A DNA stretch of 64,000 nucleotides. It comes from Devosia marina. GTDB lineage: Bacteria; Pseudomonadota; Alphaproteobacteria; Rhizobiales; Devosiaceae. This document shows positions 1 through 64,000 of the stretch, piece after piece; the first letter of the stretch is position 1, and each line of letters starts with the position of its first letter. The stretch is taken from contig NZ_WQRF01000003.1 in the NCBI RefSeq assembly GCF_009758415.1, forward strand, positions 248,001 to 312,000, read 5' to 3'. Below the pieces are notes generated by a model that saw only the letters and a list, made by a program, of their open reading frames with translations, ran no database searches and was not told the origin of the DNA. A program made the translations under genes and the position numbers.

Positions 1-832
1 CCAGCAGGAAAATTGGCGGTACGCCGATGGCGGCGGCAACCAGCCCGGAAATCTCCTCGGTGACGAACCGATTGGATGTCTGGTCGGCTCGCGCATAGGC
101 ACCAAAGCCGCCATAGGGGTCCAGAAGCCGGTCGACAGCCGTGAGTGTCGCCTCCAGATTGGCGCCGCGGGTCAGACTGAGCAGCACCTCGTTGAAGGCG
201 CCATTCATGTCGTAGGCCGCGGCAAGGCCTGAACGGCTCATCCAGATGACACCGAAGCGTGCATCATCCGGTATCAGTTCACCTGGCGCCGTCGTGTAGA
301 GGAACTCCGGGCTTTGGGCGAGACCGACCACATCAAAGCTGCGTCTCGCCCCGTTCATGGTGGCGTTGAGTTGATCTCCAGGGTGCAGACCATGGGCCAG
401 CGCAAAGCTCTGCAGAAGAAGAATCTCGTCTGGCCTGCCCGACGCCGGAAGCCGGCCATCGGTGAGATAGACATCGTTGATGGCGGGACGTCCTCGGTCT
501 GGCAGCGATACGGCCTGCGCCTGCACCGGTAAAACTTGGCCAGGGATGTCGATCAGAGCGCGGCCCTGGACCCGCGATTGCACGGCAGCTACCCCCGGGA
601 TGGCCGCCAGCCGAGTGGTGAGGCGCTCAGGCGCGCGGCTGGCGGGTGCGAATATATCGGCCAGCCGATATCGGTCGTAATAGGCGTCGCGGGTTTCCGT
701 CAGCGAGGCCGTCAACCCGGTCATCATGACCAGCAGCATCACGCCGACGCCGATCACCACGCCGATAGCGGTCGCCTGCCCCTTGATGCGCCAAAGATCG
801 CGCAACAATTTCCGGTTGAGCGGGCTCACCAT
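1..832 (-). CDS. ABC transporter permease, FtsX/MacB type (C-terminus outside window)
   Basis: Reading from the ATG at 832 leftward gives 277 uninterrupted codons that run off the window. Residues of about 17-40 form a long hydrophobic helix ([18 protein letters not shown]), followed by a periplasmic-like domain; a second helix ([15 protein letters not shown]) begins at the window edge. This is the usual layout of FtsX-fold permeases of MacB/LolCE-type exporters: a first helix, a large extracytoplasmic domain, then the remaining helices. The start overlaps the stop of the upstream ATPase gene by seven bases, so the two are translationally coupled and form one exporter. The substrate cannot be told from sequence. 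Confidence 0.85.
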
Positions 833-1542
833 TCGATCGCCGCCGGATCCAGCTTGCTGTTGTTCTCGATCACCTCCCGAATATTGCCGTCGGCGAAATG
901 AATGACCCGATCAGCCATGGCTGCCGTGTTTGCGTTGTGGGTCACCACCAGAACGGTGGAACCCAGCTTTTCGTTGACGTCTCGCAGCACGCTCAGCACG
1001 GTCCGGCCCGTGGCGCTGTCCAGCGCGCCCGTGGGTTCGTCGCAGAACAGAACGTCAGGCTGTTTGGCGACTGCTCGGGCAATGGCAACCCGCTGCTGTT
1101 CACCCCCCGACATCTGTGCAGGAAAGTGATCGGTTCGTTCCCTCAGGCCGACGAGAGCAAGGGCGTCGTCGGGATCCATGGGATCGGAGGCGATCTCGGT
1201 GACAAGTTCGACGTTTTCGCGCGCGGTGAGGCTCGGCATCAGGTTGTAGAACTGGAAAACGAAGCCTACATGCTGGCGCCGATACCGGGTAAGTGCGGAA
1301 CTGCTCATTTCCGTCAGGCACTGGTCCAGGAAATGGGCCGTACCCTGGGTGGCACTGTCCAGCCCACCAACGATGTTGAGCAAGGTCGACTTGCCAGACC
1401 CGGACGGCCCGAGCAGAACCACAATTTCGCCCTGCGGGATATCGAGGTCTACGCCGCGCAGCGCGTGCACGGTGGAGCGACCCTCGCCATATGTCTTGGT
1501 GAGGCCGCGCGTCCTGAACGCAATCGGCTTGCCCACATTCAT
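826..1542 (-). CDS. ABC transporter ATP-binding protein, MacB/LolD family
   Basis: Cytoplasmic ATPase that powers the adjacent FtsX-type permease. Visible motifs are Walker [10 protein letters not shown], the Q-loop region, the ABC signature [14 protein letters not shown], Walker [13 protein letters not shown] and the switch histidine in VVTHN. These are those of the MacB/LolD/FtsE branch. The frame is open upstream to 1599, but the methionine at 1542 begins the canonical N-terminus ([18 protein letters not shown]) and gives about 238 residues, normal for the family. It is the promoter-proximal gene of a two-gene operon. It belongs to the chromosome flanking the accessory region rather than to the element. 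The stretch from 1543 to about 1950 holds no gene that I recognise. Confidence 0.9.
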
Positions 1543-1953
1543 CCCAAACTCTCCGGCGTCAGCCGACTCGCTGCCCCAAAGGCCTGCGCGCTCACCCAAG
1601 ACGGTTTCGCGCTAGTGCATCACGGGTGACGCCCGCATCGAATGGCTCCAAGCTAGCGCGCGATGCGAAGGGAATATAGGTCAAAACCACAGAGACTGTG
1701 CGATAGACGTCCCGTTAGAGCCTGACAGGTCTCCCGGGCATCGAAGGTGAATTGCTCCGCTACTGCGCGACCAGCTCGAATAGATATCGGTCTGCGACCC
1801 TGTGTAGCGTCGGCTTCTCGATCGCGGCCTACCCCGACAGGGAGGCGTATCTTTGCCAACGGCAGCGCGGCGATGATCTAAAACGATTGAAACCAACAAC
1901 GTGATCGGGCCCCTGTCATTCACCCTGGCTGCACACCGAAAACTCTAGACTTC

Positions 1954-2523
1954 AGTCGCATTACGGGAACCCTCGGCGGGCTGGTCCGTGACCTCACCTT
2001 GTCTCCGGAGTTCAGCAAGCGGGCAGAGAGCGCGCAAAAAGAATATCGGCGCATGCTGACCAAGGTTGAAGAAAAATTTGGCACAATGCCAATCGCGGCC
2101 CTCGAGGACAAGCGCGTGCGCGGCGACTTCATGGATTGGCGCGACGAGGTCTTGTCAGTGTCGGGACCTCGGGAAGCAGACAATCGGATATCAATCCTGA
2201 GCACTCTGTTGTCTTGGGCGGTCGATCGCACTCGAATTTGGCACAATCACGCCATTGGAATTGCGCGGCTGCACAAGACCGACCGGTCGGACAAGCTTTG
2301 GCTGCCAAAGCACGTTGAAGCATTCATGAGCGAGGCGTCCGTAGAAATGCAACGTGCGCTGATCCTAGCGCTGCATACAGGACAGCGTCAGGGGGATCTT
2401 CGCAAGTCTGTGCACACGATAATCGAGAAATACATGTCGCGTACGCGGGCGCTCGCCAAGTCAGCGATGACCAAGTTTGAGAACGCAAGCAGCACAGATT
2501 TTGCAAACCGTCGACCGCACTGA
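1954..2523 (+). pseudogene. Internally deleted tyrosine recombinase (phage-type integrase)
   Basis: The reading frame contains the arm-type and core-binding region of a rhizobial-type integrase (LTLSPEFSKRAESAQKEYRRML, here split over about residues 15-36) and then TGQRQGDL, the box I region with the first catalytic arginine. It jumps directly to KSVHTIIEKYMSRTRAL, which is the C-terminal end carrying the nucleophilic tyrosine. In intact relatives roughly 100 residues, including the H-x-x-R box, lie between these parts, so an in-frame internal deletion is inferred. The only starts inside the frame are weak (TTG at 1999), and the frame continues upstream without a good start. It cannot be an active recombinase. 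It marks the left edge of the accessory region. Confidence 0.7.
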
Positions 2524-2555
2524 AGCGGGAAGATCCACTAAGTAATTGAAATAAG

Positions 2556-2580
2556 TGGCGCGCCGGAGAGGATGAAACTG
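2556..2580. other. Possible left attachment-site remnant
   Basis: TGGCGCGCC followed by a GGAGAGGAT-like run lies 32 bases after the integrase remnant. The same nine bases followed by a similar purine run form the 3' end of tRNA-Arg at 46512. Beyond about 18 bases the similarity is lost. GGCGCGCC is palindromic and common in GC-rich DNA, so this is a weak candidate. Confidence 0.25.
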
Positions 2581-2617
2581 GGAACGCGTATGTGATTGTT
2601 TTTGAACTATAAACCAC

Positions 2618-3127
2618 TCAGCCCTGATGCCAGACCTCGTGCTCTATCATGGCAAAGTCAATTACTTTGGCAACGCACCCGTCCTCTGCAAGCGCGACAG
2701 ACATATCAAGAGTATGAAGGATACCAACGCTACGAAAAAGCGCATGGACGCGCTGCGCCTCATCCTGAGCAATCGTGCCGATCTTTTGAAATCGAGAATC
2801 TACAAATTCCATTTCAAATGCCAGTTCCGGGAGAAACTCGTTCGAAACATCAGCGCCATAGCGATCAAATACCCGCTGAGGGGAGCAAATCTGAAAGCCC
2901 TCCGGGATGAGGGTCATCAACTCTGTTGACGCTGACGCGCGCGCATATGCTTCAATCTCGGACCGGAACACAGCGCACGCATGTCGTTCGTCGGCACTGT
3001 GGCGATAGACTTTCCGAACACGACCAAGGCTCCGGCTCACGAAAATAATGCCGTAGGCGCCTTCGTCCAGATACACAAAATCGGTGCCGGCAAGGATCAG
3101 CCCGCGCGCGTCGTTCGCGAAGCCCAT
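2618..3127 (-). CDS. Small protein-kinase-like protein
   Basis: A 169-residue protein when started at the methionine at 3127, two bases after the stop of the upstream gene. It keeps the outline of a kinase N-lobe: a glycine-loop-like DEGAYGIIFV at about 21-30, a lysine in VRKVY at about 39, and a glutamate in SEIEAY at about 57. Near the end KVIDFAMIE resembles the metal-binding DFG motif with alanine replacing glycine. The catalytic-loop region (ILHTLDMSVA) is not a good HRD match, so it may be a minimal or inactive kinase. It is the last gene of a three-gene operon behind parB. Substrate and role are unknown; the fold assignment is inferred from these motifs only. Confidence 0.5.
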   Translation of the reverse strand: MGFANDARGLILAGTDFVYLDEGAYGIIFVSRSLGRVRKVYRHSADERHACAVFRSEIEAYARASASTELMTLIPEGFQICSPQRVFDRYGADVSNEFLPELAFEMEFVDSRFQKIGTIAQDEAQRVHALFRSVGILHTLDMSVALAEDGCVAKVIDFAMIEHEVWHQG

Positions 3128-3128
3128 C

Positions 3129-3371
3129 CTAACCTTCGTCCTTATCGGATACCGGAATACCGGACCCCTTAACGGCCCCCGTTTCCAGATGGATGGTGGC
3201 GATCGCCTGATAAAGCGCCCATAAAGACTCTGCCGCACCATCGGCGAGCGCTTTCCAGTCAGGATTCGCTTGAACTTGTTGATGCTCGCACAGTTCGCTG
3301 GCGACGGCCCGGCTCAGAAACGACGCCATGTGAAGAGCTTCATGCCGACCGTAGCTATCCATTTCTGTCAT
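3129..3371 (-). CDS. Conserved small protein of mobile elements
   Basis: An 80-residue soluble protein beginning MTEMDSYGRHEALHM, with a strong ribosome-binding site (GAGGAGAG) before the ATG at 3371. The frame extends further upstream to 3659, but that part overlaps parB and lacks a ribosome site. Proteins of this size with a GRHEALHM..SFL start are, to my knowledge, often found beside plasmid- or ICE-type parB genes in Alphaproteobacteria, with no known function. It lies between parB and the kinase-like gene in one operon. Confidence 0.7.
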   Translation of the reverse strand: MTEMDSYGRHEALHMASFLSRAVASELCEHQQVQANPDWKALADGAAESLWALYQAIATIHLETGAVKGSGIPVSDKDEG

Positions 3372-3502
3372 AACTTTCTCTCCTCTGCTCACGCCGTTCA
3401 ACCTATTCCAATGGTCGACCACGTGCGAAGTGTGTGAGTACCTGCCATCGTGTATAATGCCGGCCGCGGCCTCGCGGGCGCGACCGGCGCAGTCGGTCGC
3501 GA

Positions 3503-5347
3503 TCACGCGGCCTGTTTTACGGAAATGTGTTGATCCTGACCGCGAAGAACCGCCGGTAGCCAACCAGTACCGGTAAGCTCGCGTGCAGCAAGTGCAGCCA
3601 ATTCCGCCTTTTTCATGCGTGACCATGCGGGTGCGGGCGATACGCCCTTCGCTTCGCACAGGGCAGCGATAATCTGCTTGCTGTTGATCCGACTGAAATA
3701 TGTCGACACGTCCGGCGTGTACTGTTTGCTCATGTCGAAACCGATTGCGTCCGCAACCATGTCGGCATGGGCGAAGCGTCCGGCTTCGGGACGATCTACC
3801 TTCTGGCGCACCGCATCAATAGCCCGTGCGCCGATATGGGCGAGCAGACCGAGCAACGTGTCCTGCGATTGCGAAAGACACCAACCCCACAGATCGGACG
3901 GATCTTCGGGCAGAAGCTCCGTCCAGCGTGTCTCGGCATCGGCGAATGCCTGCACTACGGGCATCGGCTCCGGGTCGGGCAAATGCCACTCCGGGCGCGA
4001 CCCGCTGAGCGACAGCCTCAGGCACGACAGGTCACCTGCACCTGTGTAGAAGGCGGACAATGCCAGCGCGTGCACGACAGCCGCGACCATGACCTGCACG
4101 TTCTCACCGGCTACGGACTGGAGCGCCGCGGTCTTGCGTGCCGTCAGTTCGGTGACAAGCGTTGCCGGCAAGATGGCAGCGTCTCGGGCAGGCTTATGAT
4201 CTTCAAGGGTCTCAGTCTGCCGGGACGCGTCACGCCGGATAAATCCGCGTTCGACCGTCGCCGTGCCGTTCCAGTCAATGCTAATAATCGCGCCCGCTGA
4301 TACCAGGATTTCCGGCGTCCAGCACTCCTGAGCCGCGTCCAGTTCGTCAAGGCGGTCCTGGATAGCGTCCAGGCGTGCAAGAACCGTCTCGTCGCCCTCG
4401 TCGGCTTCGGGTGAGTCGGCGAGTTCGTCGTACTCAGCTGACAGGGCCTCAAGCTCGGCTTGCTGTTCGCCGGACAGTGCGATTCGCTCGGGTCTGACGC
4501 GGCGACATTGCGCGTTCACGTCCTCGAACGCATCGGCCAGTTCGACCCAGGCCCAGCCTTCAGCGCGGACCTCCTCAACGACGGTTGCGAGTTTTTCGGT
4601 AACCAATCGGTCAAGCAGAACGGGATCGAGGATTGTACCGCTATGGGCATCATCGAACAGGTCGCGCCTTACGCCACCTCCGGACTGTTCGTAGATATCC
4701 AGCCCGACGAAACGGACCCGCCTGTCAGATGCCGGAATCTCGCCCTCCGTCAGAGCGTTACGGATCGTCCGTGCGCTGCGGTTCCATCCCGGCAGGTCTC
4801 CAAGCACGCGTGCCTGTGCCGCATGATCGTCTGTGATTGCGAAAGCCTGTGCTTCTTCCAGATCGATATCGCCGTTGCGGTAAGCGTCCAGCACGACCGG
4901 GCTGAGACGACCCAGTTTTAGTCGCTTCAGAACCACGCTTTCACTAACGCCGAACCGGCGGGCTACGGCGGCAACATCAAGGCCCCGATCCACAAGATCG
5001 CGGAAGGCCTCGAACTGGTCGGCCGGATGCATGGCAACCCGCACGACGTTTTCGGCAAGGGACAGCTCCCCAGCATCAGCTTCTGCTGCGACCAGATCAC
5101 AGCGCACGGGAGCATCCGGGGCGATACGCTTCTGCGAGGCTAGCAACTGTAATGCCTTCAGCCGGCGCTGCCCGGCGACGACGGCGAATTTGCCGCCTTT
5201 GGCCTTGCGGACAATCAGCGCCTGCAAAAGCCCGTGCGCCTCGATCGATGCGGCAAGCTCGTCGATTGCTTCACTCGCACCGGTCTTGCGGCCATTGCCG
5301 GTCCAGACGGTGAGCTTGTTTAGAGGGATGGATTGCGTCTCGGTCAT
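3503..5347 (-). CDS. ParB/Spo0J-family nuclease-like partition protein, element-borne
   Basis: A 614-residue protein with an N-terminal ParB domain (about 1-95, containing AGQRRLKAL, the counterpart of the GERR box). A helix-turn-helix follows (about 130-190, DVAAVARRFGVSESVVLKRL). The long, acidic C-terminal part has no recognisable domain. Chromosomal ParB proteins are about 300 residues; this doubled length is typical of ParB-like proteins in rhizobial and sphingomonad plasmids and integrative elements. The ATG at 5347 was chosen because AAAGGAGAAAG precedes it; the frame is open to 5419. No parA is next to it or anywhere in the window, so a role in DNA binding or gene control on the element is as likely as partition. 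Confidence 0.85.
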   Translation of the reverse strand: MTETQSIPLNKLTVWTGNGRKTGASEAIDELAASIEAHGLLQALIVRKAKGGKFAVVAGQRRLKALQLLASQKRIAPDAPVRCDLVAAEADAGELSLAENVVRVAMHPADQFEAFRDLVDRGLDVAAVARRFGVSESVVLKRLKLGRLSPVVLDAYRNGDIDLEEAQAFAITDDHAAQARVLGDLPGWNRSARTIRNALTEGEIPASDRRVRFVGLDIYEQSGGGVRRDLFDDAHSGTILDPVLLDRLVTEKLATVVEEVRAEGWAWVELADAFEDVNAQCRRVRPERIALSGEQQAELEALSAEYDELADSPEADEGDETVLARLDAIQDRLDELDAAQECWTPEILVSAGAIISIDWNGTATVERGFIRRDASRQTETLEDHKPARDAAILPATLVTELTARKTAALQSVAGENVQVMVAAVVHALALSAFYTGAGDLSCLRLSLSGSRPEWHLPDPEPMPVVQAFADAETRWTELLPEDPSDLWGWCLSQSQDTLLGLLAHIGARAIDAVRQKVDRPEAGRFAHADMVADAIGFDMSKQYTPDVSTYFSRINSKQIIAALCEAKGVSPAPAWSRMKKAELAALAARELTGTGWLPAVLRGQDQHISVKQAA

Positions 5348-5530
5348 GACTTTCTCCTTTGTTGTCGGTTGGCTCAAGACGCCAGGGAGAAAGGACGGGC
5401 GGACAAGCCGCACAGTCACCGCGGCACGCGGCTACGGCCAACACGGCCCGGCGCCAGCCGGGGTGGTGCGGGCGGGCCGTTGACCGGGCGGCGCGCCCGG
5501 CCGCAATGGCGGCATGAATTGAGCTAACGG
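5348..5530 (-). promoter_or_regulatory. Conserved GC-rich leader of parB (copy 1 of a repeated leader)
   Basis: Non-coding DNA directly upstream of parB shares ordered blocks with the leaders at 30512 and 40745. These are CTCAAGACGC at 5373, AAGGACGGGCGG at 5391, GGCCAACACGG at 5436 and GTGGTGCGGGCGGG at 5463, in that order and at similar distances from the start codon. It is rich in self-complementary GC tracts. The region from 5531 to 5743 shows no gene. Confidence 0.6.
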
Positions 5531-5743
5531 CGGGAAACGGTTATGGCCTATGCGGTCTATCCGAAGTCAGTACGGATGTGCCCGAGAGACGATGAGGTGC
5601 TCACAGATCAAGCAATAGGAGACCAGCTACGAAAGGACTCGTCAAAGAAGCCGAAGTTGAGGCACCCACCGGAAAGGCCGTAGTGTCCTCTGGTACGCCG
5701 AGAGGACCATCCGTCAGTTTCGGTTTCCAAGCAGAACCCGGAC

Positions 5744-6913
5744 TCAGCCCCATACTTGCGAATTGACGCTTCCAAGGCGCCGTAAAGCAGACCCAACCAA
5801 CTCGATGGCTCGAACAATCTCTTCCTCAGTGGTCACATACCCGACGCTGAATCTCAGCGATGACCGCGCCTCCTCCTCCGTCAGCCCAATACCGCGTAAG
5901 ACGTGTGAGGCTTGCGGTGTTCCGGATGTGCATGCGGATCCTGTAGAGGCTGCTAAATGAGGTTGAAGCGCGGCCAAGATATCTTCCGCCTCATAGCCCG
6001 GAAAGCGGACGTTGAGATTTCCTGGATGCCGTTCACTCAAGGAAGGACCGTTGAGCAAGATATCAAAGCCAAGAGTGTTAAGCCCATTCCAGAATTTTGC
6101 TGTCTTAGCCCGAAGTTTCTCCCGCTCGCCTTGACAGCTCCCAAACACTTCTGCGGCGGCGCCCATTCCAACACAAAGAGGTACGGGTAATGTTCCAGAT
6201 CGAATATTGCGCTGCTGCCCTCCTCCGAAAATGAGCGGCGCAATCATGTTCTGAATTTCTCGCCTCACATAGAGGCATCCGACACCCTTCGGCCCGTACA
6301 TCTTGTGCCCCGACAGACTTATCAAGTCCGCGCACGAAGTGATCGCGGACATGTCCGACGCTACTGGCATTTGCGCAGCGTCCAAGTGCACCAATGCCCC
6401 GAAACGCGCAGCGCGTTTATAAATTTTATCAACCCGCTGAATCGTTCCTATCTCTCCATTTACTGATCCGAAAGTCACTAGAAGAGTGTTTTCATCCGTA
6501 GCGGCTTCCAGCTCCTCCTCGGAAATGTACCCATCTTCATCAACGTTGCACCTATTGATCACCGCCCCAAAGTCTTCTGCCGCAACGCGACACGGATCGA
6601 GGACACTCTTGTGCTCAATGGTCGTGGTGACAATTTTATTACGATTTCCTCCGACCAATAGTTTCCGTAATCCGAGTATCGCAAGGTTGTTTGATTCTGT
6701 TGCTCCGGACGTAAATATAATTTCATCTGGATCGCAGGATATATAACTTGCTATTCTTATCTGAGCCGCCTCAATGGCGCGGTCAGCGTCCCATCCCGCT
6801 GCATGACCCGCTGAGTGGGGATTGGCGAACGATTCGGTAAAGTACGGTAACATTGTCCGCAGAATAGCGGAATCGACCGGCGTTGACGCCTGATAGTCAA
6901 GATAGATGGGCAT
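5744..6913 (-). CDS. sspA: Cysteine desulfurase of the phosphorothioation system (SspA/DndA type)
   Basis: A PLP-dependent enzyme of the NifS/IscS class, which takes sulfur from cysteine and passes it as a persulfide to the DNA-modifying PAPS-reductase-like protein. Visible features: ATESNN near the cofactor, HLDAAQ with the PLP aspartate, LSGHKMYGPKG with the Schiff-base lysine, and STGSACTSG with the sulfur-carrying cysteine. The start at 6913 (MPIYLDYQASTPVD) matches the family N-terminus; an in-frame ATG lies four codons upstream and neither has a clear Shine-Dalgarno sequence. It is transcribed divergently from sspBCD across a 160-base control region. Assignment to DNA sulfur modification rather than iron-sulfur assembly rests on this neighbourhood. 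Confidence 0.88.
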   Translation of the reverse strand: MPIYLDYQASTPVDSAILRTMLPYFTESFANPHSAGHAAGWDADRAIEAAQIRIASYISCDPDEIIFTSGATESNNLAILGLRKLLVGGNRNKIVTTTIEHKSVLDPCRVAAEDFGAVINRCNVDEDGYISEEELEAATDENTLLVTFGSVNGEIGTIQRVDKIYKRAARFGALVHLDAAQMPVASDMSAITSCADLISLSGHKMYGPKGVGCLYVRREIQNMIAPLIFGGGQQRNIRSGTLPVPLCVGMGAAAEVFGSCQGEREKLRAKTAKFWNGLNTLGFDILLNGPSLSERHPGNLNVRFPGYEAEDILAALQPHLAASTGSACTSGTPQASHVLRGIGLTEEEARSSLRFSVGYVTTEEEIVRAIELVGSALRRLGSVNSQVWG

Positions 6914-6991
6914 GTAATTTTGCATGAAATGACAAATGCTTACGCCGAAAGTTGTTGATGAACCTCACTTAGCGGCGATTACGTCGCCTAT

Positions 6992-7066
6992 CTGGAGGAC
7001 CGCTCCAGCTTTTCATTGACCCTATCATGGGAAAGGGGCTAGAGTCGAGCTGGACGGACGATCCAG
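6992..7066. promoter_or_regulatory. ssp divergent control region: two CTGGA-N7-TCCAG inverted repeats and a promoter
   Basis: Two inverted repeats of identical form, CTGGA-N7-TCCAG, lie at 6992-7008 and 7050-7066, 58 bases apart; both spacers contain GGAC. Between them is a plausible promoter toward sspB: TTGACC at 7016, 17 bases, CTAGAG at 7039. The right repeat would cover the start site and the left one sits just upstream of the -35, a typical arrangement for a repressor. The protein that binds is not known. Confidence 0.55.
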
Positions 7067-7075
7067 CGAGGGGCA

Positions 7076-8032
7076 ATGTCTAGGGGACCATTATTTGAGA
7101 ACGGCTATAAGCCGCTTTTTTCCGGCCATGAAACTTTTCCGCTACGCTATGGATGGCTCAAGAAAGTATATGACGCAGTTGCGAGTCACGATGACGGCAT
7201 CGCAAGTAAATCCATATTTTCTGATGATACTGCAATCGCGAGATTCGGAGTTGGGAAGAATATGGTCTCGTCCATGCGGTATTGGGCGGCGGCATGTGAA
7301 ATTATCGAAGATATTCCCGGAAATCAGATTCGCATAAAAGCTCTTGGCCATAAACTCTTTGGAGCCTCCGGATTAGACCCATATATGGAATCGCCATCCA
7401 CCTTGTGGATACTGCATTGGCGACTTTGCGGTCGGGCGGACAGAACGACCTGGTTTTGGGCGTTTAATCATTTCTCCCATTTGACCTTTGAGCGCGACGC
7501 CCTGAGTAAGGGTCTGCTGGCTATTGCCCATGAGAGGGGCTGGCCTCGGGTCTCTGCGGCGACAGTAAAGCGAGACGTTGAATGCTTCGTGCGAACATAC
7601 GCCGCCAAAGCCGCTTCCGCTCAACTTTCCCATGAAGAAGCACTTGAGTCTCCGCTGACTGAGTTAGGCTTGATCCGTGCAACGGGCAAAAAGGACGGTT
7701 TTCGGTTTGTCCGAGGGGCAAAGTCTAGTCTGGGTGACGGGGTCTTTGCGTATGCTTTGATTGAGTTCTGGCAGCGATATTCGAAATCCAAGACCTTGTC
7801 GTTCGAAGCGATCGCTCATGGCCCGGGCTCCCCTGGGCGCGTTTTCGCCTTGGATGAAGGTGACCTCGCCGATCGCCTGTCAGAGATCGAAGATGCGACC
7901 GAAGGTCTTTTGCGCTGGTCGGAGACGGCCGGTTTGAAGCAGGTCATTCGGTCAGCAGACCTCAATGTCGAGGCAGCGCTTGGCCTCGTAGACGCTGACT
8001 TCCGTGTGCGCGAGCGAATGAAGGTGGCGTAA
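7076..8032 (+). CDS. sspB: DUF4007 protein, SspB-type DNA nickase
   Basis: A 318-residue protein whose N-terminus (FSGHETFPLRYGWLKKVYD, then FGVGKNMVSSMRYWA) is characteristic of DUF4007. In SspABCD systems this family is the nickase needed for sulfur insertion in one DNA strand. It is the first gene of a tight cluster: its TAA shares a base with the ATG of sspC. The start follows GAGGGGCA, a usable ribosome site. The length is that of the family, and no truncation is seen. The role is taken from knowledge of the family; the DUF assignment is by recognition of these motifs. Confidence 0.88.
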   Translation: MSRGPLFENGYKPLFSGHETFPLRYGWLKKVYDAVASHDDGIASKSIFSDDTAIARFGVGKNMVSSMRYWAAACEIIEDIPGNQIRIKALGHKLFGASGLDPYMESPSTLWILHWRLCGRADRTTWFWAFNHFSHLTFERDALSKGLLAIAHERGWPRVSAATVKRDVECFVRTYAAKAASAQLSHEEALESPLTELGLIRATGKKDGFRFVRGAKSSLGDGVFAYALIEFWQRYSKSKTLSFEAIAHGPGSPGRVFALDEGDLADRLSEIEDATEGLLRWSETAGLKQVIRSADLNVEAALGLVDADFRVRERMKVA

Positions 8033-11000
8033 TGAGCCTCATTGACAAGGTCTATATAGCCCCACGATTTCAGCGCGCCATTCGCATCGATGTTGACCTT
8101 GGGCAGCAGGAATCGCTCGACGGCTTCATGTGCCCGAAATCCTCTGTCGATGTTCTTTTGGCGATGGCGCGGCATGTCGCCGATACGAGGCAAGGCGCAT
8201 TTACGTGGACCGGCCCCTACGGAAGCGGGAAGTCGAGTCTTGTTGTTGCCTTGAGCGCGTTGCTTGGCGCAGACAAGCCACTGCGCAATCTGGCGATGGC
8301 TTCGATTGGCGAAGCGGCCGCGAATGAAATTCGATCCGGTTTCGGTGCAACAAAAAGGGGATGGAAGGCCATCGCTGCGGTTGGGCGTCGTGACGATGCT
8401 TGCCGTGTTATCGGAGAAGGATTGGTATCGGCGGGGCTTGCGTCATCGCGCCGGAGGAAGCCGTGGGACGGCGTATCGATCATCGAAGCATTGACAGAAA
8501 CCGCGGCCGACAAAACGCGCGGGGGCGTTATCCTCTTCATCGACGAAATGGGCAAGCTCCTCGAAGGGGCGGCCCAAGGCGAGAGTGATGTCTATTTGTT
8601 CCAGCAATTGGCCGAGGCCGCGTCCCGAAGCGGCGGCCGGCTGATTGTCGTGGGTGTCCTGCATCAAGCGTTTGAAGAGTACGCAAATCGCTTGTCGCGA
8701 GATTTCCGGGATGAATGGTCGAAAGTGCAAGGCCGATTTATTGATCTGGTCGTAAACGCGGCGGGCGAAGAGCAGATTGACCTTATCTCCCGTGCAATTG
8801 CGTCCGAAGCTACGCCGAAATCCTATGCAGGCCTTGCTGGCAGGATCGCCAAAGAAATTCAGACTCGTAAGGTGGGCACATCAGGCTTTCTCGATGCGGC
8901 GCTGGCCGAATGTTGGCCTCTCCATCCTATCGTCGCCGCGCTCCTTGGCCCAATCTCAAGGCGCCGATTCGGGCAGAATCAGCGCAGCATCTTCGGTTTC
9001 CTTAATTCAGCAGAGCCGAACGGCTTTCAGGATTTTCTCAAAAGCGCGAAAGACGGCGATTTATATTCACCGGACCGTCTGTGGGACTACCTTCAGCTTA
9101 ATCTTGAGCCGTCCATACTTGCTTCGCCCGACGGCCATCGCTGGTCAATTGCTGTGGAGGCCATTGAGCGATGCGAGGCGATCGGCGGCGACGGAGCACA
9201 AATTCAGCTTCTCAAAGTGATATCGCTAGTCGACCTTTTTAAAGAGCGGTCAGGCTTGGTCGCAAGCGAAGAGTTGCTTACAGCGGCCTTTCCGAGCCTT
9301 TCTAATTCAGCTCTCCGTTCGATGCTGAAGCAGCTTAGGGACTGGTCGCTTATTGCCTACCGCAAGTTTCTTGGCGGCTACGCCGTATATGCCGGGAGTG
9401 ACTTCGATATCGAAGCCGCGACCGAACGCGCGCTCGGGGACATTGAGAGTGTGGATTTCGAGCAGTTGCGGACGCTCGCGAGCCTTCAGCCGGTGATGGC
9501 AAAGCGTCACTATCACGAAACCGGCGCCCTACGCTGGTTCGATGTAGAGATCGCACCCCTCGCCGATGTCCTACAATATGCGGCTGAGTTCGAGCCGGGA
9601 CCTAGCACAATCGGCCTTTTCCTGCTCGCGATCCCAACTTTTGGCGAAAGCGAAGATACCGCCAAGGAGCTATGCAAGCGAGCGGCACGCCGTTCAGGAA
9701 AGCATGACATCATCGTGGGGCTTTCATCGCGCTCATGGTCGATACACAACCTGTCGCGTGAACTGCTCGCTATTGAGCACGTCAGAAACGGACATGCCGA
9801 GTTACAGGGCGATCCTGTCGCGCGGCGCGAAATCAATGCCCGCATAGTCAGTCTGCAAGCGCAGCTTGAGCAGGAGCTTCAACGCGCTTTCGACGGCGCT
9901 CAATGGTTCCAGAAGCAGCACAGTCCCAAACAGCTCATGCAGGACGAGCTCAACGGCCTTGCTTCCGATCTTGCAGATAAGAGGTTCCCACTTAGCCCTG
10001 TGCTCAACAACGAACTTCTGAACCGCGTCAAACCTTCGACCAATGCGGTCGCCGGCCAGAACGCGCTGCTCCGTAGAATGGTCGATTTCGAAGGCCAGGA
10101 AAGGCTCGGGATCACCGGCTATCCGGCAGAAGGCGGCATGTTTGAATCAGTCCTCAGCGACTCAGGTCTTTACGCCAAGACAAAAGACGGATGGCGATTT
10201 GTGCAGCCGGACGCGAAATCGGATAAAGCGCGGCTTCGTCCGGTTTGGGACGCGACGTCCGAATTCCTGTTGGAGCGCGAGGAGCGTCCGGTCTCGCTTT
10301 CGGAGGTCTATGAACTGTGGCGCGGTGCGCCGTTCGGTATCAAAGACGGCATGATGCCTGTCTTGGCGGTATCCTACATTCTGTCCCGAAGAAACGATGT
10401 GGCGCTCTACCGGCAGGGCGTATTCCAGGCGCGCTTCACCGATCTTGATGTCGACTATCTAGCCAAAGACCCGCGCGACATTCAGCTGCGATGGATGAAT
10501 CTGAGCGATGTCGCCCGCCGCCTGCTTTCCGGTCTCGCCAACATCGTACGCGACCTCGATCAATCAAATAGCCTTCAGAATCTTGAGCCCATAGATGTCG
10601 GTCGCGGCCTAATTTCGATCTACACAAGTTTGCCGCACTGGACGCAGCGGACAATGAGGCTGTCTGCGAACGCGATCAAAATCCGCGACGTCTTCAAGCG
10701 GGCTAGAGATCCAAACCAGTTTATTTTCAACGATCTTCCACAGCTCGCAGGTTCCGACCGCGATCTGGAAACAGAAGACGGTTTTCAGCGCATTATCGGC
10801 CGTGTCCGTGATGCCTTGGAGGAAATGGTGAGAGCATATCCGCAGATGCTGGAGCGCTTGGCAGACGTCACTCTTGCCGAATTGCAAGTTCCAAATAGCT
10901 CGTCTCAAGCGCTCGCGGACCTGCGCGCACGCGCTGAAAACATCAGGGATCTTGGCGGTGACTTCAATCTGAATGCTTTCGTTAATCGGATTTGTGAGTA

Positions 11001-11415
11001 TCAGGGCAGCCTTACCGATATCGAAGGGTTGGCAGGCTTTGCCGTAAGCAAACCATCTAAAGATTGGATCGATAGCGATTTAGACAAAGCATCAATCAAG
11101 CTTGTCGAGTACGCCCAAAGCTTCAACAAGTCAGAAGCCTTCGCGCGCGTAAAGGGACGACCCGACAAACGTCATGCAATGGCTGTCGTCGTCGGTCTCG
11201 GCGGACGTCCAGCGCCGCTGCTTGATGAGTTCGATGTCACAGATGCCGATCTTGAAAACGTCCAAAAAGTGGTCAGTGAGCTGCGCAAGGTGCTGAACAA
11301 ACAACAGACGGCGAAGCGTTCAGTGATACTTGCAGCGCTCGCCGAAATGTCGGCGGAAGTCATCAGTAGCAATAATCCGGACAAGACCAAACAAGAACAG
11401 GCGGCAGCTCGATGA
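8032..11415 (+). CDS. sspC: SspC-type large P-loop ATPase
   Basis: A 1127-residue protein with Walker A GPYGSGKSS at about 61-69 and Walker B GVILFIDEMG at about 165-174. The rest is a long, mostly helical sequence without a domain I can name. A large P-loop NTPase between the DUF4007 and PAPS-reductase genes is the position and type of SspC, which is thought to supply ATPase activity to the phosphorothioation complex. It overlaps sspB by one base and sspD by four, so stoichiometric coupled translation is expected. The size and motifs leave little doubt that it belongs to this operon. Confidence 0.85.
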   Translation: MSLIDKVYIAPRFQRAIRIDVDLGQQESLDGFMCPKSSVDVLLAMARHVADTRQGAFTWTGPYGSGKSSLVVALSALLGADKPLRNLAMASIGEAAANEIRSGFGATKRGWKAIAAVGRRDDACRVIGEGLVSAGLASSRRRKPWDGVSIIEALTETAADKTRGGVILFIDEMGKLLEGAAQGESDVYLFQQLAEAASRSGGRLIVVGVLHQAFEEYANRLSRDFRDEWSKVQGRFIDLVVNAAGEEQIDLISRAIASEATPKSYAGLAGRIAKEIQTRKVGTSGFLDAALAECWPLHPIVAALLGPISRRRFGQNQRSIFGFLNSAEPNGFQDFLKSAKDGDLYSPDRLWDYLQLNLEPSILASPDGHRWSIAVEAIERCEAIGGDGAQIQLLKVISLVDLFKERSGLVASEELLTAAFPSLSNSALRSMLKQLRDWSLIAYRKFLGGYAVYAGSDFDIEAATERALGDIESVDFEQLRTLASLQPVMAKRHYHETGALRWFDVEIAPLADVLQYAAEFEPGPSTIGLFLLAIPTFGESEDTAKELCKRAARRSGKHDIIVGLSSRSWSIHNLSRELLAIEHVRNGHAELQGDPVARREINARIVSLQAQLEQELQRAFDGAQWFQKQHSPKQLMQDELNGLASDLADKRFPLSPVLNNELLNRVKPSTNAVAGQNALLRRMVDFEGQERLGITGYPAEGGMFESVLSDSGLYAKTKDGWRFVQPDAKSDKARLRPVWDATSEFLLEREERPVSLSEVYELWRGAPFGIKDGMMPVLAVSYILSRRNDVALYRQGVFQARFTDLDVDYLAKDPRDIQLRWMNLSDVARRLLSGLANIVRDLDQSNSLQNLEPIDVGRGLISIYTSLPHWTQRTMRLSANAIKIRDVFKRARDPNQFIFNDLPQLAGSDRDLETEDGFQRIIGRVRDALEEMVRAYPQMLERLADVTLAELQVPNSSSQALADLRARAENIRDLGGDFNLNAFVNRICEYQGSLTDIEGLAGFAVSKPSKDWIDSDLDKASIKLVEYAQSFNKSEAFARVKGRPDKRHAMAVVVGLGGRPAPLLDEFDVTDADLENVQKVVSELRKVLNKQQTAKRSVILAALAEMSAEVISSNNPDKTKQEQAAAR

Positions 11416-12248
11416 CGGCGTCAGAGCGGCATGTCCTCGGTCTTTCCGGTGGACGCGATAGTGCGGCGCTGGCCGTCTATATGCGCCACTACCACCCCGA
11501 GATCGACATCGAATATTTCTTCACGGACACGGGTAAGGAATTACCAGAGGTCTACGAGTTTCTTGGGCGGCTTGAAGGCGTGCTCGGCAAGCCGATCCAG
11601 AGACTCAATCCCGACAGAGACTTCGATTTCTGGCTGAAACAGTACAATTCCTTCCTGCCCTCAGCGCAAACGCGCTGGTGCACAAGGCAGCTCAAACTCC
11701 GGCCGTTCGAGGTCTGGATCAAGCCGATGCTTGCCGAGGGAACGAAGGTTTATTCCTATGTCGCCATCCGCAGCGATGAGGAATACCGCGAAGGCTATAC
11801 CTCTAAGCACGAAAATCTCGTCGTGCGTCTGCCCTTTAAAGAAGCCGGTATCGACAAGGCGGGCGTACTCGAACTGCTGGATTCGTCAGGGCTCGGGCTG
11901 CCCAAATACTATAACTGGCGCACGCGCAGCGGCTGCACGTTCTGCTTCTTTCAGCAGAAGATCGAGTGGGTCAGATTGCGCGAACAGCATCCCGATGCCT
12001 TTGAGGAGGCCAAGCGGTACGAAAAGACCGCATTGAACGGCGGTTCCCCGTTCACCTGGAGCCAAGGCGAGTCGCTCGACGAGCTGGAGCGGCCCGAGCG
12101 TGTCGAGCAGATTAAGAAAGACCATGCCGAGCGTGTGCGTAGGTCGAAGGCGAAAGTCAGCGTCAATCCGCTACGACCTGATGACGAGCCGCTCGATATC
12201 GATGATCTTTACGGCCAGGCCAAAGCATGCCTTGCGTGCCATAAATAG
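11412..12248 (+). CDS. sspD: PAPS-reductase-family DNA sulfur-incorporation protein (SspD/DndC)
   Basis: A 278-residue protein with the PP-loop SGGRDS at residues 12-17, used to bind and adenylate the target phosphate. Cysteines at about 90 (RWCTRQLK), 175 and 178 (SGCTFCFF), and a terminal CLACHK pair, fit the iron-sulfur ligands of DndC-type proteins. It would receive sulfur from the cysteine desulfurase and place it on the DNA backbone. The start overlaps the stop of sspC (ATGA). After its stop there is a 34-base gap before the next gene, so transcription probably continues. Confidence 0.9.
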   Translation: MTASERHVLGLSGGRDSAALAVYMRHYHPEIDIEYFFTDTGKELPEVYEFLGRLEGVLGKPIQRLNPDRDFDFWLKQYNSFLPSAQTRWCTRQLKLRPFEVWIKPMLAEGTKVYSYVAIRSDEEYREGYTSKHENLVVRLPFKEAGIDKAGVLELLDSSGLGLPKYYNWRTRSGCTFCFFQQKIEWVRLREQHPDAFEEAKRYEKTALNGGSPFTWSQGESLDELERPERVEQIKKDHAERVRRSKAKVSVNPLRPDDEPLDIDDLYGQAKACLACHK

Positions 12249-12282
12249 TGAGAAGGTAAATAATTGAGTTCGGGGGGACTTC

Positions 12283-12810
12283 TTGAATACTGCGGCACTT
12301 GAGGATTTCGCCAGCGATGCGGTCAACGCGATAGCGAAATTCAACCTCAATTTCATATTGTCTACTGACCAGTTTGGCCGGACGGATTTTGTCATCGATC
12401 CCCTTCATTGGGAATCGATCGGCTACGCCGATGATGCCGCGATTGCCAACGTTCCCAATGATCGCCGCGGCCTTTATGCCTTTGCGATTTGCAAGACGAG
12501 CGCGGTACTCCCGCCCCACTGTTACGTCCTCTATATCGGCATCGCCGGCAAAGGGGGATCAACCCGTTCGCTTCGCGCCCGTTACAGGGACTATTTGAAC
12601 ACGAAAAAAGTTCTGAAGCGCGAGCGCATCGCGCGCATGATCGGGACTTGGCATCCGGTGTTGCGTTTCTACTTCGCGCCCGTCGACAACGCCGTGACAT
12701 CCGCTCAACTTGAGGAGCTAGAGAAACAGCTTAACAGCACTCTTCTCCCGCCCTTTGCCGAGGGCGACCTGGAAGCCGGAATCAAACAGCAAAGGAGGGC
12801 TTTCAGATGA
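12283..12810 (+). CDS. GIY-YIG-like protein inside the phosphorothioation operon
   Basis: A 175-residue protein with RGLYAF at about 66, then YVLYIGIAGKGG at about 85, and arginines in TRSLRARYRDY, which match the GLY and YIG strands and following arginine of GIY-YIG endonucleases. A later ELEKQLNSTLLPPF supplies the glutamate and asparagine expected in the fold. The start is TTG at 12283 after a G-rich ribosome site; no better ATG exists. Its last four bases overlap the start of the DGQHR gene, tying it firmly to the modification operon. It is not part of the minimal SspABCD set. It could be a nicking enzyme, a restriction effector or a structural domain; activity is inferred. Confidence 0.6.
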   Translation: MNTAALEDFASDAVNAIAKFNLNFILSTDQFGRTDFVIDPLHWESIGYADDAAIANVPNDRRGLYAFAICKTSAVLPPHCYVLYIGIAGKGGSTRSLRARYRDYLNTKKVLKRERIARMIGTWHPVLRFYFAPVDNAVTSAQLEELEKQLNSTLLPPFAEGDLEAGIKQQRRAFR

Positions 12811-14066
12811 CGCGGGTCAAGACCAAGGAAATCATACTTCCGGCATTGCGGGGCGTGATGGGCAATTGGGTCTATTACACTTGCCTGATGAGCATCGACG
12901 AGATTGCCCGGCGCGTCAGCTATGCCGACGAGATTCACAAGAACAAGAAGCTCTCCGACATGATCCAGCGTAGCCTCAAGGCGGCTCGCAGCGCGCAGAT
13001 TGCCGACTACATCAAGACGCAGGAGGAGCGCTTCTTTAATTCGCTTGTCGTGGCTACGTATGGGGGGCAGCCGAATTGGAGCGGCATCGACCGACTCAGC
13101 AGCAAAAGCAAAAACGCCATCGCCGACAAACTGTCAGAGGAGACGTTGAACTCAGTCGGCTTCCTATCGCTCAGCGGCGAAGAAAAGCTCTTTGCGCTGG
13201 ACGGACAGCACCGGCTTTCGGGCATCAAGAAGGCCGTAAAAGAAGGTCTGGAACAAGACCCACCCGACGACCTATCGGTCATATTTGTGGCCCACAAGAC
13301 GACGCCGAAGGGCATGGAAAAGACCCGCAGGCTCTTCACCACGCTCAACAAGACGGCGAAGCCGGTTTCCAAAGGCGACATCATCGCGCTCGACGAGGAC
13401 GATGTCATGGCGATCTGCGTAAGGCGTCTGATTGAGGAAAGCACGCTGTTTAACGGAGTGCGCGTGGCCTTCGTCGCCAGCAACAACATGCCGGTTCAGA
13501 ACACGACAAGTCTTACCACGATAGGCAATCTGTACGACATACTGACCACCTTGTTCACCCGCGTTGAAACTGATCTTAAAGCCGAAAAAGCTGAACTTCA
13601 GCGTGCGCGGCCGGATGATAAGACCCTTGAAGCCTATTTTAAGCTCGCAAAGCAGTATTTTGAACTAATGGCCGCGAGTTTTACGCCGCTATCGGAGTTT
13701 TTTGCCGCTACTGACACCAATCCCGTCGTCAAAAAATACCGCGGCAGTCATGGCGGAAGCGCACTCTTCCGGCCGATCGGCCTGATAGTATTCACAGACA
13801 TCGTTGCGCATCTTAGCAAAACGCGCACGCTGAAAAAATCCATCGAGCTGGCCGGAAAGTTGCCTCATATGCTGACGGCGGTGCCGTTTGAGGGGCTGAT
13901 GTGGGATTCACCGAGCCAGCGCATCGACAACACCAACCGCGTCACTTTGCGCGAAGTCCTTCTTTATATGGTCGGCGATTCCAAATGGAAGGACGACACT
14001 GTCCTTGGCCGGTATCAGCGCGGCATCGGTGACGAGGACGCGGCGCTTCCTAAGAAGGTTGTGTGA
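12807..14066 (+). CDS. DGQHR-domain protein, DndB-like
   Basis: A 419-residue protein carrying FALDGQHRLSGI at about residues 129-140, the signature of the DGQHR domain found in DndB. DndB binds DNA and regulates dnd expression in classical double-strand phosphorothioation systems; it is not part of the core SspABCD machinery. Its presence at the end of an ssp operon suggests a regulator or site-specificity factor. It could be the protein that binds the paired repeats in front of sspB, but that is a guess. The gene ends 14 bases before the stop of a convergent gene, with no room for a separate terminator. Confidence 0.82.
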   Translation: MTRVKTKEIILPALRGVMGNWVYYTCLMSIDEIARRVSYADEIHKNKKLSDMIQRSLKAARSAQIADYIKTQEERFFNSLVVATYGGQPNWSGIDRLSSKSKNAIADKLSEETLNSVGFLSLSGEEKLFALDGQHRLSGIKKAVKEGLEQDPPDDLSVIFVAHKTTPKGMEKTRRLFTTLNKTAKPVSKGDIIALDEDDVMAICVRRLIEESTLFNGVRVAFVASNNMPVQNTTSLTTIGNLYDILTTLFTRVETDLKAEKAELQRARPDDKTLEAYFKLAKQYFELMAASFTPLSEFFAATDTNPVVKKYRGSHGGSALFRPIGLIVFTDIVAHLSKTRTLKKSIELAGKLPHMLTAVPFEGLMWDSPSQRIDNTNRVTLREVLLYMVGDSKWKDDTVLGRYQRGIGDEDAALPKKVV

Positions 14067-14080
14067 CCCCTGCTCCTCCG

Positions 14081-16252
14081 CTAGATCGCGTGTTCGAGGT
14101 CGTACTCTCTCAGGAAGGGCGCAAGGACTTCGTAAGCCTCCGCGCGGTTTTCCGACAGTGACGAAAACTCTGCCACCCTTCCCAGCTCCGATTTAATCAG
14201 GCGCTTGGCGTAATCGGAGTCGGTTTCGTAGTCGTGCGGAAGTACCACGACGAAATCGTGTATCGTCGCCATTTCCTTGCCTGGCGAGCGCCGCAGGATA
14301 CGGCCGCGACGCTGCACGAACTGACGCGGATCACGCGAGCTAGCGAGGATGTAGGCGGTGTTACATGCGGGTACGTCGATACCTTCGTCAAGACAGCGGA
14401 TCGCGACCATTGCATCGATGATACCAATCCGAAAATTTTCCAGAATGGAGTCCCGTTCCTTTCGAGATTCTCGCGAAGTGAAGCGCGAAACGTCCCAGCC
14501 GCGCTTATGCAAGAGTGAGCTGACCGCTTCGACTTGCCTTTGGCTGGAAACGGTGCTTTCGGTTTCAGAATCCTGGTCGGATTCCTCATCGGTTTCGACC
14601 GTGCCGTCGCCGCAATAGAATAGAGTGTGAGGATTGGGCTTCACACCTTCGAGCGCCTTGTCGAGCGCTGCCATCTTGTTGGCGGCCGAACCCACGAGCC
14701 GCGCGCGCCGCATCAGCAGCGCCGTCAGTTGGGGATTGGACGCCACGCCTTTAGTGCCGTCCTGCCGCGCCATGATCCGGCCGATTTGCTCAGAGAGGTC
14801 GACGAACTCGTCAGCCTCGCCCTTGGTGAGCTCGACGACGCGCGGATAATACATATAGGGCGTCAGAACCTTGTCGGTGATCGCCTGCTTGAGCGTGTAG
14901 CGGGAGACGATCTCACCGTAATATTCGGCAAGCCGTTCGTTGCGCTCTTCGTCGAGATAATGTTGTGGCGTTGCCGACAAGCCGATCCGGAAACGGGCAT
15001 GCTCTGGCAGAAAGCCCTCATAGGCCTTTGAGGTATGGTGATGGCACTCGTCGCCAATCCACAGCAAGCGATTGCCGGCAATCTGCTTGAGGCACTCCTG
15101 GAACTCAGGGCTTTTGAGCGTACGGTTCACGACGACGATGGCTGCAAATTTCCTGCTGCCCATGACCAGCTCGTGGACGACGTTCCGCAGCTTCTCAACC
15201 CAGTTCGCGCGCGAGACATAGCAGCGCACCGGGTAGATGTTGAACGAGGAGAGAATATCGACCCACTGGTCGGCGAGGTTCTGGTAGGGCACCGCGATCA
15301 CGCATGCCAGCCCGTCGATGCGCTCGGATAGCTTAACGATCGCATGAATGGAGGTGATCGTCTTGCCCGCACCGGTCGCGAGGTCGAAAGTTCCCTGAAA
15401 ATCACCCTTGGCCTTCCACGCATCGAGCGCCTCGATCTGGTGCGGGAGCATCTTGAAAGGACGGCCGTTGATGGTCGCCGGCTCTTTAGGCTTGGAAGTC
15501 GTCGTACTCGTCGTGCCATGAATCTTGTCACGCACCCGCGCCGCGATCCCGGCCTCAATTTCGGGATCGGGCGTATAAGTCAGCGCCCTTGCGGTCGAGA
15601 TCAGCTTTTCCCTGACGGCAGTCGGAATATCGATGACGGCGGTGGCGCGGCTTTCATTACGCCAGAGCCGATCGAAACTCTCGATATGCGGCCTATAGTA
15701 AGCCTCCAGCTCCGGCCGCCAGGTCGGAAACACATTGATCGACTCGTAGTTGAAGGTCGGCAGAAGCGCATGCGTGCTTTCATTGGCCGAGCCAGAGAAA
15801 ACAAGTTTGTCGTCGGCCGTGTCGCCGATGATCCCGATCTTGTCGTGATACATGCCGCGCTCGCGCAGCGCGATTTTTACTTCAAGCCTTCCGTGCGCTA
15901 CGAGCCAAGCCAACGTTTCAAAGCGGTTCTGAAAAAGCTCATCACTAACATTGGCTATGTGATCGAGAAGTTCAGAACCGATCTTTTCCGAAATCTCGCG
16001 CAGCCGGTGTCCTTCTCGCACCGCTTCGATGTCTTGGGCGTCGGAGAATGCGCCTAGGATCAGTCTTATCTGCCCGCCGTTGCGCACAAAAACCGAAAGC
16101 GCCTGTGCCGCATAGCTGATCGTGGACGCTGAAAAGTACCCGACGGCGCGGTCATAGCTGTTCGCAACCGAGAGCGCCGGGAGATAGAAGTCCTCTAAGA
16201 TGTTGTCGAGATCGGACTTGTAAACTCCCTGATATTGCAGATCGCGCAGCAT
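14081..16252 (-). CDS. PLD-nuclease/SF2 helicase fusion associated with phosphorothioation
   Basis: A 723-residue fusion. Residues of about 30-165 form a phospholipase-D-like domain, with the HxK motif in YHDKIGIIG at about 135 and GSANES at about 154. Residues of about 265-690 form a superfamily 2 helicase: Walker A LATGAGKT at 291-298, DECH box at 401-404, and motif VI FVQRRGRILR. A single HxK suggests it acts as a dimer. It is the last gene of a four-gene block running toward the sspBCD operon. Such helicases in DNA-modification islands are usually restriction components acting on unmodified DNA. It may correspond to one of the SspF/G/H proteins, but I cannot assign which. Confidence 0.8.
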   Translation of the reverse strand: MLRDLQYQGVYKSDLDNILEDFYLPALSVANSYDRAVGYFSASTISYAAQALSVFVRNGGQIRLILGAFSDAQDIEAVREGHRLREISEKIGSELLDHIANVSDELFQNRFETLAWLVAHGRLEVKIALRERGMYHDKIGIIGDTADDKLVFSGSANESTHALLPTFNYESINVFPTWRPELEAYYRPHIESFDRLWRNESRATAVIDIPTAVREKLISTARALTYTPDPEIEAGIAARVRDKIHGTTSTTTSKPKEPATINGRPFKMLPHQIEALDAWKAKGDFQGTFDLATGAGKTITSIHAIVKLSERIDGLACVIAVPYQNLADQWVDILSSFNIYPVRCYVSRANWVEKLRNVVHELVMGSRKFAAIVVVNRTLKSPEFQECLKQIAGNRLLWIGDECHHHTSKAYEGFLPEHARFRIGLSATPQHYLDEERNERLAEYYGEIVSRYTLKQAITDKVLTPYMYYPRVVELTKGEADEFVDLSEQIGRIMARQDGTKGVASNPQLTALLMRRARLVGSAANKMAALDKALEGVKPNPHTLFYCGDGTVETDEESDQDSETESTVSSQRQVEAVSSLLHKRGWDVSRFTSRESRKERDSILENFRIGIIDAMVAIRCLDEGIDVPACNTAYILASSRDPRQFVQRRGRILRRSPGKEMATIHDFVVVLPHDYETDSDYAKRLIKSELGRVAEFSSLSENRAEAYEVLAPFLREYDLEHAI

Positions 16253-16726
16253 CTAGAAGTTGATCCCGTCGATGTCGGGTTCGGCCTCCTCGATATTGAG
16301 GTAGCCGCTTTTTTTCAGCAGCTCCAGAATGTCTCGGTCGGGATATTCACCGCCGCTGCGCAGCATGGCATCGCGAAGAACCTGAAGTCCGCCATTGGCG
16401 TACTCTTCGAAGATCTCCGCGCAACGGCCCTCCTCTCCGTCCTTGAGAATTTCAGGGTCCTTTGAATCGGCAAGCGCAATGAGGAAGATTAGGTCCTCCG
16501 CGTCCCTTCGCTCAAACTGTTGATAAGAAACGTCTTCAGTTCCCGCGCTGCGGTCGAGCGGAACCCGCCGCCCTTCAGAGTAGCCGAGCAAAGCTGCAAA
16601 ACAGAGCAACTCTCGAATCGTCGGAAACAACGTTCGGTCCGTGCCGGGCAGCTTGGTCATGGCTAGCCGCTGCACCATGTCCTCGTGAATGCGGCTTCGG
16701 TGAATATTTGCTGCTCTGTTGCTCAT
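16253..16726 (-). CDS. DNA phosphorothioation-associated protein (dnd_assoc_4-like)
   Basis: A 157-residue soluble protein. TIRELLCFAALLGYSEGRRVPL at about residues 36-57 resembles the conserved segment of phosphorothioation-associated protein 4, a small partner encoded beside DndD-type genes. No catalytic motif is visible. It overlaps the DndD-like gene by four bases upstream and stops one base before the start of the PLD-helicase gene, so all three are coupled. It is likely a structural subunit of the same complex. Family assignment is by resemblance and has moderate confidence. Confidence 0.65.
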   Translation of the reverse strand: MSNRAANIHRSRIHEDMVQRLAMTKLPGTDRTLFPTIRELLCFAALLGYSEGRRVPLDRSAGTEDVSYQQFERRDAEDLIFLIALADSKDPEILKDGEEGRCAEIFEEYANGGLQVLRDAMLRSGGEYPDRDILELLKKSGYLNIEEAEPDIDGINF

Positions 16727-18747
16727 GCCGCCGCCACCTTTACAATTTCGGTGCCGTCATAGGCTGAATCGAAGACGGCCGTACGGTATTCCTCGCCTTT
16801 GAAATACCGACTCTCGGGTTTGCGTTCGCCCGCAGCTGCCCGATTGTGCCGCACTAGTAAGTATTCTGCGCCGATATGCCCCTGAAGTGCTGACAGCACC
16901 TCTTCGGAGCCTTGTGAGCGCGATAGCAACAAGACAACTTGCCGCGACATCTTGGGGATGAACTCGGCGGTGGTCCGGCGGTAGGACTCGTCGAGTTGGC
17001 CGAACGGTGAATCAAGCACCAACGGGGCAATCGTGCCGGGCAGAAGCTTATAATCTTGCGCGTTCTGTCTGATTTTTGCGAACTCCACTAGCGCAGCGGT
17101 AAAGGCAAGTCCAAGGAGCTGGTTTTCGCCGCTGGATTTGGGCAAGGCCATACCGTCCGAGTTGACAAGGCTGATGCCGTAGTCATCAGACATGCGAAGG
17201 TTGAGCACTTTACGCGTTGTCGCTTCCAGAATTCGTCGAATGCCTGCCCTCAGCACTTTTTTCGCCTGTTCCTCTTCCTCAACGAGTTGAAGTTCCAGGG
17301 TTCCCTTTATCGATTCGCAAAGGTTACGACGCTTAGCGTAAATGGCAGTCTGTGTGTCCTGTCGCGCAAGATCGTTGATATCTCTATCAATCTGCGCGCG
17401 CTCGCGCTCTGCATTGCCGATGCCCGTTTGCAGCGCTCCGATTTTACGGTCGATGTCGGATAGTTCCTTTCGCAGCGTCTCCCGTCGCTCCTCGCGCGAG
17501 GCAATATCGTCGAAATTGATGCCCCTAAGCTTATCGTGGATTTCCCCGAGCTGAGCTTCAATGGTCGCATGCTCCTCGTTCGCGTCCGCGAGGCGCTCCT
17601 TGGCTTTGACTAGACGGTTCGGCGCTTTCGCGCGTTCCGATCTGAGCTCGTCAAGCCTCCCACGTACGCGCGTGACCCTGTCGCGCATGATTTGATTGGC
17701 TGCTTTTTCTAGAAGCTGCGCAACCCGTTTTGCGGCCTCGCTGCCGGGCGGCAAATGCGCGCCACAGATACAAGACTCAGCCTCTAAGACGTCCTTGACG
17801 AATTCCTCGTTGTAGGGTGAAGGGATGCGTCCACGGTGGGACTCGTCATTCAAGAAATCGAACGTTTCAGCGGTAATCTTCTTCGAGACGATAAAGCGAC
17901 CGTTCTCGCCAAGCCATTTATAAACATCGTCTGAAGATTCCTTCTGACGCTTTTCGACGCGGCGCATTTGCTCGGTCAACCGTTCGCGGCTGCGCTGCAA
18001 CTCCTTCGCCGCGGCCGTGTTGCGGAGCTTGTTGTCGATGTCGTTGATTTGCTCTTCCGTCAGCTGCCTTGATTTTTCGAGCCGTTCGATTTCGCTCTTG
18101 GCTGCATCGATCTGTGAGCCGAGTGCGTCGAGCCGGTTGTTTAGCTGCTCAATTTTCTGAGTGGCCGGCGTCGAGGGTATCTGCTTGCGAAACTGACTGG
18201 AGATCGCCTGCAAGTCATCAATGGCCGTTTCAATGAGAGAGCAGCCTAATATATCTCGTACCGCCCCTCGGATGGAGGAGCGATTCTTCTCTCCTAGGAA
18301 GACCTCAGCGTGCTCGCCGTCAAAGAGGAAATGCGCAGCCATTTCGCGCGGGATTACGGTATTGATGAATGTGTCCGGGGAAGGAACGTCCACCTGCCCC
18401 CCACGATCAAACCGCGCAACTACGAAGTTTCGGCCTTCCGCGTTGCCCGTACGGAAAAAGCGTTTGGCTATGTAGTGATTGTCGTTGTGTTCGAATAGCA
18501 CCTCTACGGACGCGAGACTCCGCCCTTCCTTTTTAGCGTCATAATTGAGGATGTCCTCTCGCTTCTCAAAGCGGCTGGTGGTTTCTCCATAAAAGCACCA
18601 CAGCAGTGCGTTGAGCAACGTCGTCTTGCCAACTCCATTCTCGGCATAAATCAACGTCACGTTCCGGTCTTTGTCGGTTGAGAATGCGATCTTGCATTCA
18701 CCGTAAAAGCAGCGGAAATCTTGAAGCCTTATTTCATCAAGAATCAT
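16723..18747 (-). CDS. DndD-like SMC/Rad50-type ATPase
   Basis: A 674-residue protein with Walker A ENGVGKTT at about 36-43 and a long central coiled coil broken by a hook-like CICG. An ABC signature region (SSGENQLLG) and Walker B (PLVLDSPFGQLDE) close the second half. This is the Rad50-like layout of DndD, which in dnd systems opens or nicks DNA. Here the cysteine desulfurase and PAPS reductase are in a separate SspABCD cluster, so this protein more likely belongs to the restriction or sensing module. The start overlaps the preceding small gene by eleven bases. Confidence 0.85.
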   Translation of the reverse strand: MILDEIRLQDFRCFYGECKIAFSTDKDRNVTLIYAENGVGKTTLLNALLWCFYGETTSRFEKREDILNYDAKKEGRSLASVEVLFEHNDNHYIAKRFFRTGNAEGRNFVVARFDRGGQVDVPSPDTFINTVIPREMAAHFLFDGEHAEVFLGEKNRSSIRGAVRDILGCSLIETAIDDLQAISSQFRKQIPSTPATQKIEQLNNRLDALGSQIDAAKSEIERLEKSRQLTEEQINDIDNKLRNTAAAKELQRSRERLTEQMRRVEKRQKESSDDVYKWLGENGRFIVSKKITAETFDFLNDESHRGRIPSPYNEEFVKDVLEAESCICGAHLPPGSEAAKRVAQLLEKAANQIMRDRVTRVRGRLDELRSERAKAPNRLVKAKERLADANEEHATIEAQLGEIHDKLRGINFDDIASREERRETLRKELSDIDRKIGALQTGIGNAERERAQIDRDINDLARQDTQTAIYAKRRNLCESIKGTLELQLVEEEEQAKKVLRAGIRRILEATTRKVLNLRMSDDYGISLVNSDGMALPKSSGENQLLGLAFTAALVEFAKIRQNAQDYKLLPGTIAPLVLDSPFGQLDESYRRTTAEFIPKMSRQVVLLLSRSQGSEEVLSALQGHIGAEYLLVRHNRAAAGERKPESRYFKGEEYRTAVFDSAYDGTEIVKVAAA

Positions 18748-18907
18748 CGCTGCCGCCCATCATTTGAGTATGTCTCTCGATGATGTCCTTGAGCTTTCGC
18801 TGTCTTTCAGTTTTCACATTTCGCTTTTCAAAGAAATAAGACCGTTGCAGTTCGATGATCTCTTTTATGATGGGCTCGTGCTTCCCCTGAGCTTCGCTTT
18901 CCTGCAT
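18737..18907 (-). CDS. DNA-modification-system-associated small protein
   Basis: A 56-residue charged protein (MQESEAQGKHEPIIKEI at the start). The ATG at 18907 is preceded by GGGGGGT at good distance; an upstream in-frame ATG at 18973 lacks one. It opens the block formed with the DndD-like ATPase, and the two overlap by eleven bases. Short proteins in this position are known beside DNA-modification ATPases; the function is unknown, and I would expect a small subunit or regulator. The stretch 18908-19320 contains no other gene that I recognise. Confidence 0.6.
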   Translation of the reverse strand: MQESEAQGKHEPIIKEIIELQRSYFFEKRNVKTERQRKLKDIIERHTQMMGGSDDS

Positions 18908-19322
18908 TACACCCCCCTTCAACTCGACCTGAAGATTGCAGACGATACCAAAAAACGCAACTTTTTTGGCCATGTCCTGGATTATGAAAAGACATGATTT
19001 CCAAAGGGTTGCTCTTGCGCCCTACGTACCCCTGCTTCGTCCGGAGCCGTCCGTCGCCCTCACAATGGGCGGGGCGGCGGCGATCCGGACAGCAGGCCGG
19101 CCTGCTTTGTCTGGTGGGCTCCCGAGCCCTTCTTAATCCGCGCGCAGGATCGTCACCCGCATGGGCCAAGACCCGCGCCGCCAATAGTTCGAGGGACTTA
19201 CGAGACTGGTGCGCGTGGGCTGTGCGGGGCTTGGCGCTGGCCGCCAGCCATGACGCGGCCAGTGTAGAGCCTGGTCCGGCCTGCCGGACGCACCCTGACT
19301 CTCTTTGAACTTCCCCGTATCC

Positions 19323-19412
19323 GTGTACTCAAAGTACCCGAAACCCTTAAAGGCCAAAGCCGCCTTGCCGCGCTCTTTGATATTATGCTATAATGTGTAC
19401 TATGAGTGCACA
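19323..19412 (+). promoter_or_regulatory. abiE promoter flanked by two similar inverted repeats
   Basis: TTGCCG at 19365, an 18-base spacer and TATAAT at 19389 form a clear promoter. The start site would fall at about 19401, right at the ATG at 19402, so the message is probably leaderless. Two repeats of the form GTGTACT-NNN-AGT lie at 19323-19339 and 19394-19412, on either side of the promoter. AbiEi antitoxins are known to repress their own operon by binding two inverted repeats. Confidence 0.6.
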
Positions 19413-20220
19413 ACGGGAAGAAAAGCTGAAGAGCGTTCTGGAAGCGGTCCCCGCCGGCTTCGTCGTGGACGCGCGCTGGCTGGAAACACATGGCGTCAGC
19501 CGTTTCCTGACCCGCCGCTATATAGAGAGCGGCTGGCTCGAACGCCTGGAGCGCGGAGTCTTCCGCCGCCCCGCGCCGCAGCCCGCGCCGCTCGACTGGC
19601 AAAGCTGCGTGCTGTCCCTCCAGCATATCATGCACTATCAGGTCCACGTCGGCGGCATATCCGCCCTCGGCCTTCACGGTTACCGCCACTATCTGCCGCT
19701 CGGCGCGCCACCGCCCATGTGGCTCTATGGCGACGACACGCCGCCCTGGCTCTCCCGCCTCACACTCGACGCACCGCTCATATGCCGCCCGTTGTCCCTG
19801 TTCAGCGACCCGGCGCTCGGCCTAACGGAAAACCAGACCGGCAGCACGACGACACTGCCCTGGGGCTGGACCCTGCGCCTGTCCACCCCGGAGCGCGCCG
19901 TCCTCGAAGCGCTCGACGAGCTGCCGGAACAGGAGAGTTTTCACAATCTCGATATGGTGTTCGAAGGGCTCACGACATTGCGCCCCCGCCCGTTGACGGC
20001 GCTGCTGCACAGCTGCCGCAAGATCAAGGTCCGGCGTCTGTTTTTCGTCTTCGCCGACCGCCACAAACACGCCTGGCGCGAACGGCTCAATCCGGAAGAT
20101 TTCAACCTCGGCACGGGCGACCGCGCGCTGATAGCCGGGGGCAAAATCCACCCGCGCTACCGCATCATGGTCCCGCCGGACTTCGTGGACACAACAGACA
20201 GAGCAACCGATGGCCCGTGA
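19402..20220 (+). CDS. abiEi: Type IV antitoxin, AbiEi family
   Basis: A 272-residue protein with an N-terminal winged-helix-like segment (GFVVDARWLETHGVSRFLTRRYIESGWL) and the longer C-terminal domain of AbiEi antitoxins. It neutralises the AbiEii nucleotidyltransferase indirectly and autoregulates the operon. An ATG at 19393 is also in frame, but it overlaps the -10 box, so 19402 is the better start. Its stop overlaps the start of the toxin gene by eleven bases. AbiE pairs act as abortive-infection or maintenance systems, which fits the element context. Confidence 0.88.
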   Translation: MSAQREEKLKSVLEAVPAGFVVDARWLETHGVSRFLTRRYIESGWLERLERGVFRRPAPQPAPLDWQSCVLSLQHIMHYQVHVGGISALGLHGYRHYLPLGAPPPMWLYGDDTPPWLSRLTLDAPLICRPLSLFSDPALGLTENQTGSTTTLPWGWTLRLSTPERAVLEALDELPEQESFHNLDMVFEGLTTLRPRPLTALLHSCRKIKVRRLFFVFADRHKHAWRERLNPEDFNLGTGDRALIAGGKIHPRYRIMVPPDFVDTTDRATDGP

Positions 20221-21130
20221 CGCCTATGCCGCGCAGGTCGCGCTGCTGTTGCGCCTGCTGCCTTTCATTGCGACGGAACCGGTCTTTGCCCTCAAGGGCG
20301 GGACCGCGATCAATCTGTTCTATCGCGACATGCCGCGCCTGTCGGTCGATATCGACCTGACCTACCTGCCGGTCAAGGACCGCGCCGGAAGCCTTGCCGA
20401 GATCAACGCGACGCTCGACCGGATCATGAGTGCGGCCATCGAAAGCATCCCTCGCCTCCAGGCGCAACGCATCGAGGGCGGCGGCGGCGGCGCCACCCGC
20501 ATCCGCGCCCGGCTCGACGGCGCGGAAGTCAAGATCGAGACCTCGCCCGTCACCCGCGGCGTGGTCCATGACCCGGAGCGCCGGGGCGTCTCTCCGGCCG
20601 TCGAGGATGAGTTCGGCTACGCCGCCATCAACATTGTCTCCTTCGAGGATTTGTTCGGCGGCAAGCTCCATGCGGCCGTCGACCGCCAGCATCCGCGCGA
20701 CCTGTTCGACGTGAAGCTGCTCTACGAGAATGAAGGGCTGACCGACGCGCTGTTCCGCACCTTCCTGGTTTATGTGGCGAGCTCCCCGCGCCCCGCGCAT
20801 GAATTGCTGTCACCGAGCCTGAGCGCTCTCGACGAGCCCTTCGCCAGGGAATTCATCGGCATGACGACCATCCCGATCACCCTCGACGAGCTTGCCGCCA
20901 CCCGCGACCAGCTGATCGCCGATATCCGCAACCGCCTTGACGACACGACGCGACAATTCCTGCTGAGCCTGCATGACGGCGCACCGGATTTCACCGCCAT
21001 CGGCCTGCCGCAGGCACAAACCCTACCGGCCGTGCGCTGGAAGCTACTCAATCTCAACAAGCTCAAGGACGAAAACCCTGCCAAGCACAAAGCGCAGCGA
21101 GCGGAACTGGAGAATCTGTTCGGCGGCTAG
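20210..21130 (+). CDS. abiEii: Type IV toxin, AbiEii nucleotidyltransferase
   Basis: A 306-residue protein with FALKGGTAINLF at about 25 and LSVDIDLTY at about 44, the GS-like and DxD motifs of the AbiEii/MNT nucleotidyltransferase fold. It lacks no obvious catalytic residue. Such toxins transfer nucleotides to targets such as tRNA and stop growth. The last four bases overlap the stop of the convergent helicase-nuclease gene, so the two transcripts must be antisense at their ends. The upstream overlap with abiEi indicates coupled expression. Confidence 0.9.
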   Translation: MARDAYAAQVALLLRLLPFIATEPVFALKGGTAINLFYRDMPRLSVDIDLTYLPVKDRAGSLAEINATLDRIMSAAIESIPRLQAQRIEGGGGGATRIRARLDGAEVKIETSPVTRGVVHDPERRGVSPAVEDEFGYAAINIVSFEDLFGGKLHAAVDRQHPRDLFDVKLLYENEGLTDALFRTFLVYVASSPRPAHELLSPSLSALDEPFAREFIGMTTIPITLDELAATRDQLIADIRNRLDDTTRQFLLSLHDGAPDFTAIGLPQAQTLPAVRWKLLNLNKLKDENPAKHKAQRAELENLFGG

Positions 21131-24100
21131 GCGCGGGAGACCACCACCCGGAACCGCGCCTGCGTCGTCTTGGTCAGGAACAGTTCCGTCGTGGCCAGCA
21201 ACCGCAATATCTCCGGGGTCACGGTCTCGGCGCTCGCCCCCGGCTGCACCAGCACAACCTCAAAATCGACCTTCGCGCGCCGGGCCTTTTCCTTGAAATA
21301 GGAAAGCAGCTTCATATCGCCCTTCAGGAAGCGCGACGCGCCCTGCTTTGACCATGTCTCATGCCGCCGCTTGAGATCGACATAGAGGCGGGGCAGCCCT
21401 CCATGCTTGACCGCCATGCTCTTCTGGGCCTGGCCGCAGAGCGTATAGAAATTGCGGATGTCAGCCGAGATGCGCCCGCCATGCGCATTCTTGCAATGGA
21501 TGAGACAGAGCCTGATATCGTCGCCGGTATCCTTCAGGGCGACAAGGTCGGCGGCCTCCCCGTGCCCGTCATCGTTGAAGATCAGGTCGAACTCGTCCTC
21601 GATATGCTGAAAGGCCCGACACTGGATCGTGTCCCGGTCTCCGGCCCTGTTCATCGATTCCCGGTTGAGCGGAATACCCGCCCAGTCCCAGGCCTCCAGT
21701 GACTCCTTCGGATAGGTCGCGGGTTCGAGCGGGGTGGGTATGTGGTAGCAGTTGTAGGAGTGCGTGCCGTCGGCATAACGGACGATGAAGGGATCGGTGA
21801 GGAGATATTCCTCAAGCGGCACGGCCTCTGCCGCATGCGCCCTCTTGAATTTCAGGCGGGGACCGGAGACCCAGTCGTGGCTGTATCCGCCGGGCAGGTC
21901 CGCCGCGATGCGTAGCCGATAGGTCGAGCGCGAGCCCTCGGTTGCGATGTCGATATCGATCGCGCCGTCGTCGCCCACGGCTCCGATGCCAAGGTCGATC
22001 AGGAAGACCGGCACCTCGGTGCTGTCAAACAGCATGAACTGCCTGTCGCTAAAGCGCATCTGCGCCTGTTCGCCCCATTGCACTGCGATCGGATATGCGC
22101 CGTATGGCGCTGCCAGCTTCTGGGGTCGCAGGAAGTCACGCGTAATGTTGGAGTCCAGTTCGACGTCCGAAGACACCTTGGTCCAGGTGCGATTGCACCA
22201 TTCCATCCATGTGGAGATGGTGCCTGATTTCTGCTGCCAGATTTTCCCTTTGCGCTGCGTGCCGCCCCAAAGAACCCGTTCGCCGTCCTCGTAGCCCAGA
22301 CAGGCGATGTTGTTGAGCTGCGATTCCGCCTTCTCGATACTCGCCAGACCTTCCGTTACGTTCGGCCCGAAATATGACGTGAAGCTGATCGCGCCGATGC
22401 GCGATGATCCCATGCTTTTGACGAGCGGCATTTCGACATTGTTGAGAATGCGAAAGACCGCCGGGCCGCTGAGAAGCTCCGTTTCATCGGAGGTGATCGC
22501 CCGGGCCATCCGCTCCGTGCGCAGCCCCTGGTAATCGCTGGCATAGATGAACAATGCGCCGGCGGTCTTATCCCACCGGGCGAGAAGAAGATCGTAGACC
22601 GAATTCTCCAGGTTCTGGTAGTTTCCCCAATCGACGGTCGAGGTACGATGCACCACCGCGACGAGCAGGTTGTTTTCCTCATCAAGGGCGTACCAGCTCT
22701 CGGCGTCGCCCGGCAGAACCTCGGCATAGTTGAGCGGCGACCAATCCTCACATTTCGTGCGGAATATCTGGGTCGACAGGGCCGGGCGAAGATTCCAGAG
22801 CGACAGTTGGGCATGAAGATCGCCCCGTTCCTTCAGGCTCATCACGACATCCTGAAGCCGCAGTTCCTCGTGGATGCGCTCTTCGCTGAGCCGCTTGATG
22901 AGCACGTCCCAGTCAGCCCCCTCGGCATAAAGAGCGGCCAGCTTGGCTTCCGCTTCCGGGTCCGCGATGTTCGCGACGACGGTCGCTTCCCCGATCGTGC
23001 CGGTGGCGCCCTTGCGCGTGAATCTCCCGATGAACTGAAGCGTGATCGCCAGCGACTTATGCGTGTCGTGCAGGGCGGCGATTTTAAGATTGGGAAGGTC
23101 GAACCCTTCGCCGAGCATGTCGACGCAAACCACGATACGCGCACCGTCCGCACTGCGGTCCAGGACCTTGTCAAGCGCGGCGGCATTGATCTGCCGCCGC
23201 CCGGGGCCGGAATAGACGATGACCGGATGAAGTTCGGGGGCCAGCTCCTGATACAGGGCCCAGACGACATCGGCGCGATCCCTGTTGCGGGTGCGGGCCA
23301 TGAGCAGGTGGTCCAGGCCCAGCTCGCCGCGGTCCTTGCGCAGGACGGCGACCGCCTTCTCGGCGATGGCGCGATCCCGGGCGGAGTCATCGCCATATTC
23401 TTCGACCGTGTGCAGATTGATGGGCCGGTAATAGCCGGCCTTCTGGGCGTCGCCGAGCTTGTAATTAAAGATGATCTTGCCATCGACGCGCTTGCCGTCC
23501 CGGCGGAACGGGGTTGCGGTGAATTGCAGTATGCACTTGTCGAGGAACCTGTCCCGCACCGCCGCCCAGGTCGAGGCGGTGACGTGATGAGCCTCGTCGA
23601 CAAAGATGTCACTGCACTGGTCCAGCAGGTAGTCGAGAGCTTCGGGCGCAAAGGTGCGCAGGCTGTCGGGCAGCGTCACGATCACGTTGGCATTTTCGAT
23701 CAGCGCGCGGCATTCCTCGATCGATTGCAGGCCTGTGGTGATCTTTGCGACGTGCGGGCCGGGGAGTTGCCCGGGGACGACGCCGGCATCGGGCAGGACG
23801 CCCAGCGTGACGAACTTCTCGGATATCTGGGTCCGGAGCGCATCCGACGGCACAAGCACAAGGGTCCGGGGCAACTGCCTGTAGACCTGCGTTGCCAGCA
23901 TGGTTTCGGTCTTGCCGGTCCCGGTCGGCAGAACGACCGTGGCCGGCTCGAACTGCTCGCCCACCGCGAAATGCGCCGCGATCGCGTGCAGCGCACCGAT
24001 CTGCGGCATCCGCAGCCCCGGCTCCTGCTCTTCCTCGTTCTCGACGCGGAACGTGAACTTATTGCGCCACAGCGCGAGAACCTGCTCGGGAGTCGCGGCA

Positions 24101-24426
24101 TAATCCTCAAGCGCACCCGGACTGTCCCAGAGCAGCGCGGTGCTGTCAGTCAAATCAGCGAGGCCGGATAATTGCCCGGCATTCAGCACCGGCAATGTCG
24201 AATCCACCCGGCGCGCGCCTTTGTGGCGCAGCAGTATCTGGTCGAAGGGCGCGGCCAGGTCAGTCTTTATGAGGTCGTGACCCTTGTATTGCGACGGGGC
24301 AATCTGTGCGCGACACCGGGCGCCGCGAAACGAACGCTGGCAAATCAGGTTGCCGCCGATTTTGATCTTGCGCTCAGGTAACGGCGGCAGCACCAGGTCA
24401 CCTTGCCAATCCGAAAATAGTGTCAT
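21127..24426 (-). CDS. SF2 helicase with C-terminal PD-(D/E)xK-like nuclease
   Basis: A 1099-residue protein started at 24426 (MTLFSDWQGDL). Helicase motifs: Walker A PTGTGKTE at about 167-174, DEAH at 277-280, FTATPFRRDG, and QFIGRFTRKG. Near the end, GEAADLVAL followed by LCLIHCKNA has the spacing of a PD-(D/E)xK active site (acidic residue, then an acidic/hydrophobic strand ending in lysine). The fusion resembles type III-like restriction helicases. No methyltransferase is nearby, and it is alone on its strand between abiE and the mob genes. Antiphage or plasmid-exclusion function is inferred from architecture and location. Confidence 0.75.
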   Translation of the reverse strand: MTLFSDWQGDLVLPPLPERKIKIGGNLICQRSFRGARCRAQIAPSQYKGHDLIKTDLAAPFDQILLRHKGARRVDSTLPVLNAGQLSGLADLTDSTALLWDSPGALEDYAATPEQVLALWRNKFTFRVENEEEQEPGLRMPQIGALHAIAAHFAVGEQFEPATVVLPTGTGKTETMLATQVYRQLPRTLVLVPSDALRTQISEKFVTLGVLPDAGVVPGQLPGPHVAKITTGLQSIEECRALIENANVIVTLPDSLRTFAPEALDYLLDQCSDIFVDEAHHVTASTWAAVRDRFLDKCILQFTATPFRRDGKRVDGKIIFNYKLGDAQKAGYYRPINLHTVEEYGDDSARDRAIAEKAVAVLRKDRGELGLDHLLMARTRNRDRADVVWALYQELAPELHPVIVYSGPGRRQINAAALDKVLDRSADGARIVVCVDMLGEGFDLPNLKIAALHDTHKSLAITLQFIGRFTRKGATGTIGEATVVANIADPEAEAKLAALYAEGADWDVLIKRLSEERIHEELRLQDVVMSLKERGDLHAQLSLWNLRPALSTQIFRTKCEDWSPLNYAEVLPGDAESWYALDEENNLLVAVVHRTSTVDWGNYQNLENSVYDLLLARWDKTAGALFIYASDYQGLRTERMARAITSDETELLSGPAVFRILNNVEMPLVKSMGSSRIGAISFTSYFGPNVTEGLASIEKAESQLNNIACLGYEDGERVLWGGTQRKGKIWQQKSGTISTWMEWCNRTWTKVSSDVELDSNITRDFLRPQKLAAPYGAYPIAVQWGEQAQMRFSDRQFMLFDSTEVPVFLIDLGIGAVGDDGAIDIDIATEGSRSTYRLRIAADLPGGYSHDWVSGPRLKFKRAHAAEAVPLEEYLLTDPFIVRYADGTHSYNCYHIPTPLEPATYPKESLEAWDWAGIPLNRESMNRAGDRDTIQCRAFQHIEDEFDLIFNDDGHGEAADLVALKDTGDDIRLCLIHCKNAHGGRISADIRNFYTLCGQAQKSMAVKHGGLPRLYVDLKRRHETWSKQGASRFLKGDMKLLSYFKEKARRAKVDFEVVLVQPGASAETVTPEILRLLATTELFLTKTTQARFRVVVSRA

Positions 24427-24572
24427 GCGCCCCCCTGGCGGATGAAACACTGTAGCTGTTCTTTTCCGGCGGTTGCAACGACCGGGCCTGCGGCGTCCCC
24501 ATGCGTGTCACGCCGCCTGCATCACACGGGACTGATTATGTATTCCCCGGCGCCGGGGTTCCCGGCGAAAGC

Positions 24573-26480
24573 CTACCGCTCCCGCTCAAAATCCTTCCCG
24601 TCCTCACCGCGCTCCGGCCCGCGGGCAGAACGTGAGCGCCTGATCCGCCGCCCGCCGGACCCGCCATCATCGCCGCCGCCATCACGGTCCCGCGCCGCGT
24701 CCCGGAACTTGTCGGCGAGCGGCAGTTCGGTCCAGTGCACCTCCGGCAGGCCGGTGGCGGGCGTGCCCGGATCGGGACCGCGCTGCACCGGCACCTCCGC
24801 CGCCACTTCCCGCGCCCGCCGTCGCCGTCGGCGGCGGCGACCATCATCACCGCCGCGACCGCCGCTTCTCTCACCGCGCTCGCCCTCCTCACGCCCGCCG
24901 CGCTGATCCTCTTTGACCGCCGGCCGCACCGAGCCGGCAAAGGCCGCGCGCAACGCGCTGCCTTTTTCCTTCTCCTGCCGATCGACGGTGATGACGATCT
25001 CCTGATCCTGCACCCCGCGATCAGCATGACGATCATGACGATCATCATCACGCTGATGATCGCGCTTGCGATAGCGGTCCTTCGCCTTGTGCGGCACGGC
25101 GGACCGGCCTCTGGGCTTCAGCGCCAGATTCATCGCCGGCATGTGGTCGTGGCCTGCGCGCTGGCGCACGCGCTCTTCGCGGCGCTGCGCGACTTCGAAG
25201 CTTTTCAGCTCGCGCGCCTCGATCTGCGCCAGCGCCCGCACTTCCCGCGCGATATCGACGGCCTGCAACGCCTGGCGGTGGGCGAGTGCGCGTTTGTCTT
25301 CGGCCTGCCGCTCCGCAAGCGCGGCCTTCTCCACCTGATACGCCGCATGACGCTGCGCGTCGCGGTGCTTGTGGATCTTCGCGATGACAAAGGACACGCC
25401 CGTCACCCGCCCGAGAAAGGCCGCAAGCCCGGTCGGCCTGGCAGCCGCGCGCGCCGCTTTCACCCGCCGCACCTCAGCGAGATAACGCGCCTTCAGCGCC
25501 TGCCGCGCGGCAAGCTGGTCCCGCGCCAGCGCCGCCCGCTCATCACGTTGGCGCGCCCGCAAGGCTACTTGCGCGGCCTCGACCTTCTGCCGCCGCGCGG
25601 CCTGGGCAGCCTTGAGCCTGTCGAGCGCCTTACCGTCGCGCTGGCTTCTGGCGAAATCCTCGCGCGCCTGGCGATGCTGCGCGACCAGCGCTTTTGCCTC
25701 ATCAACGCTTGGCAGGGACTCGGGCGGGAATTCAGCTTCCAGAAAGGCGCGGATATCTTTGGTGCGGACCGACCGGTCGTCGATCAGCTTCGGCAATGCG
25801 TTCATGTTGCCGTAGAGATCGACCAGCACATAGGGCCGGCTACCGGTGGCCAGGACATAGCCCAGCTCTTCGAGCGCCCGGACGAAAGCGCGCGGGCTGT
25901 CGCTGCGCTTCCAGGCGGCAGTGACCGCCGCCATGCGCTCCTCTTTGGTAATGCCGGAGGATTTCTGCTGCTGCATCTCGTAGAGCGTCTTCTTCTTCCG
26001 CTCATCACCACCGCGCGCATAACCTTCGGGCAGCGCCAGCCCGTGATCGCGGGCGAATTCCCGCGTCACCATCATCAGCTTGTCATGGTCGAAGGGCTGG
26101 TGGATCGCCTTGCCCGCCCGCGCATCGATGCGCGACCAGACGATATGACAATGCTCGCGCCCGTCCTTGATATGAAAGACGAGCGCGCGCGGCTGGCCCG
26201 CAAGCCCGAGCGCCTTCTCGACGCGGTCGGCGTAGTCGAGATACTGCGCCCGGCTGAGCTGGCCCTGGCCGAGATCGGGATTGACCGACAGGCTGTAGAG
26301 GTAATTCCGGCACCTGGTCAGGTTATGGGCGATCGCCTCCCACTCGGCGAACGCGCCATGCAGGTCGGAAGCCACCGCGCCGCGGACCTCCGCCAGCTCG
26401 ACATATTCATTGTCGAAGCCATTGAGCAGATGGGTGGCGAGGTCCTGCCCGCCGGCACGCTGGCTCGCCTTGGGGATCAC
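24573..26480 (-). CDS. Relaxase / mobilization nuclease
   Basis: A 635-residue protein. Its N-terminal half has the relaxase fold: an early active region (HLLNGFDNEYVELAEVRG), YLYSLSVNP, and the metal-binding histidines in EHCHIVWSRID. The C-terminal half is a long charged helix rich in alanine, arginine and glutamine, followed by a low-complexity arginine/glycine tail. It would nick at oriT and pilot the strand during conjugative transfer. The start overlaps the MobC-like gene by four bases. DNA in 24427-24572 holds no gene. Type of relaxase (MobP/MobQ-like) is not certain. Confidence 0.8.
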   Translation of the reverse strand: MIPKASQRAGGQDLATHLLNGFDNEYVELAEVRGAVASDLHGAFAEWEAIAHNLTRCRNYLYSLSVNPDLGQGQLSRAQYLDYADRVEKALGLAGQPRALVFHIKDGREHCHIVWSRIDARAGKAIHQPFDHDKLMMVTREFARDHGLALPEGYARGGDERKKKTLYEMQQQKSSGITKEERMAAVTAAWKRSDSPRAFVRALEELGYVLATGSRPYVLVDLYGNMNALPKLIDDRSVRTKDIRAFLEAEFPPESLPSVDEAKALVAQHRQAREDFARSQRDGKALDRLKAAQAARRQKVEAAQVALRARQRDERAALARDQLAARQALKARYLAEVRRVKAARAAARPTGLAAFLGRVTGVSFVIAKIHKHRDAQRHAAYQVEKAALAERQAEDKRALAHRQALQAVDIAREVRALAQIEARELKSFEVAQRREERVRQRAGHDHMPAMNLALKPRGRSAVPHKAKDRYRKRDHQRDDDRHDRHADRGVQDQEIVITVDRQEKEKGSALRAAFAGSVRPAVKEDQRGGREEGERGERSGGRGGDDGRRRRRRRRAREVAAEVPVQRGPDPGTPATGLPEVHWTELPLADKFRDAARDRDGGGDDGGSGGRRIRRSRSARGPERGEDGKDFERER

Positions 26481-26809
26481 GGTCGTCGCCCTAGGGCCGA
26501 CAGCAGCGCGGCGCGGATGTCATGCAGGTCCCGGACCGCCGCATCGAACAGCGCGGGATCGACCCGATCCGCATCGCCGAGCGCGCGCAGGCGATCATGC
26601 AGGGCCGCTGTCTCGGCGAGAAGACGCGCGACCTGCTGCTGTTCGATCGGGGCGCGCCTTGCCTGCCGGGGGGCATCATCGGCGAAAACGGATTGCGTGA
26701 TGAAGGCACTGACGGAGAGGCCGGATTTCTCGACCCGCGCCCGGAATTCCTCGCGGAGGGCTTCCGGGGGGCGATACGAAATCGGGGCATCGCGTTTCTT
26801 CTCCGTCAT
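26477..26809 (-). CDS. MobC-like relaxosome accessory protein
   Basis: A 110-residue protein starting MTEKKRDAPISYRPPEALREEF. The N-terminal strand and helices (ISYRPPEALREEFRARVEKS then LSVSAFITQSVF) look like the ribbon-helix-helix part of MobC-type accessory proteins, which bind oriT and help load the relaxase. The in-frame codon at 26821 is possible but gives a poorer N-terminus. Encoded directly upstream of and overlapping the relaxase gene. A hairpin-rich non-coding stretch begins about 100 bases upstream of it. Confidence 0.75.
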   Translation of the reverse strand: MTEKKRDAPISYRPPEALREEFRARVEKSGLSVSAFITQSVFADDAPRQARRAPIEQQQVARLLAETAALHDRLRALGDADRVDPALFDAAVRDLHDIRAALLSALGRRP

Positions 26810-26908
26810 GCGCACATACATAAATGCGCCGCCGCATCACGGGCCGCGCGCATTCCGCGCGCCGCCATCGCCACCCACCGCCGCCCGCCGACACCAAAAC
26901 GAGGGTCC

Positions 26909-27280
26909 AGGGGAGCGTCATCCCCTGCGTCGATGGGTTTCCAAAGGGAGAGCCGACATCCGCCCTTTGGTCGAAGCCGATGCCGAAACATCGGTCGTGG
27001 TCCAGGGCGCGACAGCCCTGGCCGTGGTTGCAAGGGGCGCGGAAGCCCCTGCCTGATGGGTCCAGGGAGAGCAGCAATCTCCCGGTCGTGACGCAACGGC
27101 GAAACGTTGCCTCAGCCGGGGCGGGTTCGATACCCGCCAGCCCAAGCGTCCGGCTGACCGCATCCGTTGGACCGACTCCGCCGCAAGCGGAGACGCAAGC
27201 CTTACGGATGCCACCGGGGGGTCCGCGGGGGATGTGAAATCCCCCCGGCAAGGTGCGCGTGGTAGTACCACGCACACCTT
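26909..27280. repeat. Array of about eleven short hairpins upstream of mobC-relaxase
   Basis: Perfect or near-perfect inverted repeats follow one another with little spacing: 26909-26926, 26941-26970, 26977-26994, 27002-27021, 27033-27050, 27065-27083, 27093-27110, 27120-27138, 27176-27192 (inside a longer pairing 27161-27210), 27227-27245 and 27250-27280. Several have the same six-base loop form: GCGTCA, CCGAAA, GCGACA, GCGGAA and GCGAAA. GGTCCAGGG recurs at 26904, 26999 and 27059. It may contain oriT, or be a structured RNA. Confidence 0.75.
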
Positions 27281-27318
27281 GTACAAAAGCCTATCCGGAC
27301 TTCCCCTGTTATACTCTC

Positions 27319-27349
27319 ATTATACCAGAGGAGCGTGATGCTTTGGAAA
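27319..27349 (-). promoter_or_regulatory. Possible promoter reading into the hairpin array
   Basis: On the minus strand TATAAT lies at 27324-27319, with TTTCCA 19 bases upstream as a poor -35. Transcription from here would cross the hairpin array and reach mobC, giving a leader of about 500 bases. The remaining DNA to 27547 contains no gene that I recognise. Confidence 0.3.
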
Positions 27350-27547
27350 TCTGCACGCCGCTCACAAGCGATCGTCATGCACATTACATGACCACGATCA
27401 CGACTGCACGAGGTTTGCGCGCGGAAGATAGGCCGTAAACCAGCCGATATTGAAGCCATCTCTCATCTGCGGTCTCGATCCCGGGCCTGGTGCTGATTGT
27501 GATGTACATCCCGGACCGGGGACGGCCGCCGGAAAGGATGGCCCCTC

Positions 27548-28258
27548 ATGAACATCCATACGCAGGCCGATGCGCTGTCCGGAACCGGGCAGCAGCAGGC
27601 CGCCCCTGACCTCACCCTAAAGCCGACGCGGGAGACCTATGACCGGCTCCAGCAGGCTTACGAGCATTTCAACAAGGCGCTGTTCGACGGCACGCTGCCG
27701 AACGCGCTCATTACCTTGCAGCGCCGCAAGGGCACGTTCGGGTATTTCGCGGGACGCAAGTTCAGCAATGACGCGGGCCAGCCCGCCGATGAAATCGCCC
27801 TCAACCCGCAGGGCTTCGCCGACCGGGGCTTACCCGACATCCTCGCCACCCTCGTCCATGAGATGGTGCATCTGTGGCAGCACCATCACGGCACACCGGG
27901 ACGCGGGCGTTATCACAACCGCGAATGGGCGGAGAAGATGAAGGCGATCGGTCTTCACCCGACCGATAACAGCGCGGAAGACGGTAACGAGACCGGCGAG
28001 CGCGTCGGTCATATGATCGTCCCCGGCGGTGCTTTCGAGGCAGCCGCGAAGAAGCTCACGGCGAAGGACTTTGCCCTGATCTGGAAGGAAGTGAAGCTGC
28101 CCCCGCAACAGCCGGGCGAAGGCGCAGCCCAGCCCGCCGACAAGAGCGGCAAGCGCGTGCGCTATTGCTGCCCGGACTGCGACCTCAAGGCCTGGGCGAA
28201 GCATGACGCGAAGCTCGTCTGCGGCGACCACATGGTCGCCATGACCCCCGGCGCATAA
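27548..28258 (+). CDS. SprT-like zinc metallopeptidase-domain protein
   Basis: A 236-residue protein with HEMVHLWQHHHG at about residue 107, the HExxH zinc motif in the SprT arrangement, and a C-terminal zinc ribbon (CCPDCDLKAWAK followed by VCGDH). SprT-like proteases relate to Spartan, which removes DNA-protein crosslinks; the role of element-borne copies is not established. One attractive idea is clearing relaxase or other proteins from DNA. It starts after GGAAAGGATGG and is followed by a strong terminator. Confidence 0.8.
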   Translation: MNIHTQADALSGTGQQQAAPDLTLKPTRETYDRLQQAYEHFNKALFDGTLPNALITLQRRKGTFGYFAGRKFSNDAGQPADEIALNPQGFADRGLPDILATLVHEMVHLWQHHHGTPGRGRYHNREWAEKMKAIGLHPTDNSAEDGNETGERVGHMIVPGGAFEAAAKKLTAKDFALIWKEVKLPPQQPGEGAAQPADKSGKRVRYCCPDCDLKAWAKHDAKLVCGDHMVAMTPGA

Positions 28259-28278
28259 AGCAACAGCACCAGAACAGG

Positions 28279-28310
28279 ACGGCGCGCCCCGCACGGGGCG
28301 CGCCGTTTTC
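28279..28310 (+). terminator. Rho-independent terminator
   Basis: Ten-base stem GGCGCGCCCC with its complement, loop GCAC, then GTTTTC, twenty bases after the SprT-like gene. Confidence 0.75.
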
Positions 28311-28329
28311 GCATGTCCGCAGCGCGCGG

Positions 28330-28638
28330 CTAGAACAATGTCATCTGCCGCGCGGCCTCCTCCTGCGCCTTCCAGGCCTGCGCCCCCGCTTCGCGCTCCA
28401 GCCACGCGGTGGCGAACGCCACCGCGCCGCCGGCTGCGGCGATGACCGCAGCCGGGGTGAAGTGCGAGCGGTAGCCGGTCTCCGTCACCGGCAAGGGTGC
28501 TCTTGCCGGCGCGATGCTCTCCAGCTCCAGATGGGCGGTGCTGAACGGGCCGTCGGCGCCGAGCCAGCGTTCTTCGTAGCGGACTTCAATGGTGATTCCG
28601 CGCCAGTGGATGGTGTGGGTTTCGCGGAGGCGCGTCAT
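28330..28638 (-). CDS. Hypothetical element protein, 102 residues
   Basis: Starts at the ATG at 28638 (MTRLRETHTIHWRGITIEV), which overlaps the TGA of the upstream gene. The N-terminal half has beta-strand character (IEVRYEERWLG), the C-terminal half an alanine-rich helix. I do not recognise a family beyond small proteins of alphaproteobacterial integrative elements. It is the last of three co-transcribed small genes. Confidence 0.6.
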   Translation of the reverse strand: MTRLRETHTIHWRGITIEVRYEERWLGADGPFSTAHLELESIAPARAPLPVTETGYRSHFTPAAVIAAAGGAVAFATAWLEREAGAQAWKAQEEAARQMTLF

Positions 28639-28844
28639 GACGCGCCCCCGGCTTCGTTGAGGTAAATGCGCGCCGCCAGCTGCTCGCTTGCGGCGAAGTC
28701 GATGCCGGCCTGCGCGCACCAGTGCCTGATATCGACCAGCAGGTCGGTGATGGCATCGGCGTCGTAATAGGGCGCGACCCCGCGGGCCCAGGCGGCGCGG
28801 GCGAGTGCGGCCCGCGCGGCGGTGATCTGTACGGTACAGCTCAT
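28635..28844 (-). CDS. Hypothetical element protein, 69 residues
   Basis: Begins MSCTVQITAARAALARAA after GGAGGAGATC, a strong ribosome site. The protein is alanine-rich and probably helical, with a single ordered-looking segment (DAITDLLVDIRHWCAQAG). Function is unknown. It is translationally coupled to the gene downstream by an ATGA overlap. The longer open frame upstream to 29189 overlaps another gene and is not used. Confidence 0.6.
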   Translation of the reverse strand: MSCTVQITAARAALARAAWARGVAPYYDADAITDLLVDIRHWCAQAGIDFAASEQLAARIYLNEAGGAS

Positions 28845-28878
28845 GATCTCCTCCTTTTCCGGGACAGTGAGGGGGCGC

Positions 28879-29115
28879 CTAGGCGCCCGCCTCCTGTTCG
28901 GTCTGTTCGCCCGGGGCCCGGAGGATGACGCGGCCGCCATTGACGGGGACCAGGTCGAGCTGGAGGGTGTAGCCTTCACCGTCCTTGTGATCCCAGGCGG
29001 CGCCGATGCGGGTCCAGAAGGACTTTTCGCCTTTTTCGTCGACGTGCCAGGCAATGAAGGCCGGGGCCTTGGGTTCGCGGGCGGGTTTGCTGTTGCGGTT
29101 GTTGTAGCGTGCCAT
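28879..29115 (-). CDS. Conserved small element protein, 78 residues
   Basis: Starts MARYNNRNSKPAREPK and continues FIAWHVDEKGEKSFWTRIGAAWDHKDGEGYTLQLDLVP, a compact beta-rich sequence that I recognise as widely spread in rhizobial and related islands but without known function. The ATG at 29115 has AAAGGAGCTT upstream. First gene of the 29.1-28.3 kb operon, read from a long non-coding leader. Confidence 0.7.
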   Translation of the reverse strand: MARYNNRNSKPAREPKAPAFIAWHVDEKGEKSFWTRIGAAWDHKDGEGYTLQLDLVPVNGGRVILRAPGEQTEQEAGA

Positions 29116-29310
29116 GATGTAAGCTCCTTTCGCTTGGGTTTTCCTCGACACGCCTCACCTTGGAGCGGGCGGAAAAGCGGCGGGTTCACGGCTGGCGCAC
29201 GGGAGGGGGATCACCCGCCTTGCAGCGCAGCGAAAGGCGGGGACACAAGTGCGCCACCCCGCAGGGGCCGCAGGGCCTTGAACCGGCCGCGCGCCCGATC
29301 AGGTTCCGGC
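29116..29310 (-). promoter_or_regulatory. Long leader, possibly a divergent fourth copy of the repeated leader
   Basis: Non-coding DNA with strong internal pairing (for example GCGGGT and ACCCGC around 29188-29216). Its far end, TTGAACCGGCCGCGCGCCCG at 29278, resembles the far end of the parB leader (TTGACCGGGCGGCGCGCCCG), but the middle blocks are not shared. The remaining 29311-29613 has no gene that I can support. Confidence 0.35.
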
Positions 29311-29613
29311 GTGTTCAGTCGAGGGAAATCCCCGGCGAAAGGACGAAGAGCGTCTCACGGCACGCCGCCGCAGCGGCAGGACATGACCACCGCCCCACAG
29401 CCCATGTCCAAGCTCTTGCGGGCACGACCATCGGCAAAGGCGCATTCCCGGACCCGTTTGCCGCCCTCTCGATCACGAAGGTGAAGGCGGCTCCCGCTCA
29501 AACATGTTCCGCAAGGCATCCCGTCGTTTCCCAGCTTCGGAGAAACCATCACAGGCGCAAGCCGATCCGCGCCCCCGGCTGACCAAAGGGGAGATCAGGC
29601 TGTAAGCTTCCGT

Positions 29614-30111
29614 ATGGACAAGCCGAAGGTAAAATCACCGCCCCGCCGCAAACGGCCGCGAGGGCGGCCGAAGAATGACCCCGTCTATTACGTCGTCGCG
29701 GTCGAGGACTGGGACTGGGGCTTCTGGTTCGGGGTCAGCAATATGCCGGAGCGCAACGGGCCGTATGACGATTACCGTCACCTGAATCTGCGCGGCAGGC
29801 TGCTGCGCCCCGCGAAGCTCAAATGCGAGGAAGTGGAGCTGCATATCCTGCCCGACAAGCGGCTCGATGAAGGGGTGCGGGAACAGAACCGGCCGGTCTC
29901 GATCGGCCATATCAACCTGCGCAAGGCACGGATGGACGGCATCCTGTCGATGCCGGCCGACGCGCTGCCGCTGCTGCTGACGCTTGCGACCGCGGAGAAG
30001 CTGCGCTTCATGGTCATGCAGGGCGAGCGCCTGCGCTACGGCAGCGCCGCGATCAAAAGCTTCCGCGTGGAAATGAACATCGGGGAGGACGACCTGCCCG
30101 ATGAGGCGTGA
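29614..30111 (+). CDS. Conserved hypothetical element protein with AT-hook-like N-terminus
   Basis: A 165-residue protein. The first 20 residues are very basic (RRKRPRGRPK), containing an AT-hook-like RGRP core, so DNA contact is possible. The rest (VYYVVAVEDWDWGFWFGVSN and onward) looks like a compact alpha/beta domain, with conserved-looking tryptophans. I do not know the family function. It runs opposite to its neighbours and ends at a strong hairpin. Confidence 0.65.
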   Translation: MDKPKVKSPPRRKRPRGRPKNDPVYYVVAVEDWDWGFWFGVSNMPERNGPYDDYRHLNLRGRLLRPAKLKCEEVELHILPDKRLDEGVREQNRPVSIGHINLRKARMDGILSMPADALPLLLTLATAEKLRFMVMQGERLRYGSAAIKSFRVEMNIGEDDLPDEA

Positions 30112-30136
30112 GCCGGGACGGCACGGCCGTCCCGGC
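30112..30136. terminator. Bidirectional hairpin between convergent genes
   Basis: GCCGGGACGGC and its exact complement with a three-base loop, between the stops at 30111 and 30146. There is no T-run, so termination is presumed. Confidence 0.5.
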
Positions 30137-30145
30137 CGGTGGTGT

Positions 30146-30511
30146 TCACCACCAGGAGGAGTAGAAGACGCTCAGCCCGGCGGCCAGAGCCTCGCGGGCC
30201 TTGGCGACGAAAGCGAGATCGTCGTCGCTCTCGCTGCCGTCGGATGCGCCGAAGAAGAAGCCGGAGGTCGGCGGCAGGGTCCGGTTGCGGATCGCGGCTT
30301 CGAGCCGGTCGAGGTCTTCTGCGGTCAATTGCAGGTTAACGCAGTTGAAGTCGGGGTCCGTACCGCCCTTCTCGCGGTAGAGCCGCTCCATCCAGCCGTG
30401 CAGGTTCGGATGCTTGCGCCAGTAATGCAGTTCCGACACCTCCTCGGCCTTGAAGTCCACCGGCGAGGCGGGCGCTTCGCGCAGGGTGCAGGCATACATA
30501 TCGAGTCCCAT
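30146..30511 (-). CDS. Conserved hypothetical protein with leader copy 2
   Basis: A 121-residue protein starting MGLDMYACTLREAP at the ATG at 30511, preceded by AAAGGAGAAAATC. ELHYWRKHPNLHGWMERLY at about 40 and SGFFFGASDG near 90 are the most distinctive parts. Proteins beginning MGLDMY are common in phages and mobile elements, and no activity is established. It is one of the genes preceded by the repeated leader, so it probably shares control with parB and ardC. Confidence 0.65.
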   Translation of the reverse strand: MGLDMYACTLREAPASPVDFKAEEVSELHYWRKHPNLHGWMERLYREKGGTDPDFNCVNLQLTAEDLDRLEAAIRNRTLPPTSGFFFGASDGSESDDDLAFVAKAREALAAGLSVFYSSWW

Positions 30512-30670
30512 GATTTTCTCCTTTCGTTGTGGGCGTCCCGCAGGACGCGGCACGAAAGGCCGGGCGGCATCAGCCGCCGGCGTCATGGCCAACACGGGCC
30601 GCCGCCATCAGGCGGCCGGCCGGCGCGGGCCGGCCATTGACGCCAAGGCGCCGCCCGGCAGGGGCGCGGC
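30512..30670 (-). promoter_or_regulatory. Conserved GC-rich leader (copy 2)
   Basis: Shares the ordered blocks of the parB leader: GCAGGACGC near 30540, AAAGGCCGGGCGG near 30555, GGCCAACACGG at 30587-30597, and a TTGAC near 30637. It is rich in GC inverted repeats. From 30671 to 30785 no gene is evident. Confidence 0.6.
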
Positions 30671-30785
30671 GAACACCAAGGGACGGCCAGCGAAAGGGTC
30701 ATGGGCACGCGAAAAGCGCTGCCCCCAACGCGAACGCCCCGCAGCAAGGCCGCGGGGCGCGCAAGATGTACAGGCGGAACGGCGA

Positions 30786-33700
30786 TCAGGCCGCGAGCAG
30801 GTTGCCGTTGGTCTCCAGCAGCTCCGGCGAGGCGAGGTTCGTGACCCCTTCCAGCTTCGCAATCTGCGCGAAGCTGTAGGTCGAGCCCGTGCCGTCGCGA
30901 TCGACCTCGACGAAGGTGTTGCCGCTGCTCTCCGTGAACTGCACGAAATCGGCAATCGCATCGGTCAGCGGGTCGTAGACCGTGTCGAGAATGTCGGTCA
31001 GGTCGATAACGTCGTCGTCCCCGACGCTGAAATCGCGGATCACGTCGACATTGCTGAAGGCGCTCGCCAGCTCGAACACGAACGTATCCGCCCCGGCACC
31101 GCCATGCATCGTATCGAGGCCCGCACCGCCATAGAGCGTATCGTCGCCGTCACCGCCGTACAGCAGGTCGTCGCCGTCCTCGCCCTCGACCGTGTCATTG
31201 CCCGCGCCGCCATGCATGGCATCATTCCCGGCCCCGCCGGTCATGCTGTCATTCCCGGCAAAACCGATCAGCGTGTTGTCGTTGGCATTGCCCGCGACCA
31301 TGTCGTTCCCGGACGTGCCGTTGAGCCAGCCGCTATAGGTCAGCAGGCTGGTCTCGAAGCCGTCGTCGAACTTGATCGTTTCCACACGGTAGGTCGTGCC
31401 GTTACGCTGGTTGTTGATCGTGATCTCATCGACCGCGCTGTCGATCACGATCTTGGTGTGATAGGTGCTGTGGTCCGACACGCTGATGTCGTTGATCGTG
31501 ACGCCGCCCGTGATCCACAACACGTCGGTCGTGTTGTTGCTGTCGGTGATGGTGTCGAGGCCGGAATCGTAGATGAACAGGTCGTTGCCCGACCCGCCGT
31601 TCATCGTGTCGTCCCCCGCACCGCCGCGCAGCGTGTCATTGCCGCTGTCGCCGTTCAGCGTATCGTCCCCGTCTTCGCCATATAGCGTGTCGTTGTCGTT
31701 GCCGCCGTTCAGAAGATCGTTGCCGTCACCGCCATACAGAACGTCGTCGCCGACCCCGCCGGAGAGCGTGTCGTTGCCGCCATACCCGTACATGATGTCG
31801 TTGATGCTGGCCTGGGATGAGGTCAGCCCGGAGATGGAGTTGTTGCTGCTGTTGCCGTAGGTCGTGAACTGCTGGTCGACGATGTTGATCGTGCTCGTAT
31901 CCTCGAACTCGATCACGTCGATCCGGCCATTGGCGCTGAACCCGCCGACGATCTCAATCGAGTTGGCGGCGTTGATGTAGATCAGCGGGTTGTTGATTGC
32001 CGCCACATGGCGTTCGAACTTCAAATCCTCCAGCGTCCAGCCCCCGGTGATCAGGATGGTCTCCGTATCGCCGGTGGATTGGTCGCTGAAGCTGTCGTTG
32101 CCGCTGACATAGACGTAGGTGTCATTGCCCGAGCCGCCGATCAGCGAGTCGTCGCCGGCGCCGCCGTCCAGTAAGTCATCTCCGGCCCCGCCGTTCAGCG
32201 AGTCGTCGCCGGTCCCGCCATACAGAGCGTCGTTGCCGTTGTTGCCGGAGATCGTGTCATTACCGCCGAAGCCATACAGCGTGTCATTGCCCGTCGTACC
32301 GCTGAGCGTGTTGTTGCCACTGTCCCCCTGCACGATGGCCGACACGGTGGTCAGGTCGACCGCCGGGTCGCTGTCGAAATTCAGCGTCTCGATCCGCGCG
32401 CTGGTGGAGGCGTAGAAATCGCTGATGGTGATCGTGTTGTTCGCGTCCAGCACGATCCGCATGTCATCCGTGATGCGGTAGTAGACGGTCCCCACGCTGC
32501 TGAAGCCGGAGGGCAGAAATATCTCATCCGTGCCACCCAGCTCGTAATAGGTGTCGTGGCCGGATTCGTAGTGATATTCGTCGTTACCCGTACCGCCCCA
32601 GGCCTGGTCGTTGCCCGTGCCGGGGTGGATGATGTCCACCGCCGACGATCCCTCGATGCGGTCATCGCCCGCGCCGCCATACATGGTATCGGTCGTGCTG
32701 CTGCCGATGCCGGTGTGGCCGTAGAGCCAGTCATTCCCGTCACCGCCATAGAGGGTGTCATCCCCGGCATAGCCGTAGATTTTGTCATCGCCGCCATTGC
32801 CATAGATCGTATCGTCGGCGCCGCCATTGTACCGAACGCCATGCAGCGTATCGTTGCCGGCGGTCCCGGTCAGTGAGAAGTCGATCGTCGTCAGGTCGAT
32901 GGTCGAGGTATCGTTGAACTCGATGGTCTCGAACCCGGAATCGCTGGTGCGGAAATGATCCTCCAGCAGGATGCGCCCGGTCTGTGTCCCCGTATCGATA
33001 TCGATCACAAGGTCATATTCACCCTGGCGCGTCAGGGTGACGTCGCCGCTATCGATCCCCGCACCGAGCAGGACGGTGTCGGTCCCGTTGCCGTTGCCGG
33101 CAAGGTCGGTGTGCTCGCTGAACACATCCCAGCCGCCGCCGAGTTCGTAGGTGTAGGTATCGTCATCATCGCCGCCGAGCAGGTAATCGCCGCCCGCGCC
33201 ACCGTTCATCACATCATCACCCGCGCCGCCATAGATCGTGTCGTTGCCGCCCTGGCCGTTCAGCGTGTCATCCCCCGCGAGGCCTTTCAGCGTATCGTCC
33301 GCAGCACTGCCGTTCAGCGTATCGTTGCCGGACGTGCCGTCATACGTACTGCCGACATTGGTCGAGAAGTCGAGGAAATCGAGGATGTCCTGGAGGTCGA
33401 GCGTGGAATCGCTGGCTGTGATCGCATCGTCCAGATAGGTCTGATCCCCACCCGGGAGATTGGATGTGCCAACCGAAAACTCGATCGCCCGCACAACATT
33501 CCCCCAAAACGTTGTCCGCTCCGCCGTGTTGGCAAGACCGGTAGCGGTGGTTTCGAGGTCGTCGATCGTGCTGGTGTTCAGGCCGGAGATGCCGACAAAT
33601 GTGTCGGACCAACTGTCATAACGCCAATCCCCGTTAAACAGGTCCCCGCCGGAGCCTTGAATAACCAGACGGGCATAGAAATGCTGATGAGCTATATGAA

Positions 33701-35267
33701 ATGCATTCTCAAGATCAGCGGCCGCATTCCAATACGGATTACTATGTGCGCCACGCTGTACGAAGCTCTGGCCCATCATCTCTTCTAGAAACTCCACCTT
33801 TCTGGCATCAATGTGGGGTCCGCGCGCGCCTACCGCGATGCCATCCACTCCAGCCCATCGGTACATTATCGCCGCAACTGCATCGCTCACGCTGTCGTCA
33901 GAAGTAAAAATATCCTCTATACTCGTGTACTTTATTTCTTTTACAAGATTGAGAAGGTTGCCTGAGCCGCTGTTGTCCAGCGACATTGCAACAAGCAGAT
34001 CGGGCAGCAGGCCATAGCCTCGTATGTCTGGTAGGAACGCAACGCGAATATCGGGCGTGAAGTCTTGGCCGTAGACGGTGTTTACGTCATCATACTGAAA
34101 CCAAACATCCTGAACGATGCGCGTATCGGGAGGATTAATACCATCATCCACGGTGAATGTGCTGACATGTGATATAGAATGCCCCTCATTGGTTTCCGTC
34201 GTGGGGCTGGCATTCAGGTCAATACTGATAATGTGGAAAGCGGAAAGGTCGTAGAGTTCCGAAGTCTCTGAAAACCCGTTTTCATTGTCATCCCGCCAAA
34301 CGATTAAATTACCCCAAACAGCATCCTCTGCTGTTATAAAGCCATCAGAGTTGGAATCGTATTGAGCGAGAATGGTGAAGCCGTCTTGATCAACTGCGCC
34401 AAACAATTCAGCGTTATTATCTATTATACCATTGTAATTCAGATCGATTGCCAGCAGTCCGTCGCCCGAAGACACCCAGCCCATAGCTTCCATGAAGCCA
34501 TCTAAATCGACATCCCAATACACGCCGCTATTCGAAAAGCTGATCAGATCAATCGTGTCAGAATTGTCTAGATCCAATACCAGCGGAGAACCCTTCTGCT
34601 TCCCATCGCCGAATTTCTCTTCAACGTCCTTCGCTCGATCGTTGTCGGGCCGTCTCGCAGGGGGCGCTCCCGGTCCGATGTCGGATGGGTGCGAGCCGGG
34701 AATGTTCTCTGTCTCACCAAGATAATCAAAAAGGTCCTCCGCGACATCGCAATTTTGCGGGGGCGAAAAATTTTGCGCTTCACTGGGGTCCATTACATAA
34801 ACGTCGCCAGCGTCAACATCCGTCATGATGTCCTGCGCAAGCCCTGTGTCAGTCGTTAGATAATTGGTCGGGGGCCGACTTTCATATTTGTCGGCAGCAA
34901 CTCTGTTGTTAATTATGTCCATTAATTCGTCGTTATGACCATCATCTCCGGTCCGGCGCACCCATCCAATGAGACTCTCAGACCATATTTGGAAGTATTC
35001 GCGGTGGTCACCAAGAAGGACTGTTACGTCTTCTCCGATCATCTGACTCATGCGGCCGGCGACATATGCATGTTTAAAAACATCATGATCCCAGGTTCCT
35101 TCCAACTCGGGATGATTCTGCTGGATGTATGCATCGGCCTGTTTCCCAAAGTGGTCAGATAGCAGCATGAGTGATATGCCCCCAGAGCCAACTCCGGATA
35201 TAAGTGCAATAGTTGCGGCAGCGGATTGCTGAGCGGTAATAAATTGTTCTTTCGTAACACAAGTCAT
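30786..35267 (-). CDS. RTX (haemolysin-type calcium-binding) secreted protein
   Basis: A 1493-residue protein. Residues of about 230-360 resemble the N-terminal region of RTX proteins with EF-hand-like acidic loops (DVDLDGFMEAMGW, DLNYNGIIDNNAELFG, DSNSDGFITAED). From about 650 on there are five blocks of nonapeptide repeats of the form GGxGxDxLx that fold into calcium-loaded beta rolls, separated by beta-rich linkers. The last 80 residues (DDDVIDLTDILD and onward) look like a type I secretion signal. No HlyB/HlyD transporter or TolC is in the window. The start at 35267 (MTCVTKEQ) is preferred to 35306. Function (adhesin, toxin or protease-like) is unknown. Confidence 0.85.
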   Translation of the reverse strand: MTCVTKEQFITAQQSAAATIALISGVGSGGISLMLLSDHFGKQADAYIQQNHPELEGTWDHDVFKHAYVAGRMSQMIGEDVTVLLGDHREYFQIWSESLIGWVRRTGDDGHNDELMDIINNRVAADKYESRPPTNYLTTDTGLAQDIMTDVDAGDVYVMDPSEAQNFSPPQNCDVAEDLFDYLGETENIPGSHPSDIGPGAPPARRPDNDRAKDVEEKFGDGKQKGSPLVLDLDNSDTIDLISFSNSGVYWDVDLDGFMEAMGWVSSGDGLLAIDLNYNGIIDNNAELFGAVDQDGFTILAQYDSNSDGFITAEDAVWGNLIVWRDDNENGFSETSELYDLSAFHIISIDLNASPTTETNEGHSISHVSTFTVDDGINPPDTRIVQDVWFQYDDVNTVYGQDFTPDIRVAFLPDIRGYGLLPDLLVAMSLDNSGSGNLLNLVKEIKYTSIEDIFTSDDSVSDAVAAIMYRWAGVDGIAVGARGPHIDARKVEFLEEMMGQSFVQRGAHSNPYWNAAADLENAFHIAHQHFYARLVIQGSGGDLFNGDWRYDSWSDTFVGISGLNTSTIDDLETTATGLANTAERTTFWGNVVRAIEFSVGTSNLPGGDQTYLDDAITASDSTLDLQDILDFLDFSTNVGSTYDGTSGNDTLNGSAADDTLKGLAGDDTLNGQGGNDTIYGGAGDDVMNGGAGGDYLLGGDDDDTYTYELGGGWDVFSEHTDLAGNGNGTDTVLLGAGIDSGDVTLTRQGEYDLVIDIDTGTQTGRILLEDHFRTSDSGFETIEFNDTSTIDLTTIDFSLTGTAGNDTLHGVRYNGGADDTIYGNGGDDKIYGYAGDDTLYGGDGNDWLYGHTGIGSSTTDTMYGGAGDDRIEGSSAVDIIHPGTGNDQAWGGTGNDEYHYESGHDTYYELGGTDEIFLPSGFSSVGTVYYRITDDMRIVLDANNTITISDFYASTSARIETLNFDSDPAVDLTTVSAIVQGDSGNNTLSGTTGNDTLYGFGGNDTISGNNGNDALYGGTGDDSLNGGAGDDLLDGGAGDDSLIGGSGNDTYVYVSGNDSFSDQSTGDTETILITGGWTLEDLKFERHVAAINNPLIYINAANSIEIVGGFSANGRIDVIEFEDTSTINIVDQQFTTYGNSSNNSISGLTSSQASINDIMYGYGGNDTLSGGVGDDVLYGGDGNDLLNGGNDNDTLYGEDGDDTLNGDSGNDTLRGGAGDDTMNGGSGNDLFIYDSGLDTITDSNNTTDVLWITGGVTINDISVSDHSTYHTKIVIDSAVDEITINNQRNGTTYRVETIKFDDGFETSLLTYSGWLNGTSGNDMVAGNANDNTLIGFAGNDSMTGGAGNDAMHGGAGNDTVEGEDGDDLLYGGDGDDTLYGGAGLDTMHGGAGADTFVFELASAFSNVDVIRDFSVGDDDVIDLTDILDTVYDPLTDAIADFVQFTESSGNTFVEVDRDGTGSTYSFAQIAKLEGVTNLASPELLETNGNLLAA

Positions 35268-35280
35268 AAGATCCTCCCAA

Positions 35281-35826
35281 CTATAGAATGTGTAAGTAGC
35301 TTTCATCTGTTGATATTGAAATAGAGGCGTTTATTCCGAGGCACTGGATCGGCTTTTTCCAGTTAATGATGTTTAGTCGTTGTCCGTTGACGCGAACACT
35401 GGAGTCTTTAAATGCAAGAATGTCGACTATTGATCGATCATTAATGAATAGCAATACAAGACGATACAAAGGAGTCGGCCAAGGCGGCTCAAATGTCGGC
35501 TCAAGTATCGGAATGGGGCGTCGCGAAGAGTCTAGATCTACACTTAAGAGCTCTTCGATTTGCTCTGGTGAACGCGTGCGTGGCCGCATGTGACGGTCGG
35601 TATCAAGAATCTGTACCAGACACAAACGATCCCAGTTGTTTGTGTGTATTTCAGATATCAGTATTGAATTTTGATTGGTCGCGAAATGCATTTCTATTTT
35701 GGAAAGAAAATTTCGTTCCCTTTCTCCGCCCATATATGTCCATTGCTGAACGTACAATACGTATATGGATATGGCTAAAATGATATAGACAAAAAGTAAT
35801 ATTCTGGTGCTTTTCGTTGTTCGCAT
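35281..35826 (-). CDS. Single-pass membrane protein upstream of the RTX gene
   Basis: A 181-residue protein with one N-terminal transmembrane helix (ILLFVYIILAISIYVLYV at about 9-26) after a positively charged start, so the remainder is probably periplasmic. No family is recognised. It ends 14 bases before the RTX start, which suggests co-transcription and a partnership, for instance as an immunity or accessory factor. The gene is visibly AT-richer than the surrounding DNA, a sign of separate acquisition. DNA at 35827-36008 upstream holds no gene. Confidence 0.6.
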   Translation of the reverse strand: MRTTKSTRILLFVYIILAISIYVLYVQQWTYMGGERERNFLSKIEMHFATNQNSILISEIHTNNWDRLCLVQILDTDRHMRPRTRSPEQIEELLSVDLDSSRRPIPILEPTFEPPWPTPLYRLVLLFINDRSIVDILAFKDSSVRVNGQRLNIINWKKPIQCLGINASISISTDESYLHIL

Positions 35827-36008
35827 AATGAGAGAAGTTATTGTAGTTGACGGTTATTATTGATCAAGATAATTGCAGATAAAAATATACTTATCAACCA
35901 AAATAGGGTTTACAGAAACGGTCGGTAATCATAGGCGCGGGGTTTAGACGAGGATTTGTGGCCTCTCGTGGAATTAAGTTGAGGAGAAGTATCGAATGGT
36001 CTGCACCC

Positions 36009-37538
36009 ATGCCCCACTCTCTCACCGACTTCACCCGCGATATCCCGCGTGGCATCGCCACGCGGTTTCTCAATCAACAGAGCGTGCCGCAAGCACGGTG
36101 GCAGGACCCGGCGCAGTTGGCGCGATCACCTGCTGTCGCATACGACTGTAACCGCCCCGGCGCGAAGGTGCTGGTCGGGGCGCTTGGCGAGAGGCTGATC
36201 GGCATTGAGGACAACCGCCATATGCTGACCGTCGCCGGGTCGCGGGCGGGCAAGTCGGTGATGCTGGTCGCGAATTTGATGTTCTATCGCGGCAGCGTGC
36301 TGGCGCTCGATCCCAAGGGGGAGTTGGCGAACCTGACCGCGCGCCGCCGTGCGGCGCTGGGGCAGGATGTGCATGTGCTGGACCCGTTTCTCACCTGTCG
36401 TGACCATGTCGCGCCGTACCGCAAGCGCTACAACCCGCTGGCGATGCTGCGTATCGACAGCGACACGGTGATCGAGGATGCGGGGATGATCGCGGACGCG
36501 CTGGTCGTGCCGTCCGCGGGCAAGGACCCGCACTGGGATGAGAGCGCACGCAATTTCATCGAAGGTCTGATCCTGCATATCGCGAGCGACGCGTCGTTTG
36601 AGGGGCGGCGGACGCTGGTGACACTGCGCGACCTGCTGCGCGATGCGATGATCGCCACGGACGGCGATGACGAGGCCTTCGCCCTCGAAGACGCGATGTT
36701 CGCCAATGCCGAGCGCCTGTCGCGGGATGCTGATACCGACGATCTCGCCAATGCGATCGAGAGCGCGGCGCGGGAGTTCTACGAGAAGCCCGACCGGGAA
36801 CGGGCGAGTGTGCTCTCGACCGCGCGGCGGCACACGAAGTTCCTGGACTACAAGGCGATGCGACGGGTGCTGTCGGGGCACGATTTCGACCTGGCCGACC
36901 TGAAGCGCGCGGCCAGAGGGCAAACGCTCTATCTCTGCCTGCCCGCCAGCCGCATGGGGCTGTGCAATCGCTGGCTGCGCCTGTTCGTCAACCAGCTGCT
37001 CGACGCGATGGAGCGCGAGCGCGCGAAGCCCGCCGCCCCGGTGCTCGTCTGCCTCGACGAGTTCCCGGTGCTGGGCCATATGCGCCAGCTGGAGGATGCG
37101 GCGGGGCAGATCGCATCGTTCGATGTGAAGCTGTGGGTGTTCTTGCAGGACTGGGGCCAGGGCAAGGCGCTGTATGGGGAGCGCTGGGAGACGTTCGCCG
37201 GCAATGCCGGCTTGCTCCAGTTCTTCGGCAATAATGACCTGATGACGATGGAGTATGTCTCGCGCCGGCTCGGCAAGACGATGGTCGCCGTCACCCGCGA
37301 GGGCGAAGTCGGCCCGGACCAGAGTGCCGCCGGCCTTTCGGGCCGCTCGGAGAGTATCGAGCTGCACGATTTGCTGACGCCGGAGGAAGTCAGCCGCCTG
37401 TTCGCGCGCTCCGACCGGCTGAAGCGGCAGCTGGTGATCTGGGCGGGCTACCACCCGATGATATTGCAGCGGGTGGAGTATTTCGACGCCACCAGCCCGC
37501 TGCATGCGCTGTTCGCCGGGAAGTATGACCCGGCCTAG
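36009..37538 (+). CDS. Type IV secretion coupling protein, VirD4/TraG family
   Basis: A 509-residue protein with Walker A GSRAGKSVM at about 77 and Walker B VLVCLDEFPVLGHM at about 346, plus GSVLALDPKGEL, the arrangement of VirD4/TraG coupling proteins. It would link the relaxosome to a mating channel. It lacks the usual N-terminal membrane helices, like some soluble TraG-type proteins of mobilizable elements. The start is uncertain: ATG at 36009 or GTG at 35958. No mating-pair-formation gene is present, so the channel must come from another element. Confidence 0.82.
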   Translation: MPHSLTDFTRDIPRGIATRFLNQQSVPQARWQDPAQLARSPAVAYDCNRPGAKVLVGALGERLIGIEDNRHMLTVAGSRAGKSVMLVANLMFYRGSVLALDPKGELANLTARRRAALGQDVHVLDPFLTCRDHVAPYRKRYNPLAMLRIDSDTVIEDAGMIADALVVPSAGKDPHWDESARNFIEGLILHIASDASFEGRRTLVTLRDLLRDAMIATDGDDEAFALEDAMFANAERLSRDADTDDLANAIESAAREFYEKPDRERASVLSTARRHTKFLDYKAMRRVLSGHDFDLADLKRAARGQTLYLCLPASRMGLCNRWLRLFVNQLLDAMERERAKPAAPVLVCLDEFPVLGHMRQLEDAAGQIASFDVKLWVFLQDWGQGKALYGERWETFAGNAGLLQFFGNNDLMTMEYVSRRLGKTMVAVTREGEVGPDQSAAGLSGRSESIELHDLLTPEEVSRLFARSDRLKRQLVIWAGYHPMILQRVEYFDATSPLHALFAGKYDPA

Positions 37539-37924
37539 CGGGCGCGGCGATCCTTGCGCGTTATGGACGCCGCGTCGCCTGCGGGCTGGGCGTGCGGGTT
37601 CTGGCGGTATTGTTGGTCGTAGAGATAGCGGCCCAGCACGGGATTGTCCGCCACCTCCACAGCGAGCGTGGCGGGGGTGCGGCCCTGCCGGTCCTTGCGG
37701 GTGAAGTCGCACGGCCCCGCGGCGATCATAAGCTTGAGGATCGCGACGGCGTTGCGGGCAGCGGCGTAGTGAACGGCGCTCAGGCCCGTCTCCGGCTCCG
37801 GGTGGTCGAAGTCACGATAGCCGTCGGCGATCATGCGCTTGACGGCGCCGACATTGCCGGTGCGCACCGCCTCGATGAAGGCGGGCGGCAGAGGTGTGCG
37901 GCGGGCTTCGGTCTCATCGCTCAT
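37535..37924 (-). CDS. Ankyrin-repeat protein
   Basis: A 129-residue protein with about three ankyrin repeats (FIEAVRTGNVGAVKRMIADG, then TGLSAVHYAAARNAVAILKL, then RQGRTPATLAVEVADN). Such repeats bind other proteins; the partner is unknown. It is coupled to the upstream gene by an ATGA overlap and its stop overlaps the stop of the convergent coupling-protein gene by four bases. Confidence 0.8.
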   Translation of the reverse strand: MSDETEARRTPLPPAFIEAVRTGNVGAVKRMIADGYRDFDHPEPETGLSAVHYAAARNAVAILKLMIAAGPCDFTRKDRQGRTPATLAVEVADNPVLGRYLYDQQYRQNPHAQPAGDAASITRKDRRAR

Positions 37925-38766
37925 CGCACCGGCTCCTGCCGCTCGAACCGCCAGCTGTTCCATTGCGCCCAGGCGGCGACCAGTTCCGGCAGCGCCGGTT
38001 CCCCCTTGGCGTCACCGCCGAGGCGGATCATGCCGCGCGGCGGGGCGAAGGGGCCGTGCTCTAATATGTGAAGCGCGCGGGCGCTGCCCTGCTCGTCACT
38101 GTCGTCGGCCGGGAACAGGGTCCGCAGCGCGCCCGCGCCGCTCAGCCGGTCGCGCACGAGGATCAGCGCCTGCCCGCCCGCAAGCGCCACCGCCCAGCCG
38201 TCGCAGCGGGTCATCGCGGTGCTGGCCACCTTGAAGAAGCGGCGCAGTTCCACCGGGTGGCGCGTATGGGTGCGGGCCGTCGTGACATGGGTGACTTCCT
38301 CCGCCTCCAGGGCGCCGCTGCCGTTCAGGGCGATGGTCAGGAGCCGGTATTCGTTACGCCCGCCCGGCGCGTGCCGCACGGCAAGGTAATCGCCGCACAG
38401 CCCCTGCGGGTCGGGCAGGCTGCCATTGCCGAAGAAGGCGGCAAGGCCGTGCAACACCTGCACCGGCGCCTCGACCTGCTGAAGGTCGGCGTCGGTGACG
38501 TAGCCTTTTTCCTTGAGGAATGAAGTGGTCGCGTCCAGCCGTTCGCGGCTCAGGACCTGCGTGCCGGCCGCGAAGCGGCGCAGCGCCTCGCCGAGCACGG
38601 CGAAGTCGTCTTCCCGGTCATAGAAGGATCGCGGCACGGACTCGGCGTCGGCGATATCCAGCGCGACCTGGTGCCACGGGCGCTTGCGCCCGCCCATGCG
38701 GGTGTCACTGCGATAGCGCAGCAGGCGGTCCCGCAGCCGCCTGATGATGGCATCTCCATACTCCAT
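37921..38766 (-). CDS. Hypothetical protein of integrative elements, 281 residues
   Basis: Starts MEYGDAIIRRLRDRLLRYR at 38766. The N-terminal third is basic and helical; the remainder looks like a mixed alpha/beta domain (EYRLLTIALNGSG, WAVALAGGQALILVRDRL). I recognise no catalytic motif. Its co-transcription with the ankyrin protein and location beside the coupling protein suggest a role in transfer or its control. The frame extends thirteen codons further upstream without a better start. Confidence 0.6.
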   Translation of the reverse strand: MEYGDAIIRRLRDRLLRYRSDTRMGGRKRPWHQVALDIADAESVPRSFYDREDDFAVLGEALRRFAAGTQVLSRERLDATTSFLKEKGYVTDADLQQVEAPVQVLHGLAAFFGNGSLPDPQGLCGDYLAVRHAPGGRNEYRLLTIALNGSGALEAEEVTHVTTARTHTRHPVELRRFFKVASTAMTRCDGWAVALAGGQALILVRDRLSGAGALRTLFPADDSDEQGSARALHILEHGPFAPPRGMIRLGGDAKGEPALPELVAAWAQWNSWRFERQEPVR

Positions 38767-38875
38767 GTCCGGCTCCGCCCGACGCGGTTTGCGCGAGGAA
38801 TACAAGCCGCAATCGCGCTTATTTTTCGCTCAGACGCAGCAAAAGACAAGTCCTTACGAAGAAAGGAGCGCTGGC

Positions 38876-39565
38876 ATGGCCCGCTATACATCGCCGTTCG
38901 ACGGCGCGCCGTGGACGCGCCAGTATGAGGATGCCGACGGCAATCTCGCCTTCACCATCGAGGCGCGGGCGCTCACCCCCCTGCGCGCCCGCATCGCCGA
39001 TGGCTGTGCCGGTGTGTGCATCGCCTATCACGTCGTGATGGGCGTGGTCTTCGGCATCCGCGAAGCCAACCCGTGGTGGACCATCGTAATGACCGGCGGC
39101 GCGCTCGCCGGCCAGGGCATCATCCGCAGCTGGATCGGGGAGATGTTCGAGCGCCGCGCGCTGATGACCATCACCACCGACAGTTTCGCGGTGCAGCGCC
39201 GCCGGTTCGGGCGGTGGGAGCGTTTCGACCGCCGCCACGCCCACCGCTTCGCGCTCGTGCCGCACGACAAGGCGCGGCGCGAGCAGGCAGAGCACGACTA
39301 TGAGCAGCGCGTCGACCAGGCGCGGGGCCGGCCGCAATTCCGGACGCCCTACTACCAGGAGTCCTACATCGTCACCTTCGAATATCTCGGCCAGCGCCAT
39401 GACCTGATGGCCGTCTATGGCCGCAAGACAGCGCTCGCGATCCTCGCCCGCCTCAAGGCGTGTGACGAGGTGGTCGAAGCGCAGGCGCGCAAGGGCAAGG
39501 GCGTGGCCCTCACCCCCGCGCAGGAATGGGGCGAGCAGCCGGGCGACATCCCGGAGCACGCCTGA
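38876..39565 (+). CDS. Inner-membrane hypothetical protein
   Basis: A 229-residue protein beginning MARYTSPFDGAPWTRQYE after GAAAGGAGCGC. Two hydrophobic segments (about 43-58 and 64-80) form a hairpin in the membrane, followed by a basic cytoplasmic domain with a conserved-looking YYQESYIVTFEYLGQRHDL. Similar proteins are found in other alphaproteobacterial elements, without known function. The annotated frame opens further upstream at 38744, which overlaps the divergent gene and is not used. Confidence 0.65.
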   Translation: MARYTSPFDGAPWTRQYEDADGNLAFTIEARALTPLRARIADGCAGVCIAYHVVMGVVFGIREANPWWTIVMTGGALAGQGIIRSWIGEMFERRALMTITTDSFAVQRRRFGRWERFDRRHAHRFALVPHDKARREQAEHDYEQRVDQARGRPQFRTPYYQESYIVTFEYLGQRHDLMAVYGRKTALAILARLKACDEVVEAQARKGKGVALTPAQEWGEQPGDIPEHA

Positions 39566-39582
39566 GGGAAAGGAGTAGGAAG

Positions 39583-39798
39583 ATGATCCATGACAGGAAT
39601 GCCATGCAGCAGGCATGGCTGACCGAGCTTGACCCGCACTACATCCCCAGCCACCCGGCGGCGCTCGCCGCCAAGGCGGCGCGGGAGGTCGAGCGCGGCA
39701 GCCGCGCCCGCAGCGCGGCCCCGGCAGCGGGCGGTTCGTCCGCGCTCGGCTGGGTCGTGATCGCGATCGTGCTGATCGCGCTCTGCGGCGGCGGCTGA
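39583..39798 (+). CDS. Small C-terminally anchored membrane protein
   Basis: 71 residues: a basic N-terminal part (MIHDRNAMQQAWLTELDP) and a C-terminal hydrophobic stretch (ALGWVVIAIVLIALCGGG). GGAAAGGAGTAGG upstream is a strong ribosome site. It lies 17 bases after the previous gene and is likely co-transcribed. Function is unknown. Confidence 0.6.
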   Translation: MIHDRNAMQQAWLTELDPHYIPSHPAALAAKAAREVERGSRARSAAPAAGGSSALGWVVIAIVLIALCGGG

Positions 39799-39829
39799 GA
39801 TGCGCGCCGCAATGTGGGAAGGCCGCCGC

Positions 39830-40744
39830 TCACGCGGCGACCTCCTGCGGGCGGGCGAGCCCGTGCAGGTAATCGATCGCGCGCTGCGCGTGTGCGGCGG
39901 CGGTGAAGACGGCGCGCTTGTCGTCCTTCAGCACCGCCAGCCAGTGCCCGATATAGGCGGCATGGTCGGCGCGATCCTCCAGCGCCAGCCCAAGGTCGGC
40001 GCACAGGAACGCGGCGCCGAGCTCGGCGACCAGCTCTTCGCGGGCGTAGCCGTCATCGCCGAAGCGCTTGCGCCCGAAGTCGCGGTCAAGCCGGGTGGCA
40101 TGGCGCGTCCAGTGCGTCGCCTCGTGGGCGAGCGTCGCGTAGTAGGCCTGCGCGTCGCGGAAGGCTTCGAAGGGCGGCATCTGGATGTAGTCCAGCGCAG
40201 GGCTGTAATAGGCGCTGTCGCCGCCATGCCTGATATCGGCGCGCGTGGCCGCGAAGTAGGTTTCGGCGTCGGCGATGCGCTCGTCCGGGTTACGGCTGCT
40301 CTCGGCGAGCGCGTAGAAGTGGCCCGGCAGGCCCTCGATCTGCTGGACGTTGAAGACCGTGTAGGCCTTGAGGAACGGGACGGTGCGTTCGATATCGTCG
40401 CCGGTGGCCTCATCCGTCTCGGCACGGGTGATGGTGTTGGCGTAGACCACCGGCGATCCCTTCTCGCCCTTACGGACATGGCCGCCCAGTTCGATCGCCT
40501 GGCGGAAGGTCATCCAGATCGGCGCGCTGAACGAGCCGCTCATCGCGGACGCCCACAGCGTCAGGACGTTGATGCCGGCATAAGGCTGGCCGTTGTGCCG
40601 AAGGGGCCGCGACACATGCCCGGCGGCGTGGGCGGCGTTCCAGGGCTGGGTCCAGGGTTTCACGCCCTGCTCAAGGGCGGCGATGATCTGGTTGGTGATG
40701 CGGCTGTAGATGTCCTGCCGCGGGGTTTGCGTTTTGTCCGACAT
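39830..40744 (-). CDS. ardC: ArdC-type antirestriction protein
   Basis: A 304-residue protein. The N-terminal part (DIYSRITNQIIAALEQGVKPW, then NGQPYAGINVLTLW) is the ArdC ssDNA-binding domain. The C-terminal domain has HEATHWTRH at about 220, the HExxH zinc site of the associated metallopeptidase-like fold. ArdC proteins protect incoming single-stranded DNA from host restriction during conjugation. The ATG at 40744 follows AAAGGAGACAGGTC. It has the repeated leader, linking its regulation to parB and the 30.5 kb gene. Confidence 0.9.
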   Translation of the reverse strand: MSDKTQTPRQDIYSRITNQIIAALEQGVKPWTQPWNAAHAAGHVSRPLRHNGQPYAGINVLTLWASAMSGSFSAPIWMTFRQAIELGGHVRKGEKGSPVVYANTITRAETDEATGDDIERTVPFLKAYTVFNVQQIEGLPGHFYALAESSRNPDERIADAETYFAATRADIRHGGDSAYYSPALDYIQMPPFEAFRDAQAYYATLAHEATHWTRHATRLDRDFGRKRFGDDGYAREELVAELGAAFLCADLGLALEDRADHAAYIGHWLAVLKDDKRAVFTAAAHAQRAIDYLHGLARPQEVAA

Positions 40745-40905
40745 GACCTGTCTCCTTTGCGTCGGGGTTCCTCAAGACGCGGCAAGGAAGGACGGGCGGC
40801 CGAGACGGACGGTCAGGCCCTAACACGGTCCCGGCGCTCAAGCGGCGGGAGTGGTGCGGGCGGGGTTTGAGCGGCCGGCGCGCCCGGCCAGGACTCGCGT
40901 CGATC
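40745..40905 (-). promoter_or_regulatory. Conserved GC-rich leader of ardC (copy 3)
   Basis: CTCAAGACGC at 40771, AAGGACGGGCGG at 40788, TAACACGG at 40821 and GTGGTGCGGGCGGG at 40851 repeat the parB leader in the same order. GGCCGGCGCGCCCGGCC near 40876 closes it with an inverted repeat like the one at 5489. Confidence 0.6.
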
Positions 40906-40992
40906 CTTGAGAACCACCGCGCCTGAAGGAGCGGCAAAGGCAGGATGCAAAACGATCCGCGGCGTGGGACCGCGCAGGGAAGGAGCAAACAG

Positions 40993-41280
40993 ATGATGAG
41001 CTATGAGCAATGGAAGGCGCTGAACCCGCGCCAGAGGGCGAAGACCCCCGCCGTCGCCGGCGGCTACCTGCGGCCCCAGCACTACGTCACCATCAGCCTC
41101 GATGCGGACCTCGCCGCCTGGCTGCTGGAAAACGTCGTCGGGCGGAGTTCATTCACCGCCGATATAGAGGAGACCGTCATCACCGCCCTGCGGGTCATCA
41201 GGGGCGAGCTGGATGCCGGTGTGCTGGACGCCATCAAGGCCCAGGCCGGGGTCTCGGGCCGCAGACGGAAAAAGCCATAA
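40993..41280 (+). CDS. Ribbon-helix-helix-like small protein
   Basis: A 95-residue protein. HYVTISLDADLAAWLLENV followed by SSFTADIEETVITALRV has the strand-helix-helix rhythm of RHH DNA-binding proteins; the C-terminus is basic (RRRKKP). The start (40993 or the next codon) follows GGGAAGGAGC. It lies directly beside the integration site and could regulate integrase or transfer genes. The RHH assignment is by pattern. Confidence 0.55.
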   Translation: MMSYEQWKALNPRQRAKTPAVAGGYLRPQHYVTISLDADLAAWLLENVVGRSSFTADIEETVITALRVIRGELDAGVLDAIKAQAGVSGRRRKKP

Positions 41281-41292
41281 CGAACAAAGGGA

Positions 41293-41565
41293 CTTGCCAC
41301 AAACTCGCCACACGCAGAAAAAGATCGCCTCGGACAATCGAGGATTTCTGCGGGCTACAGCGGATTCTGAAAGTGGCGGGATGTGGCGCGTTTTTGGCGG
41401 TTATGAAAACGAAATCTGCCGCTAACTGCTTGATTTTAAAGTGGTGCCCAGGGACGGAATCGAACCGCCGACACGGGGATTTTCAATCCCCGAAAAACGT
41501 CGATTAAGTGCTTGATATAGATAGATTCCGCTATGCGCTTGCCACAAATTCGCCACACGCAGAAA
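41293..41565. repeat. attP-like region: two 28-base direct repeats around a tRNA-Phe fragment
   Basis: A 28-base sequence at 41293-41320 recurs at 41538-41565 with one mismatch. The right copy is the 3' end of the integrase gene. Between them lies a 3' fragment of tRNA-Phe. The repeats contain two GTGGC-type motifs each, as expected for arm-binding sites of a tyrosine recombinase. Confidence 0.6.
41442..41492 (-). tRNA. 3' fragment of tRNA-Phe(GAA), attachment core
   Basis: Reading the minus strand gives an anticodon stem-loop GGGGATTGAAAATCCCC with anticodon GAA, then TGTC, the T-arm TTCGATTCC and the acceptor end CTGGGCACCA. The 5' half (acceptor and D-arm) is missing, replaced by unrelated sequence, so this is not a working tRNA but the displaced 3' half used as an att core. 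Confidence 0.85.
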
Positions 41566-42712
41566 GCTGTGCGGCTATGATGTTGGCTCTTTCGGCCCGC
41601 AAATGCGTGTGATCCGAGAACAAATGGCCGTAGACGTCGAAGGTTATCTTGACAGAAGAATGCCCCATCAGCGCCTGTACTTCTTTTGGTGTTGCGCCGC
41701 TGTGAATTTCCAGGGACGCCCGCACGTGCCGCAATGACTTGAGCGGGTAGCGCGGCCGCCCAGCGGAATCAACGATTCCACAGGCGCGCTGCAACACGTA
41801 CCAGCCGCGATTGGTGATGTTGCCGTGGCTCTCGACCATGCCGGTTCCGGTCGGGAAGACCAGATCAAGCTCGCTATGCGGGCAGTGGGCTTTCCAGGCC
41901 CGCAGAGCATCGATGACGAGGTCCGGCATATGAATGGTTCGGTAGGAGGATGCTGACTTCGGCAGTCCAATCTCCCGCGTCTCCGTGGCATCCTGCGAAA
42001 CAGTGATCGTGCGCTTCTCGAAGTTCACGTCCCTCCAGGGCAGGCCGATCACCTCGCAAGGGCGCATGCCGGAGTAAGCCAAAACAAGGAAAAATGGCTC
42101 GTATCGCGCCCAGGCTTTCGCCGTTTGACGATTGGTGCTGTGCCTTAACTCCTGCGCCTTGGCCAACAAGGCCCGCACCTCTGCGAGGCTGGGAATCGCC
42201 ATATCTTCCTGCTTTTCGTGACGCTGGGAGATCAGAATGGCCGTGCTCTCTGCGGGGTCACTCCGAAGCCGCCCATCAGTCCGGGCTTGCGCCAGTATCG
42301 ACTTGAAGGAAGTCAGTATTTTCTTCGCGTACTTGCGCGAAAAATCCCGCAAGAGACTGTCACGAAACTCATCGCACGTGACCGGCGTTAATTGGTTCAG
42401 CCGCACATTGCCGATCCGGGCCGCGATGATCTCGACGTGCTCACGGTACTTTCTCAGTGTCGAACCTTCTACGGGCTCGCGACCCTTGCGGCCTGTGTTC
42501 TCGCACACATCCAGCCAACGGCTGGCCGCTTCGGAAATAGTGACCGTATCGCGATCATGGAGGAAATCATGATGACCGAGCGTTGCCACAAAGGCGTCGG
42601 CGTCCATGCGCCGCGCGAAAGATTTATAGCGGATATGCCCTGACACCGGCTCTTTATACCGGACCTGCCAGCCAACGCCGGATCGCCCTTTTCTTTTTCT
42701 GATGTCTGCCAT
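41531..42712 (-). CDS. Tyrosine recombinase (integrase) of the tRNA-Phe-targeted element
   Basis: A 393-residue integrase starting MADIRKRKGRSGVGWQVRY at 42712. It has an arm-type N-terminal domain, a core-binding domain and the catalytic domain: arginine in YSGMRPCEVIGL, LKSLRHVRASL carrying the second histidine and arginine, GHSS and the nucleophile in DVYGHLF. All catalytic residues appear present. The C-terminus overlaps the right direct repeat. It would insert DNA at tRNA-Phe. An alternative start at 42772 adds a weak N-terminus. Confidence 0.9.
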   Translation of the reverse strand: MADIRKRKGRSGVGWQVRYKEPVSGHIRYKSFARRMDADAFVATLGHHDFLHDRDTVTISEAASRWLDVCENTGRKGREPVEGSTLRKYREHVEIIAARIGNVRLNQLTPVTCDEFRDSLLRDFSRKYAKKILTSFKSILAQARTDGRLRSDPAESTAILISQRHEKQEDMAIPSLAEVRALLAKAQELRHSTNRQTAKAWARYEPFFLVLAYSGMRPCEVIGLPWRDVNFEKRTITVSQDATETREIGLPKSASSYRTIHMPDLVIDALRAWKAHCPHSELDLVFPTGTGMVESHGNITNRGWYVLQRACGIVDSAGRPRYPLKSLRHVRASLEIHSGATPKEVQALMGHSSVKITFDVYGHLFSDHTHLRAERANIIAAQLSACGEFVASA

Positions 42713-42768
42713 AATCAAACAATTGTTATTGTTATTTCTTAATATAGAACAAAAAGTGAACTTATAAG

Positions 42769-43011
42769 TCAATTCTTATTTCTGTACTGATTCTCCGCGT
42801 CTATTTGCAGCTGCCGGTAGATATTCACCAGTGTACCGCGCTCGATCTTTAGGGTTCCCTCGATCGGGTCGACGAAGAAGGGCAGCTTGCGGCACCCGGC
42901 GGCATCCTTGTCGGCTGCCCGCTTCATCTGGCGCGGGGTCAGTTCGACCCCCATTTCGGCCAGCACCTGCCGCGCCTGTTCAAGGCCGATATAATGCGGC
43001 GGCATTTGCAT
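42769..43011 (-). CDS. Excisionase-like small protein
   Basis: An 80-residue protein starting MQMPPHYIGLEQARQVLAEMGVELTPRQMKRAADKDAAGC, with the pattern of a helix followed by a winged turn, and a second strand (KLPFFVDPIEGTLKIERGTL). Proteins of this form upstream of integrase genes are directionality factors. The DNA between it and the integrase start is AT-rich and probably carries the integrase promoter. Assignment is by context and size. Confidence 0.5.
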   Translation of the reverse strand: MQMPPHYIGLEQARQVLAEMGVELTPRQMKRAADKDAAGCRKLPFFVDPIEGTLKIERGTLVNIYRQLQIDAENQYRNKN

Positions 43012-43051
43012 CCGCGCCCCCTTTTTCTCCTGTCTCCCGTGCGTCCTGTCG

Positions 43052-43294
43052 CTACCGCGGATCGTACTCTTCAGCGGCAGAGCGGTAGGCGCCTCTCTTC
43101 GTCACCTTCGTCACCGGACGACCGCGACGGTTGCGAGGAATGACTTTCTCGCCCACCTGGTCGATCGGATTGATGAACAGGACCACGCCGAAGGTGCGGC
43201 ACACCCTGTATTCATCTTCAATTTCATGGAAGGTCTCGAAGATCGCCTGACGCATTTCGGCGAAACTCATCTCGCCGAGTATCCTTATCTGCAT
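43052..43294 (-). CDS. Hypothetical protein upstream of the excisionase-like gene
   Basis: About 80 residues beginning MQIRILGEMSFAEMRQAIFE, with FGVVLFINPIDQVGEKVIPRNRRGRPVTKV in the middle. It includes a basic RNRRGRP stretch. No function is known; another in-frame ATG lies at 43318. The 285 bases between it and the next gene (43319-43603) are AT-rich near 43340-43370 and hold no other gene. Confidence 0.5.
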   Translation of the reverse strand: MQIRILGEMSFAEMRQAIFETFHEIEDEYRVCRTFGVVLFINPIDQVGEKVIPRNRRGRPVTKVTKRGAYRSAAEEYDPR

Positions 43295-43603
43295 CCAAAC
43301 ACTCAAAATAATCGTCATTAGAAATCACTCTCACTATTCTTAAATTATATCGCGGCCGCAGCCCTCCAATCAAATTTCAAAACCCCTCAAACCCGCACAA
43401 ACGCTCGTCTTCGCGCGTGCTGCGCCTGTCGCCACGCATGCGTCCGGCCGTGATCCGCGCCCGTCGCCGCCGCGACGCTGCGCGCCGTTTTCTTCCCGCT
43501 TCTCCTCTCCGCCCGACCACAGGGACCTCATCCGTCGATGATGTGTGTGACCGGGGCCGTTGAGGCCCTGATGGTCGGGGCCTCCGAGAAGAAGGAGAAT
43601 GCG

Positions 43604-43798
43604 ATGTCCCGCATCATCACTGTCAGCGAACTCAGCCACAAATCCCTGGCCGAACTGCATGCCCTGTACCGTCAGGTGCAGCTTGCACTGGCCCACGCGC
43701 AACCGGGCACGGAGGCGCACCGTCACGCGGTCGCGAGCCTCGATGCCGTCAGTCGGATGATCCGCCAGCGGCAGCAGGCGCCCGCGCCGCGGTTCTAA
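43604..43798 (+). CDS. Small conserved element protein, 64 residues
   Basis: Starts MSRIITVSELSHKSLAEL after GAAGAAGGAGAATGCG. A short helical protein (ELHALYRQVQLALAHAQ). Similar small proteins are common in alphaproteobacterial transposons and islands. No function is known. Confidence 0.6.
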   Translation: MSRIITVSELSHKSLAELHALYRQVQLALAHAQPGTEAHRHAVASLDAVSRMIRQRQQAPAPRF

Positions 43799-43905
43799 TG
43801 CCGGCCTGCCGGCCCGGTTGCCGCCGGGCCGGTTTCGCGGGGTTTCGGCGAGGAATGGCCCGCCGGAGCACCGCTATCTTCATTTCAGAGGAAAGGAGGC
43901 GACGG

Positions 43906-44160
43906 ATGTCCTGTTGCGATCATAACGAAACGGTGACGGTCGAAATCACCGTCCCGCCCTGCCATGTGGCGGTCGCCCGCCGGTTCCTGGCGACAATCGG
44001 CGAGCCGGATACGGAAGAGAATGTCCGTAAACACTTTACGTCGATCATTGACCGGATTTGGGTCTATGCCTGCTGGCAGCAGCGCTTTCAGGAAGGGCGT
44101 TGCGATCCGGGCGGCGGGCCGCTCGGTCTTGATGGTGAAGAGCCGATATTCCGAGATTAG
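43906..44160 (+). CDS. Small conserved element protein, 84 residues
   Basis: Starts MSCCDHNETVTVEITVPPCHV at the ATG following GAAAGGAGGCGAC. A mixed-strand protein with cysteines at the start and near CWQQRF. No family function is recognised. It is followed immediately by a strong terminator. Confidence 0.6.
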   Translation: MSCCDHNETVTVEITVPPCHVAVARRFLATIGEPDTEENVRKHFTSIIDRIWVYACWQQRFQEGRCDPGGGPLGLDGEEPIFRD

Positions 44161-44162
44161 AA

Positions 44163-44194
44163 AAGGCCCGCATCTCAGGATGCGGGCCTTCTTT
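44163..44194 (+). terminator. Rho-independent terminator
   Basis: Twelve-base perfect stem (AAGGCCCGCATC and complement), loop TCAG, then CTTT. Confidence 0.85.
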
Positions 44195-44283
44195 ATTGTG
44201 ACGCCGCGCATTTCCACGCGCTTTCCCCGTGAAAACCCGCCAGTCGCCGACCGCATATTCGTCTCATGAGACAGGAGGCGAAT

Positions 44284-44565
44284 ATGGACGGTCATCGACA
44301 GGAGCGCCCCGGCGCCGTGCCGGCAGACTTCAGGCGCTGGGCGCAGAACTATCTGCGCGCCCGCAACGAGCGCGCCACCAGCACCCGCATCAATGCCATG
44401 TACGACGCCGTGAGCCTGGTGCTCGGGCTGACGGCGGCGGCGCATTCATCCGAAGCGTATGAGCGCGCCTGGGAGGCTTATTGCGACGGACTGGGCGCGA
44501 TCAGCCGCGAACGCGGCCTTGAGCGGCATCCGCACCGCTATCGCGGCGCAGCGAACGACAACTGA
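44284..44565 (+). CDS. Hypothetical element protein, 93 residues
   Basis: Starts MDGHRQERPGAVPADFRRWA after AGGAGGCGAAT. Mostly helical, with an arginine-rich segment (FRRWAQNYLRARNERATS). Function is unknown; it lies in a short row of small genes that leads to the serine recombinase. Confidence 0.55.
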   Translation: MDGHRQERPGAVPADFRRWAQNYLRARNERATSTRINAMYDAVSLVLGLTAAAHSSEAYERAWEAYCDGLGAISRERGLERHPHRYRGAANDN

Positions 44566-44616
44566 ACCGGCCGGCGGCTGGGCTGCCGGCTTCCCACCAA
44601 CACCGAGGACGATGAG

Positions 44617-44895
44617 ATGCGCGGGCATATGTCCAGCGATCGCCGGGCTTTGCGTGCCGATGCGGCCATTGCCGCACCGGGCGCGCACCCGCATGCGTCC
44701 GCGGACCTGCGCGTCACCAGCACGCTGGACGGAGATTATCCGGTCAGTGACGAAGAACTGGCCGTTCTCGAAGCCTTCCTGATGCCGGCGCTCGCGCGCC
44801 TTTTCGATGACGGCAAGGTCAAACCAGACTCGAAACAGCCGCAAAGGCCTGCCATACAGGATGAAGACTGTATCGATACGGAAATACGGTCATGA
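44617..44895 (+). CDS. Hypothetical protein coupled to the serine recombinase
   Basis: A 92-residue protein beginning MRGHMSSDRRALRADAAI. The C-terminal part contains EELAVLEAFLMPALARLF. Its TGA overlaps the ATG of the recombinase, so it may be an accessory factor such as a directionality protein, but this is only position-based. Confidence 0.55.
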   Translation: MRGHMSSDRRALRADAAIAAPGAHPHASADLRVTSTLDGDYPVSDEELAVLEAFLMPALARLFDDGKVKPDSKQPQRPAIQDEDCIDTEIRS

Positions 44896-46541
44896 CCCGG
44901 CATAGTGCACCATCGTCGACCAATGCAGCGCCGCTGCGCGCCGCGCTCTATATGCGCGTGTCCACCGGGCGGCAGGCGGAAAGCGACCTGTCCATCCCGG
45001 ACCAGCGACGGCAGATGACGGCGTTCTGCGGCGCGCGCGGCTGGGAGGTCGCGGCGGAGTTTGTCGACGCGGGCCTGTCCGGCACGGATGACAACCGGCC
45101 GCAGCTCCAGCGCCTGCTCGATATCGCCACGGCGGGCGGCGCACCCTTCGATGCCGTCATCGTCCATAGCTTCAGCCGCTTTGCCCGCGATCACTTCGCG
45201 CTCGAATATCATGTCCGCCGCCTGCGCAAGCACGGCATCCGGCTTGTCAGCATCACGCAGGATCTGGGGGACGACCCGATGAGCGTGATGGTCCGGCAGG
45301 TCTTCGCGCTGTTCGACGAGTACCAGTCAAAGGAAAATGCCAAGCATGTCCTGCGCGCGATGCAGGAGAATGCAAGGCAGGGCTTCTGGAACGGCGCGGC
45401 GGCCCCCTACGGCTATGCCATCGTGGCGGCAGGGCAGCGCGGGGCGAAGACCAAGAAGAAGCTCGCCATCGACCCGGTCGAGGCCGAGACCGTGCGGCTG
45501 ATCTTCCGTCTGTTCATCGAGGGTGACGGTACGTCCGGCCCGATGGGCGTCAAGGCGGTCGCCGCATGGCTGAACGATCACGGCCATCGCACCCGCCGCG
45601 GCGCGCGCTGGGGCATCGGGCCGCTGCACAAGCTCATCACCAGCACGGTCTACAAGGGCGAGTATCGCTTTAACCAGAAAGTCTGGAAGACGAAGGAGGA
45701 CAAGCCAGTGGACGAGCAGGTCATCGTCCCGGTCGACCCGATCATCGACCCGGCGACCTTCGACCGGCTGCAAAAGATGCTGAAGGCCCGCAACCCGAAG
45801 GTGACGCCGCCGCGCACCGTGACCGGGCCGATCCTGCTGACCGGCCTTGCCACCTGCGCCAGCTGCGGCGGCGGCATGACCCTGCGCACCGGCAAGTCAG
45901 GCCGCTATCGCTACTATGCCTGCGCCACCTGTGCCCAGAAGGGCAAGAGCGCCTGCAAGGGCCGCGCGATCCCGATGGACCGGCTCGACAACATTGTTAC
46001 GGAAAGGCTCGCTGCCGACCTGCTGACACCCTCAAGGGTCCACTCCCTTCTGGAAGCCCTGCTGGAGCGGCAGGCGGCCCGCAACAGCGACCATGCCGAA
46101 CGGGTGGCGGCGCTGCGCGCCAAACTGCTCGAAGCCGAGGGCCGGCTCAGCCGCCTTTACCAGGCCATCGAGACCGGCATCGCCGACCCCGCCGACCCGA
46201 CTCTCAAAGACCGGATCGAAGCGCTGCGCACCGAGCGCGACATCGCGCAAGCGACACTCGACCGGGCGCTCACCGAAATGCGCCCGGAAGCGCGGATCAC
46301 GCAGGAGAAGATTCAGGCTTTCACCGAAACCATGCGGGCCAACATCTGTGACGGCCCCGTCCCGTTCCGCCGCGCCTATCTGCGCGCCATGATCGACAAT
46401 GTAGAAGTCGACGACACGGAAATCCGCATCCACGGCCGGAAAACCGTTCTGGAACGCTTGGTTATGGGAAGCGGAGCAACTGCGGCCGGAGTGCCCAGTT
46501 TTGTTCGTAAATGGCGCGCCCGAAGAGATTCGAACTCCTGA
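44892..46541 (+). CDS. Large serine recombinase (site-specific integrase)
   Basis: A 549-residue recombinase. The resolvase domain is at about 15-155 (ALYMRVSTGRQAESDLS with the nucleophilic serine, later RFARDHFALEYHVR). The recombinase domain follows at about 170-290, and a zinc ribbon at about 315-360 (CASCGGGM with CATCAQKGKSAC). A coiled-coil C-terminal domain is at about 390-500. The last nine residues, WRARRDSNS, and the stop lie inside the tRNA-Arg gene on the opposite strand, so the reading frame ends in the attachment site. Integration at tRNA-Arg is therefore inferred. Confidence 0.92.
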   Translation: MTRHSAPSSTNAAPLRAALYMRVSTGRQAESDLSIPDQRRQMTAFCGARGWEVAAEFVDAGLSGTDDNRPQLQRLLDIATAGGAPFDAVIVHSFSRFARDHFALEYHVRRLRKHGIRLVSITQDLGDDPMSVMVRQVFALFDEYQSKENAKHVLRAMQENARQGFWNGAAAPYGYAIVAAGQRGAKTKKKLAIDPVEAETVRLIFRLFIEGDGTSGPMGVKAVAAWLNDHGHRTRRGARWGIGPLHKLITSTVYKGEYRFNQKVWKTKEDKPVDEQVIVPVDPIIDPATFDRLQKMLKARNPKVTPPRTVTGPILLTGLATCASCGGGMTLRTGKSGRYRYYACATCAQKGKSACKGRAIPMDRLDNIVTERLAADLLTPSRVHSLLEALLERQAARNSDHAERVAALRAKLLEAEGRLSRLYQAIETGIADPADPTLKDRIEALRTERDIAQATLDRALTEMRPEARITQEKIQAFTETMRANICDGPVPFRRAYLRAMIDNVEVDDTEIRIHGRKTVLERLVMGSGATAAGVPSFVRKWRARRDSNS

Positions 46542-46588
46542 CCCCCAGATTCGTAGTCTGGTGCTCTATCCAGCTGAGCTACGGGCGC
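46512..46588 (-). tRNA. tRNA-Arg (ACG)
   Basis: Complete cloverleaf from GCGCCCGTAGCTCAG to CGGGCGCGCCA. The anticodon loop is ACTACGAAT (ACG), the T-loop TTCGAAT, and CCA is encoded at 46514-46512. The acceptor arms pair fully. The 3' half overlaps the end of the serine recombinase gene. Confidence 0.95.
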
Positions 46589-46715
46589 GCAAACCGACAT
46601 GTGCGGTAGGCTTGTAGGATCGGTGCGTCTAGCGCTGCCGATCAAAGCGGGGCAACCCATACATGGGTGTTCTGGCCATTGCAAGCGGGGCGGTGACGAT
46701 TTTCGTGGGAAGAAT

Positions 46716-48143
46716 TCAGCCTTCCGTGCGCCGGACCGGCAGTGTGATGTCGAAGCGGGTCCCCTGCCCCTCATCCACATGCGCCAGAGTCCCGCCATGC
46801 GCTTCGGTAATCTCCCGGGCGATGGCCAGTCCTAGCCCGGTACCGCCCGAGCGGGCCGAGCCTTCAAAGGCGATGAACAGGTTTTCCCGCGCGCGCGGTG
46901 GCAGGCCCGGTCCATTGTCGCGCAGGGTAATAACCGTGCGTTCGGGATCGGCACTGGCGCGAGCCTCGATGCGAAAATCCTGCGCTTCGCCCGGCACGGC
47001 TTCCAGGGCCTCGCGCGCATTCTTGAGCAGATTGACCAACACCCGCCCCATCTGCCCCGCATCCACCTCAACCATCAACGAGGCATCCACGCCATTGTCG
47101 AACGCGATCAGCGGATTGCCCGCCACACGGGCGTCGAAGGCAGCGTCGTCCACCAGCGTGCGCAGATTGACCGGCGCAAATTGCGGCACGATGGACGTCT
47201 CCCGGCCATAATCGAGCACTGCCTGGGCAAAGCCGATAGCCTTGTCCAATGTAGTCACCAGCCGCGGCGCCAGCCGTTGCACCTTGGGATCGTCCAGCGT
47301 CGCCACCTGATCGGACAGCAATTGCGCCGAGCTCAGCGTGTTGCGCAGATCGTGATTGATCTTGGCCACCGCCAGCCCCAGATCGGCCAGATGCCGCCTT
47401 TGCCGCAACATGGAAAACAGCTCCGTTTCCATATCGGCCAATTCTCGTTCAAGAATTCCGATTTCGTCCGACCGTCTGGAAGGAATCAGAATCAGGGAGG
47501 CGTTTTCGGGCGCCTTGCGGAAGGCCAGCATATTGCGGGTCACCCGCAGGACCGGGTCAATGAACAGGCGGCTGACCAGGACATAGAGCACAAAGGCCGT
47601 CACCGCCGCGATACCGAAGGAGACCAGCGCAAAACTGCGCGAATAGTCGAACATGTCCCGCCGCAGTGGCGCTTCGGGCATCAGCAGCTCGACCAGGCTT
47701 TCATTGAGATCGCCCTCGCCCACCACCCGCAGCGTACGTCCGGGCGGCGCAACCAGCGTATCGAGTGCGCCCCAGACCCGGCTGGGCAGGTCGCCCTGTC
47801 GCAGATCGGCGGTGACGACCGTGTCCGGCATCACCGGATTGGTCAACTCGATCAGCTGGCTCTGCCCTTCGCGTCGATAGACAATGGCATGGGCACCGGC
47901 TGAGTTGAGCAGCCTGTCGGTCAGGTCGCGCGGCAGCGCCATCACATCGGGCACCGCGTCGAGCACCCGCGCCGCCACCACGCCGACCTGCAGGCGGTCT
48001 TCCAGCCAGGTGGTGCGAAAGCTTGCAACAGAGGGCAGAAAGATGACGATTTCGACCAGCAGGATCACGCCAATGATTGTGGCGATCAGCTTGCTTGAAA
48101 GCCCCGGAAACCGGCCGGCCATGGCATTGGGCTGGTCCTTCAT
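46716..48143 (-). CDS. Sensor histidine kinase
   Basis: A 475-residue protein with a first transmembrane helix near residue 16-35 (LIATIIGVILLVEIVIFL), a periplasmic sensor and a second helix (ALVSFGIAAVTAFVLYVLV). A HAMP region follows, then a kinase core: KINHDLRNTL with the phospho-accepting histidine, LVNLLKNAREAL (N box), LRDNGPGLP (G1) and GGTGLGLAIAR (G2). The partner response regulator is not in this window. It is the first gene of the conserved chromosome after the element. The start at 48143 (MKDQPNAMAG) is preferred to one at 48188. Confidence 0.9.
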   Translation of the reverse strand: MKDQPNAMAGRFPGLSSKLIATIIGVILLVEIVIFLPSVASFRTTWLEDRLQVGVVAARVLDAVPDVMALPRDLTDRLLNSAGAHAIVYRREGQSQLIELTNPVMPDTVVTADLRQGDLPSRVWGALDTLVAPPGRTLRVVGEGDLNESLVELLMPEAPLRRDMFDYSRSFALVSFGIAAVTAFVLYVLVSRLFIDPVLRVTRNMLAFRKAPENASLILIPSRRSDEIGILERELADMETELFSMLRQRRHLADLGLAVAKINHDLRNTLSSAQLLSDQVATLDDPKVQRLAPRLVTTLDKAIGFAQAVLDYGRETSIVPQFAPVNLRTLVDDAAFDARVAGNPLIAFDNGVDASLMVEVDAGQMGRVLVNLLKNAREALEAVPGEAQDFRIEARASADPERTVITLRDNGPGLPPRARENLFIAFEGSARSGGTGLGLAIAREITEAHGGTLAHVDEGQGTRFDITLPVRRTEG

Positions 48144-48212
48144 CCTCGCAATCCTGCCAATCCCTCTCAGGCCCCCATTTGTTGTCACTGCACAGCCCTG
48201 CCAGCGCGCAGC

Positions 48213-49655
48213 TTAGATACCGAGCCGCCGCCGCACCGCGCCGAGACGCCTTGCAAAGGAAGATACGGCTTCAGCCCCACTCTGGTTTTCACCCAAAGCG
48301 GCCAGAATGGCCAGAAGGCTTGGATGGGGCAGGCTGAGATCAGCCAATTGCCCGAGCGCAATGCCTTTTTCCATCGCCAGCGCCAGAACGCCAGCCAGTT
48401 CGCCGGCCTCCGGTCCCACCAGGCTCGCCGCCAGTATCTGTCCCTTGGGATTAACCAGGACCTTGGCCAGCCCCCTGTCCTGCCCGAGTGCGCGCGCCTT
48501 GCCATTTTCGCTCAGCCCGCCGCGCAAGATCACATGTCCCGCCGCCAACGGCTTGGAGTCGGTCGGCCAGCGGCCAATCTCGGCCAGGGCCGGCTCGGTC
48601 TGCACCAATTGTGGCTGCTGGGCCGGCTGATGCCGCGGCGCCCCCAGCACCAGTGCTTCAATCACCGCCCGGCCATGGCTGAGCGCGTGGTGCCATTGCC
48701 CGATACCCGCGCTGGCACCGACCACCCGGATCCGCCGATTGCTTGTTTGCCCCAGGGCGCCAAGGGCAAATTGCCGCGCCTTGCCGCGCAGGGGCCGCAG
48801 GCGCGCCGCCTCCAACCCCATGTCGTCCAGGCTCGCCTGAGTGCCGGCGCACACCAATACATGCGAAATGTCGAGCACTTCACTCGCACCATCGGGCAGC
48901 GTGATCGTGGCACCAATACCCTGCGACCGGGGCTGGATCGCCTCCAATTTGCCACCGTCGATCACCCGCACGCCCTCTTCGCTCAGGCATTGCAGCACAA
49001 TGCCGGCCGCCTCGATATCGAAGCCGGGCAGTGCCGCACCCTGTGGCACCAGCGTTACATCCGATCCCAGCCGCGCAAAGGCCTGTGCCAATGCCAGGCC
49101 TTCCGGATCGGCGCCAATCACCAGCAGATGGGTGAGCTTGCGGCTGTTCTCGAGAATGCTGTCGGGTGTGAAATAGCCAGCCTCATCGAGGCCGGAAATC
49201 TCCGGCAATAACGCAGCGCCACCGACCGCCAGCACAATCGCCTGCGGGCGCACCTGAACATCGCCCACCGCCAATGTCATGGCATCGACAAAGCGCGTGT
49301 CACCCCGGAGCACCGATATGCCAAGCCCCGTCAATCGCTCGCGACTGTCGAGCGGGGCCTGTTCGGCGGCCAGGCTTCGTGCCCTCTTCTGCACCGCGCG
49401 CATGCTGACCTTGGGATCTACGCCGGCCAGACCCAGTGCGTCGGCATTGCGCATGGCCTGGGCCCGCGACGCGCTCGCCACCAGCGAGGCGACCTGCACC
49501 GCCCGCTGCGGTGCGTCGCCGGGTTCGGCGTGTCCCCTGTCAACAAGCAAAACACGAGCGCCAAGGCGCCGGGCATGCTGGGCCAGCGCGATTCCGAGCG
49601 CGCCTGCGCCCACAATGCAAAGCTCGGGTCGAGTAATCTCAGCCATGTCCGCCAC
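48213..49655 (-). CDS. FAD-dependent oxidoreductase related to dihydrolipoamide dehydrogenase
   Basis: A 480-residue flavoprotein with an FAD-binding GAGALG motif near residue 16, a second dinucleotide fold (LLVIGADPEGLALAQAFARL) and the C-terminal dimerisation domain with HPS. In relatives the segment after the FAD motif has GGTCLNxGCxPSK with the redox-active cysteine pair. Here it reads EPGDAPQRAVQVAS and has no cysteine. It therefore cannot act as a disulfide reductase, but FAD and NAD(P) binding appear kept. Its gene lies back to back with rpmH. Confidence 0.8.
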   Translation of the reverse strand: MADMAEITRPELCIVGAGALGIALAQHARRLGARVLLVDRGHAEPGDAPQRAVQVASLVASASRAQAMRNADALGLAGVDPKVSMRAVQKRARSLAAEQAPLDSRERLTGLGISVLRGDTRFVDAMTLAVGDVQVRPQAIVLAVGGAALLPEISGLDEAGYFTPDSILENSRKLTHLLVIGADPEGLALAQAFARLGSDVTLVPQGAALPGFDIEAAGIVLQCLSEEGVRVIDGGKLEAIQPRSQGIGATITLPDGASEVLDISHVLVCAGTQASLDDMGLEAARLRPLRGKARQFALGALGQTSNRRIRVVGASAGIGQWHHALSHGRAVIEALVLGAPRHQPAQQPQLVQTEPALAEIGRWPTDSKPLAAGHVILRGGLSENGKARALGQDRGLAKVLVNPKGQILAASLVGPEAGELAGVLALAMEKGIALGQLADLSLPHPSLLAILAALGENQSGAEAVSSFARRLGAVRRRLGI

Positions 49656-49740
49656 AGGCCAGAACCATTGCCGCTCTTATGCGGGGGAAAGCGCGGCTTG
49701 ACAACTGGGCCACTTTGGCTGTTCCGCGTGCCAATGCGCG

Positions 49741-49769
49741 TTGACTTGGGCATGTCTTTTCCCTATAGA
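49741..49769 (+). promoter_or_regulatory. Promoter of rpmH-rnpA
   Basis: TTGACT at 49741, a 17-base spacer, TATAGA at 49764; transcription would start about 95 bases before rpmH. Confidence 0.65.
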
Positions 49770-49870
49770 CCCCACCAACGCGAAGGCGGCGCGCATGCCC
49801 GCCTCAGGGATTATTCTGCTTTCAAGCAGCACCAAATAAGAGGAACCGTGCGACAGCGCGGTCTGATGTT

Positions 49871-50005
49871 ATGAAGCGTACATACCAGCCTTCCAAGCTC
49901 GTGCGTGCCCGTCGTCACGGTTTCCGTGCCCGTATGGCGACCAAGGACGGCCGCGCGATTCTCAATCGCCGCCGCCGCGACGGCCGCAAGAAGCTTTCGG
50001 CCTAA
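49871..50005 (+). CDS. rpmH: 50S ribosomal protein L34
   Basis: 44 residues, [18 protein letters not shown] to [12 protein letters not shown], the near-universal L34 sequence, a basic protein of the large ribosomal subunit. It opens the rpmH-rnpA-yidC-ysxC cluster, an order conserved in Alphaproteobacteria. It has its own promoter at 49741. Confidence 0.98.
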
Positions 50006-50020
50006 GGGATTTGTGGCCGG

Positions 50021-50428
50021 ATGACGGCCGAACAGTCCACGCGCCAAGCGACATTGCGCCGCCTCAAGCGGCGCGCGCAATTCTTAAACGCCGCCCGGGG
50101 CAATCGCGCCGGGCGTTCTGCGTTTGGATTGCAGGCCGTTCCCAGCCGTGAACCCGATCCCGGCATCGGCTTTACCGTCACCAAGAAAGTCGGCAATTCG
50201 CCTCAGCGCAACCGGATAAAGCGGCGTCTTCGCGCCGCTGCGGCAGCATGCGCGCGTGACTTTGTGCCCGGACATGACTATGTCCTTCTGGCGCGGCGCG
50301 AGGCCATCAGCCAGCCTTTCACCAAGCTCGTCGCCGATCTCGGCGGCCTCATCGCTCGTGTGCATGACACAAAACTGAGCGACAATCGCAAATCACCCGG
50401 CCGCGGCCAACGGAACCCGAGACCATGA
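50021..50428 (+). CDS. rnpA: Ribonuclease P protein component
   Basis: 135 residues, with FTVTKKVGNSPQRNRIKRRL, the RNR motif that contacts the RNase P RNA. The protein helps the RNA trim tRNA 5' ends. It lies 15 bases after rpmH, and its last four bases overlap yidC. Confidence 0.97.
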   Translation: MTAEQSTRQATLRRLKRRAQFLNAARGNRAGRSAFGLQAVPSREPDPGIGFTVTKKVGNSPQRNRIKRRLRAAAAACARDFVPGHDYVLLARREAISQPFTKLVADLGGLIARVHDTKLSDNRKSPGRGQRNPRP

Positions 50429-52263
50429 ATTCTGACAATCGCAATGTGATCCTTGCCGTCGTGCTCAGCATGATCGTGCTGTTCGGCTGGCAGTTTTTCA
50501 TTGCCGGTCCACAATTGGAACAGGCCCAGCGCCAGGCTGAAATTGCTGCCCAGCAGCAGGCCGAATCCGAGCAACTTGCCGTACCGGCAACCAATGCCGA
50601 CGGGTCTGCTGCAGCGCCGGCCGCAACAAGCGGCGCGCCGCAGGTCTTCGCCGATCGCGACACAGCCATCGCCGCCACCGACCGCGTCGCCATTTCCACG
50701 GCTGACCTCGAGGGTTCGATCAATCTGACCGGCGCCCGCATCGATGATCTCGAACTCAAGCAATACCGTGAGACGGTCGATCCCGATTCCCCGATCATTG
50801 CCCTGCTCAAGCCCGCCGGCCTGCCCGATGCCTATTTCGTCGAACAGGGCTGGGCCGCTGCCGCCGGCTCCAGCGTCGCCCTGCCGACCAGCCAGTCGGT
50901 GTGGACCCTTGAAGGCGACAACGCCACCCTGACCGCTGATACCCCGGTCACTCTGCGCTTTGACAATGGCGAGGGCCTTGTATTCCACCGCACCTTTGCC
51001 GTGGACGATTTCTATCTCTTCACCGTCACCCAGACCGTGGAAAACACTGGGGCCGGCGACGTCGCCCTGTTCCCCTATTCGCGCGTCATCCGCCACGGCA
51101 ATCCGCAGGTGCAAAACTTCTTCATCCAGCATGAAGGACCGATCGGCGTGCTGGGTTCGAACAATTATGTCGCCCGCAAATACGGGGACCTGCAGAACGA
51201 GCGCCAGGTCGACTTCTCCTCGACCACCGGCTGGCTCGGCATTGCCGACAAATATTGGGCGACCGCAGTGCTCCCCAAGCCAGAGACCGCAATCAATGCG
51301 CGTTTTGCCTTTAGCCAGTCGGGCGGCACCAATGTGTTCCAGACCAACTATGTCGAGACACAACCGGTCATGGTGCCGGCCGGCGGCACGGTCAGCCATG
51401 AAGCCTATGTCTTTGCCGGTGCCAAGGAAGACCGCGTCATCGCCGCCTATCAGGAAGACTTTGGTTTCGACCGCCTTGAACTGCTGATCGACTGGGGCTG
51501 GTTCCACTTCCTCACCAAGCCGATGCACTGGCTGCTGGTCACCCTCTACGGCATTCTGGGCAATTTCGGCCTGGCCGTGCTGGCGGTGACCGTCATCGTC
51601 AAGGCCATCTTCTTCCCCCTCGCCAACCGCTCCTACGCCTCCATGGCTGCCATGCGCCGCGTGCAGCCGGAAATGAAGGCCATTCAGGAGCGCCTCAAGG
51701 ACGATCGCGCCGCCCAGCAGCAGGCAATGATGGAGCTGTACAAGAAAGAGAAGATCAACCCGCTGTCCGGGTGCTGGCCGATCCTCATTCAGATCCCGGT
51801 CTTTTTTGCGCTCTACACCGTGATCTTCATCTCGCTCGAAATGCGGCACGCGCCCTTCTTCGGCTGGATTCAGGACCTGGCGGCGCCCGATCCGACCAAT
51901 ATCTTCACCCTGTTCGGCCTGATCCCCTGGAATCCGACCGCGCTGCCGATCCTGGGCTCCTTCCTGCATCTGGGCATCTGGCCGGTCATCATGGGCATTT
52001 CCATGTGGGTGCAGATGCGCCTCAACCCGCCGCCGCCCGATCCGACCCAGGCCATGATCTTCAACTGGATGCCGGTGATCTTCACCTTCATGCTGGGCAC
52101 TTTCCCGGCAGGTCTGGTGATTTACTGGGCCTGGAACAACACGCTCTCGATTGCCCAGCAATGGTTCATCATGAAGCGGCACGGTGTTGAGGTGAACCTG
52201 TTCGGCAACATCATCGACAGCTTCCGCCGCAAGCCCAAGCCGGCCGAGCCAACCAAGAGCTGA
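50425..52263 (+). CDS. yidC: Membrane protein insertase
   Basis: 612 residues. A first transmembrane helix is at about 8-24, followed by the large periplasmic beta domain, and the five-helix insertase core from about 355 ([19 protein letters not shown]). It carries the conserved [16 protein letters not shown] and a basic C-terminal tail. It inserts Sec-dependent and independent inner-membrane proteins. Overlaps rnpA by four bases. Normal length for Alphaproteobacteria. Confidence 0.98.
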
Positions 52264-52285
52264 GCCGCATTGAACGAATGAATGG

Positions 52286-52307
52286 GCCCGCCGCTTCGCC
52301 GGCGGGC
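52286..52307 (+). terminator. Hairpin between yidC and ysxC
   Basis: GCCCGCCG pairs with CGGCGGGC around a six-base loop, followed by TTCTCCT. It may attenuate read-through. Confidence 0.5.
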
Positions 52308-52328
52308 TTCTCCTATCTGGGGTCACAC

Positions 52329-52973
52329 ATGACGCAACCCGACTATTCTCCCGACACCATTGAGCGCGGCCGCCTGCTGTTTGCCCGGCCCTTCCTGTTC
52401 GTGAAGGGTTGCGTGAAACTGGCCGACCTGCCGCCCATGGATAGGCTTGAAATTGCCTTTGCCGGCCGCTCCAATGTCGGCAAGTCGAGCCTGATCAACG
52501 CCCTGTGCGGCACTTCGGGCCTGGCCCGCACCTCCAATACGCCTGGGCGCACGCAGGAACTCAACATCTTCGAGAGCCAGAGCGAAAACCTGCGCATCGT
52601 CGACATGCCCGGCTATGGCTACGCCAAGGCGCCTGAGCCCAAGGTCAGGGCCTGGACCGCCCTGATCCACCAATACCTCACCGGTCGCGCCACCCTGCGC
52701 CGTGTCTATGTGCTGATCGACAGCCGGCACGGCGCCAAGGACAACGATATCTCGGTGATGAACGAGCTCGACCGCGCGGCGGTCAGCTATCAGGTGGTAA
52801 TGACCAAGGTCGACAAGCCCTCCGCCAAGGACCTTGAAAGCGCCGTCGCCAAGACCCGCGCCGCCATTGCAAAGCGCCCCGCCGCCCATCCGGACATCAT
52901 TCAGACATCATCGGAAAAAGGCACCGGCCTCAATCAGTTGCGCAGCGAGATCGCGCTGCTGCTCGAGAGCTGA
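52329..52973 (+). CDS. ysxC: Ribosome-biogenesis GTPase YsxC/EngB
   Basis: 214 residues from the ATG at 52329 ([18 protein letters not shown]). G1 is [11 protein letters not shown]3 is DMPGYGYAK and G4 is TKVD. It takes part in large-subunit assembly. The frame also opens at 52278, but that part overlaps the hairpin. It ends the rpmH cluster at a strong terminator. Confidence 0.95.
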
Positions 52974-52988
52974 TCCGCTCCAGAAGCA

Positions 52989-53010
52989 AAGGGCGCCCTG
53001 GGGCGCCCTT
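52989..53010 (+). terminator. Terminator after ysxC
   Basis: Nine-base stem AAGGGCGCC and complement, loop CTGG. Confidence 0.7.
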
Positions 53011-53067
53011 ACATATGTTCTGATTGGTCGGGCGGCCAAGCCAATGCTCTGTCACACTCACACGGCC

Positions 53068-53787
53068 TTAGCGGCGACTGCCTGCGTCCTGCATGAACCG
53101 CGCAATATAGTCGCGCAGAAGGGCGCTGTCCGAGGCGCTCGAAAACGAACCCAGGGCTTCTGCAATCACCCCGTCGGTCGCTTTGCCGCGGCGCAGTTCC
53201 ACCAGGGCCGTACCGTAGCTGTCATCGAACTCGGGATGCGGCTGAAAGCTCAGGGCCTGACCGGAACGATAGAACAAGCCCGCATTGGGCGTGAAATCCG
53301 ATGCCAGGATCACCTCGGCCTCATCGGGTGGCGCGATCACCTGGTCCTGATGCGAACACACGACGGAGAGGGATTCGGGTGCCGCCTCCATGAAATTGGG
53401 ACGGTCAATCACCCGATACTGGTGGCGGCCCAGCCCCCAGCCTTTTTCCGACTTCCGCACGTTCCCGCCGAGTGCATCGGCCATCGCTTGATGCCCAAAG
53501 CAGATCCCCAGCATCGGGGTCCGCGCCGCATAAGCCTGGCGGATGAAGTCGCGCAAGGGGTCGAGCCAGGCGTGGTCTTCATAAACGCCGGCTGAGGAAC
53601 CGGTAATGGCGATGCCCTCTAACCCAGCAGGGTCAGGCAGGGACTCGCCGTCCAGCACTCTTACCGCTTCATAGTCGAAGGTCCGCCCGGTCGACGCGAA
53701 CATCTCACGAAACATGACGGAATAAGGATCGAACTGGTCTCGGAGCGGGTCTGGTACTTTGCCGACTTCGATAGTGGTTATCTTCAT
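53068..53787 (-). CDS. Class I glutamine amidotransferase-like protein
   Basis: 239 residues from MKITTIEVGKVPDPLRDQF. GICFGHQAMADALGG holds the nucleophilic cysteine and SFQPHPEFD the histidine and glutamate, the triad of type 1 amidotransferases. No synthetase domain or partner is next to it, so the substrate is unknown (relatives act on gamma-glutamyl compounds). The upstream frame to 53868 lacks a better start. Confidence 0.85.
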   Translation of the reverse strand: MKITTIEVGKVPDPLRDQFDPYSVMFREMFASTGRTFDYEAVRVLDGESLPDPAGLEGIAITGSSAGVYEDHAWLDPLRDFIRQAYAARTPMLGICFGHQAMADALGGNVRKSEKGWGLGRHQYRVIDRPNFMEAAPESLSVVCSHQDQVIAPPDEAEVILASDFTPNAGLFYRSGQALSFQPHPEFDDSYGTALVELRRGKATDGVIAEALGSFSSASDSALLRDYIARFMQDAGSRR

Positions 53788-53880
53788 GGCCAACCGCGTG
53801 CTTGTAACCCGATTGGCATATCGGAAACGCACAGGCCCGATCAAGCACGCGCCTGTGCGAGGCGGCAATGCAGCGGCGAA

Positions 53881-54069
53881 TTAATTGTTGCCGTCGTTTG
53901 GGCGTGATTTGCGCCCGCCGTCGCGCCGGTCGTCCTTGGTTTTCGCGTCGCCGGGCGCCTGACCGAAATGCGTACCGCCCAGATGCCCACCAGTACTGAC
54001 ATTTTCGAGCTTTTCGTCGACCGGCTTGGCCTCTGCTTGCTGATCTTGATCGTGCTTGATTTCACTCAT
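53881..54069 (-). CDS. Small hydrophilic protein
   Basis: 62 residues beginning MSEIKHDQDQQAEAKPVDEK, strongly charged and probably disordered (GDAKTKDDRRDGGRKSR). AGAGGAGAACAGCC precedes the start. No function is known; such proteins are often stress-induced, but nothing here shows that. Confidence 0.6.
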   Translation of the reverse strand: MSEIKHDQDQQAEAKPVDEKLENVSTGGHLGGTHFGQAPGDAKTKDDRRDGGRKSRPNDGNN

Positions 54070-54128
54070 GGCTGTTCTCCTCTGTCAGGAGGCCAATGTG
54101 CGAGACGCACGATCGTTCCGTCCGGCCT

Positions 54129-54617
54129 CTATGCCGCTGGCGCGAAACGCAATGACAATCCATTGATGCAATAGCGCAGCCCGGTCGGCGGCGGACCATC
54201 CTCGAACACATGCCCCTGATGCCCACCACAATTGGAACAGTGAACCTCGATCCGGGTCATGAACAACGAGTTGTCTTCCCTGGTGCCGATAGCGCCGGGA
54301 ATGAAGTCCCAGAAACTCGGCCAGCCGGTGCGGCTGTCATACTTCTTCTCGGATTCGAACAAGGCCTGGTCACAGCCTGCGCAATGGTAAGTGCCAGCCC
54401 GCTTTTCCTCATTCAGGGGGGAAGTATAGGGGCGCTCGGTATCTTCATGCCGCAACACCTGATAGGCGGCGGGCGACAGGCGCGCCTGCCATTCTTCATC
54501 GCTTAGAGTGAAGGGAAAATCCCCCTCCACCGCATTGGCCGTTCGTCCCAGCCCCAAAGCAGCGCCGAGCGCCAGCAGCGAACCGGAAAACAGCATCGTG
54601 CGTCGATTTAGGGTCAT
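54129..54617 (-). CDS. msrB: Peptide-methionine (R)-S-oxide reductase, exported
   Basis: 162 residues. An N-terminal signal (NRRTMLFSGSLLALGAALGL) with a twin-arginine-like start is followed by the MsrB domain: zinc pairs CAGC and CSNCGG, the FESEKKYDSRTGWPSF segment and RYCINGLSLRF with the catalytic cysteine. It repairs R-methionine sulfoxide, here in the periplasm. Single gene. Confidence 0.95.
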   Translation of the reverse strand: MTLNRRTMLFSGSLLALGAALGLGRTANAVEGDFPFTLSDEEWQARLSPAAYQVLRHEDTERPYTSPLNEEKRAGTYHCAGCDQALFESEKKYDSRTGWPSFWDFIPGAIGTREDNSLFMTRIEVHCSNCGGHQGHVFEDGPPPTGLRYCINGLSLRFAPAA

Positions 54618-54726
54618 GGCAACCTCCTCAAATTGGCAATGCCCGACAGAACGCCGGGCAGCACCAAGTCAGCAAGAACGTGACCACATGCGCCCACGGG
54701 CGTCCATCAGGGTCACGTCAAGGTGA

Positions 54727-54790
54727 GGCTCCGCATATCGGGACGGGCGAATGCGGAGCCCCGTTCCTGCACTATTCGAAAACGTGCAGG
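54727..54790 (-). terminator. Two hairpins downstream of the fasciclin gene
   Basis: CCTGCAC/GTGCAGG at 54766-54790 and the ten-base GGCTCCGCAT/ATGCGGAGCC at 54727-54760 follow the stop. Neither has a T-run. Confidence 0.45.
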
Positions 54791-54796
54791 GTTTGG

Positions 54797-55360
54797 TTAC
54801 ATCGCGGGAAGCAGAACCGCGTCGATGACGTGGATCACGCCATTGGACTGGTCCACATCGGCGATGGTCACGGTAGCCATGCCGCCATTGGCGTCGGTGA
54901 TCTTGACCATGTCGCCGTCGAGGCTGAAGGTCAGTTCGCCACCCTGCACGGTGGCAGCGCTGTATTCACCGCCATTGTCGTTGATCATCTGCACCAGGTC
55001 ACCCGAGTGAATGTCACCGGCAATGACGTGATAGGTCAGAACGGCAGTCAGCTGATCCTTGGCCTCGGGTGCCAGCAGACCTTCGACCGTGCCTTCCGGC
55101 AGGGCTGCAAACGCAGCATTGACCGGGGCAAACACGGTGAACGGACCTTCGCCCGACAGCGTCTCGACCAGGCCGGCAGCCTGAACGGCAGCAACCAGTG
55201 TGGTGTGGTCGGCCGAGTTTACGGCGTTTTCGATGATGTTGTTGGTGGCAGGCATGGCAGCGCCGCCGACCATGGGAGCGTCCTGGGCGATAACACCACC
55301 GGCGACCGAACCAAAAGCAAGAACGGCAGCGACGGAGAGAGCACGAATAGAAATGGTCAT
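54797..55360 (-). CDS. Exported fasciclin-domain protein
   Basis: 187 residues starting MTISIRALSVAAVLAFGSVA, a Sec signal peptide cleaved near GVIAQDAP. A single FAS1 domain follows: DHTTLVAAVQAAGLVETL, FTVFAPVNAAF and a NGVIHVIDAVLLP end. Such proteins are cell-surface or periplasmic adhesion-type proteins of unclear role. The ATG at 55360 follows AGGAAGGAACTTCA. Confidence 0.92.
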   Translation of the reverse strand: MTISIRALSVAAVLAFGSVAGGVIAQDAPMVGGAAMPATNNIIENAVNSADHTTLVAAVQAAGLVETLSGEGPFTVFAPVNAAFAALPEGTVEGLLAPEAKDQLTAVLTYHVIAGDIHSGDLVQMINDNGGEYSAATVQGGELTFSLDGDMVKITDANGGMATVTIADVDQSNGVIHVIDAVLLPAM

Positions 55361-55621
55361 ATTGAAGTTCCTTCCTGTGTAATTCTGTTCCCATTCATCT
55401 CGATGGGACGCAGGAAGATACGGGCCCCCTCTCAACCCAGTTTCGCCGGCATCGAAAAAACATAAGAAAATTTCACGCGGCAAAACTGCGTTATATATCA
55501 GTTACTTATGGACCAAGAAGCAACCAGATCTCGCCCTTCGAAAAAGAAAAATCTGCGGTGATCCAACCGGGCGGCACCTGCGTAAAAGAGCCCATTTTGG
55601 CCAAGGTTCCCGGCCTGACAA

Positions 55622-55650
55622 AAAATCCCTCCGACCAGCGGAGGGATTTT
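55622..55650. terminator. Bidirectional terminator after tolB
   Basis: Twelve-base perfect stem AAAATCCCTCCG with its complement and a five-base loop, with A/T runs on both sides. Confidence 0.9.
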
Positions 55651-55676
55651 GAATGCGGTGCCAATAGGGACCGGCG

Positions 55677-56987
55677 TCAGGTTCTCAGGCCCGACCAGGC
55701 CGGGTCCGACGCATAGCTTTCCGTCGGTACGGTCTGGGCCGCGCGCCCCCAGATATCCACGCTCATCAGGCGCGGGCCATCATTGCCCCCTGGATCCTGA
55801 TAGAACATGATCACTCGCCCATTGGGCGCCCAGGTCGGCCCTTCGGCGTGATAGCCCGAATAGAGCAGGCGCTCACCCGAACCGTCCGGGTTCATGATGC
55901 CGATATGGAATTGTCCGCCCGACTGGCGGGTAAAGGCGATCAAATCGCCCTTGGGCGACCACACCGGCGTCGAGTAGCTGCCCTGACCGAAGCTGATGCG
56001 CTGGGCATTTCCGCCCCCGGCGCCCATCATGTAGATCTGCGGCGAACCGCCTCGGTCACTCTCGAAGATGATCCGGCTGCCATCAGCCGAGTAGGAAGGT
56101 GAGGTATCGATCGCCGCGCCCGAAGTAAGCTGCATCGGCTGCCCGCCGCCGGTCGAGATCGCATAGAGATTGGTGCTGCCGCCCTGCTCCACCGAAAAGG
56201 CTACCGTACCGCCGTCCGGGGAAAATCGCGGGGCAAAGGTCATTGCTCCCACATTCGCGAGGCGCTGCTGCCGGCCGGTTGAAAGTTGCAACAGATAGAC
56301 CTGCGGATTGCCCTCGGCAAAATTCATGTAGGTGACGAGGTCGCCGTTGGGCGAAAAGCGCGGCGTCAGCGCCATGGTCTGCCCGTCAGTGAGATAGCTC
56401 ACATTGGCCCCGTCCTGATCCATGATCGCCAGGCGCCGCACGCGATTGGCCTTGGGTCCGCTCTCGGCGACATAGAGCACACGGGTATCGAAATAGCCCG
56501 TGCCACCCGAGAGCTGCGAATAGATCGCGTCCGAAACCAGATGCCCGATGCGGCGGGCAGAGCTGGGGTCTGTGGCGTAGCTGTTGCCGACGACCTGCGC
56601 CGCCTGCTGGGTATCCCAGACGCGGACGGATGCAGAGATCTGCCCTCCGCGCTCCACCGCACCCATCACCACGCCGTCGACATTGGCGGTGCGCCACACA
56701 TTGAAGTCGGGCGTTGCATTCACATCGCCCACCGCAACCGGCAGCGACGCCGGATCGAGCGGCAGGAACAGGCCGGAGCGCCGCAGGTTATTGCGCACGA
56801 TATCGGCAATCTCGCGCCCAAAAGCCGGGTCTGACGAGGCAAAGTCAGGGATGGCTATGGGCAATGGCTGAAAATTGGCGCCTTCCACCACGATGCGCAA
56901 TTGCGCAAGCGACATCGGGGCTGTGGCCAACATAGCGCCGCCGGCCAGGCCAAGCTTGAGCGCCGCGCGTCTAGTGAACAGGGTCAT
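55677..56987 (-). CDS. tolB: Tol-Pal system periplasmic protein TolB
   Basis: 436 residues, with an N-terminal signal having a twin-arginine pattern (TRRAALKLGLAGGAMLATAP). A small alpha/beta domain follows, then a six-bladed beta-propeller with repeated TPRFSPNGD, APRFSPDGG and TPVWSPKGD blades. It links Pal to TolA at the outer membrane during cell constriction. Pal is not encoded downstream; a strong terminator follows instead. Confidence 0.97.
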   Translation of the reverse strand: MTLFTRRAALKLGLAGGAMLATAPMSLAQLRIVVEGANFQPLPIAIPDFASSDPAFGREIADIVRNNLRRSGLFLPLDPASLPVAVGDVNATPDFNVWRTANVDGVVMGAVERGGQISASVRVWDTQQAAQVVGNSYATDPSSARRIGHLVSDAIYSQLSGGTGYFDTRVLYVAESGPKANRVRRLAIMDQDGANVSYLTDGQTMALTPRFSPNGDLVTYMNFAEGNPQVYLLQLSTGRQQRLANVGAMTFAPRFSPDGGTVAFSVEQGGSTNLYAISTGGGQPMQLTSGAAIDTSPSYSADGSRIIFESDRGGSPQIYMMGAGGGNAQRISFGQGSYSTPVWSPKGDLIAFTRQSGGQFHIGIMNPDGSGERLLYSGYHAEGPTWAPNGRVIMFYQDPGGNDGPRLMSVDIWGRAAQTVPTESYASDPAWSGLRT

Positions 56988-57053
56988 CGGTCCTATCTTA
57001 CTCCGGTCTTGCCGTTTGGCCGCAGTTTGGCCAGCAAACTGGCAAATTCAAGG

Positions 57054-58199
57054 TCAGGGTCTCAGTTCCACTTCAATGGAACGCCATTGGTCGTAGGAAT
57101 CGCCAGACAAATTGAACGGTCCTTCCTGCGAAGCTGCCATGACGGCTCGGACCGCGGCGCGGGCAATCTGCCCCCCAGCCGGCGACGGGTCAGCAGCGAG
57201 AACCTGCGGCGTCCCCGCCAGCGTGCCATCGCGGTTCATGTTGATCCGCAACGTCACATTCATCCCGCTATTGAAGTCGCTCGGCAACAATTGCCAATTG
57301 TTCTTGATCCGCGAGATCAGCCCGTCGATCTCGTTCTGGCTCAGCCGCGCCGACGTCCCCGTTGTATCACCCAGAGTGGGCGAACCACCCTGCCCGGTGG
57401 TTGCACCAGTGGTCGGGGCGTTGTTGATGATCGAGGAAATCTCGTCAGCCGTCTCCGAGCTGATTTCGGTCGGTGGCGCCCGCTCGGCAGCCGCAGCTGC
57501 AGCCTGACGCTGTCGTTCTTCCTCTTCCCGGCGACGCCGCTCCGCAGCCAATGCCTGTTCACGCACCTGCGCCAGGTCGCTCGGACGCGAGGTCGGCAAC
57601 GCAACATCCACCTGGGGTGATGTTGGCGCGGGTTCTGGCTGCGGCTCGGGTTCCGGTGTCGGCTCAGGCTCGGGTTCGGGCTCTGGCGTTGGCTCGGGCA
57701 CGGGTTCCGGTTCGGGAGCAGGCTCCGGCGCCGGTTCCGGCTCAGGTGGCGGCGCAAGGTCTTCCGGCCGCGTCTGCGGCAAGGTCACCGGCGTTGGTGC
57801 TGGCGCGGGTGCAGGTTCTGGCTCCGGCGCAGGCTCCGGTTCCGGTGTTGGCTCCGGCTCAGGCGCAGGCTCCGCCTCTGGCGCAGGTGCAGTTTCGGTC
57901 ACCGGGGCCGGCGTCGGAATGTCAGCGGGCGAAGGGGTGACCTGGTCCTGCTCGGTATTGCCGGTGCGCTGCGCGAGCTCTGCCGGCGCCTCGCTCTCGA
58001 CCGCCGAAGGCGAATCGGTATCAACGACCTCACTGTCGAGCTGCCCCATGCGGATGTTGGAATATTCCTCGATAGGCACCAGGTCGACCGCAATGGACTG
58101 CACATTCGGCCGCAGTGGCTCGGTCAGTCCCAGATTGACCAGACCCAGCACCAGCAGCAGAACATGAAGCGATATCGATGCGACCAGGCCCGTACGCAT
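57054..58199 (-). CDS. tolA: Tol-Pal system protein TolA (TonB-like)
   Basis: 381 residues: an N-terminal transmembrane anchor ([17 protein letters not shown]), a central proline/glutamate-rich stretch of EP repeats at about 90-200, an arginine/alanine/glutamate helix, and a TonB-like C-terminal domain ([18 protein letters not shown]). It spans the periplasm between TolQR and TolB. The repeat length varies between relatives and is unusually regular here. Confidence 0.92.
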
Positions 58200-58208
58200 A
58201 TGCCCGGC

Positions 58209-58646
<438 letters not shown>

Positions 58647-58647
58647 C

Positions 58648-59358
58648 TCAGCGGCCCCGTGCTTCGAGCTGGCGGGAAAGAATGGTCGAGAATTCGTCGG
58701 CAAAGCCTTCCAGCCGCCCGGTCAGCTTGCCTGCGTCGGAAGACAGCTTGTTATAGGCGATCACCGCCGGAATAGCGGCTACCAGGCCAATGGCGGTGGC
58801 AAACAGGGCCTCGGCGATCGGCCCGGCTACCACGGCCAGGTTCGTGTCGGAAGAGGCCGCAATATTGGTGAAGGCGTTCATGATGCCCCACACCGTCCCG
58901 AACAACCCGATAAAGGGACCAGCCGAACCGACGGTGGCCAGGAAACCCAGGCGCTTCTCGAGATATTCGCTTTCCCGCGCAATCGCCACGTCCAGCACCT
59001 TGTCCAGACGCTGCTGCATGCCTACGAAACTGGCCGCATTCTGCTCGTGGCTGCGCTTCCATTCCTTCATGGCTGCGACGAACACCGAACCCAGCCCGCC
59101 CGACGGTTTTTCCGCCTGCTGCTGATACAATTCCTCCAACGACTGGCCCGACCAGAATGTGCGCTCAAACCGGTTCATCTCCGAATGGGCGCGCCGAAAG
59201 GTGATGGTCTTGTCGATTATGATCGCCCAGCACCAGATCGATGCCGCCAGCAGGCCCAGCATCACCGATTTGACGACGAAGTCGGCAGCCCAGAACAGGC
59301 CCCAGATGGAGAGGTCCGCATGCGGAGCGACTGCTCCCACTGCATCCATGGCTTCCAT
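58648..59358 (-). CDS. tolQ: Tol-Pal system protein TolQ (ExbB/MotA family)
   Basis: 236 residues with three transmembrane helices: LFWAADFVVKSVMLGLLA, then GSAGPFIGLFGTVWGIM, then FATAIGLVAAIPAVIAYN. Forms the proton-driven stator of the Tol system. First gene of tolQRAB. Confidence 0.97.
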   Translation of the reverse strand: MEAMDAVGAVAPHADLSIWGLFWAADFVVKSVMLGLLAASIWCWAIIIDKTITFRRAHSEMNRFERTFWSGQSLEELYQQQAEKPSGGLGSVFVAAMKEWKRSHEQNAASFVGMQQRLDKVLDVAIARESEYLEKRLGFLATVGSAGPFIGLFGTVWGIMNAFTNIAASSDTNLAVVAGPIAEALFATAIGLVAAIPAVIAYNKLSSDAGKLTGRLEGFADEFSTILSRQLEARGR

Positions 59359-59536
59359 GTCGTGATCCCTTTTGGCCGGCCCGTACGTTTGGCCCCATTG
59401 CCGCTGCGATGGGGATGAAATCTGTCAAAATTAAGAGAAATGCCCGCAATTCCGGGCGCTGGGTGGTCCGGCGCGGCGCAAATCTGCCAATGCGCCATTT
59501 ATGGTCACCAAAGGGTTAACAAAGAGAGTCCGAAGC

Positions 59537-59935
59537 TTACGCCCCGGGCTTCAGCCGCGCGCGCAGATTGGCCGGCAGGCGGGCCGGCCCGCCGCTCATT
59601 TTGATGGCGACGACGGTCACGCGAGCCGATGTGGTCACCTTGTCGTCACGCAAAATTGTCTGGTCCAACACCAGCCGGACACCGCCGGCTTCCGCCACCT
59701 CGGTCGTCACCGTCAGCAGATCGTCGATCCGCGCCGCAGCCAGGAACGCGATCTCCATTTGTCGCACCGCAAAGGCAAGGCCCTGCTCGGCCAGTTCGGC
59801 GTGATGCACACCCAGATCGCGCAGCAGCTCGGTCCGCCCGCGCTCGAAGAACTTCAAATAGGCCGCGTGATAGACATTGCCCGAAAAGTCGGTGTCTTCA
59901 TAATAGATGCGGACGGGAACCCGATGCGTGCTCAT
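59537..59935 (-). CDS. ybgC: Tol-Pal-associated acyl-CoA thioesterase
   Basis: 132 residues of a hot-dog fold with IYYEDTDFSGNVYHAAYL near 9, holding the catalytic aspartate. Acts on short acyl-CoA or acyl-ACP. Its place upstream of tolQ is the conserved one. The start overlaps the previous gene by four bases. Between it and tolQ lie about 180 bases with the tolQ promoter. Confidence 0.96.
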   Translation of the reverse strand: MSTHRVPVRIYYEDTDFSGNVYHAAYLKFFERGRTELLRDLGVHHAELAEQGLAFAVRQMEIAFLAAARIDDLLTVTTEVAEAGGVRLVLDQTILRDDKVTTSARVTVVAIKMSGGPARLPANLRARLKPGA

Positions 59936-60141
59936 GCCGCCTTATAGTCCAGCCCGCGTGCCTTCATCGCCGGATCCAGCTCGACAAAGCTCTTCGGCCC
60001 CACCCCGTGCAGTTCCGCAACGGCCGCGCGCCTCCACTGCGCCAGATCGGCAAAAGTGACGATCCCGGCCTCTGCCAGCGCCCGCTGTGCCGGGCGGCTC
60101 AGCTTGAGGGCGTCTGCGATGGAATCATCTGCCTGGCTCAT
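59932..60141 (-). CDS. Small helix-hairpin-helix protein
   Basis: 69 residues. LSRPAQRALAEAGIVTFADLAQWRRAAVAELHGVGPKSFVELDPAM forms two helix-hairpin-helix-like units, as in the RNA polymerase alpha C-terminal domain and other DNA-binding proteins. No function is known. Overlaps its neighbours by four bases on each side. Confidence 0.75.
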   Translation of the reverse strand: MSQADDSIADALKLSRPAQRALAEAGIVTFADLAQWRRAAVAELHGVGPKSFVELDPAMKARGLDYKAA

Positions 60142-60638
60142 GCCTGTCTCCGCTCATCGTGCGTGATGTGGACCTGCCTCTCCGGCAAGTCCCGCAGAAA
60201 CGCCGGCAGCCAGCGCGGCATCAGATTGGCTGCCTCCAGCGCATCCCCCGCCAGCGGCACCCAGTCAAACGAGAGGATATGTCCCTCATCAGGCCGCTGC
60301 AGCCAGGGCGAAGACCCGTTCGGTCGCTCCCCGGGCAGTTCGGCCGCATAGAAGAACCCCAGCTCGTGGAAATCCTCATCATCCCGGCGATAGAAGCTTT
60401 CTGACGTCGCAATCATCGCCCCGACATTGGCGGGCATCGCCAATTCTTCTTCTATCTCACGCTCCAGGCTCAGCGCGCTCGGCTCGCCCAGCTCGATCCG
60501 CCCCCCCGGCAGCATGCAATAGTCGTCATCGTCCTCCCGGCACACCAGCACATGGCCATCGACGATGATGATCCCCGCCACCCGAAAATTGAACCGCTGT
60601 TCGCCAATGGGAAAGCTGATGACATGGCGGTCACTCAT
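60138..60638 (-). CDS. NUDIX hydrolase
   Basis: 166 residues with the Nudix box [22 protein letters not shown] at about 51-72 (key E residues of REIEEE present). It hydrolyses nucleoside-diphosphate-linked compounds; the substrate is unknown. It lies inside the ruv-tol gene row with ATGA overlaps. Confidence 0.88.
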
Positions 60639-61672
60639 TCCCCATCCTCCTCGAACAGACTCGATTGCAGCCCCACAAAGCCCTGTGGAACCACCTTGCC
60701 CATATGTTGAAAGGCAATAGAGGTCAGCATGCGGCCGCGTGGCGTCCGCTGGATAAAACCTTGCTGCAGCAGATAGGGTTCGACGATTTCCTCGATTGCG
60801 TCCCGCGGCTCGCTCAGCGCTGCAGCGATGGTTTCAATGCCCACCGGCCCGCCATTGTAGAAGTCGGCGATCTGGGTGAGGTAGCGCCGGTCAAGCTGGT
60901 CAAGCCCGCGCGCATCCACATCGAGCCGCAACAGCGCCTTGTCCGCCACCGCGCGATTAACCTCGGCCACGCCATCCACCATGGCAAAGTCGATCACCCG
61001 GCGCAGCAGGCGTCCAGCGATACGCGGCGTCCCGCGCGAGCGGCGCGCGATTTCCATCGCCCCATCCGGCGCCATGGCCATCCCCAGCAGCCGCGCCCCA
61101 CGGGTCACGATCTGCACCAGTTCCTCGGGCGTGTAGAAATTGAGCCGCACCGGAATACCGAACCGGTCGCGCAATGGCGTGGTCAGCAGCCCCGCCCGCG
61201 TCGTTGCCCCCACCAGCGTGAACTTGGCCAGGTCGATCCGCACCGAGCGCGCCGCCGGCCCCTCGCCGATGATCAGATCGAGCTGGAAGTCCTCCATCGC
61301 CGGATAAAGCACTTCTTCGATGGCCGGGTTGAGCCGATGAATTTCGTCGATGAACAACACATCGCGCTCTTCGAGATTGGTCAGCAGCGCCGCCAGATCC
61401 CCCGCCTTGGCGATCACCGGGCCGGAGGTTGCGCGAAAACCCACGCCCAGTTCCTTGGCGATGATCTGCGCCAGCGTCGTCTTGCCCAGGCCCGGCGGCC
61501 CGACAAACAACACATGGTCCAGCGCTGCCCCCCGCTGCTTGGCCGCCTCGATGAACACTTCGAGATTGGCTCGCGCATCCGCCTGTCCGACAAAATCGGA
61601 AAAGCCGGAAGGGCGGAGCGAAACGTCGAGATTGTCGTCACGTCCGGCAATTGGGGAAGTAAGATCGGTCAC
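60635..61672 (-). CDS. ruvB: Holliday junction branch-migration ATPase RuvB
   Basis: 345 residues with Walker [10 protein letters not shown], Walker B LFIDEIHR and sensor GATTRAG, then the winged-helix C-terminal part ([21 protein letters not shown]). Hexameric motor that works with RuvA and RuvC. Its start overlaps vapC by four bases. Confidence 0.97.
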
Positions 61673-62067
61673 GCGAGAAGTTCCATTCCGGCAATGCGTT
61701 TGGCGGCGTTCTTGTCGAAGGTCACGACTTTGCTCGCTCCTGCGGCAATCGCGCTCAAGGCGATGAGGCTATCGGCGAGGTCGGAACCGTGCTCATGGGC
61801 CGCCGATACGGCCGCTTGCACCATGTCTGCGTGCTCGATCTCGATATTTTCGCTTTCGAGTAGCGAATCGACGGCCACCAGAATGGCATTGTCATCGAAC
61901 CCGTAGCTGCGCTTGAGCACCCAGGCCAATTCAACCAGCACGATCGTACCAACAAACGCCGGATTGTCCTGCGACAACCCGCTGAGAAGGTGAAGCGCCG
62001 CGCTGGTCTGTTCCGGCGCTTCATCGACAAACACCCGCACCAGGGCATTGGTGTCAATGCCGATCAT
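61669..62067 (-). CDS. vapC: VapC-type PIN-domain toxin
   Basis: 132 residues. Acidic residues of the PIN ribonuclease site are visible in [13 protein letters not shown] and [13 protein letters not shown]. It is a type II toxin neutralised by the upstream AbrB-type antitoxin. Its stop codon overlaps the start of ruvB, so it has become part of the ruv operon. Confidence 0.9.
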
Positions 62068-62348
62068 CTGGTTGTCTTGCGCCGGAAACGGTCTGCGGCC
62101 TCATCGAGAACGGCCTCGTTCATCTCTTCGATACTGACGCGCCGGCCATTGGGCGGTTTGCCGAGCAGACCCGCAAAATCCTCCAGCCGTTTGGTTTTGG
62201 CCGTCACGCTCAGCACACCGTCCTTGAGCCTCCACCGCAATGGGGTGCCATCCTTGATCCCAAGAGCATCGCGAACCGACTTCGGTATCGTCGTTTGCCC
62301 CTTGCTCGTCACGGATGAGGACGCCTCAAGCTGGGTGATCTCATTCAT
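62064..62348 (-). CDS. vapB: VapB/AbrB-type antitoxin
   Basis: 94 residues. An AbrB-type swapped-hairpin domain (SSVTSKGQTTIPKSVRDAL, about 10-28) is followed by a C-terminal toxin-binding helix. It represses its operon together with VapC. Four-base overlap with vapC. Confidence 0.9.
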   Translation of the reverse strand: MNEITQLEASSSVTSKGQTTIPKSVRDALGIKDGTPLRWRLKDGVLSVTAKTKRLEDFAGLLGKPPNGRRVSIEEMNEAVLDEAADRFRRKTTR

Positions 62349-62364
62349 CGGAATGACTCCACGA

Positions 62365-62394
62365 ATTCCTTACCAAGTCAAAGTAGTAAGGAAT
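62365..62394. promoter_or_regulatory. Inverted repeat in front of vapB (operator candidate)
   Basis: ATTCCTTAC and its exact complement GTAAGGAAT with a 12-base spacer, between ruvA and vapB. Confidence 0.6.
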
Positions 62395-62410
62395 CCTGTC
62401 TCAAACAAGG

Positions 62411-63028
62411 CTACTGGCTCAATTCCCTAAGTCCCAGCCGGATCAGCTTCTCCGTCGGCGTATCTTCGCCTTCCTTCGCCACCACCCGCGCCAAGGCAGA
62501 CGATGCCTGGGCGCTCGAATAGCCCAGATTGGTCAGGGCGGAAACCGCGTCGCTGACATTGGAGGATGCAACGCCGTCGCCCAGTGCGCTTTGCAGGCCC
62601 AGCGTACCCGCGTCGATAGCGCCAATGGCCGGCACCTTGCCCTTGAGCTCGGTCACGATGCGCACCGCCAGTTTCGGCCCCACGCCATTGGCCCGCCCGA
62701 TCATCGCCTTGTCCTGCAAGGCAACCGCGCTCGACAACTCCGATGGCGAGAGCACCGACAGGATCGCCAGCGCCACCCTGGCGCCCACCCCCTGCACGCT
62801 GGTCAGCAGCAGGAACCAGCTCTTTTCCGCCTCATGGGCAAAACCGTAGAGCTTGATGAAATCTTCGCGCACAATGGTCTCGATAAAGACCACCGCTGCC
62901 TCGCCCACCCGGGGCAGGGCCTGCAGCGTCCGGCCCGAGCAGAACACCTCGTAACACACCCCGCCGCAATCGATCAGCACGACATCGTCGCCGAAACTGT
63001 CGACCACCCCCTTGAGCTTGCCGATCAT
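62411..63028 (-). CDS. ruvA: Holliday junction-binding protein RuvA
   Basis: 205 residues from [18 protein letters not shown]. The N-terminal OB-fold is followed by two helix-hairpin-helix motifs ([16 protein letters not shown] and [17 protein letters not shown]) and the C-terminal RuvB-binding domain. Tetrameric junction binder. Overlaps ruvC by four bases. Confidence 0.97.
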
Positions 63029-63531
63029 GCCATTGCTCCCATGCGGCGCGCTGAGACCCGGTGATGCGCATGGCAAATCGCTACCGCCAGGGCGTCCGCC
63101 GCGTCCGCGCCCTTCACCACGGCCGAGGGCAACAGCGTCTTGACCATCAAGCCTATCTGGTTCTTGTCCGCATGCCCGGTCCCCACCACCGACTTCTTGA
63201 CCAGATTTGTGGCATATTCGGCCACCACCAGCCCGCGCAGCGCCGGCACCACCAGGGTCACGCCGCGCGCCTGCCCCAGGATCAGCGCTGAACGCGGTCC
63301 GGAGTTGACGAAAGTTTCTTCCACGGCCGCTTCATCGGGCCGATGCAAGTCCAGCACTTCCCTTAACCCTTCGGCCAGAGCGGCAAGCCGATCGGCCAGC
63401 GCGCCTTCCGTTGGCGGAGTCAGCGTACCGCCGGCCACAAAGCTCAGCCGGTTGTCCACAGCTTCGATGATCCCCCAGCCGCATCGTCGCAGCCCTGGAT
63501 CGATCCCGATGATTCGCACAGCCCTTGTCAT
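63025..63531 (-). CDS. ruvC: Crossover junction endodeoxyribonuclease RuvC
   Basis: 168 residues from [20 protein letters not shown]. Catalytic acids are visible in [15 protein letters not shown] and [15 protein letters not shown]. Resolves Holliday junctions. First gene of the ruv operon; the longer frame to 63639 has no better start. Confidence 0.97.
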
Positions 63532-63678
63532 GGTCTTCCTTGTAAAGGGGAGACCCGACCTTACCAAGCGCGAAGTGAACAAATAGGCAACAAAATGCGC
63601 TCGCCGGGTTTGTTCAATAAAGTTTTGGGGGCTCCGCAAACCACCTGTTAAGGGGCGAACTCTACCTTAAAAACGGGA

Positions 63679-64000
63679 ATGCATCGCAACGGGGCGCAAA
63701 TGTCAGGGGCAAAACTTCGGTTGTCCCGCAGGTCAAAACTGCGGATTTACAGAGTAACTGGGCTTCTGACTGCCATTTCCATTGTTGTTTCGATTGCGAT
63801 CACCAACTTGATCATGGAAACGTTTTCGGCTGGAATCAACGTTCCAGGCCTGATGACGGCGATCGTCATGCCCATGCTGCTGGGCACGCCGGCTATCGGC
63901 ATCATCATGTTCAAGCATGAACAATTGCGCGCGGCCAATGAGCAATTGCAGCGTCTTGCCGCCACCGACTGGCTGACCGGCTGCCTCAACCGCGGGGCCT
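63679..64000 (+). CDS. GGDEF-domain protein (N-terminal part only)
   Basis: The frame from ATG at 63679 (or 63700) runs to the window edge: two transmembrane helices (LLTAISIVVSIAITNLI and GLMTAIVMPMLLGTPAIGIIM), a short helix, and ATDWLTGCLNRGA, the entry of a GGDEF diguanylate cyclase. The active site is outside the window. Confidence 0.8.
   Translation, partial: MHRNGAQMSGAKLRLSRRSKLRIYRVTGLLTAISIVVSIAITNLIMETFSAGINVPGLMTAIVMPMLLGTPAIGIIMFKHEQLRAANEQLQRLAATDWLTGCLNRGA

Follow-up and report, generated by a model that had tools for sequence, protein, structure and literature searches.

We analysed a 64,000-nt stretch of Devosia marina DNA (GCF_009758415.1, contig NZ_WQRF01000003.1, positions 248,001–312,000 of the forward strand), here called the window, and found that a train of hairpins, flanked by the divergently oriented genes mobC and relaxase on one side and an SprT-like gene on the other, ends in a hairpin which, together with its 3’ flank, is very probably the core of the transfer origin (oriT) of a family of mobilizable elements. 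This assignment is made from sequence comparison, because the centre of the hairpin follows the mobilization protein MobC, the 3’ flank varies with the relaxase and a TA dinucleotide recurs at positions 11–12 past the hairpin. By the same comparison we conclude that the train would be an arm attached 5’ of the predicted nick. The joint reading that we favor, with a probability of about 0.55, is that of an oriT region of an integrative mobilizable element, in which the train acts as folded, trailing single-stranded DNA.

Table 1. Hairpins of the array and neighboring genes; positions are counted from the first letter of the window
Feature	Position	Strand	Basis or remark
Relaxase (PF03432)	24573..26480	-	Pfam E 1.9e-16
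MobC, NikA-like ribbon-helix-helix (RHH) relaxosome protein	26477..26821	-	PF21983 E 1.7e-4, 22.1 bits, under the cut-off of 27 (weak)
Hairpin train, ten hairpins preceding the terminal one, non-coding	26904..27248	+	Folding, covariation
Hairpin 1, loop GCGTCA	26908..26927	+	
Hairpin 2	26941..26970	+	
Hairpin 3, loop CCGAAA	26977..26994	+	
Hairpin 4, loop GCGACA	27002..27021	+	
Hairpin 5, loop GCGGAA	27033..27050	+	
Family signature GATGGGTNCAGGGAGAGC...TCTCC with hairpin 6	27055..27083	+	Pattern in at least 119 genome stretches
Hairpin 7, loop GCGAAA	27093..27110	+	
Hairpin 8, outer helix and inner arm, loop GGGTTCGATACCC	27113..27156	+	
Hairpin 9 with inner hairpin	27160..27211	+	Inner helix paired in 50% of cells only
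Hairpin 10	27227..27245	+	
Terminal hairpin (CAAGGTGCGCGTGGTAGTACCACGCACACCTTG), putative binding site of MobC and inverted repeat of the oriT	27249..27281	+	
Predicted nick region CTATCCG, TA 11–12 nt past the hairpin	27291..27297	+	TA frequency, relaxase covariation
SprT-like gene, recurrent neighbor in the mob form	27548..28258	+	PF10263; order identical on S. meliloti pSymB
VirD4/TraG-type coupling protein	35958..37538	+	PF02534 E 1.7e-63

Structure and conservation of the hairpin train

A preliminary description of this DNA had proposed eleven successive hairpins at 26909..27280. Eleven were indeed mapped, two of them with a nested inner helix, at 26908–27281; the 3’ end of the array is better placed at 27281, and the sequence up to about 27300 also belongs to it. 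All five loop sequences named in that description (Table 1) were found in the train, and GGTCCAGGG recurs three times as had been stated, at 26904, 26999 and 27059. We take the loop in the inner arm of hairpin 8 to be T-loop-like. Because of this arm we searched for a tRNA- or tmRNA-like element with ARAGORN, which reported only a tRNA-Arg.

Folding of the region 26900–27285 gave -209.6 kcal/mol for the + strand compared with -171.5 (sd 6.7) for 100 shuffled sequences (z -5.7); the - strand reached a z of -6.1 against its shuffles. Six-base NCGNNR loops made up 192 of the 594 stem-loop frames in 126 arrays, but only 2 of 180 in flanking control DNA, where a frame means six perfect pairs; a long stem may enter the count with two different loop sizes, and the set of arrays includes some copies. 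This loop type exceeds chance.

Both-sided changes, the absence of which among homologues had been named as refuting selection on structure, were present in nine aligned arrays of the window’s kind: they affect 30 of 95 pairs compared with 13.8 (sd 2.3) after shuffling, a value reached by none of 500 shuffles. Sliding one arm against the other yielded at most 11 such pairs, in a comparison biased in favor of the structure since it was drawn on the window’s own row. In these arrays 86.5% of cells pair, which was matched neither by the 500 shuffles nor by any slide, and the number of further pair types was equalled by one shuffle in 500. Besides the inner helix of hairpin 9, that of hairpin 8 is weakly paired (71% of cells). 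An alignment of 55 3’ domains, nearly all of another kind than the window’s, showed up to four Watson-Crick types at a single pair. The observation in the preliminary description is confirmed, and what the arrays conserve is structure. Stem compensation together with the differences in whole hairpins among homologues speaks against coding.

At gathering score, Rfam 15 detected only tRNA elsewhere in the window and only tRNA in eight further loci; lowering the threshold to E 5 on the region returned nothing relevant, the best sub-threshold match having 18 bits. The large ornate RNAs GOLLD, ROOL and OLE resemble the train in size, in the number of hairpins and in their mobile-element context; the train differs from them in that it matches no Rfam 15 family at gathering score.

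Distribution and modular composition of the arrays

The titles of the genome stretches matching the signature pattern are mostly those of Alphaproteobacteria; Pseudomonas, Marinobacterium and bins from further phyla also occur among the matches listed, and some of these bins may be contamination. Arrays were seen in records labelled Planctomycetaceae, Leptolyngbya, Oceanobacillus, Poribacteria and Bacteroidetes (L034, L037, L083, L108 and L122), for which contamination or a binning error is possible. In PLSDB only pSymB of two Sinorhizobium meliloti strains matched, with 77.3% identity over half of the query. In the one strain opened the neighbors are ordered as in the window: AbiEi, AbiEii, a further gene, relaxase, a small gene, the array, SprT and a calcium-binding protein. 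Within a sample of the class, a DNA match was obtained in 11 of 385 genomes, counting the window’s own, and five of these matches were short and weak. Two stretches with the signature were found in viral contigs, and a search of phage records gave no match.

The arrays vary in length and hairpin content, hairpins being gained, lost and reordered. Of ten module patterns, nine occurred in arrays and the tenth in neither arrays nor flanks; 76 of 126 arrays hold at least one module, and the modules follow one another in 49 different orders. In 434,666 bases of flanking DNA, seven of these nine had no match, and the two shortest had 4 and 5. Each module is a single hairpin, and genes are absent between them. 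Three arrays occur in one genome of Stella vacuolata (L019, L088, L133), and in Pseudomonas veronii (L025) the apparent start of an insertion-sequence transposase takes the place of the array’s 3’ part.

Several locus pairs denote the same place (L006/L102, L007/L105, L005/L070, L186/L004, L187/L081, L189/L008) and three Pseudomonas loci are near-identical. L001, L014, L070 and L008 were excluded from the counts of neighborhoods, hairpins and modules, and L102 and L105 were retained.

Gene neighborhood and linkage to a relaxase

Arrays occur in two forms of gene neighborhood. In the mob form, seen in the window, in S. meliloti and elsewhere, the array has mobC and relaxase on its 5’ side, both encoded on the - strand, and SprT on its 3’ side. 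The other form is commoner, and here the array often has divergent genes on its 5’ side. As judged by representatives, the recurrent families on this side are the defence genes HsdM, MmeI, Dcm, Vsr, HerA and SIR2, while a VirD4/TraG coupling protein and a large serine recombinase are among those on the 3’ side. In 14 loci (including L015, L018, L062, L111, L113, L126 and L127) a small RHH protein (MKDxGxRIRVxRxLREKF...) is encoded a short distance 5’ of the array, adjoining MmeI or HsdM where inspected.

A PF03432 relaxase was present within 35 kb of 40 of 52 arrays (50 genomes), in all 40 cases on the strand of the array; 12 of the 52 had none within this distance. The relaxase is located upstream in 38 arrays, at 5.2–30 kb with a median of 13.2 kb, and downstream in two, at 13.5 and 24.5 kb. 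The latter case (G580, same strand) was added by a separate check of the 38 weakest relaxase rows. The link to a relaxase gene that is expected of an oriT is therefore found here, and in the window the relaxase is adjacent. A median distance of 13 kb between oriT and relaxase, as in the non-mob form, is unusual for an oriT. Five elements read over 20-kb stretches showed the order mobC, relaxase, cargo and array, with an ArdC domain confirmed in one. When five non-mob elements were searched by eye for an oriT upstream of mobC, no shared element was seen apart from a small ORF. Directly upstream of mobC in five elements (L136–L140) we noticed by eye an ORF of about 40 codons (MAHLxGExSNTLFExL...).

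Covariation of the terminal hairpin with MobC and of its 3’ flank with the relaxase

The train ends in a hairpin of the form CAAGRTG-stem-GTASTAC-stem-ACAYCTTG, often followed by TA 10 nt later. With the pattern CAAG-N-stem-GTANTAC-stem-ACA-N-CTTG this hairpin was present in 92 of 119 assessable arrays and missing from the other 27. Beyond the central dyad, the arms keep their pairing while the letters change. In every case with both the signature and the terminal hairpin on the same strand, the hairpin lies 3’, and likewise in five cases found by the hairpin only. These stem from a search of the 385 class genomes with the terminal-hairpin pattern alone, ignoring the train, which matched five genomes (the reversed pattern none). 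By reading, all five, the window included, carry a train directly 5’, two of them without the signature; three of the four matches outside the window were known from other searches and one (L190) was new. Since all of these hairpin-only matches carry a train, the link between train and hairpin is not an artefact of a train-based search.

Copies of GTANTAC accumulate 3’ of the hairpin, with 40 in the first 300 nt of 87 loci compared with 0 to 5 in other 300-nt bins. Such further copies occur in 29 of 91 loci, 26–110 nt on, and mostly, but not always, resemble the centre of the hairpin of the same locus. By inspection of the sequence, the dyad is absent from the other hairpins of the window. An oriT with many relaxosome sites had been suggested for this array; the oriT is supported for the 3’ end, where centre and flank are tied to MobC and relaxase, while the many sites are not supported, since the other hairpins lack the dyad and the extra copies lie 3’ of the train.

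MobC was found in all 56 elements examined, which had been picked for having a relaxase at hand. Pfam places it among the NikA-like RHH proteins, with a score that exceeds the cut-off in one element but falls short of it in the window, and the MobC of the window also fits a profile made from related elements. Comparison of MobC with solved structures gave no meaningful match. Omitting five elements without a recognisable terminal hairpin left 51 for analysis. Near-copies were thinned, so that 82 loci were kept for the TA count and 46 of the 51 elements for the test of relaxase against flank; a 97% filter in the MobC test removed none.

Across the 51 elements, similarity in MobC is predictive of similarity at the terminal hairpin’s centre (Mantel r 0.365, p 0.0002; 0.367 when corrected for the array), whereas array similarity yields 0.087 (p 0.034), and -0.09 when allowing for MobC. 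The 26 nt 3’ of the hairpin track the relaxase (r 0.365, p 0.0002, 46 elements; 0.352 array-corrected), compared with 0.107 (p 0.036) for array similarity alone. Similarity of the train thus fails to explain the hairpin centre or the 3’ flank. Correlations with MobC (0.448) and relaxase (0.390) are also seen for the array body, as expected from common descent. Since the similarities of MobC and relaxase go together (r 0.90) and MobC adds little beyond the relaxase for the centre (0.088, p 0.014), the covariations of centre and flank cannot be counted as independent.

At the level of single residues, the MobC column directly before the P-x-S DNA-reading strand holds Arg in 21 of 25 elements with a GGTA centre and in none of the 26 with TGTA, which carry Tyr, Lys, Thr, Ser, Ile or Gly instead. 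This column ranks second in association, the top column lying further along the protein. TA was located at positions 11–12 past the hairpin in 50 of 82 loci, in varying context, as opposed to 0–10 of 82 at other single positions. The arrangement of a hairpin, some ten bases and a TA-led motif resembles relaxase nick sites such as TATCCTG. The signature occurs beside all types of centre (39 G, 51 T, 1 C), which, together with the missing dyad in the other hairpins of the window, suggests that the train may have a partner other than MobC, although the correlation of the array body with MobC keeps this tentative.

Strand of the structure

A scan treating both mismatch types alike counted 267 G.T against 112 A.C in 120 arrays, while the same scan gave 268 against 229 in 141 controls. 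Since G.T exceeds A.C on it, the + strand is the structured strand of the array. With the terminal hairpin excluded, between 185 and 396 G.T and between 73 and 187 A.C were counted depending on the threshold, corresponding to a ratio of 2.1–2.5, compared with 1.33 predicted from base composition alone. For calibration we used one LSU rRNA from another genome, because a 23S rRNA was not found in the window’s own genome assembly; locus L179 was left out and L181 was read antisense. The rRNA gave a ratio of 1.5–4.3, a range including that of the arrays. Relative to Watson-Crick pairs, the share of G.T was 0.046–0.059 in the arrays and 0.10–0.175 in this rRNA. The wobble test offers no distinction between RNA and single-stranded DNA. 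RNAalifold on the 55 aligned 3’ domains gave -40.0 for the + and -36.8 for the - strand, values too close for a choice of strand.

Proposed function and alternative explanations

In the reading that we favor, MobC would bind the dyad of the terminal hairpin, and the relaxase would read the hairpin and nick the + strand about 10 nt further on, within the predicted nick region. The + strand would then be the transferred strand, so that the right-hand side leaves first and the train last. The least certain steps are that the train would form the trailing end of the transferred strand and that it would act there as folded single-stranded DNA, in a function common to elements with different types of MobC. 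Among possible functions an action as single-stranded DNA, e.g. in second-strand synthesis, is our first choice: as a best guess, and the most speculative step of all, the train may load a host or element factor in a strand-specific manner and thereby start second-strand synthesis, with the common six-base loops as putative binding sites of this factor. This guess derives from the predicted position of the train, as almost the entire transferred strand can be copied from a primer close to its 3’ end.

The bias of wobble pairs to the + strand, the strong covariation and the repeated NCGNNR loops would also be accounted for by a structured non-coding RNA of the + strand that is needed for mobilization, like the sgm-sRNA of SGI1. 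Such an RNA might belong to the relaxosome or serve as a decoy that captures a loop-binding protein. T-loop-like loops are typical of RNA rather than DNA. In SGI1, an sRNA adjacent to oriT that is essential for transfer provides a precedent (PMC9299015). We consider such an RNA possible, though less probable than folded single-stranded DNA. The region 26750–27560, searched for sigma-70-like promoter and terminator patterns, contains none, and the arrays start with many different hairpins, both of which argue mildly against an RNA; the 5’ edges obtained by hairpin chaining were too ragged to be aligned for a promoter there. The share of G.T pairs, about half or less of that in the LSU rRNA, and the position of the train in cis at the hairpin in five unselected cases also speak against it. 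A sponge RNA is possible, and the common six-base loop suggests a shared binding partner. If the structure belonged instead to the - strand, the train might be the long 5’ leader of the divergent operon, here mobC-relaxase, transcribed from a promoter 3’ of the train. A TGnTANAAT-like sequence is indeed located on the - strand 38–44 nt 3’ of the hairpin in mob-form homologues (TGGTATAAT in the window), although a full sigma-70 site is absent. We rank this idea low because of the wobble test, which favors the strand opposite to mobC; moreover, the divergent gene is in many homologues a restriction or defence gene rather than mobC, and non-mob elements carry the relaxase on the same strand as the array. 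The leader of the mob operon considered in the preliminary description is accordingly disfavored.

The same promoter-like, AT-rich sequence 3’ of the hairpin in mob-form loci would suit an explanation in which the GTASTAC dyads are only a cluster of MobC-repressed operators and promoters, the train being an unrelated structured neighbor and the site not an oriT. In plasmid RA3, MobC is reported to act as a repressor of its own promoter beside oriT as well (PMC4175270). This explanation appears rather improbable, though less so than the leader, as each of the five unselected cases combines a train with a terminal hairpin, the stem beyond the dyad stays paired despite changes of its letters, and the 3’ flank tracks the relaxase. 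Shared hairpin modules in many orders recall recombination cassettes similar to the attC sites of integrons. Such an array is highly improbable: the modules are single hairpins without intervening genes, and the annotated recurrent neighbors include serine recombinases and not a tyrosine integrase.

We file the feature as an oriT of known kind with an unusual attached structure, leaving room for a new class. In such a class, which we put forward tentatively and well below even odds, a train of interchangeable hairpins with common loops would be fused to the oriT of a large mobilizable family and would recruit one conserved partner, a host factor or a protein of the helper system, either to the strand being transferred or, if it works as RNA, to the relaxosome. 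The results make the probable oriT recognisable by sequence in a large and little-studied group of mobilizable islands, which often carry restriction or other defence genes, and they include a readable pattern of specificity between MobC and oriT. If the train acts on the transferred strand, the conversion of incoming single strands to double strands becomes directly testable in these islands; should the train be an RNA, it would join SGI1 as an example of mobilization that depends on RNA.

Comparison with known systems

We did not find a description of such a structural component of conjugation in the literature searched. Among open-licence papers no title or abstract opening describing a hairpin train of this kind was found, and the available portions of two papers on integrated mobilizable elements (PMC8627217, PMC5704250) do not describe one. 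The pWBG749-family plasmids, as far as the consulted sections of their report go, encode beside the relaxase the RHH protein SmpO, whose N-terminus sets oriT specificity such that F7K switches the site, and possess two sites 65–67 bp apart (PMC8136818). They share with the family of the window an RHH protein beside the relaxase, and their switch of specificity by one residue is a precedent for the association of a single MobC column with the centre. They differ in being Gram-positive plasmids with GNNNNC sites and a potentially branched hairpin, and a long hairpin train was not found in those sections (PMC8136818). The IncU plasmid RA3 is similar in its RHH MobC, in an operator beside the nick and in several inverted repeats of unassigned role; the NLNQ motif of its MobC recurs here in four of five aligned MobC proteins of the non-mob form. 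Its operator is unrelated to GTASTAC, and a train of hairpins with a common loop was not found in the excerpted description (PMC4175270).

The sso1 of ICEBs1 is a strand-specific structure of a conjugative element that serves second-strand synthesis (PMC4595007). Like the train as we read it, sso1 is strand-specific stem-loop DNA in which structure matters besides or instead of sequence; it differs in having three stem-loops, a Gram-positive host and a function known by assay (PMC4595007). The sgm-sRNA of SGI1 is likewise a non-coding sequence adjoining the oriT of a mobilizable island. It differs in being a processed transcript with unrelated mobilization proteins and with the oriT outside its functional core (PMC9299015).

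Further features of the window

The VirD4/TraG-type coupling protein probably belongs to the element of the hairpin train. Genes at 5744–18747 resemble, as judged by eye, a DNA phosphorothioation (Dnd) defence cluster, with a cysteine desulfurase, a sulfotransfer-like enzyme and proteins of the DGQHR and ATPase/helicase types. An AbiE-type toxin-antitoxin pair (AbiEii by PF08843) follows at 19393–21130, matching its position on S. meliloti pSymB. A frame resembling a tyrosine integrase by eye is located at 41531–42772. At 44892–46588 the frame of a large serine recombinase, again recognised by eye, terminates within a tRNA-Arg gene on the opposite strand, and this region is perhaps the right edge of the element. 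The left end was sought through a repeat of the tRNA end, of which the window holds no second copy. Between mobC and the array, a CCGCGCGCATTCCNCGCGC-like stretch at 26844–26862 is conserved across mob-form loci. The AT-rich, promoter-like stretch 3’ of the terminal hairpin lies at 27309–27327 and reads TATACT on the + and TGGTATAAT on the - strand, and mob-form homologues have a similar one.
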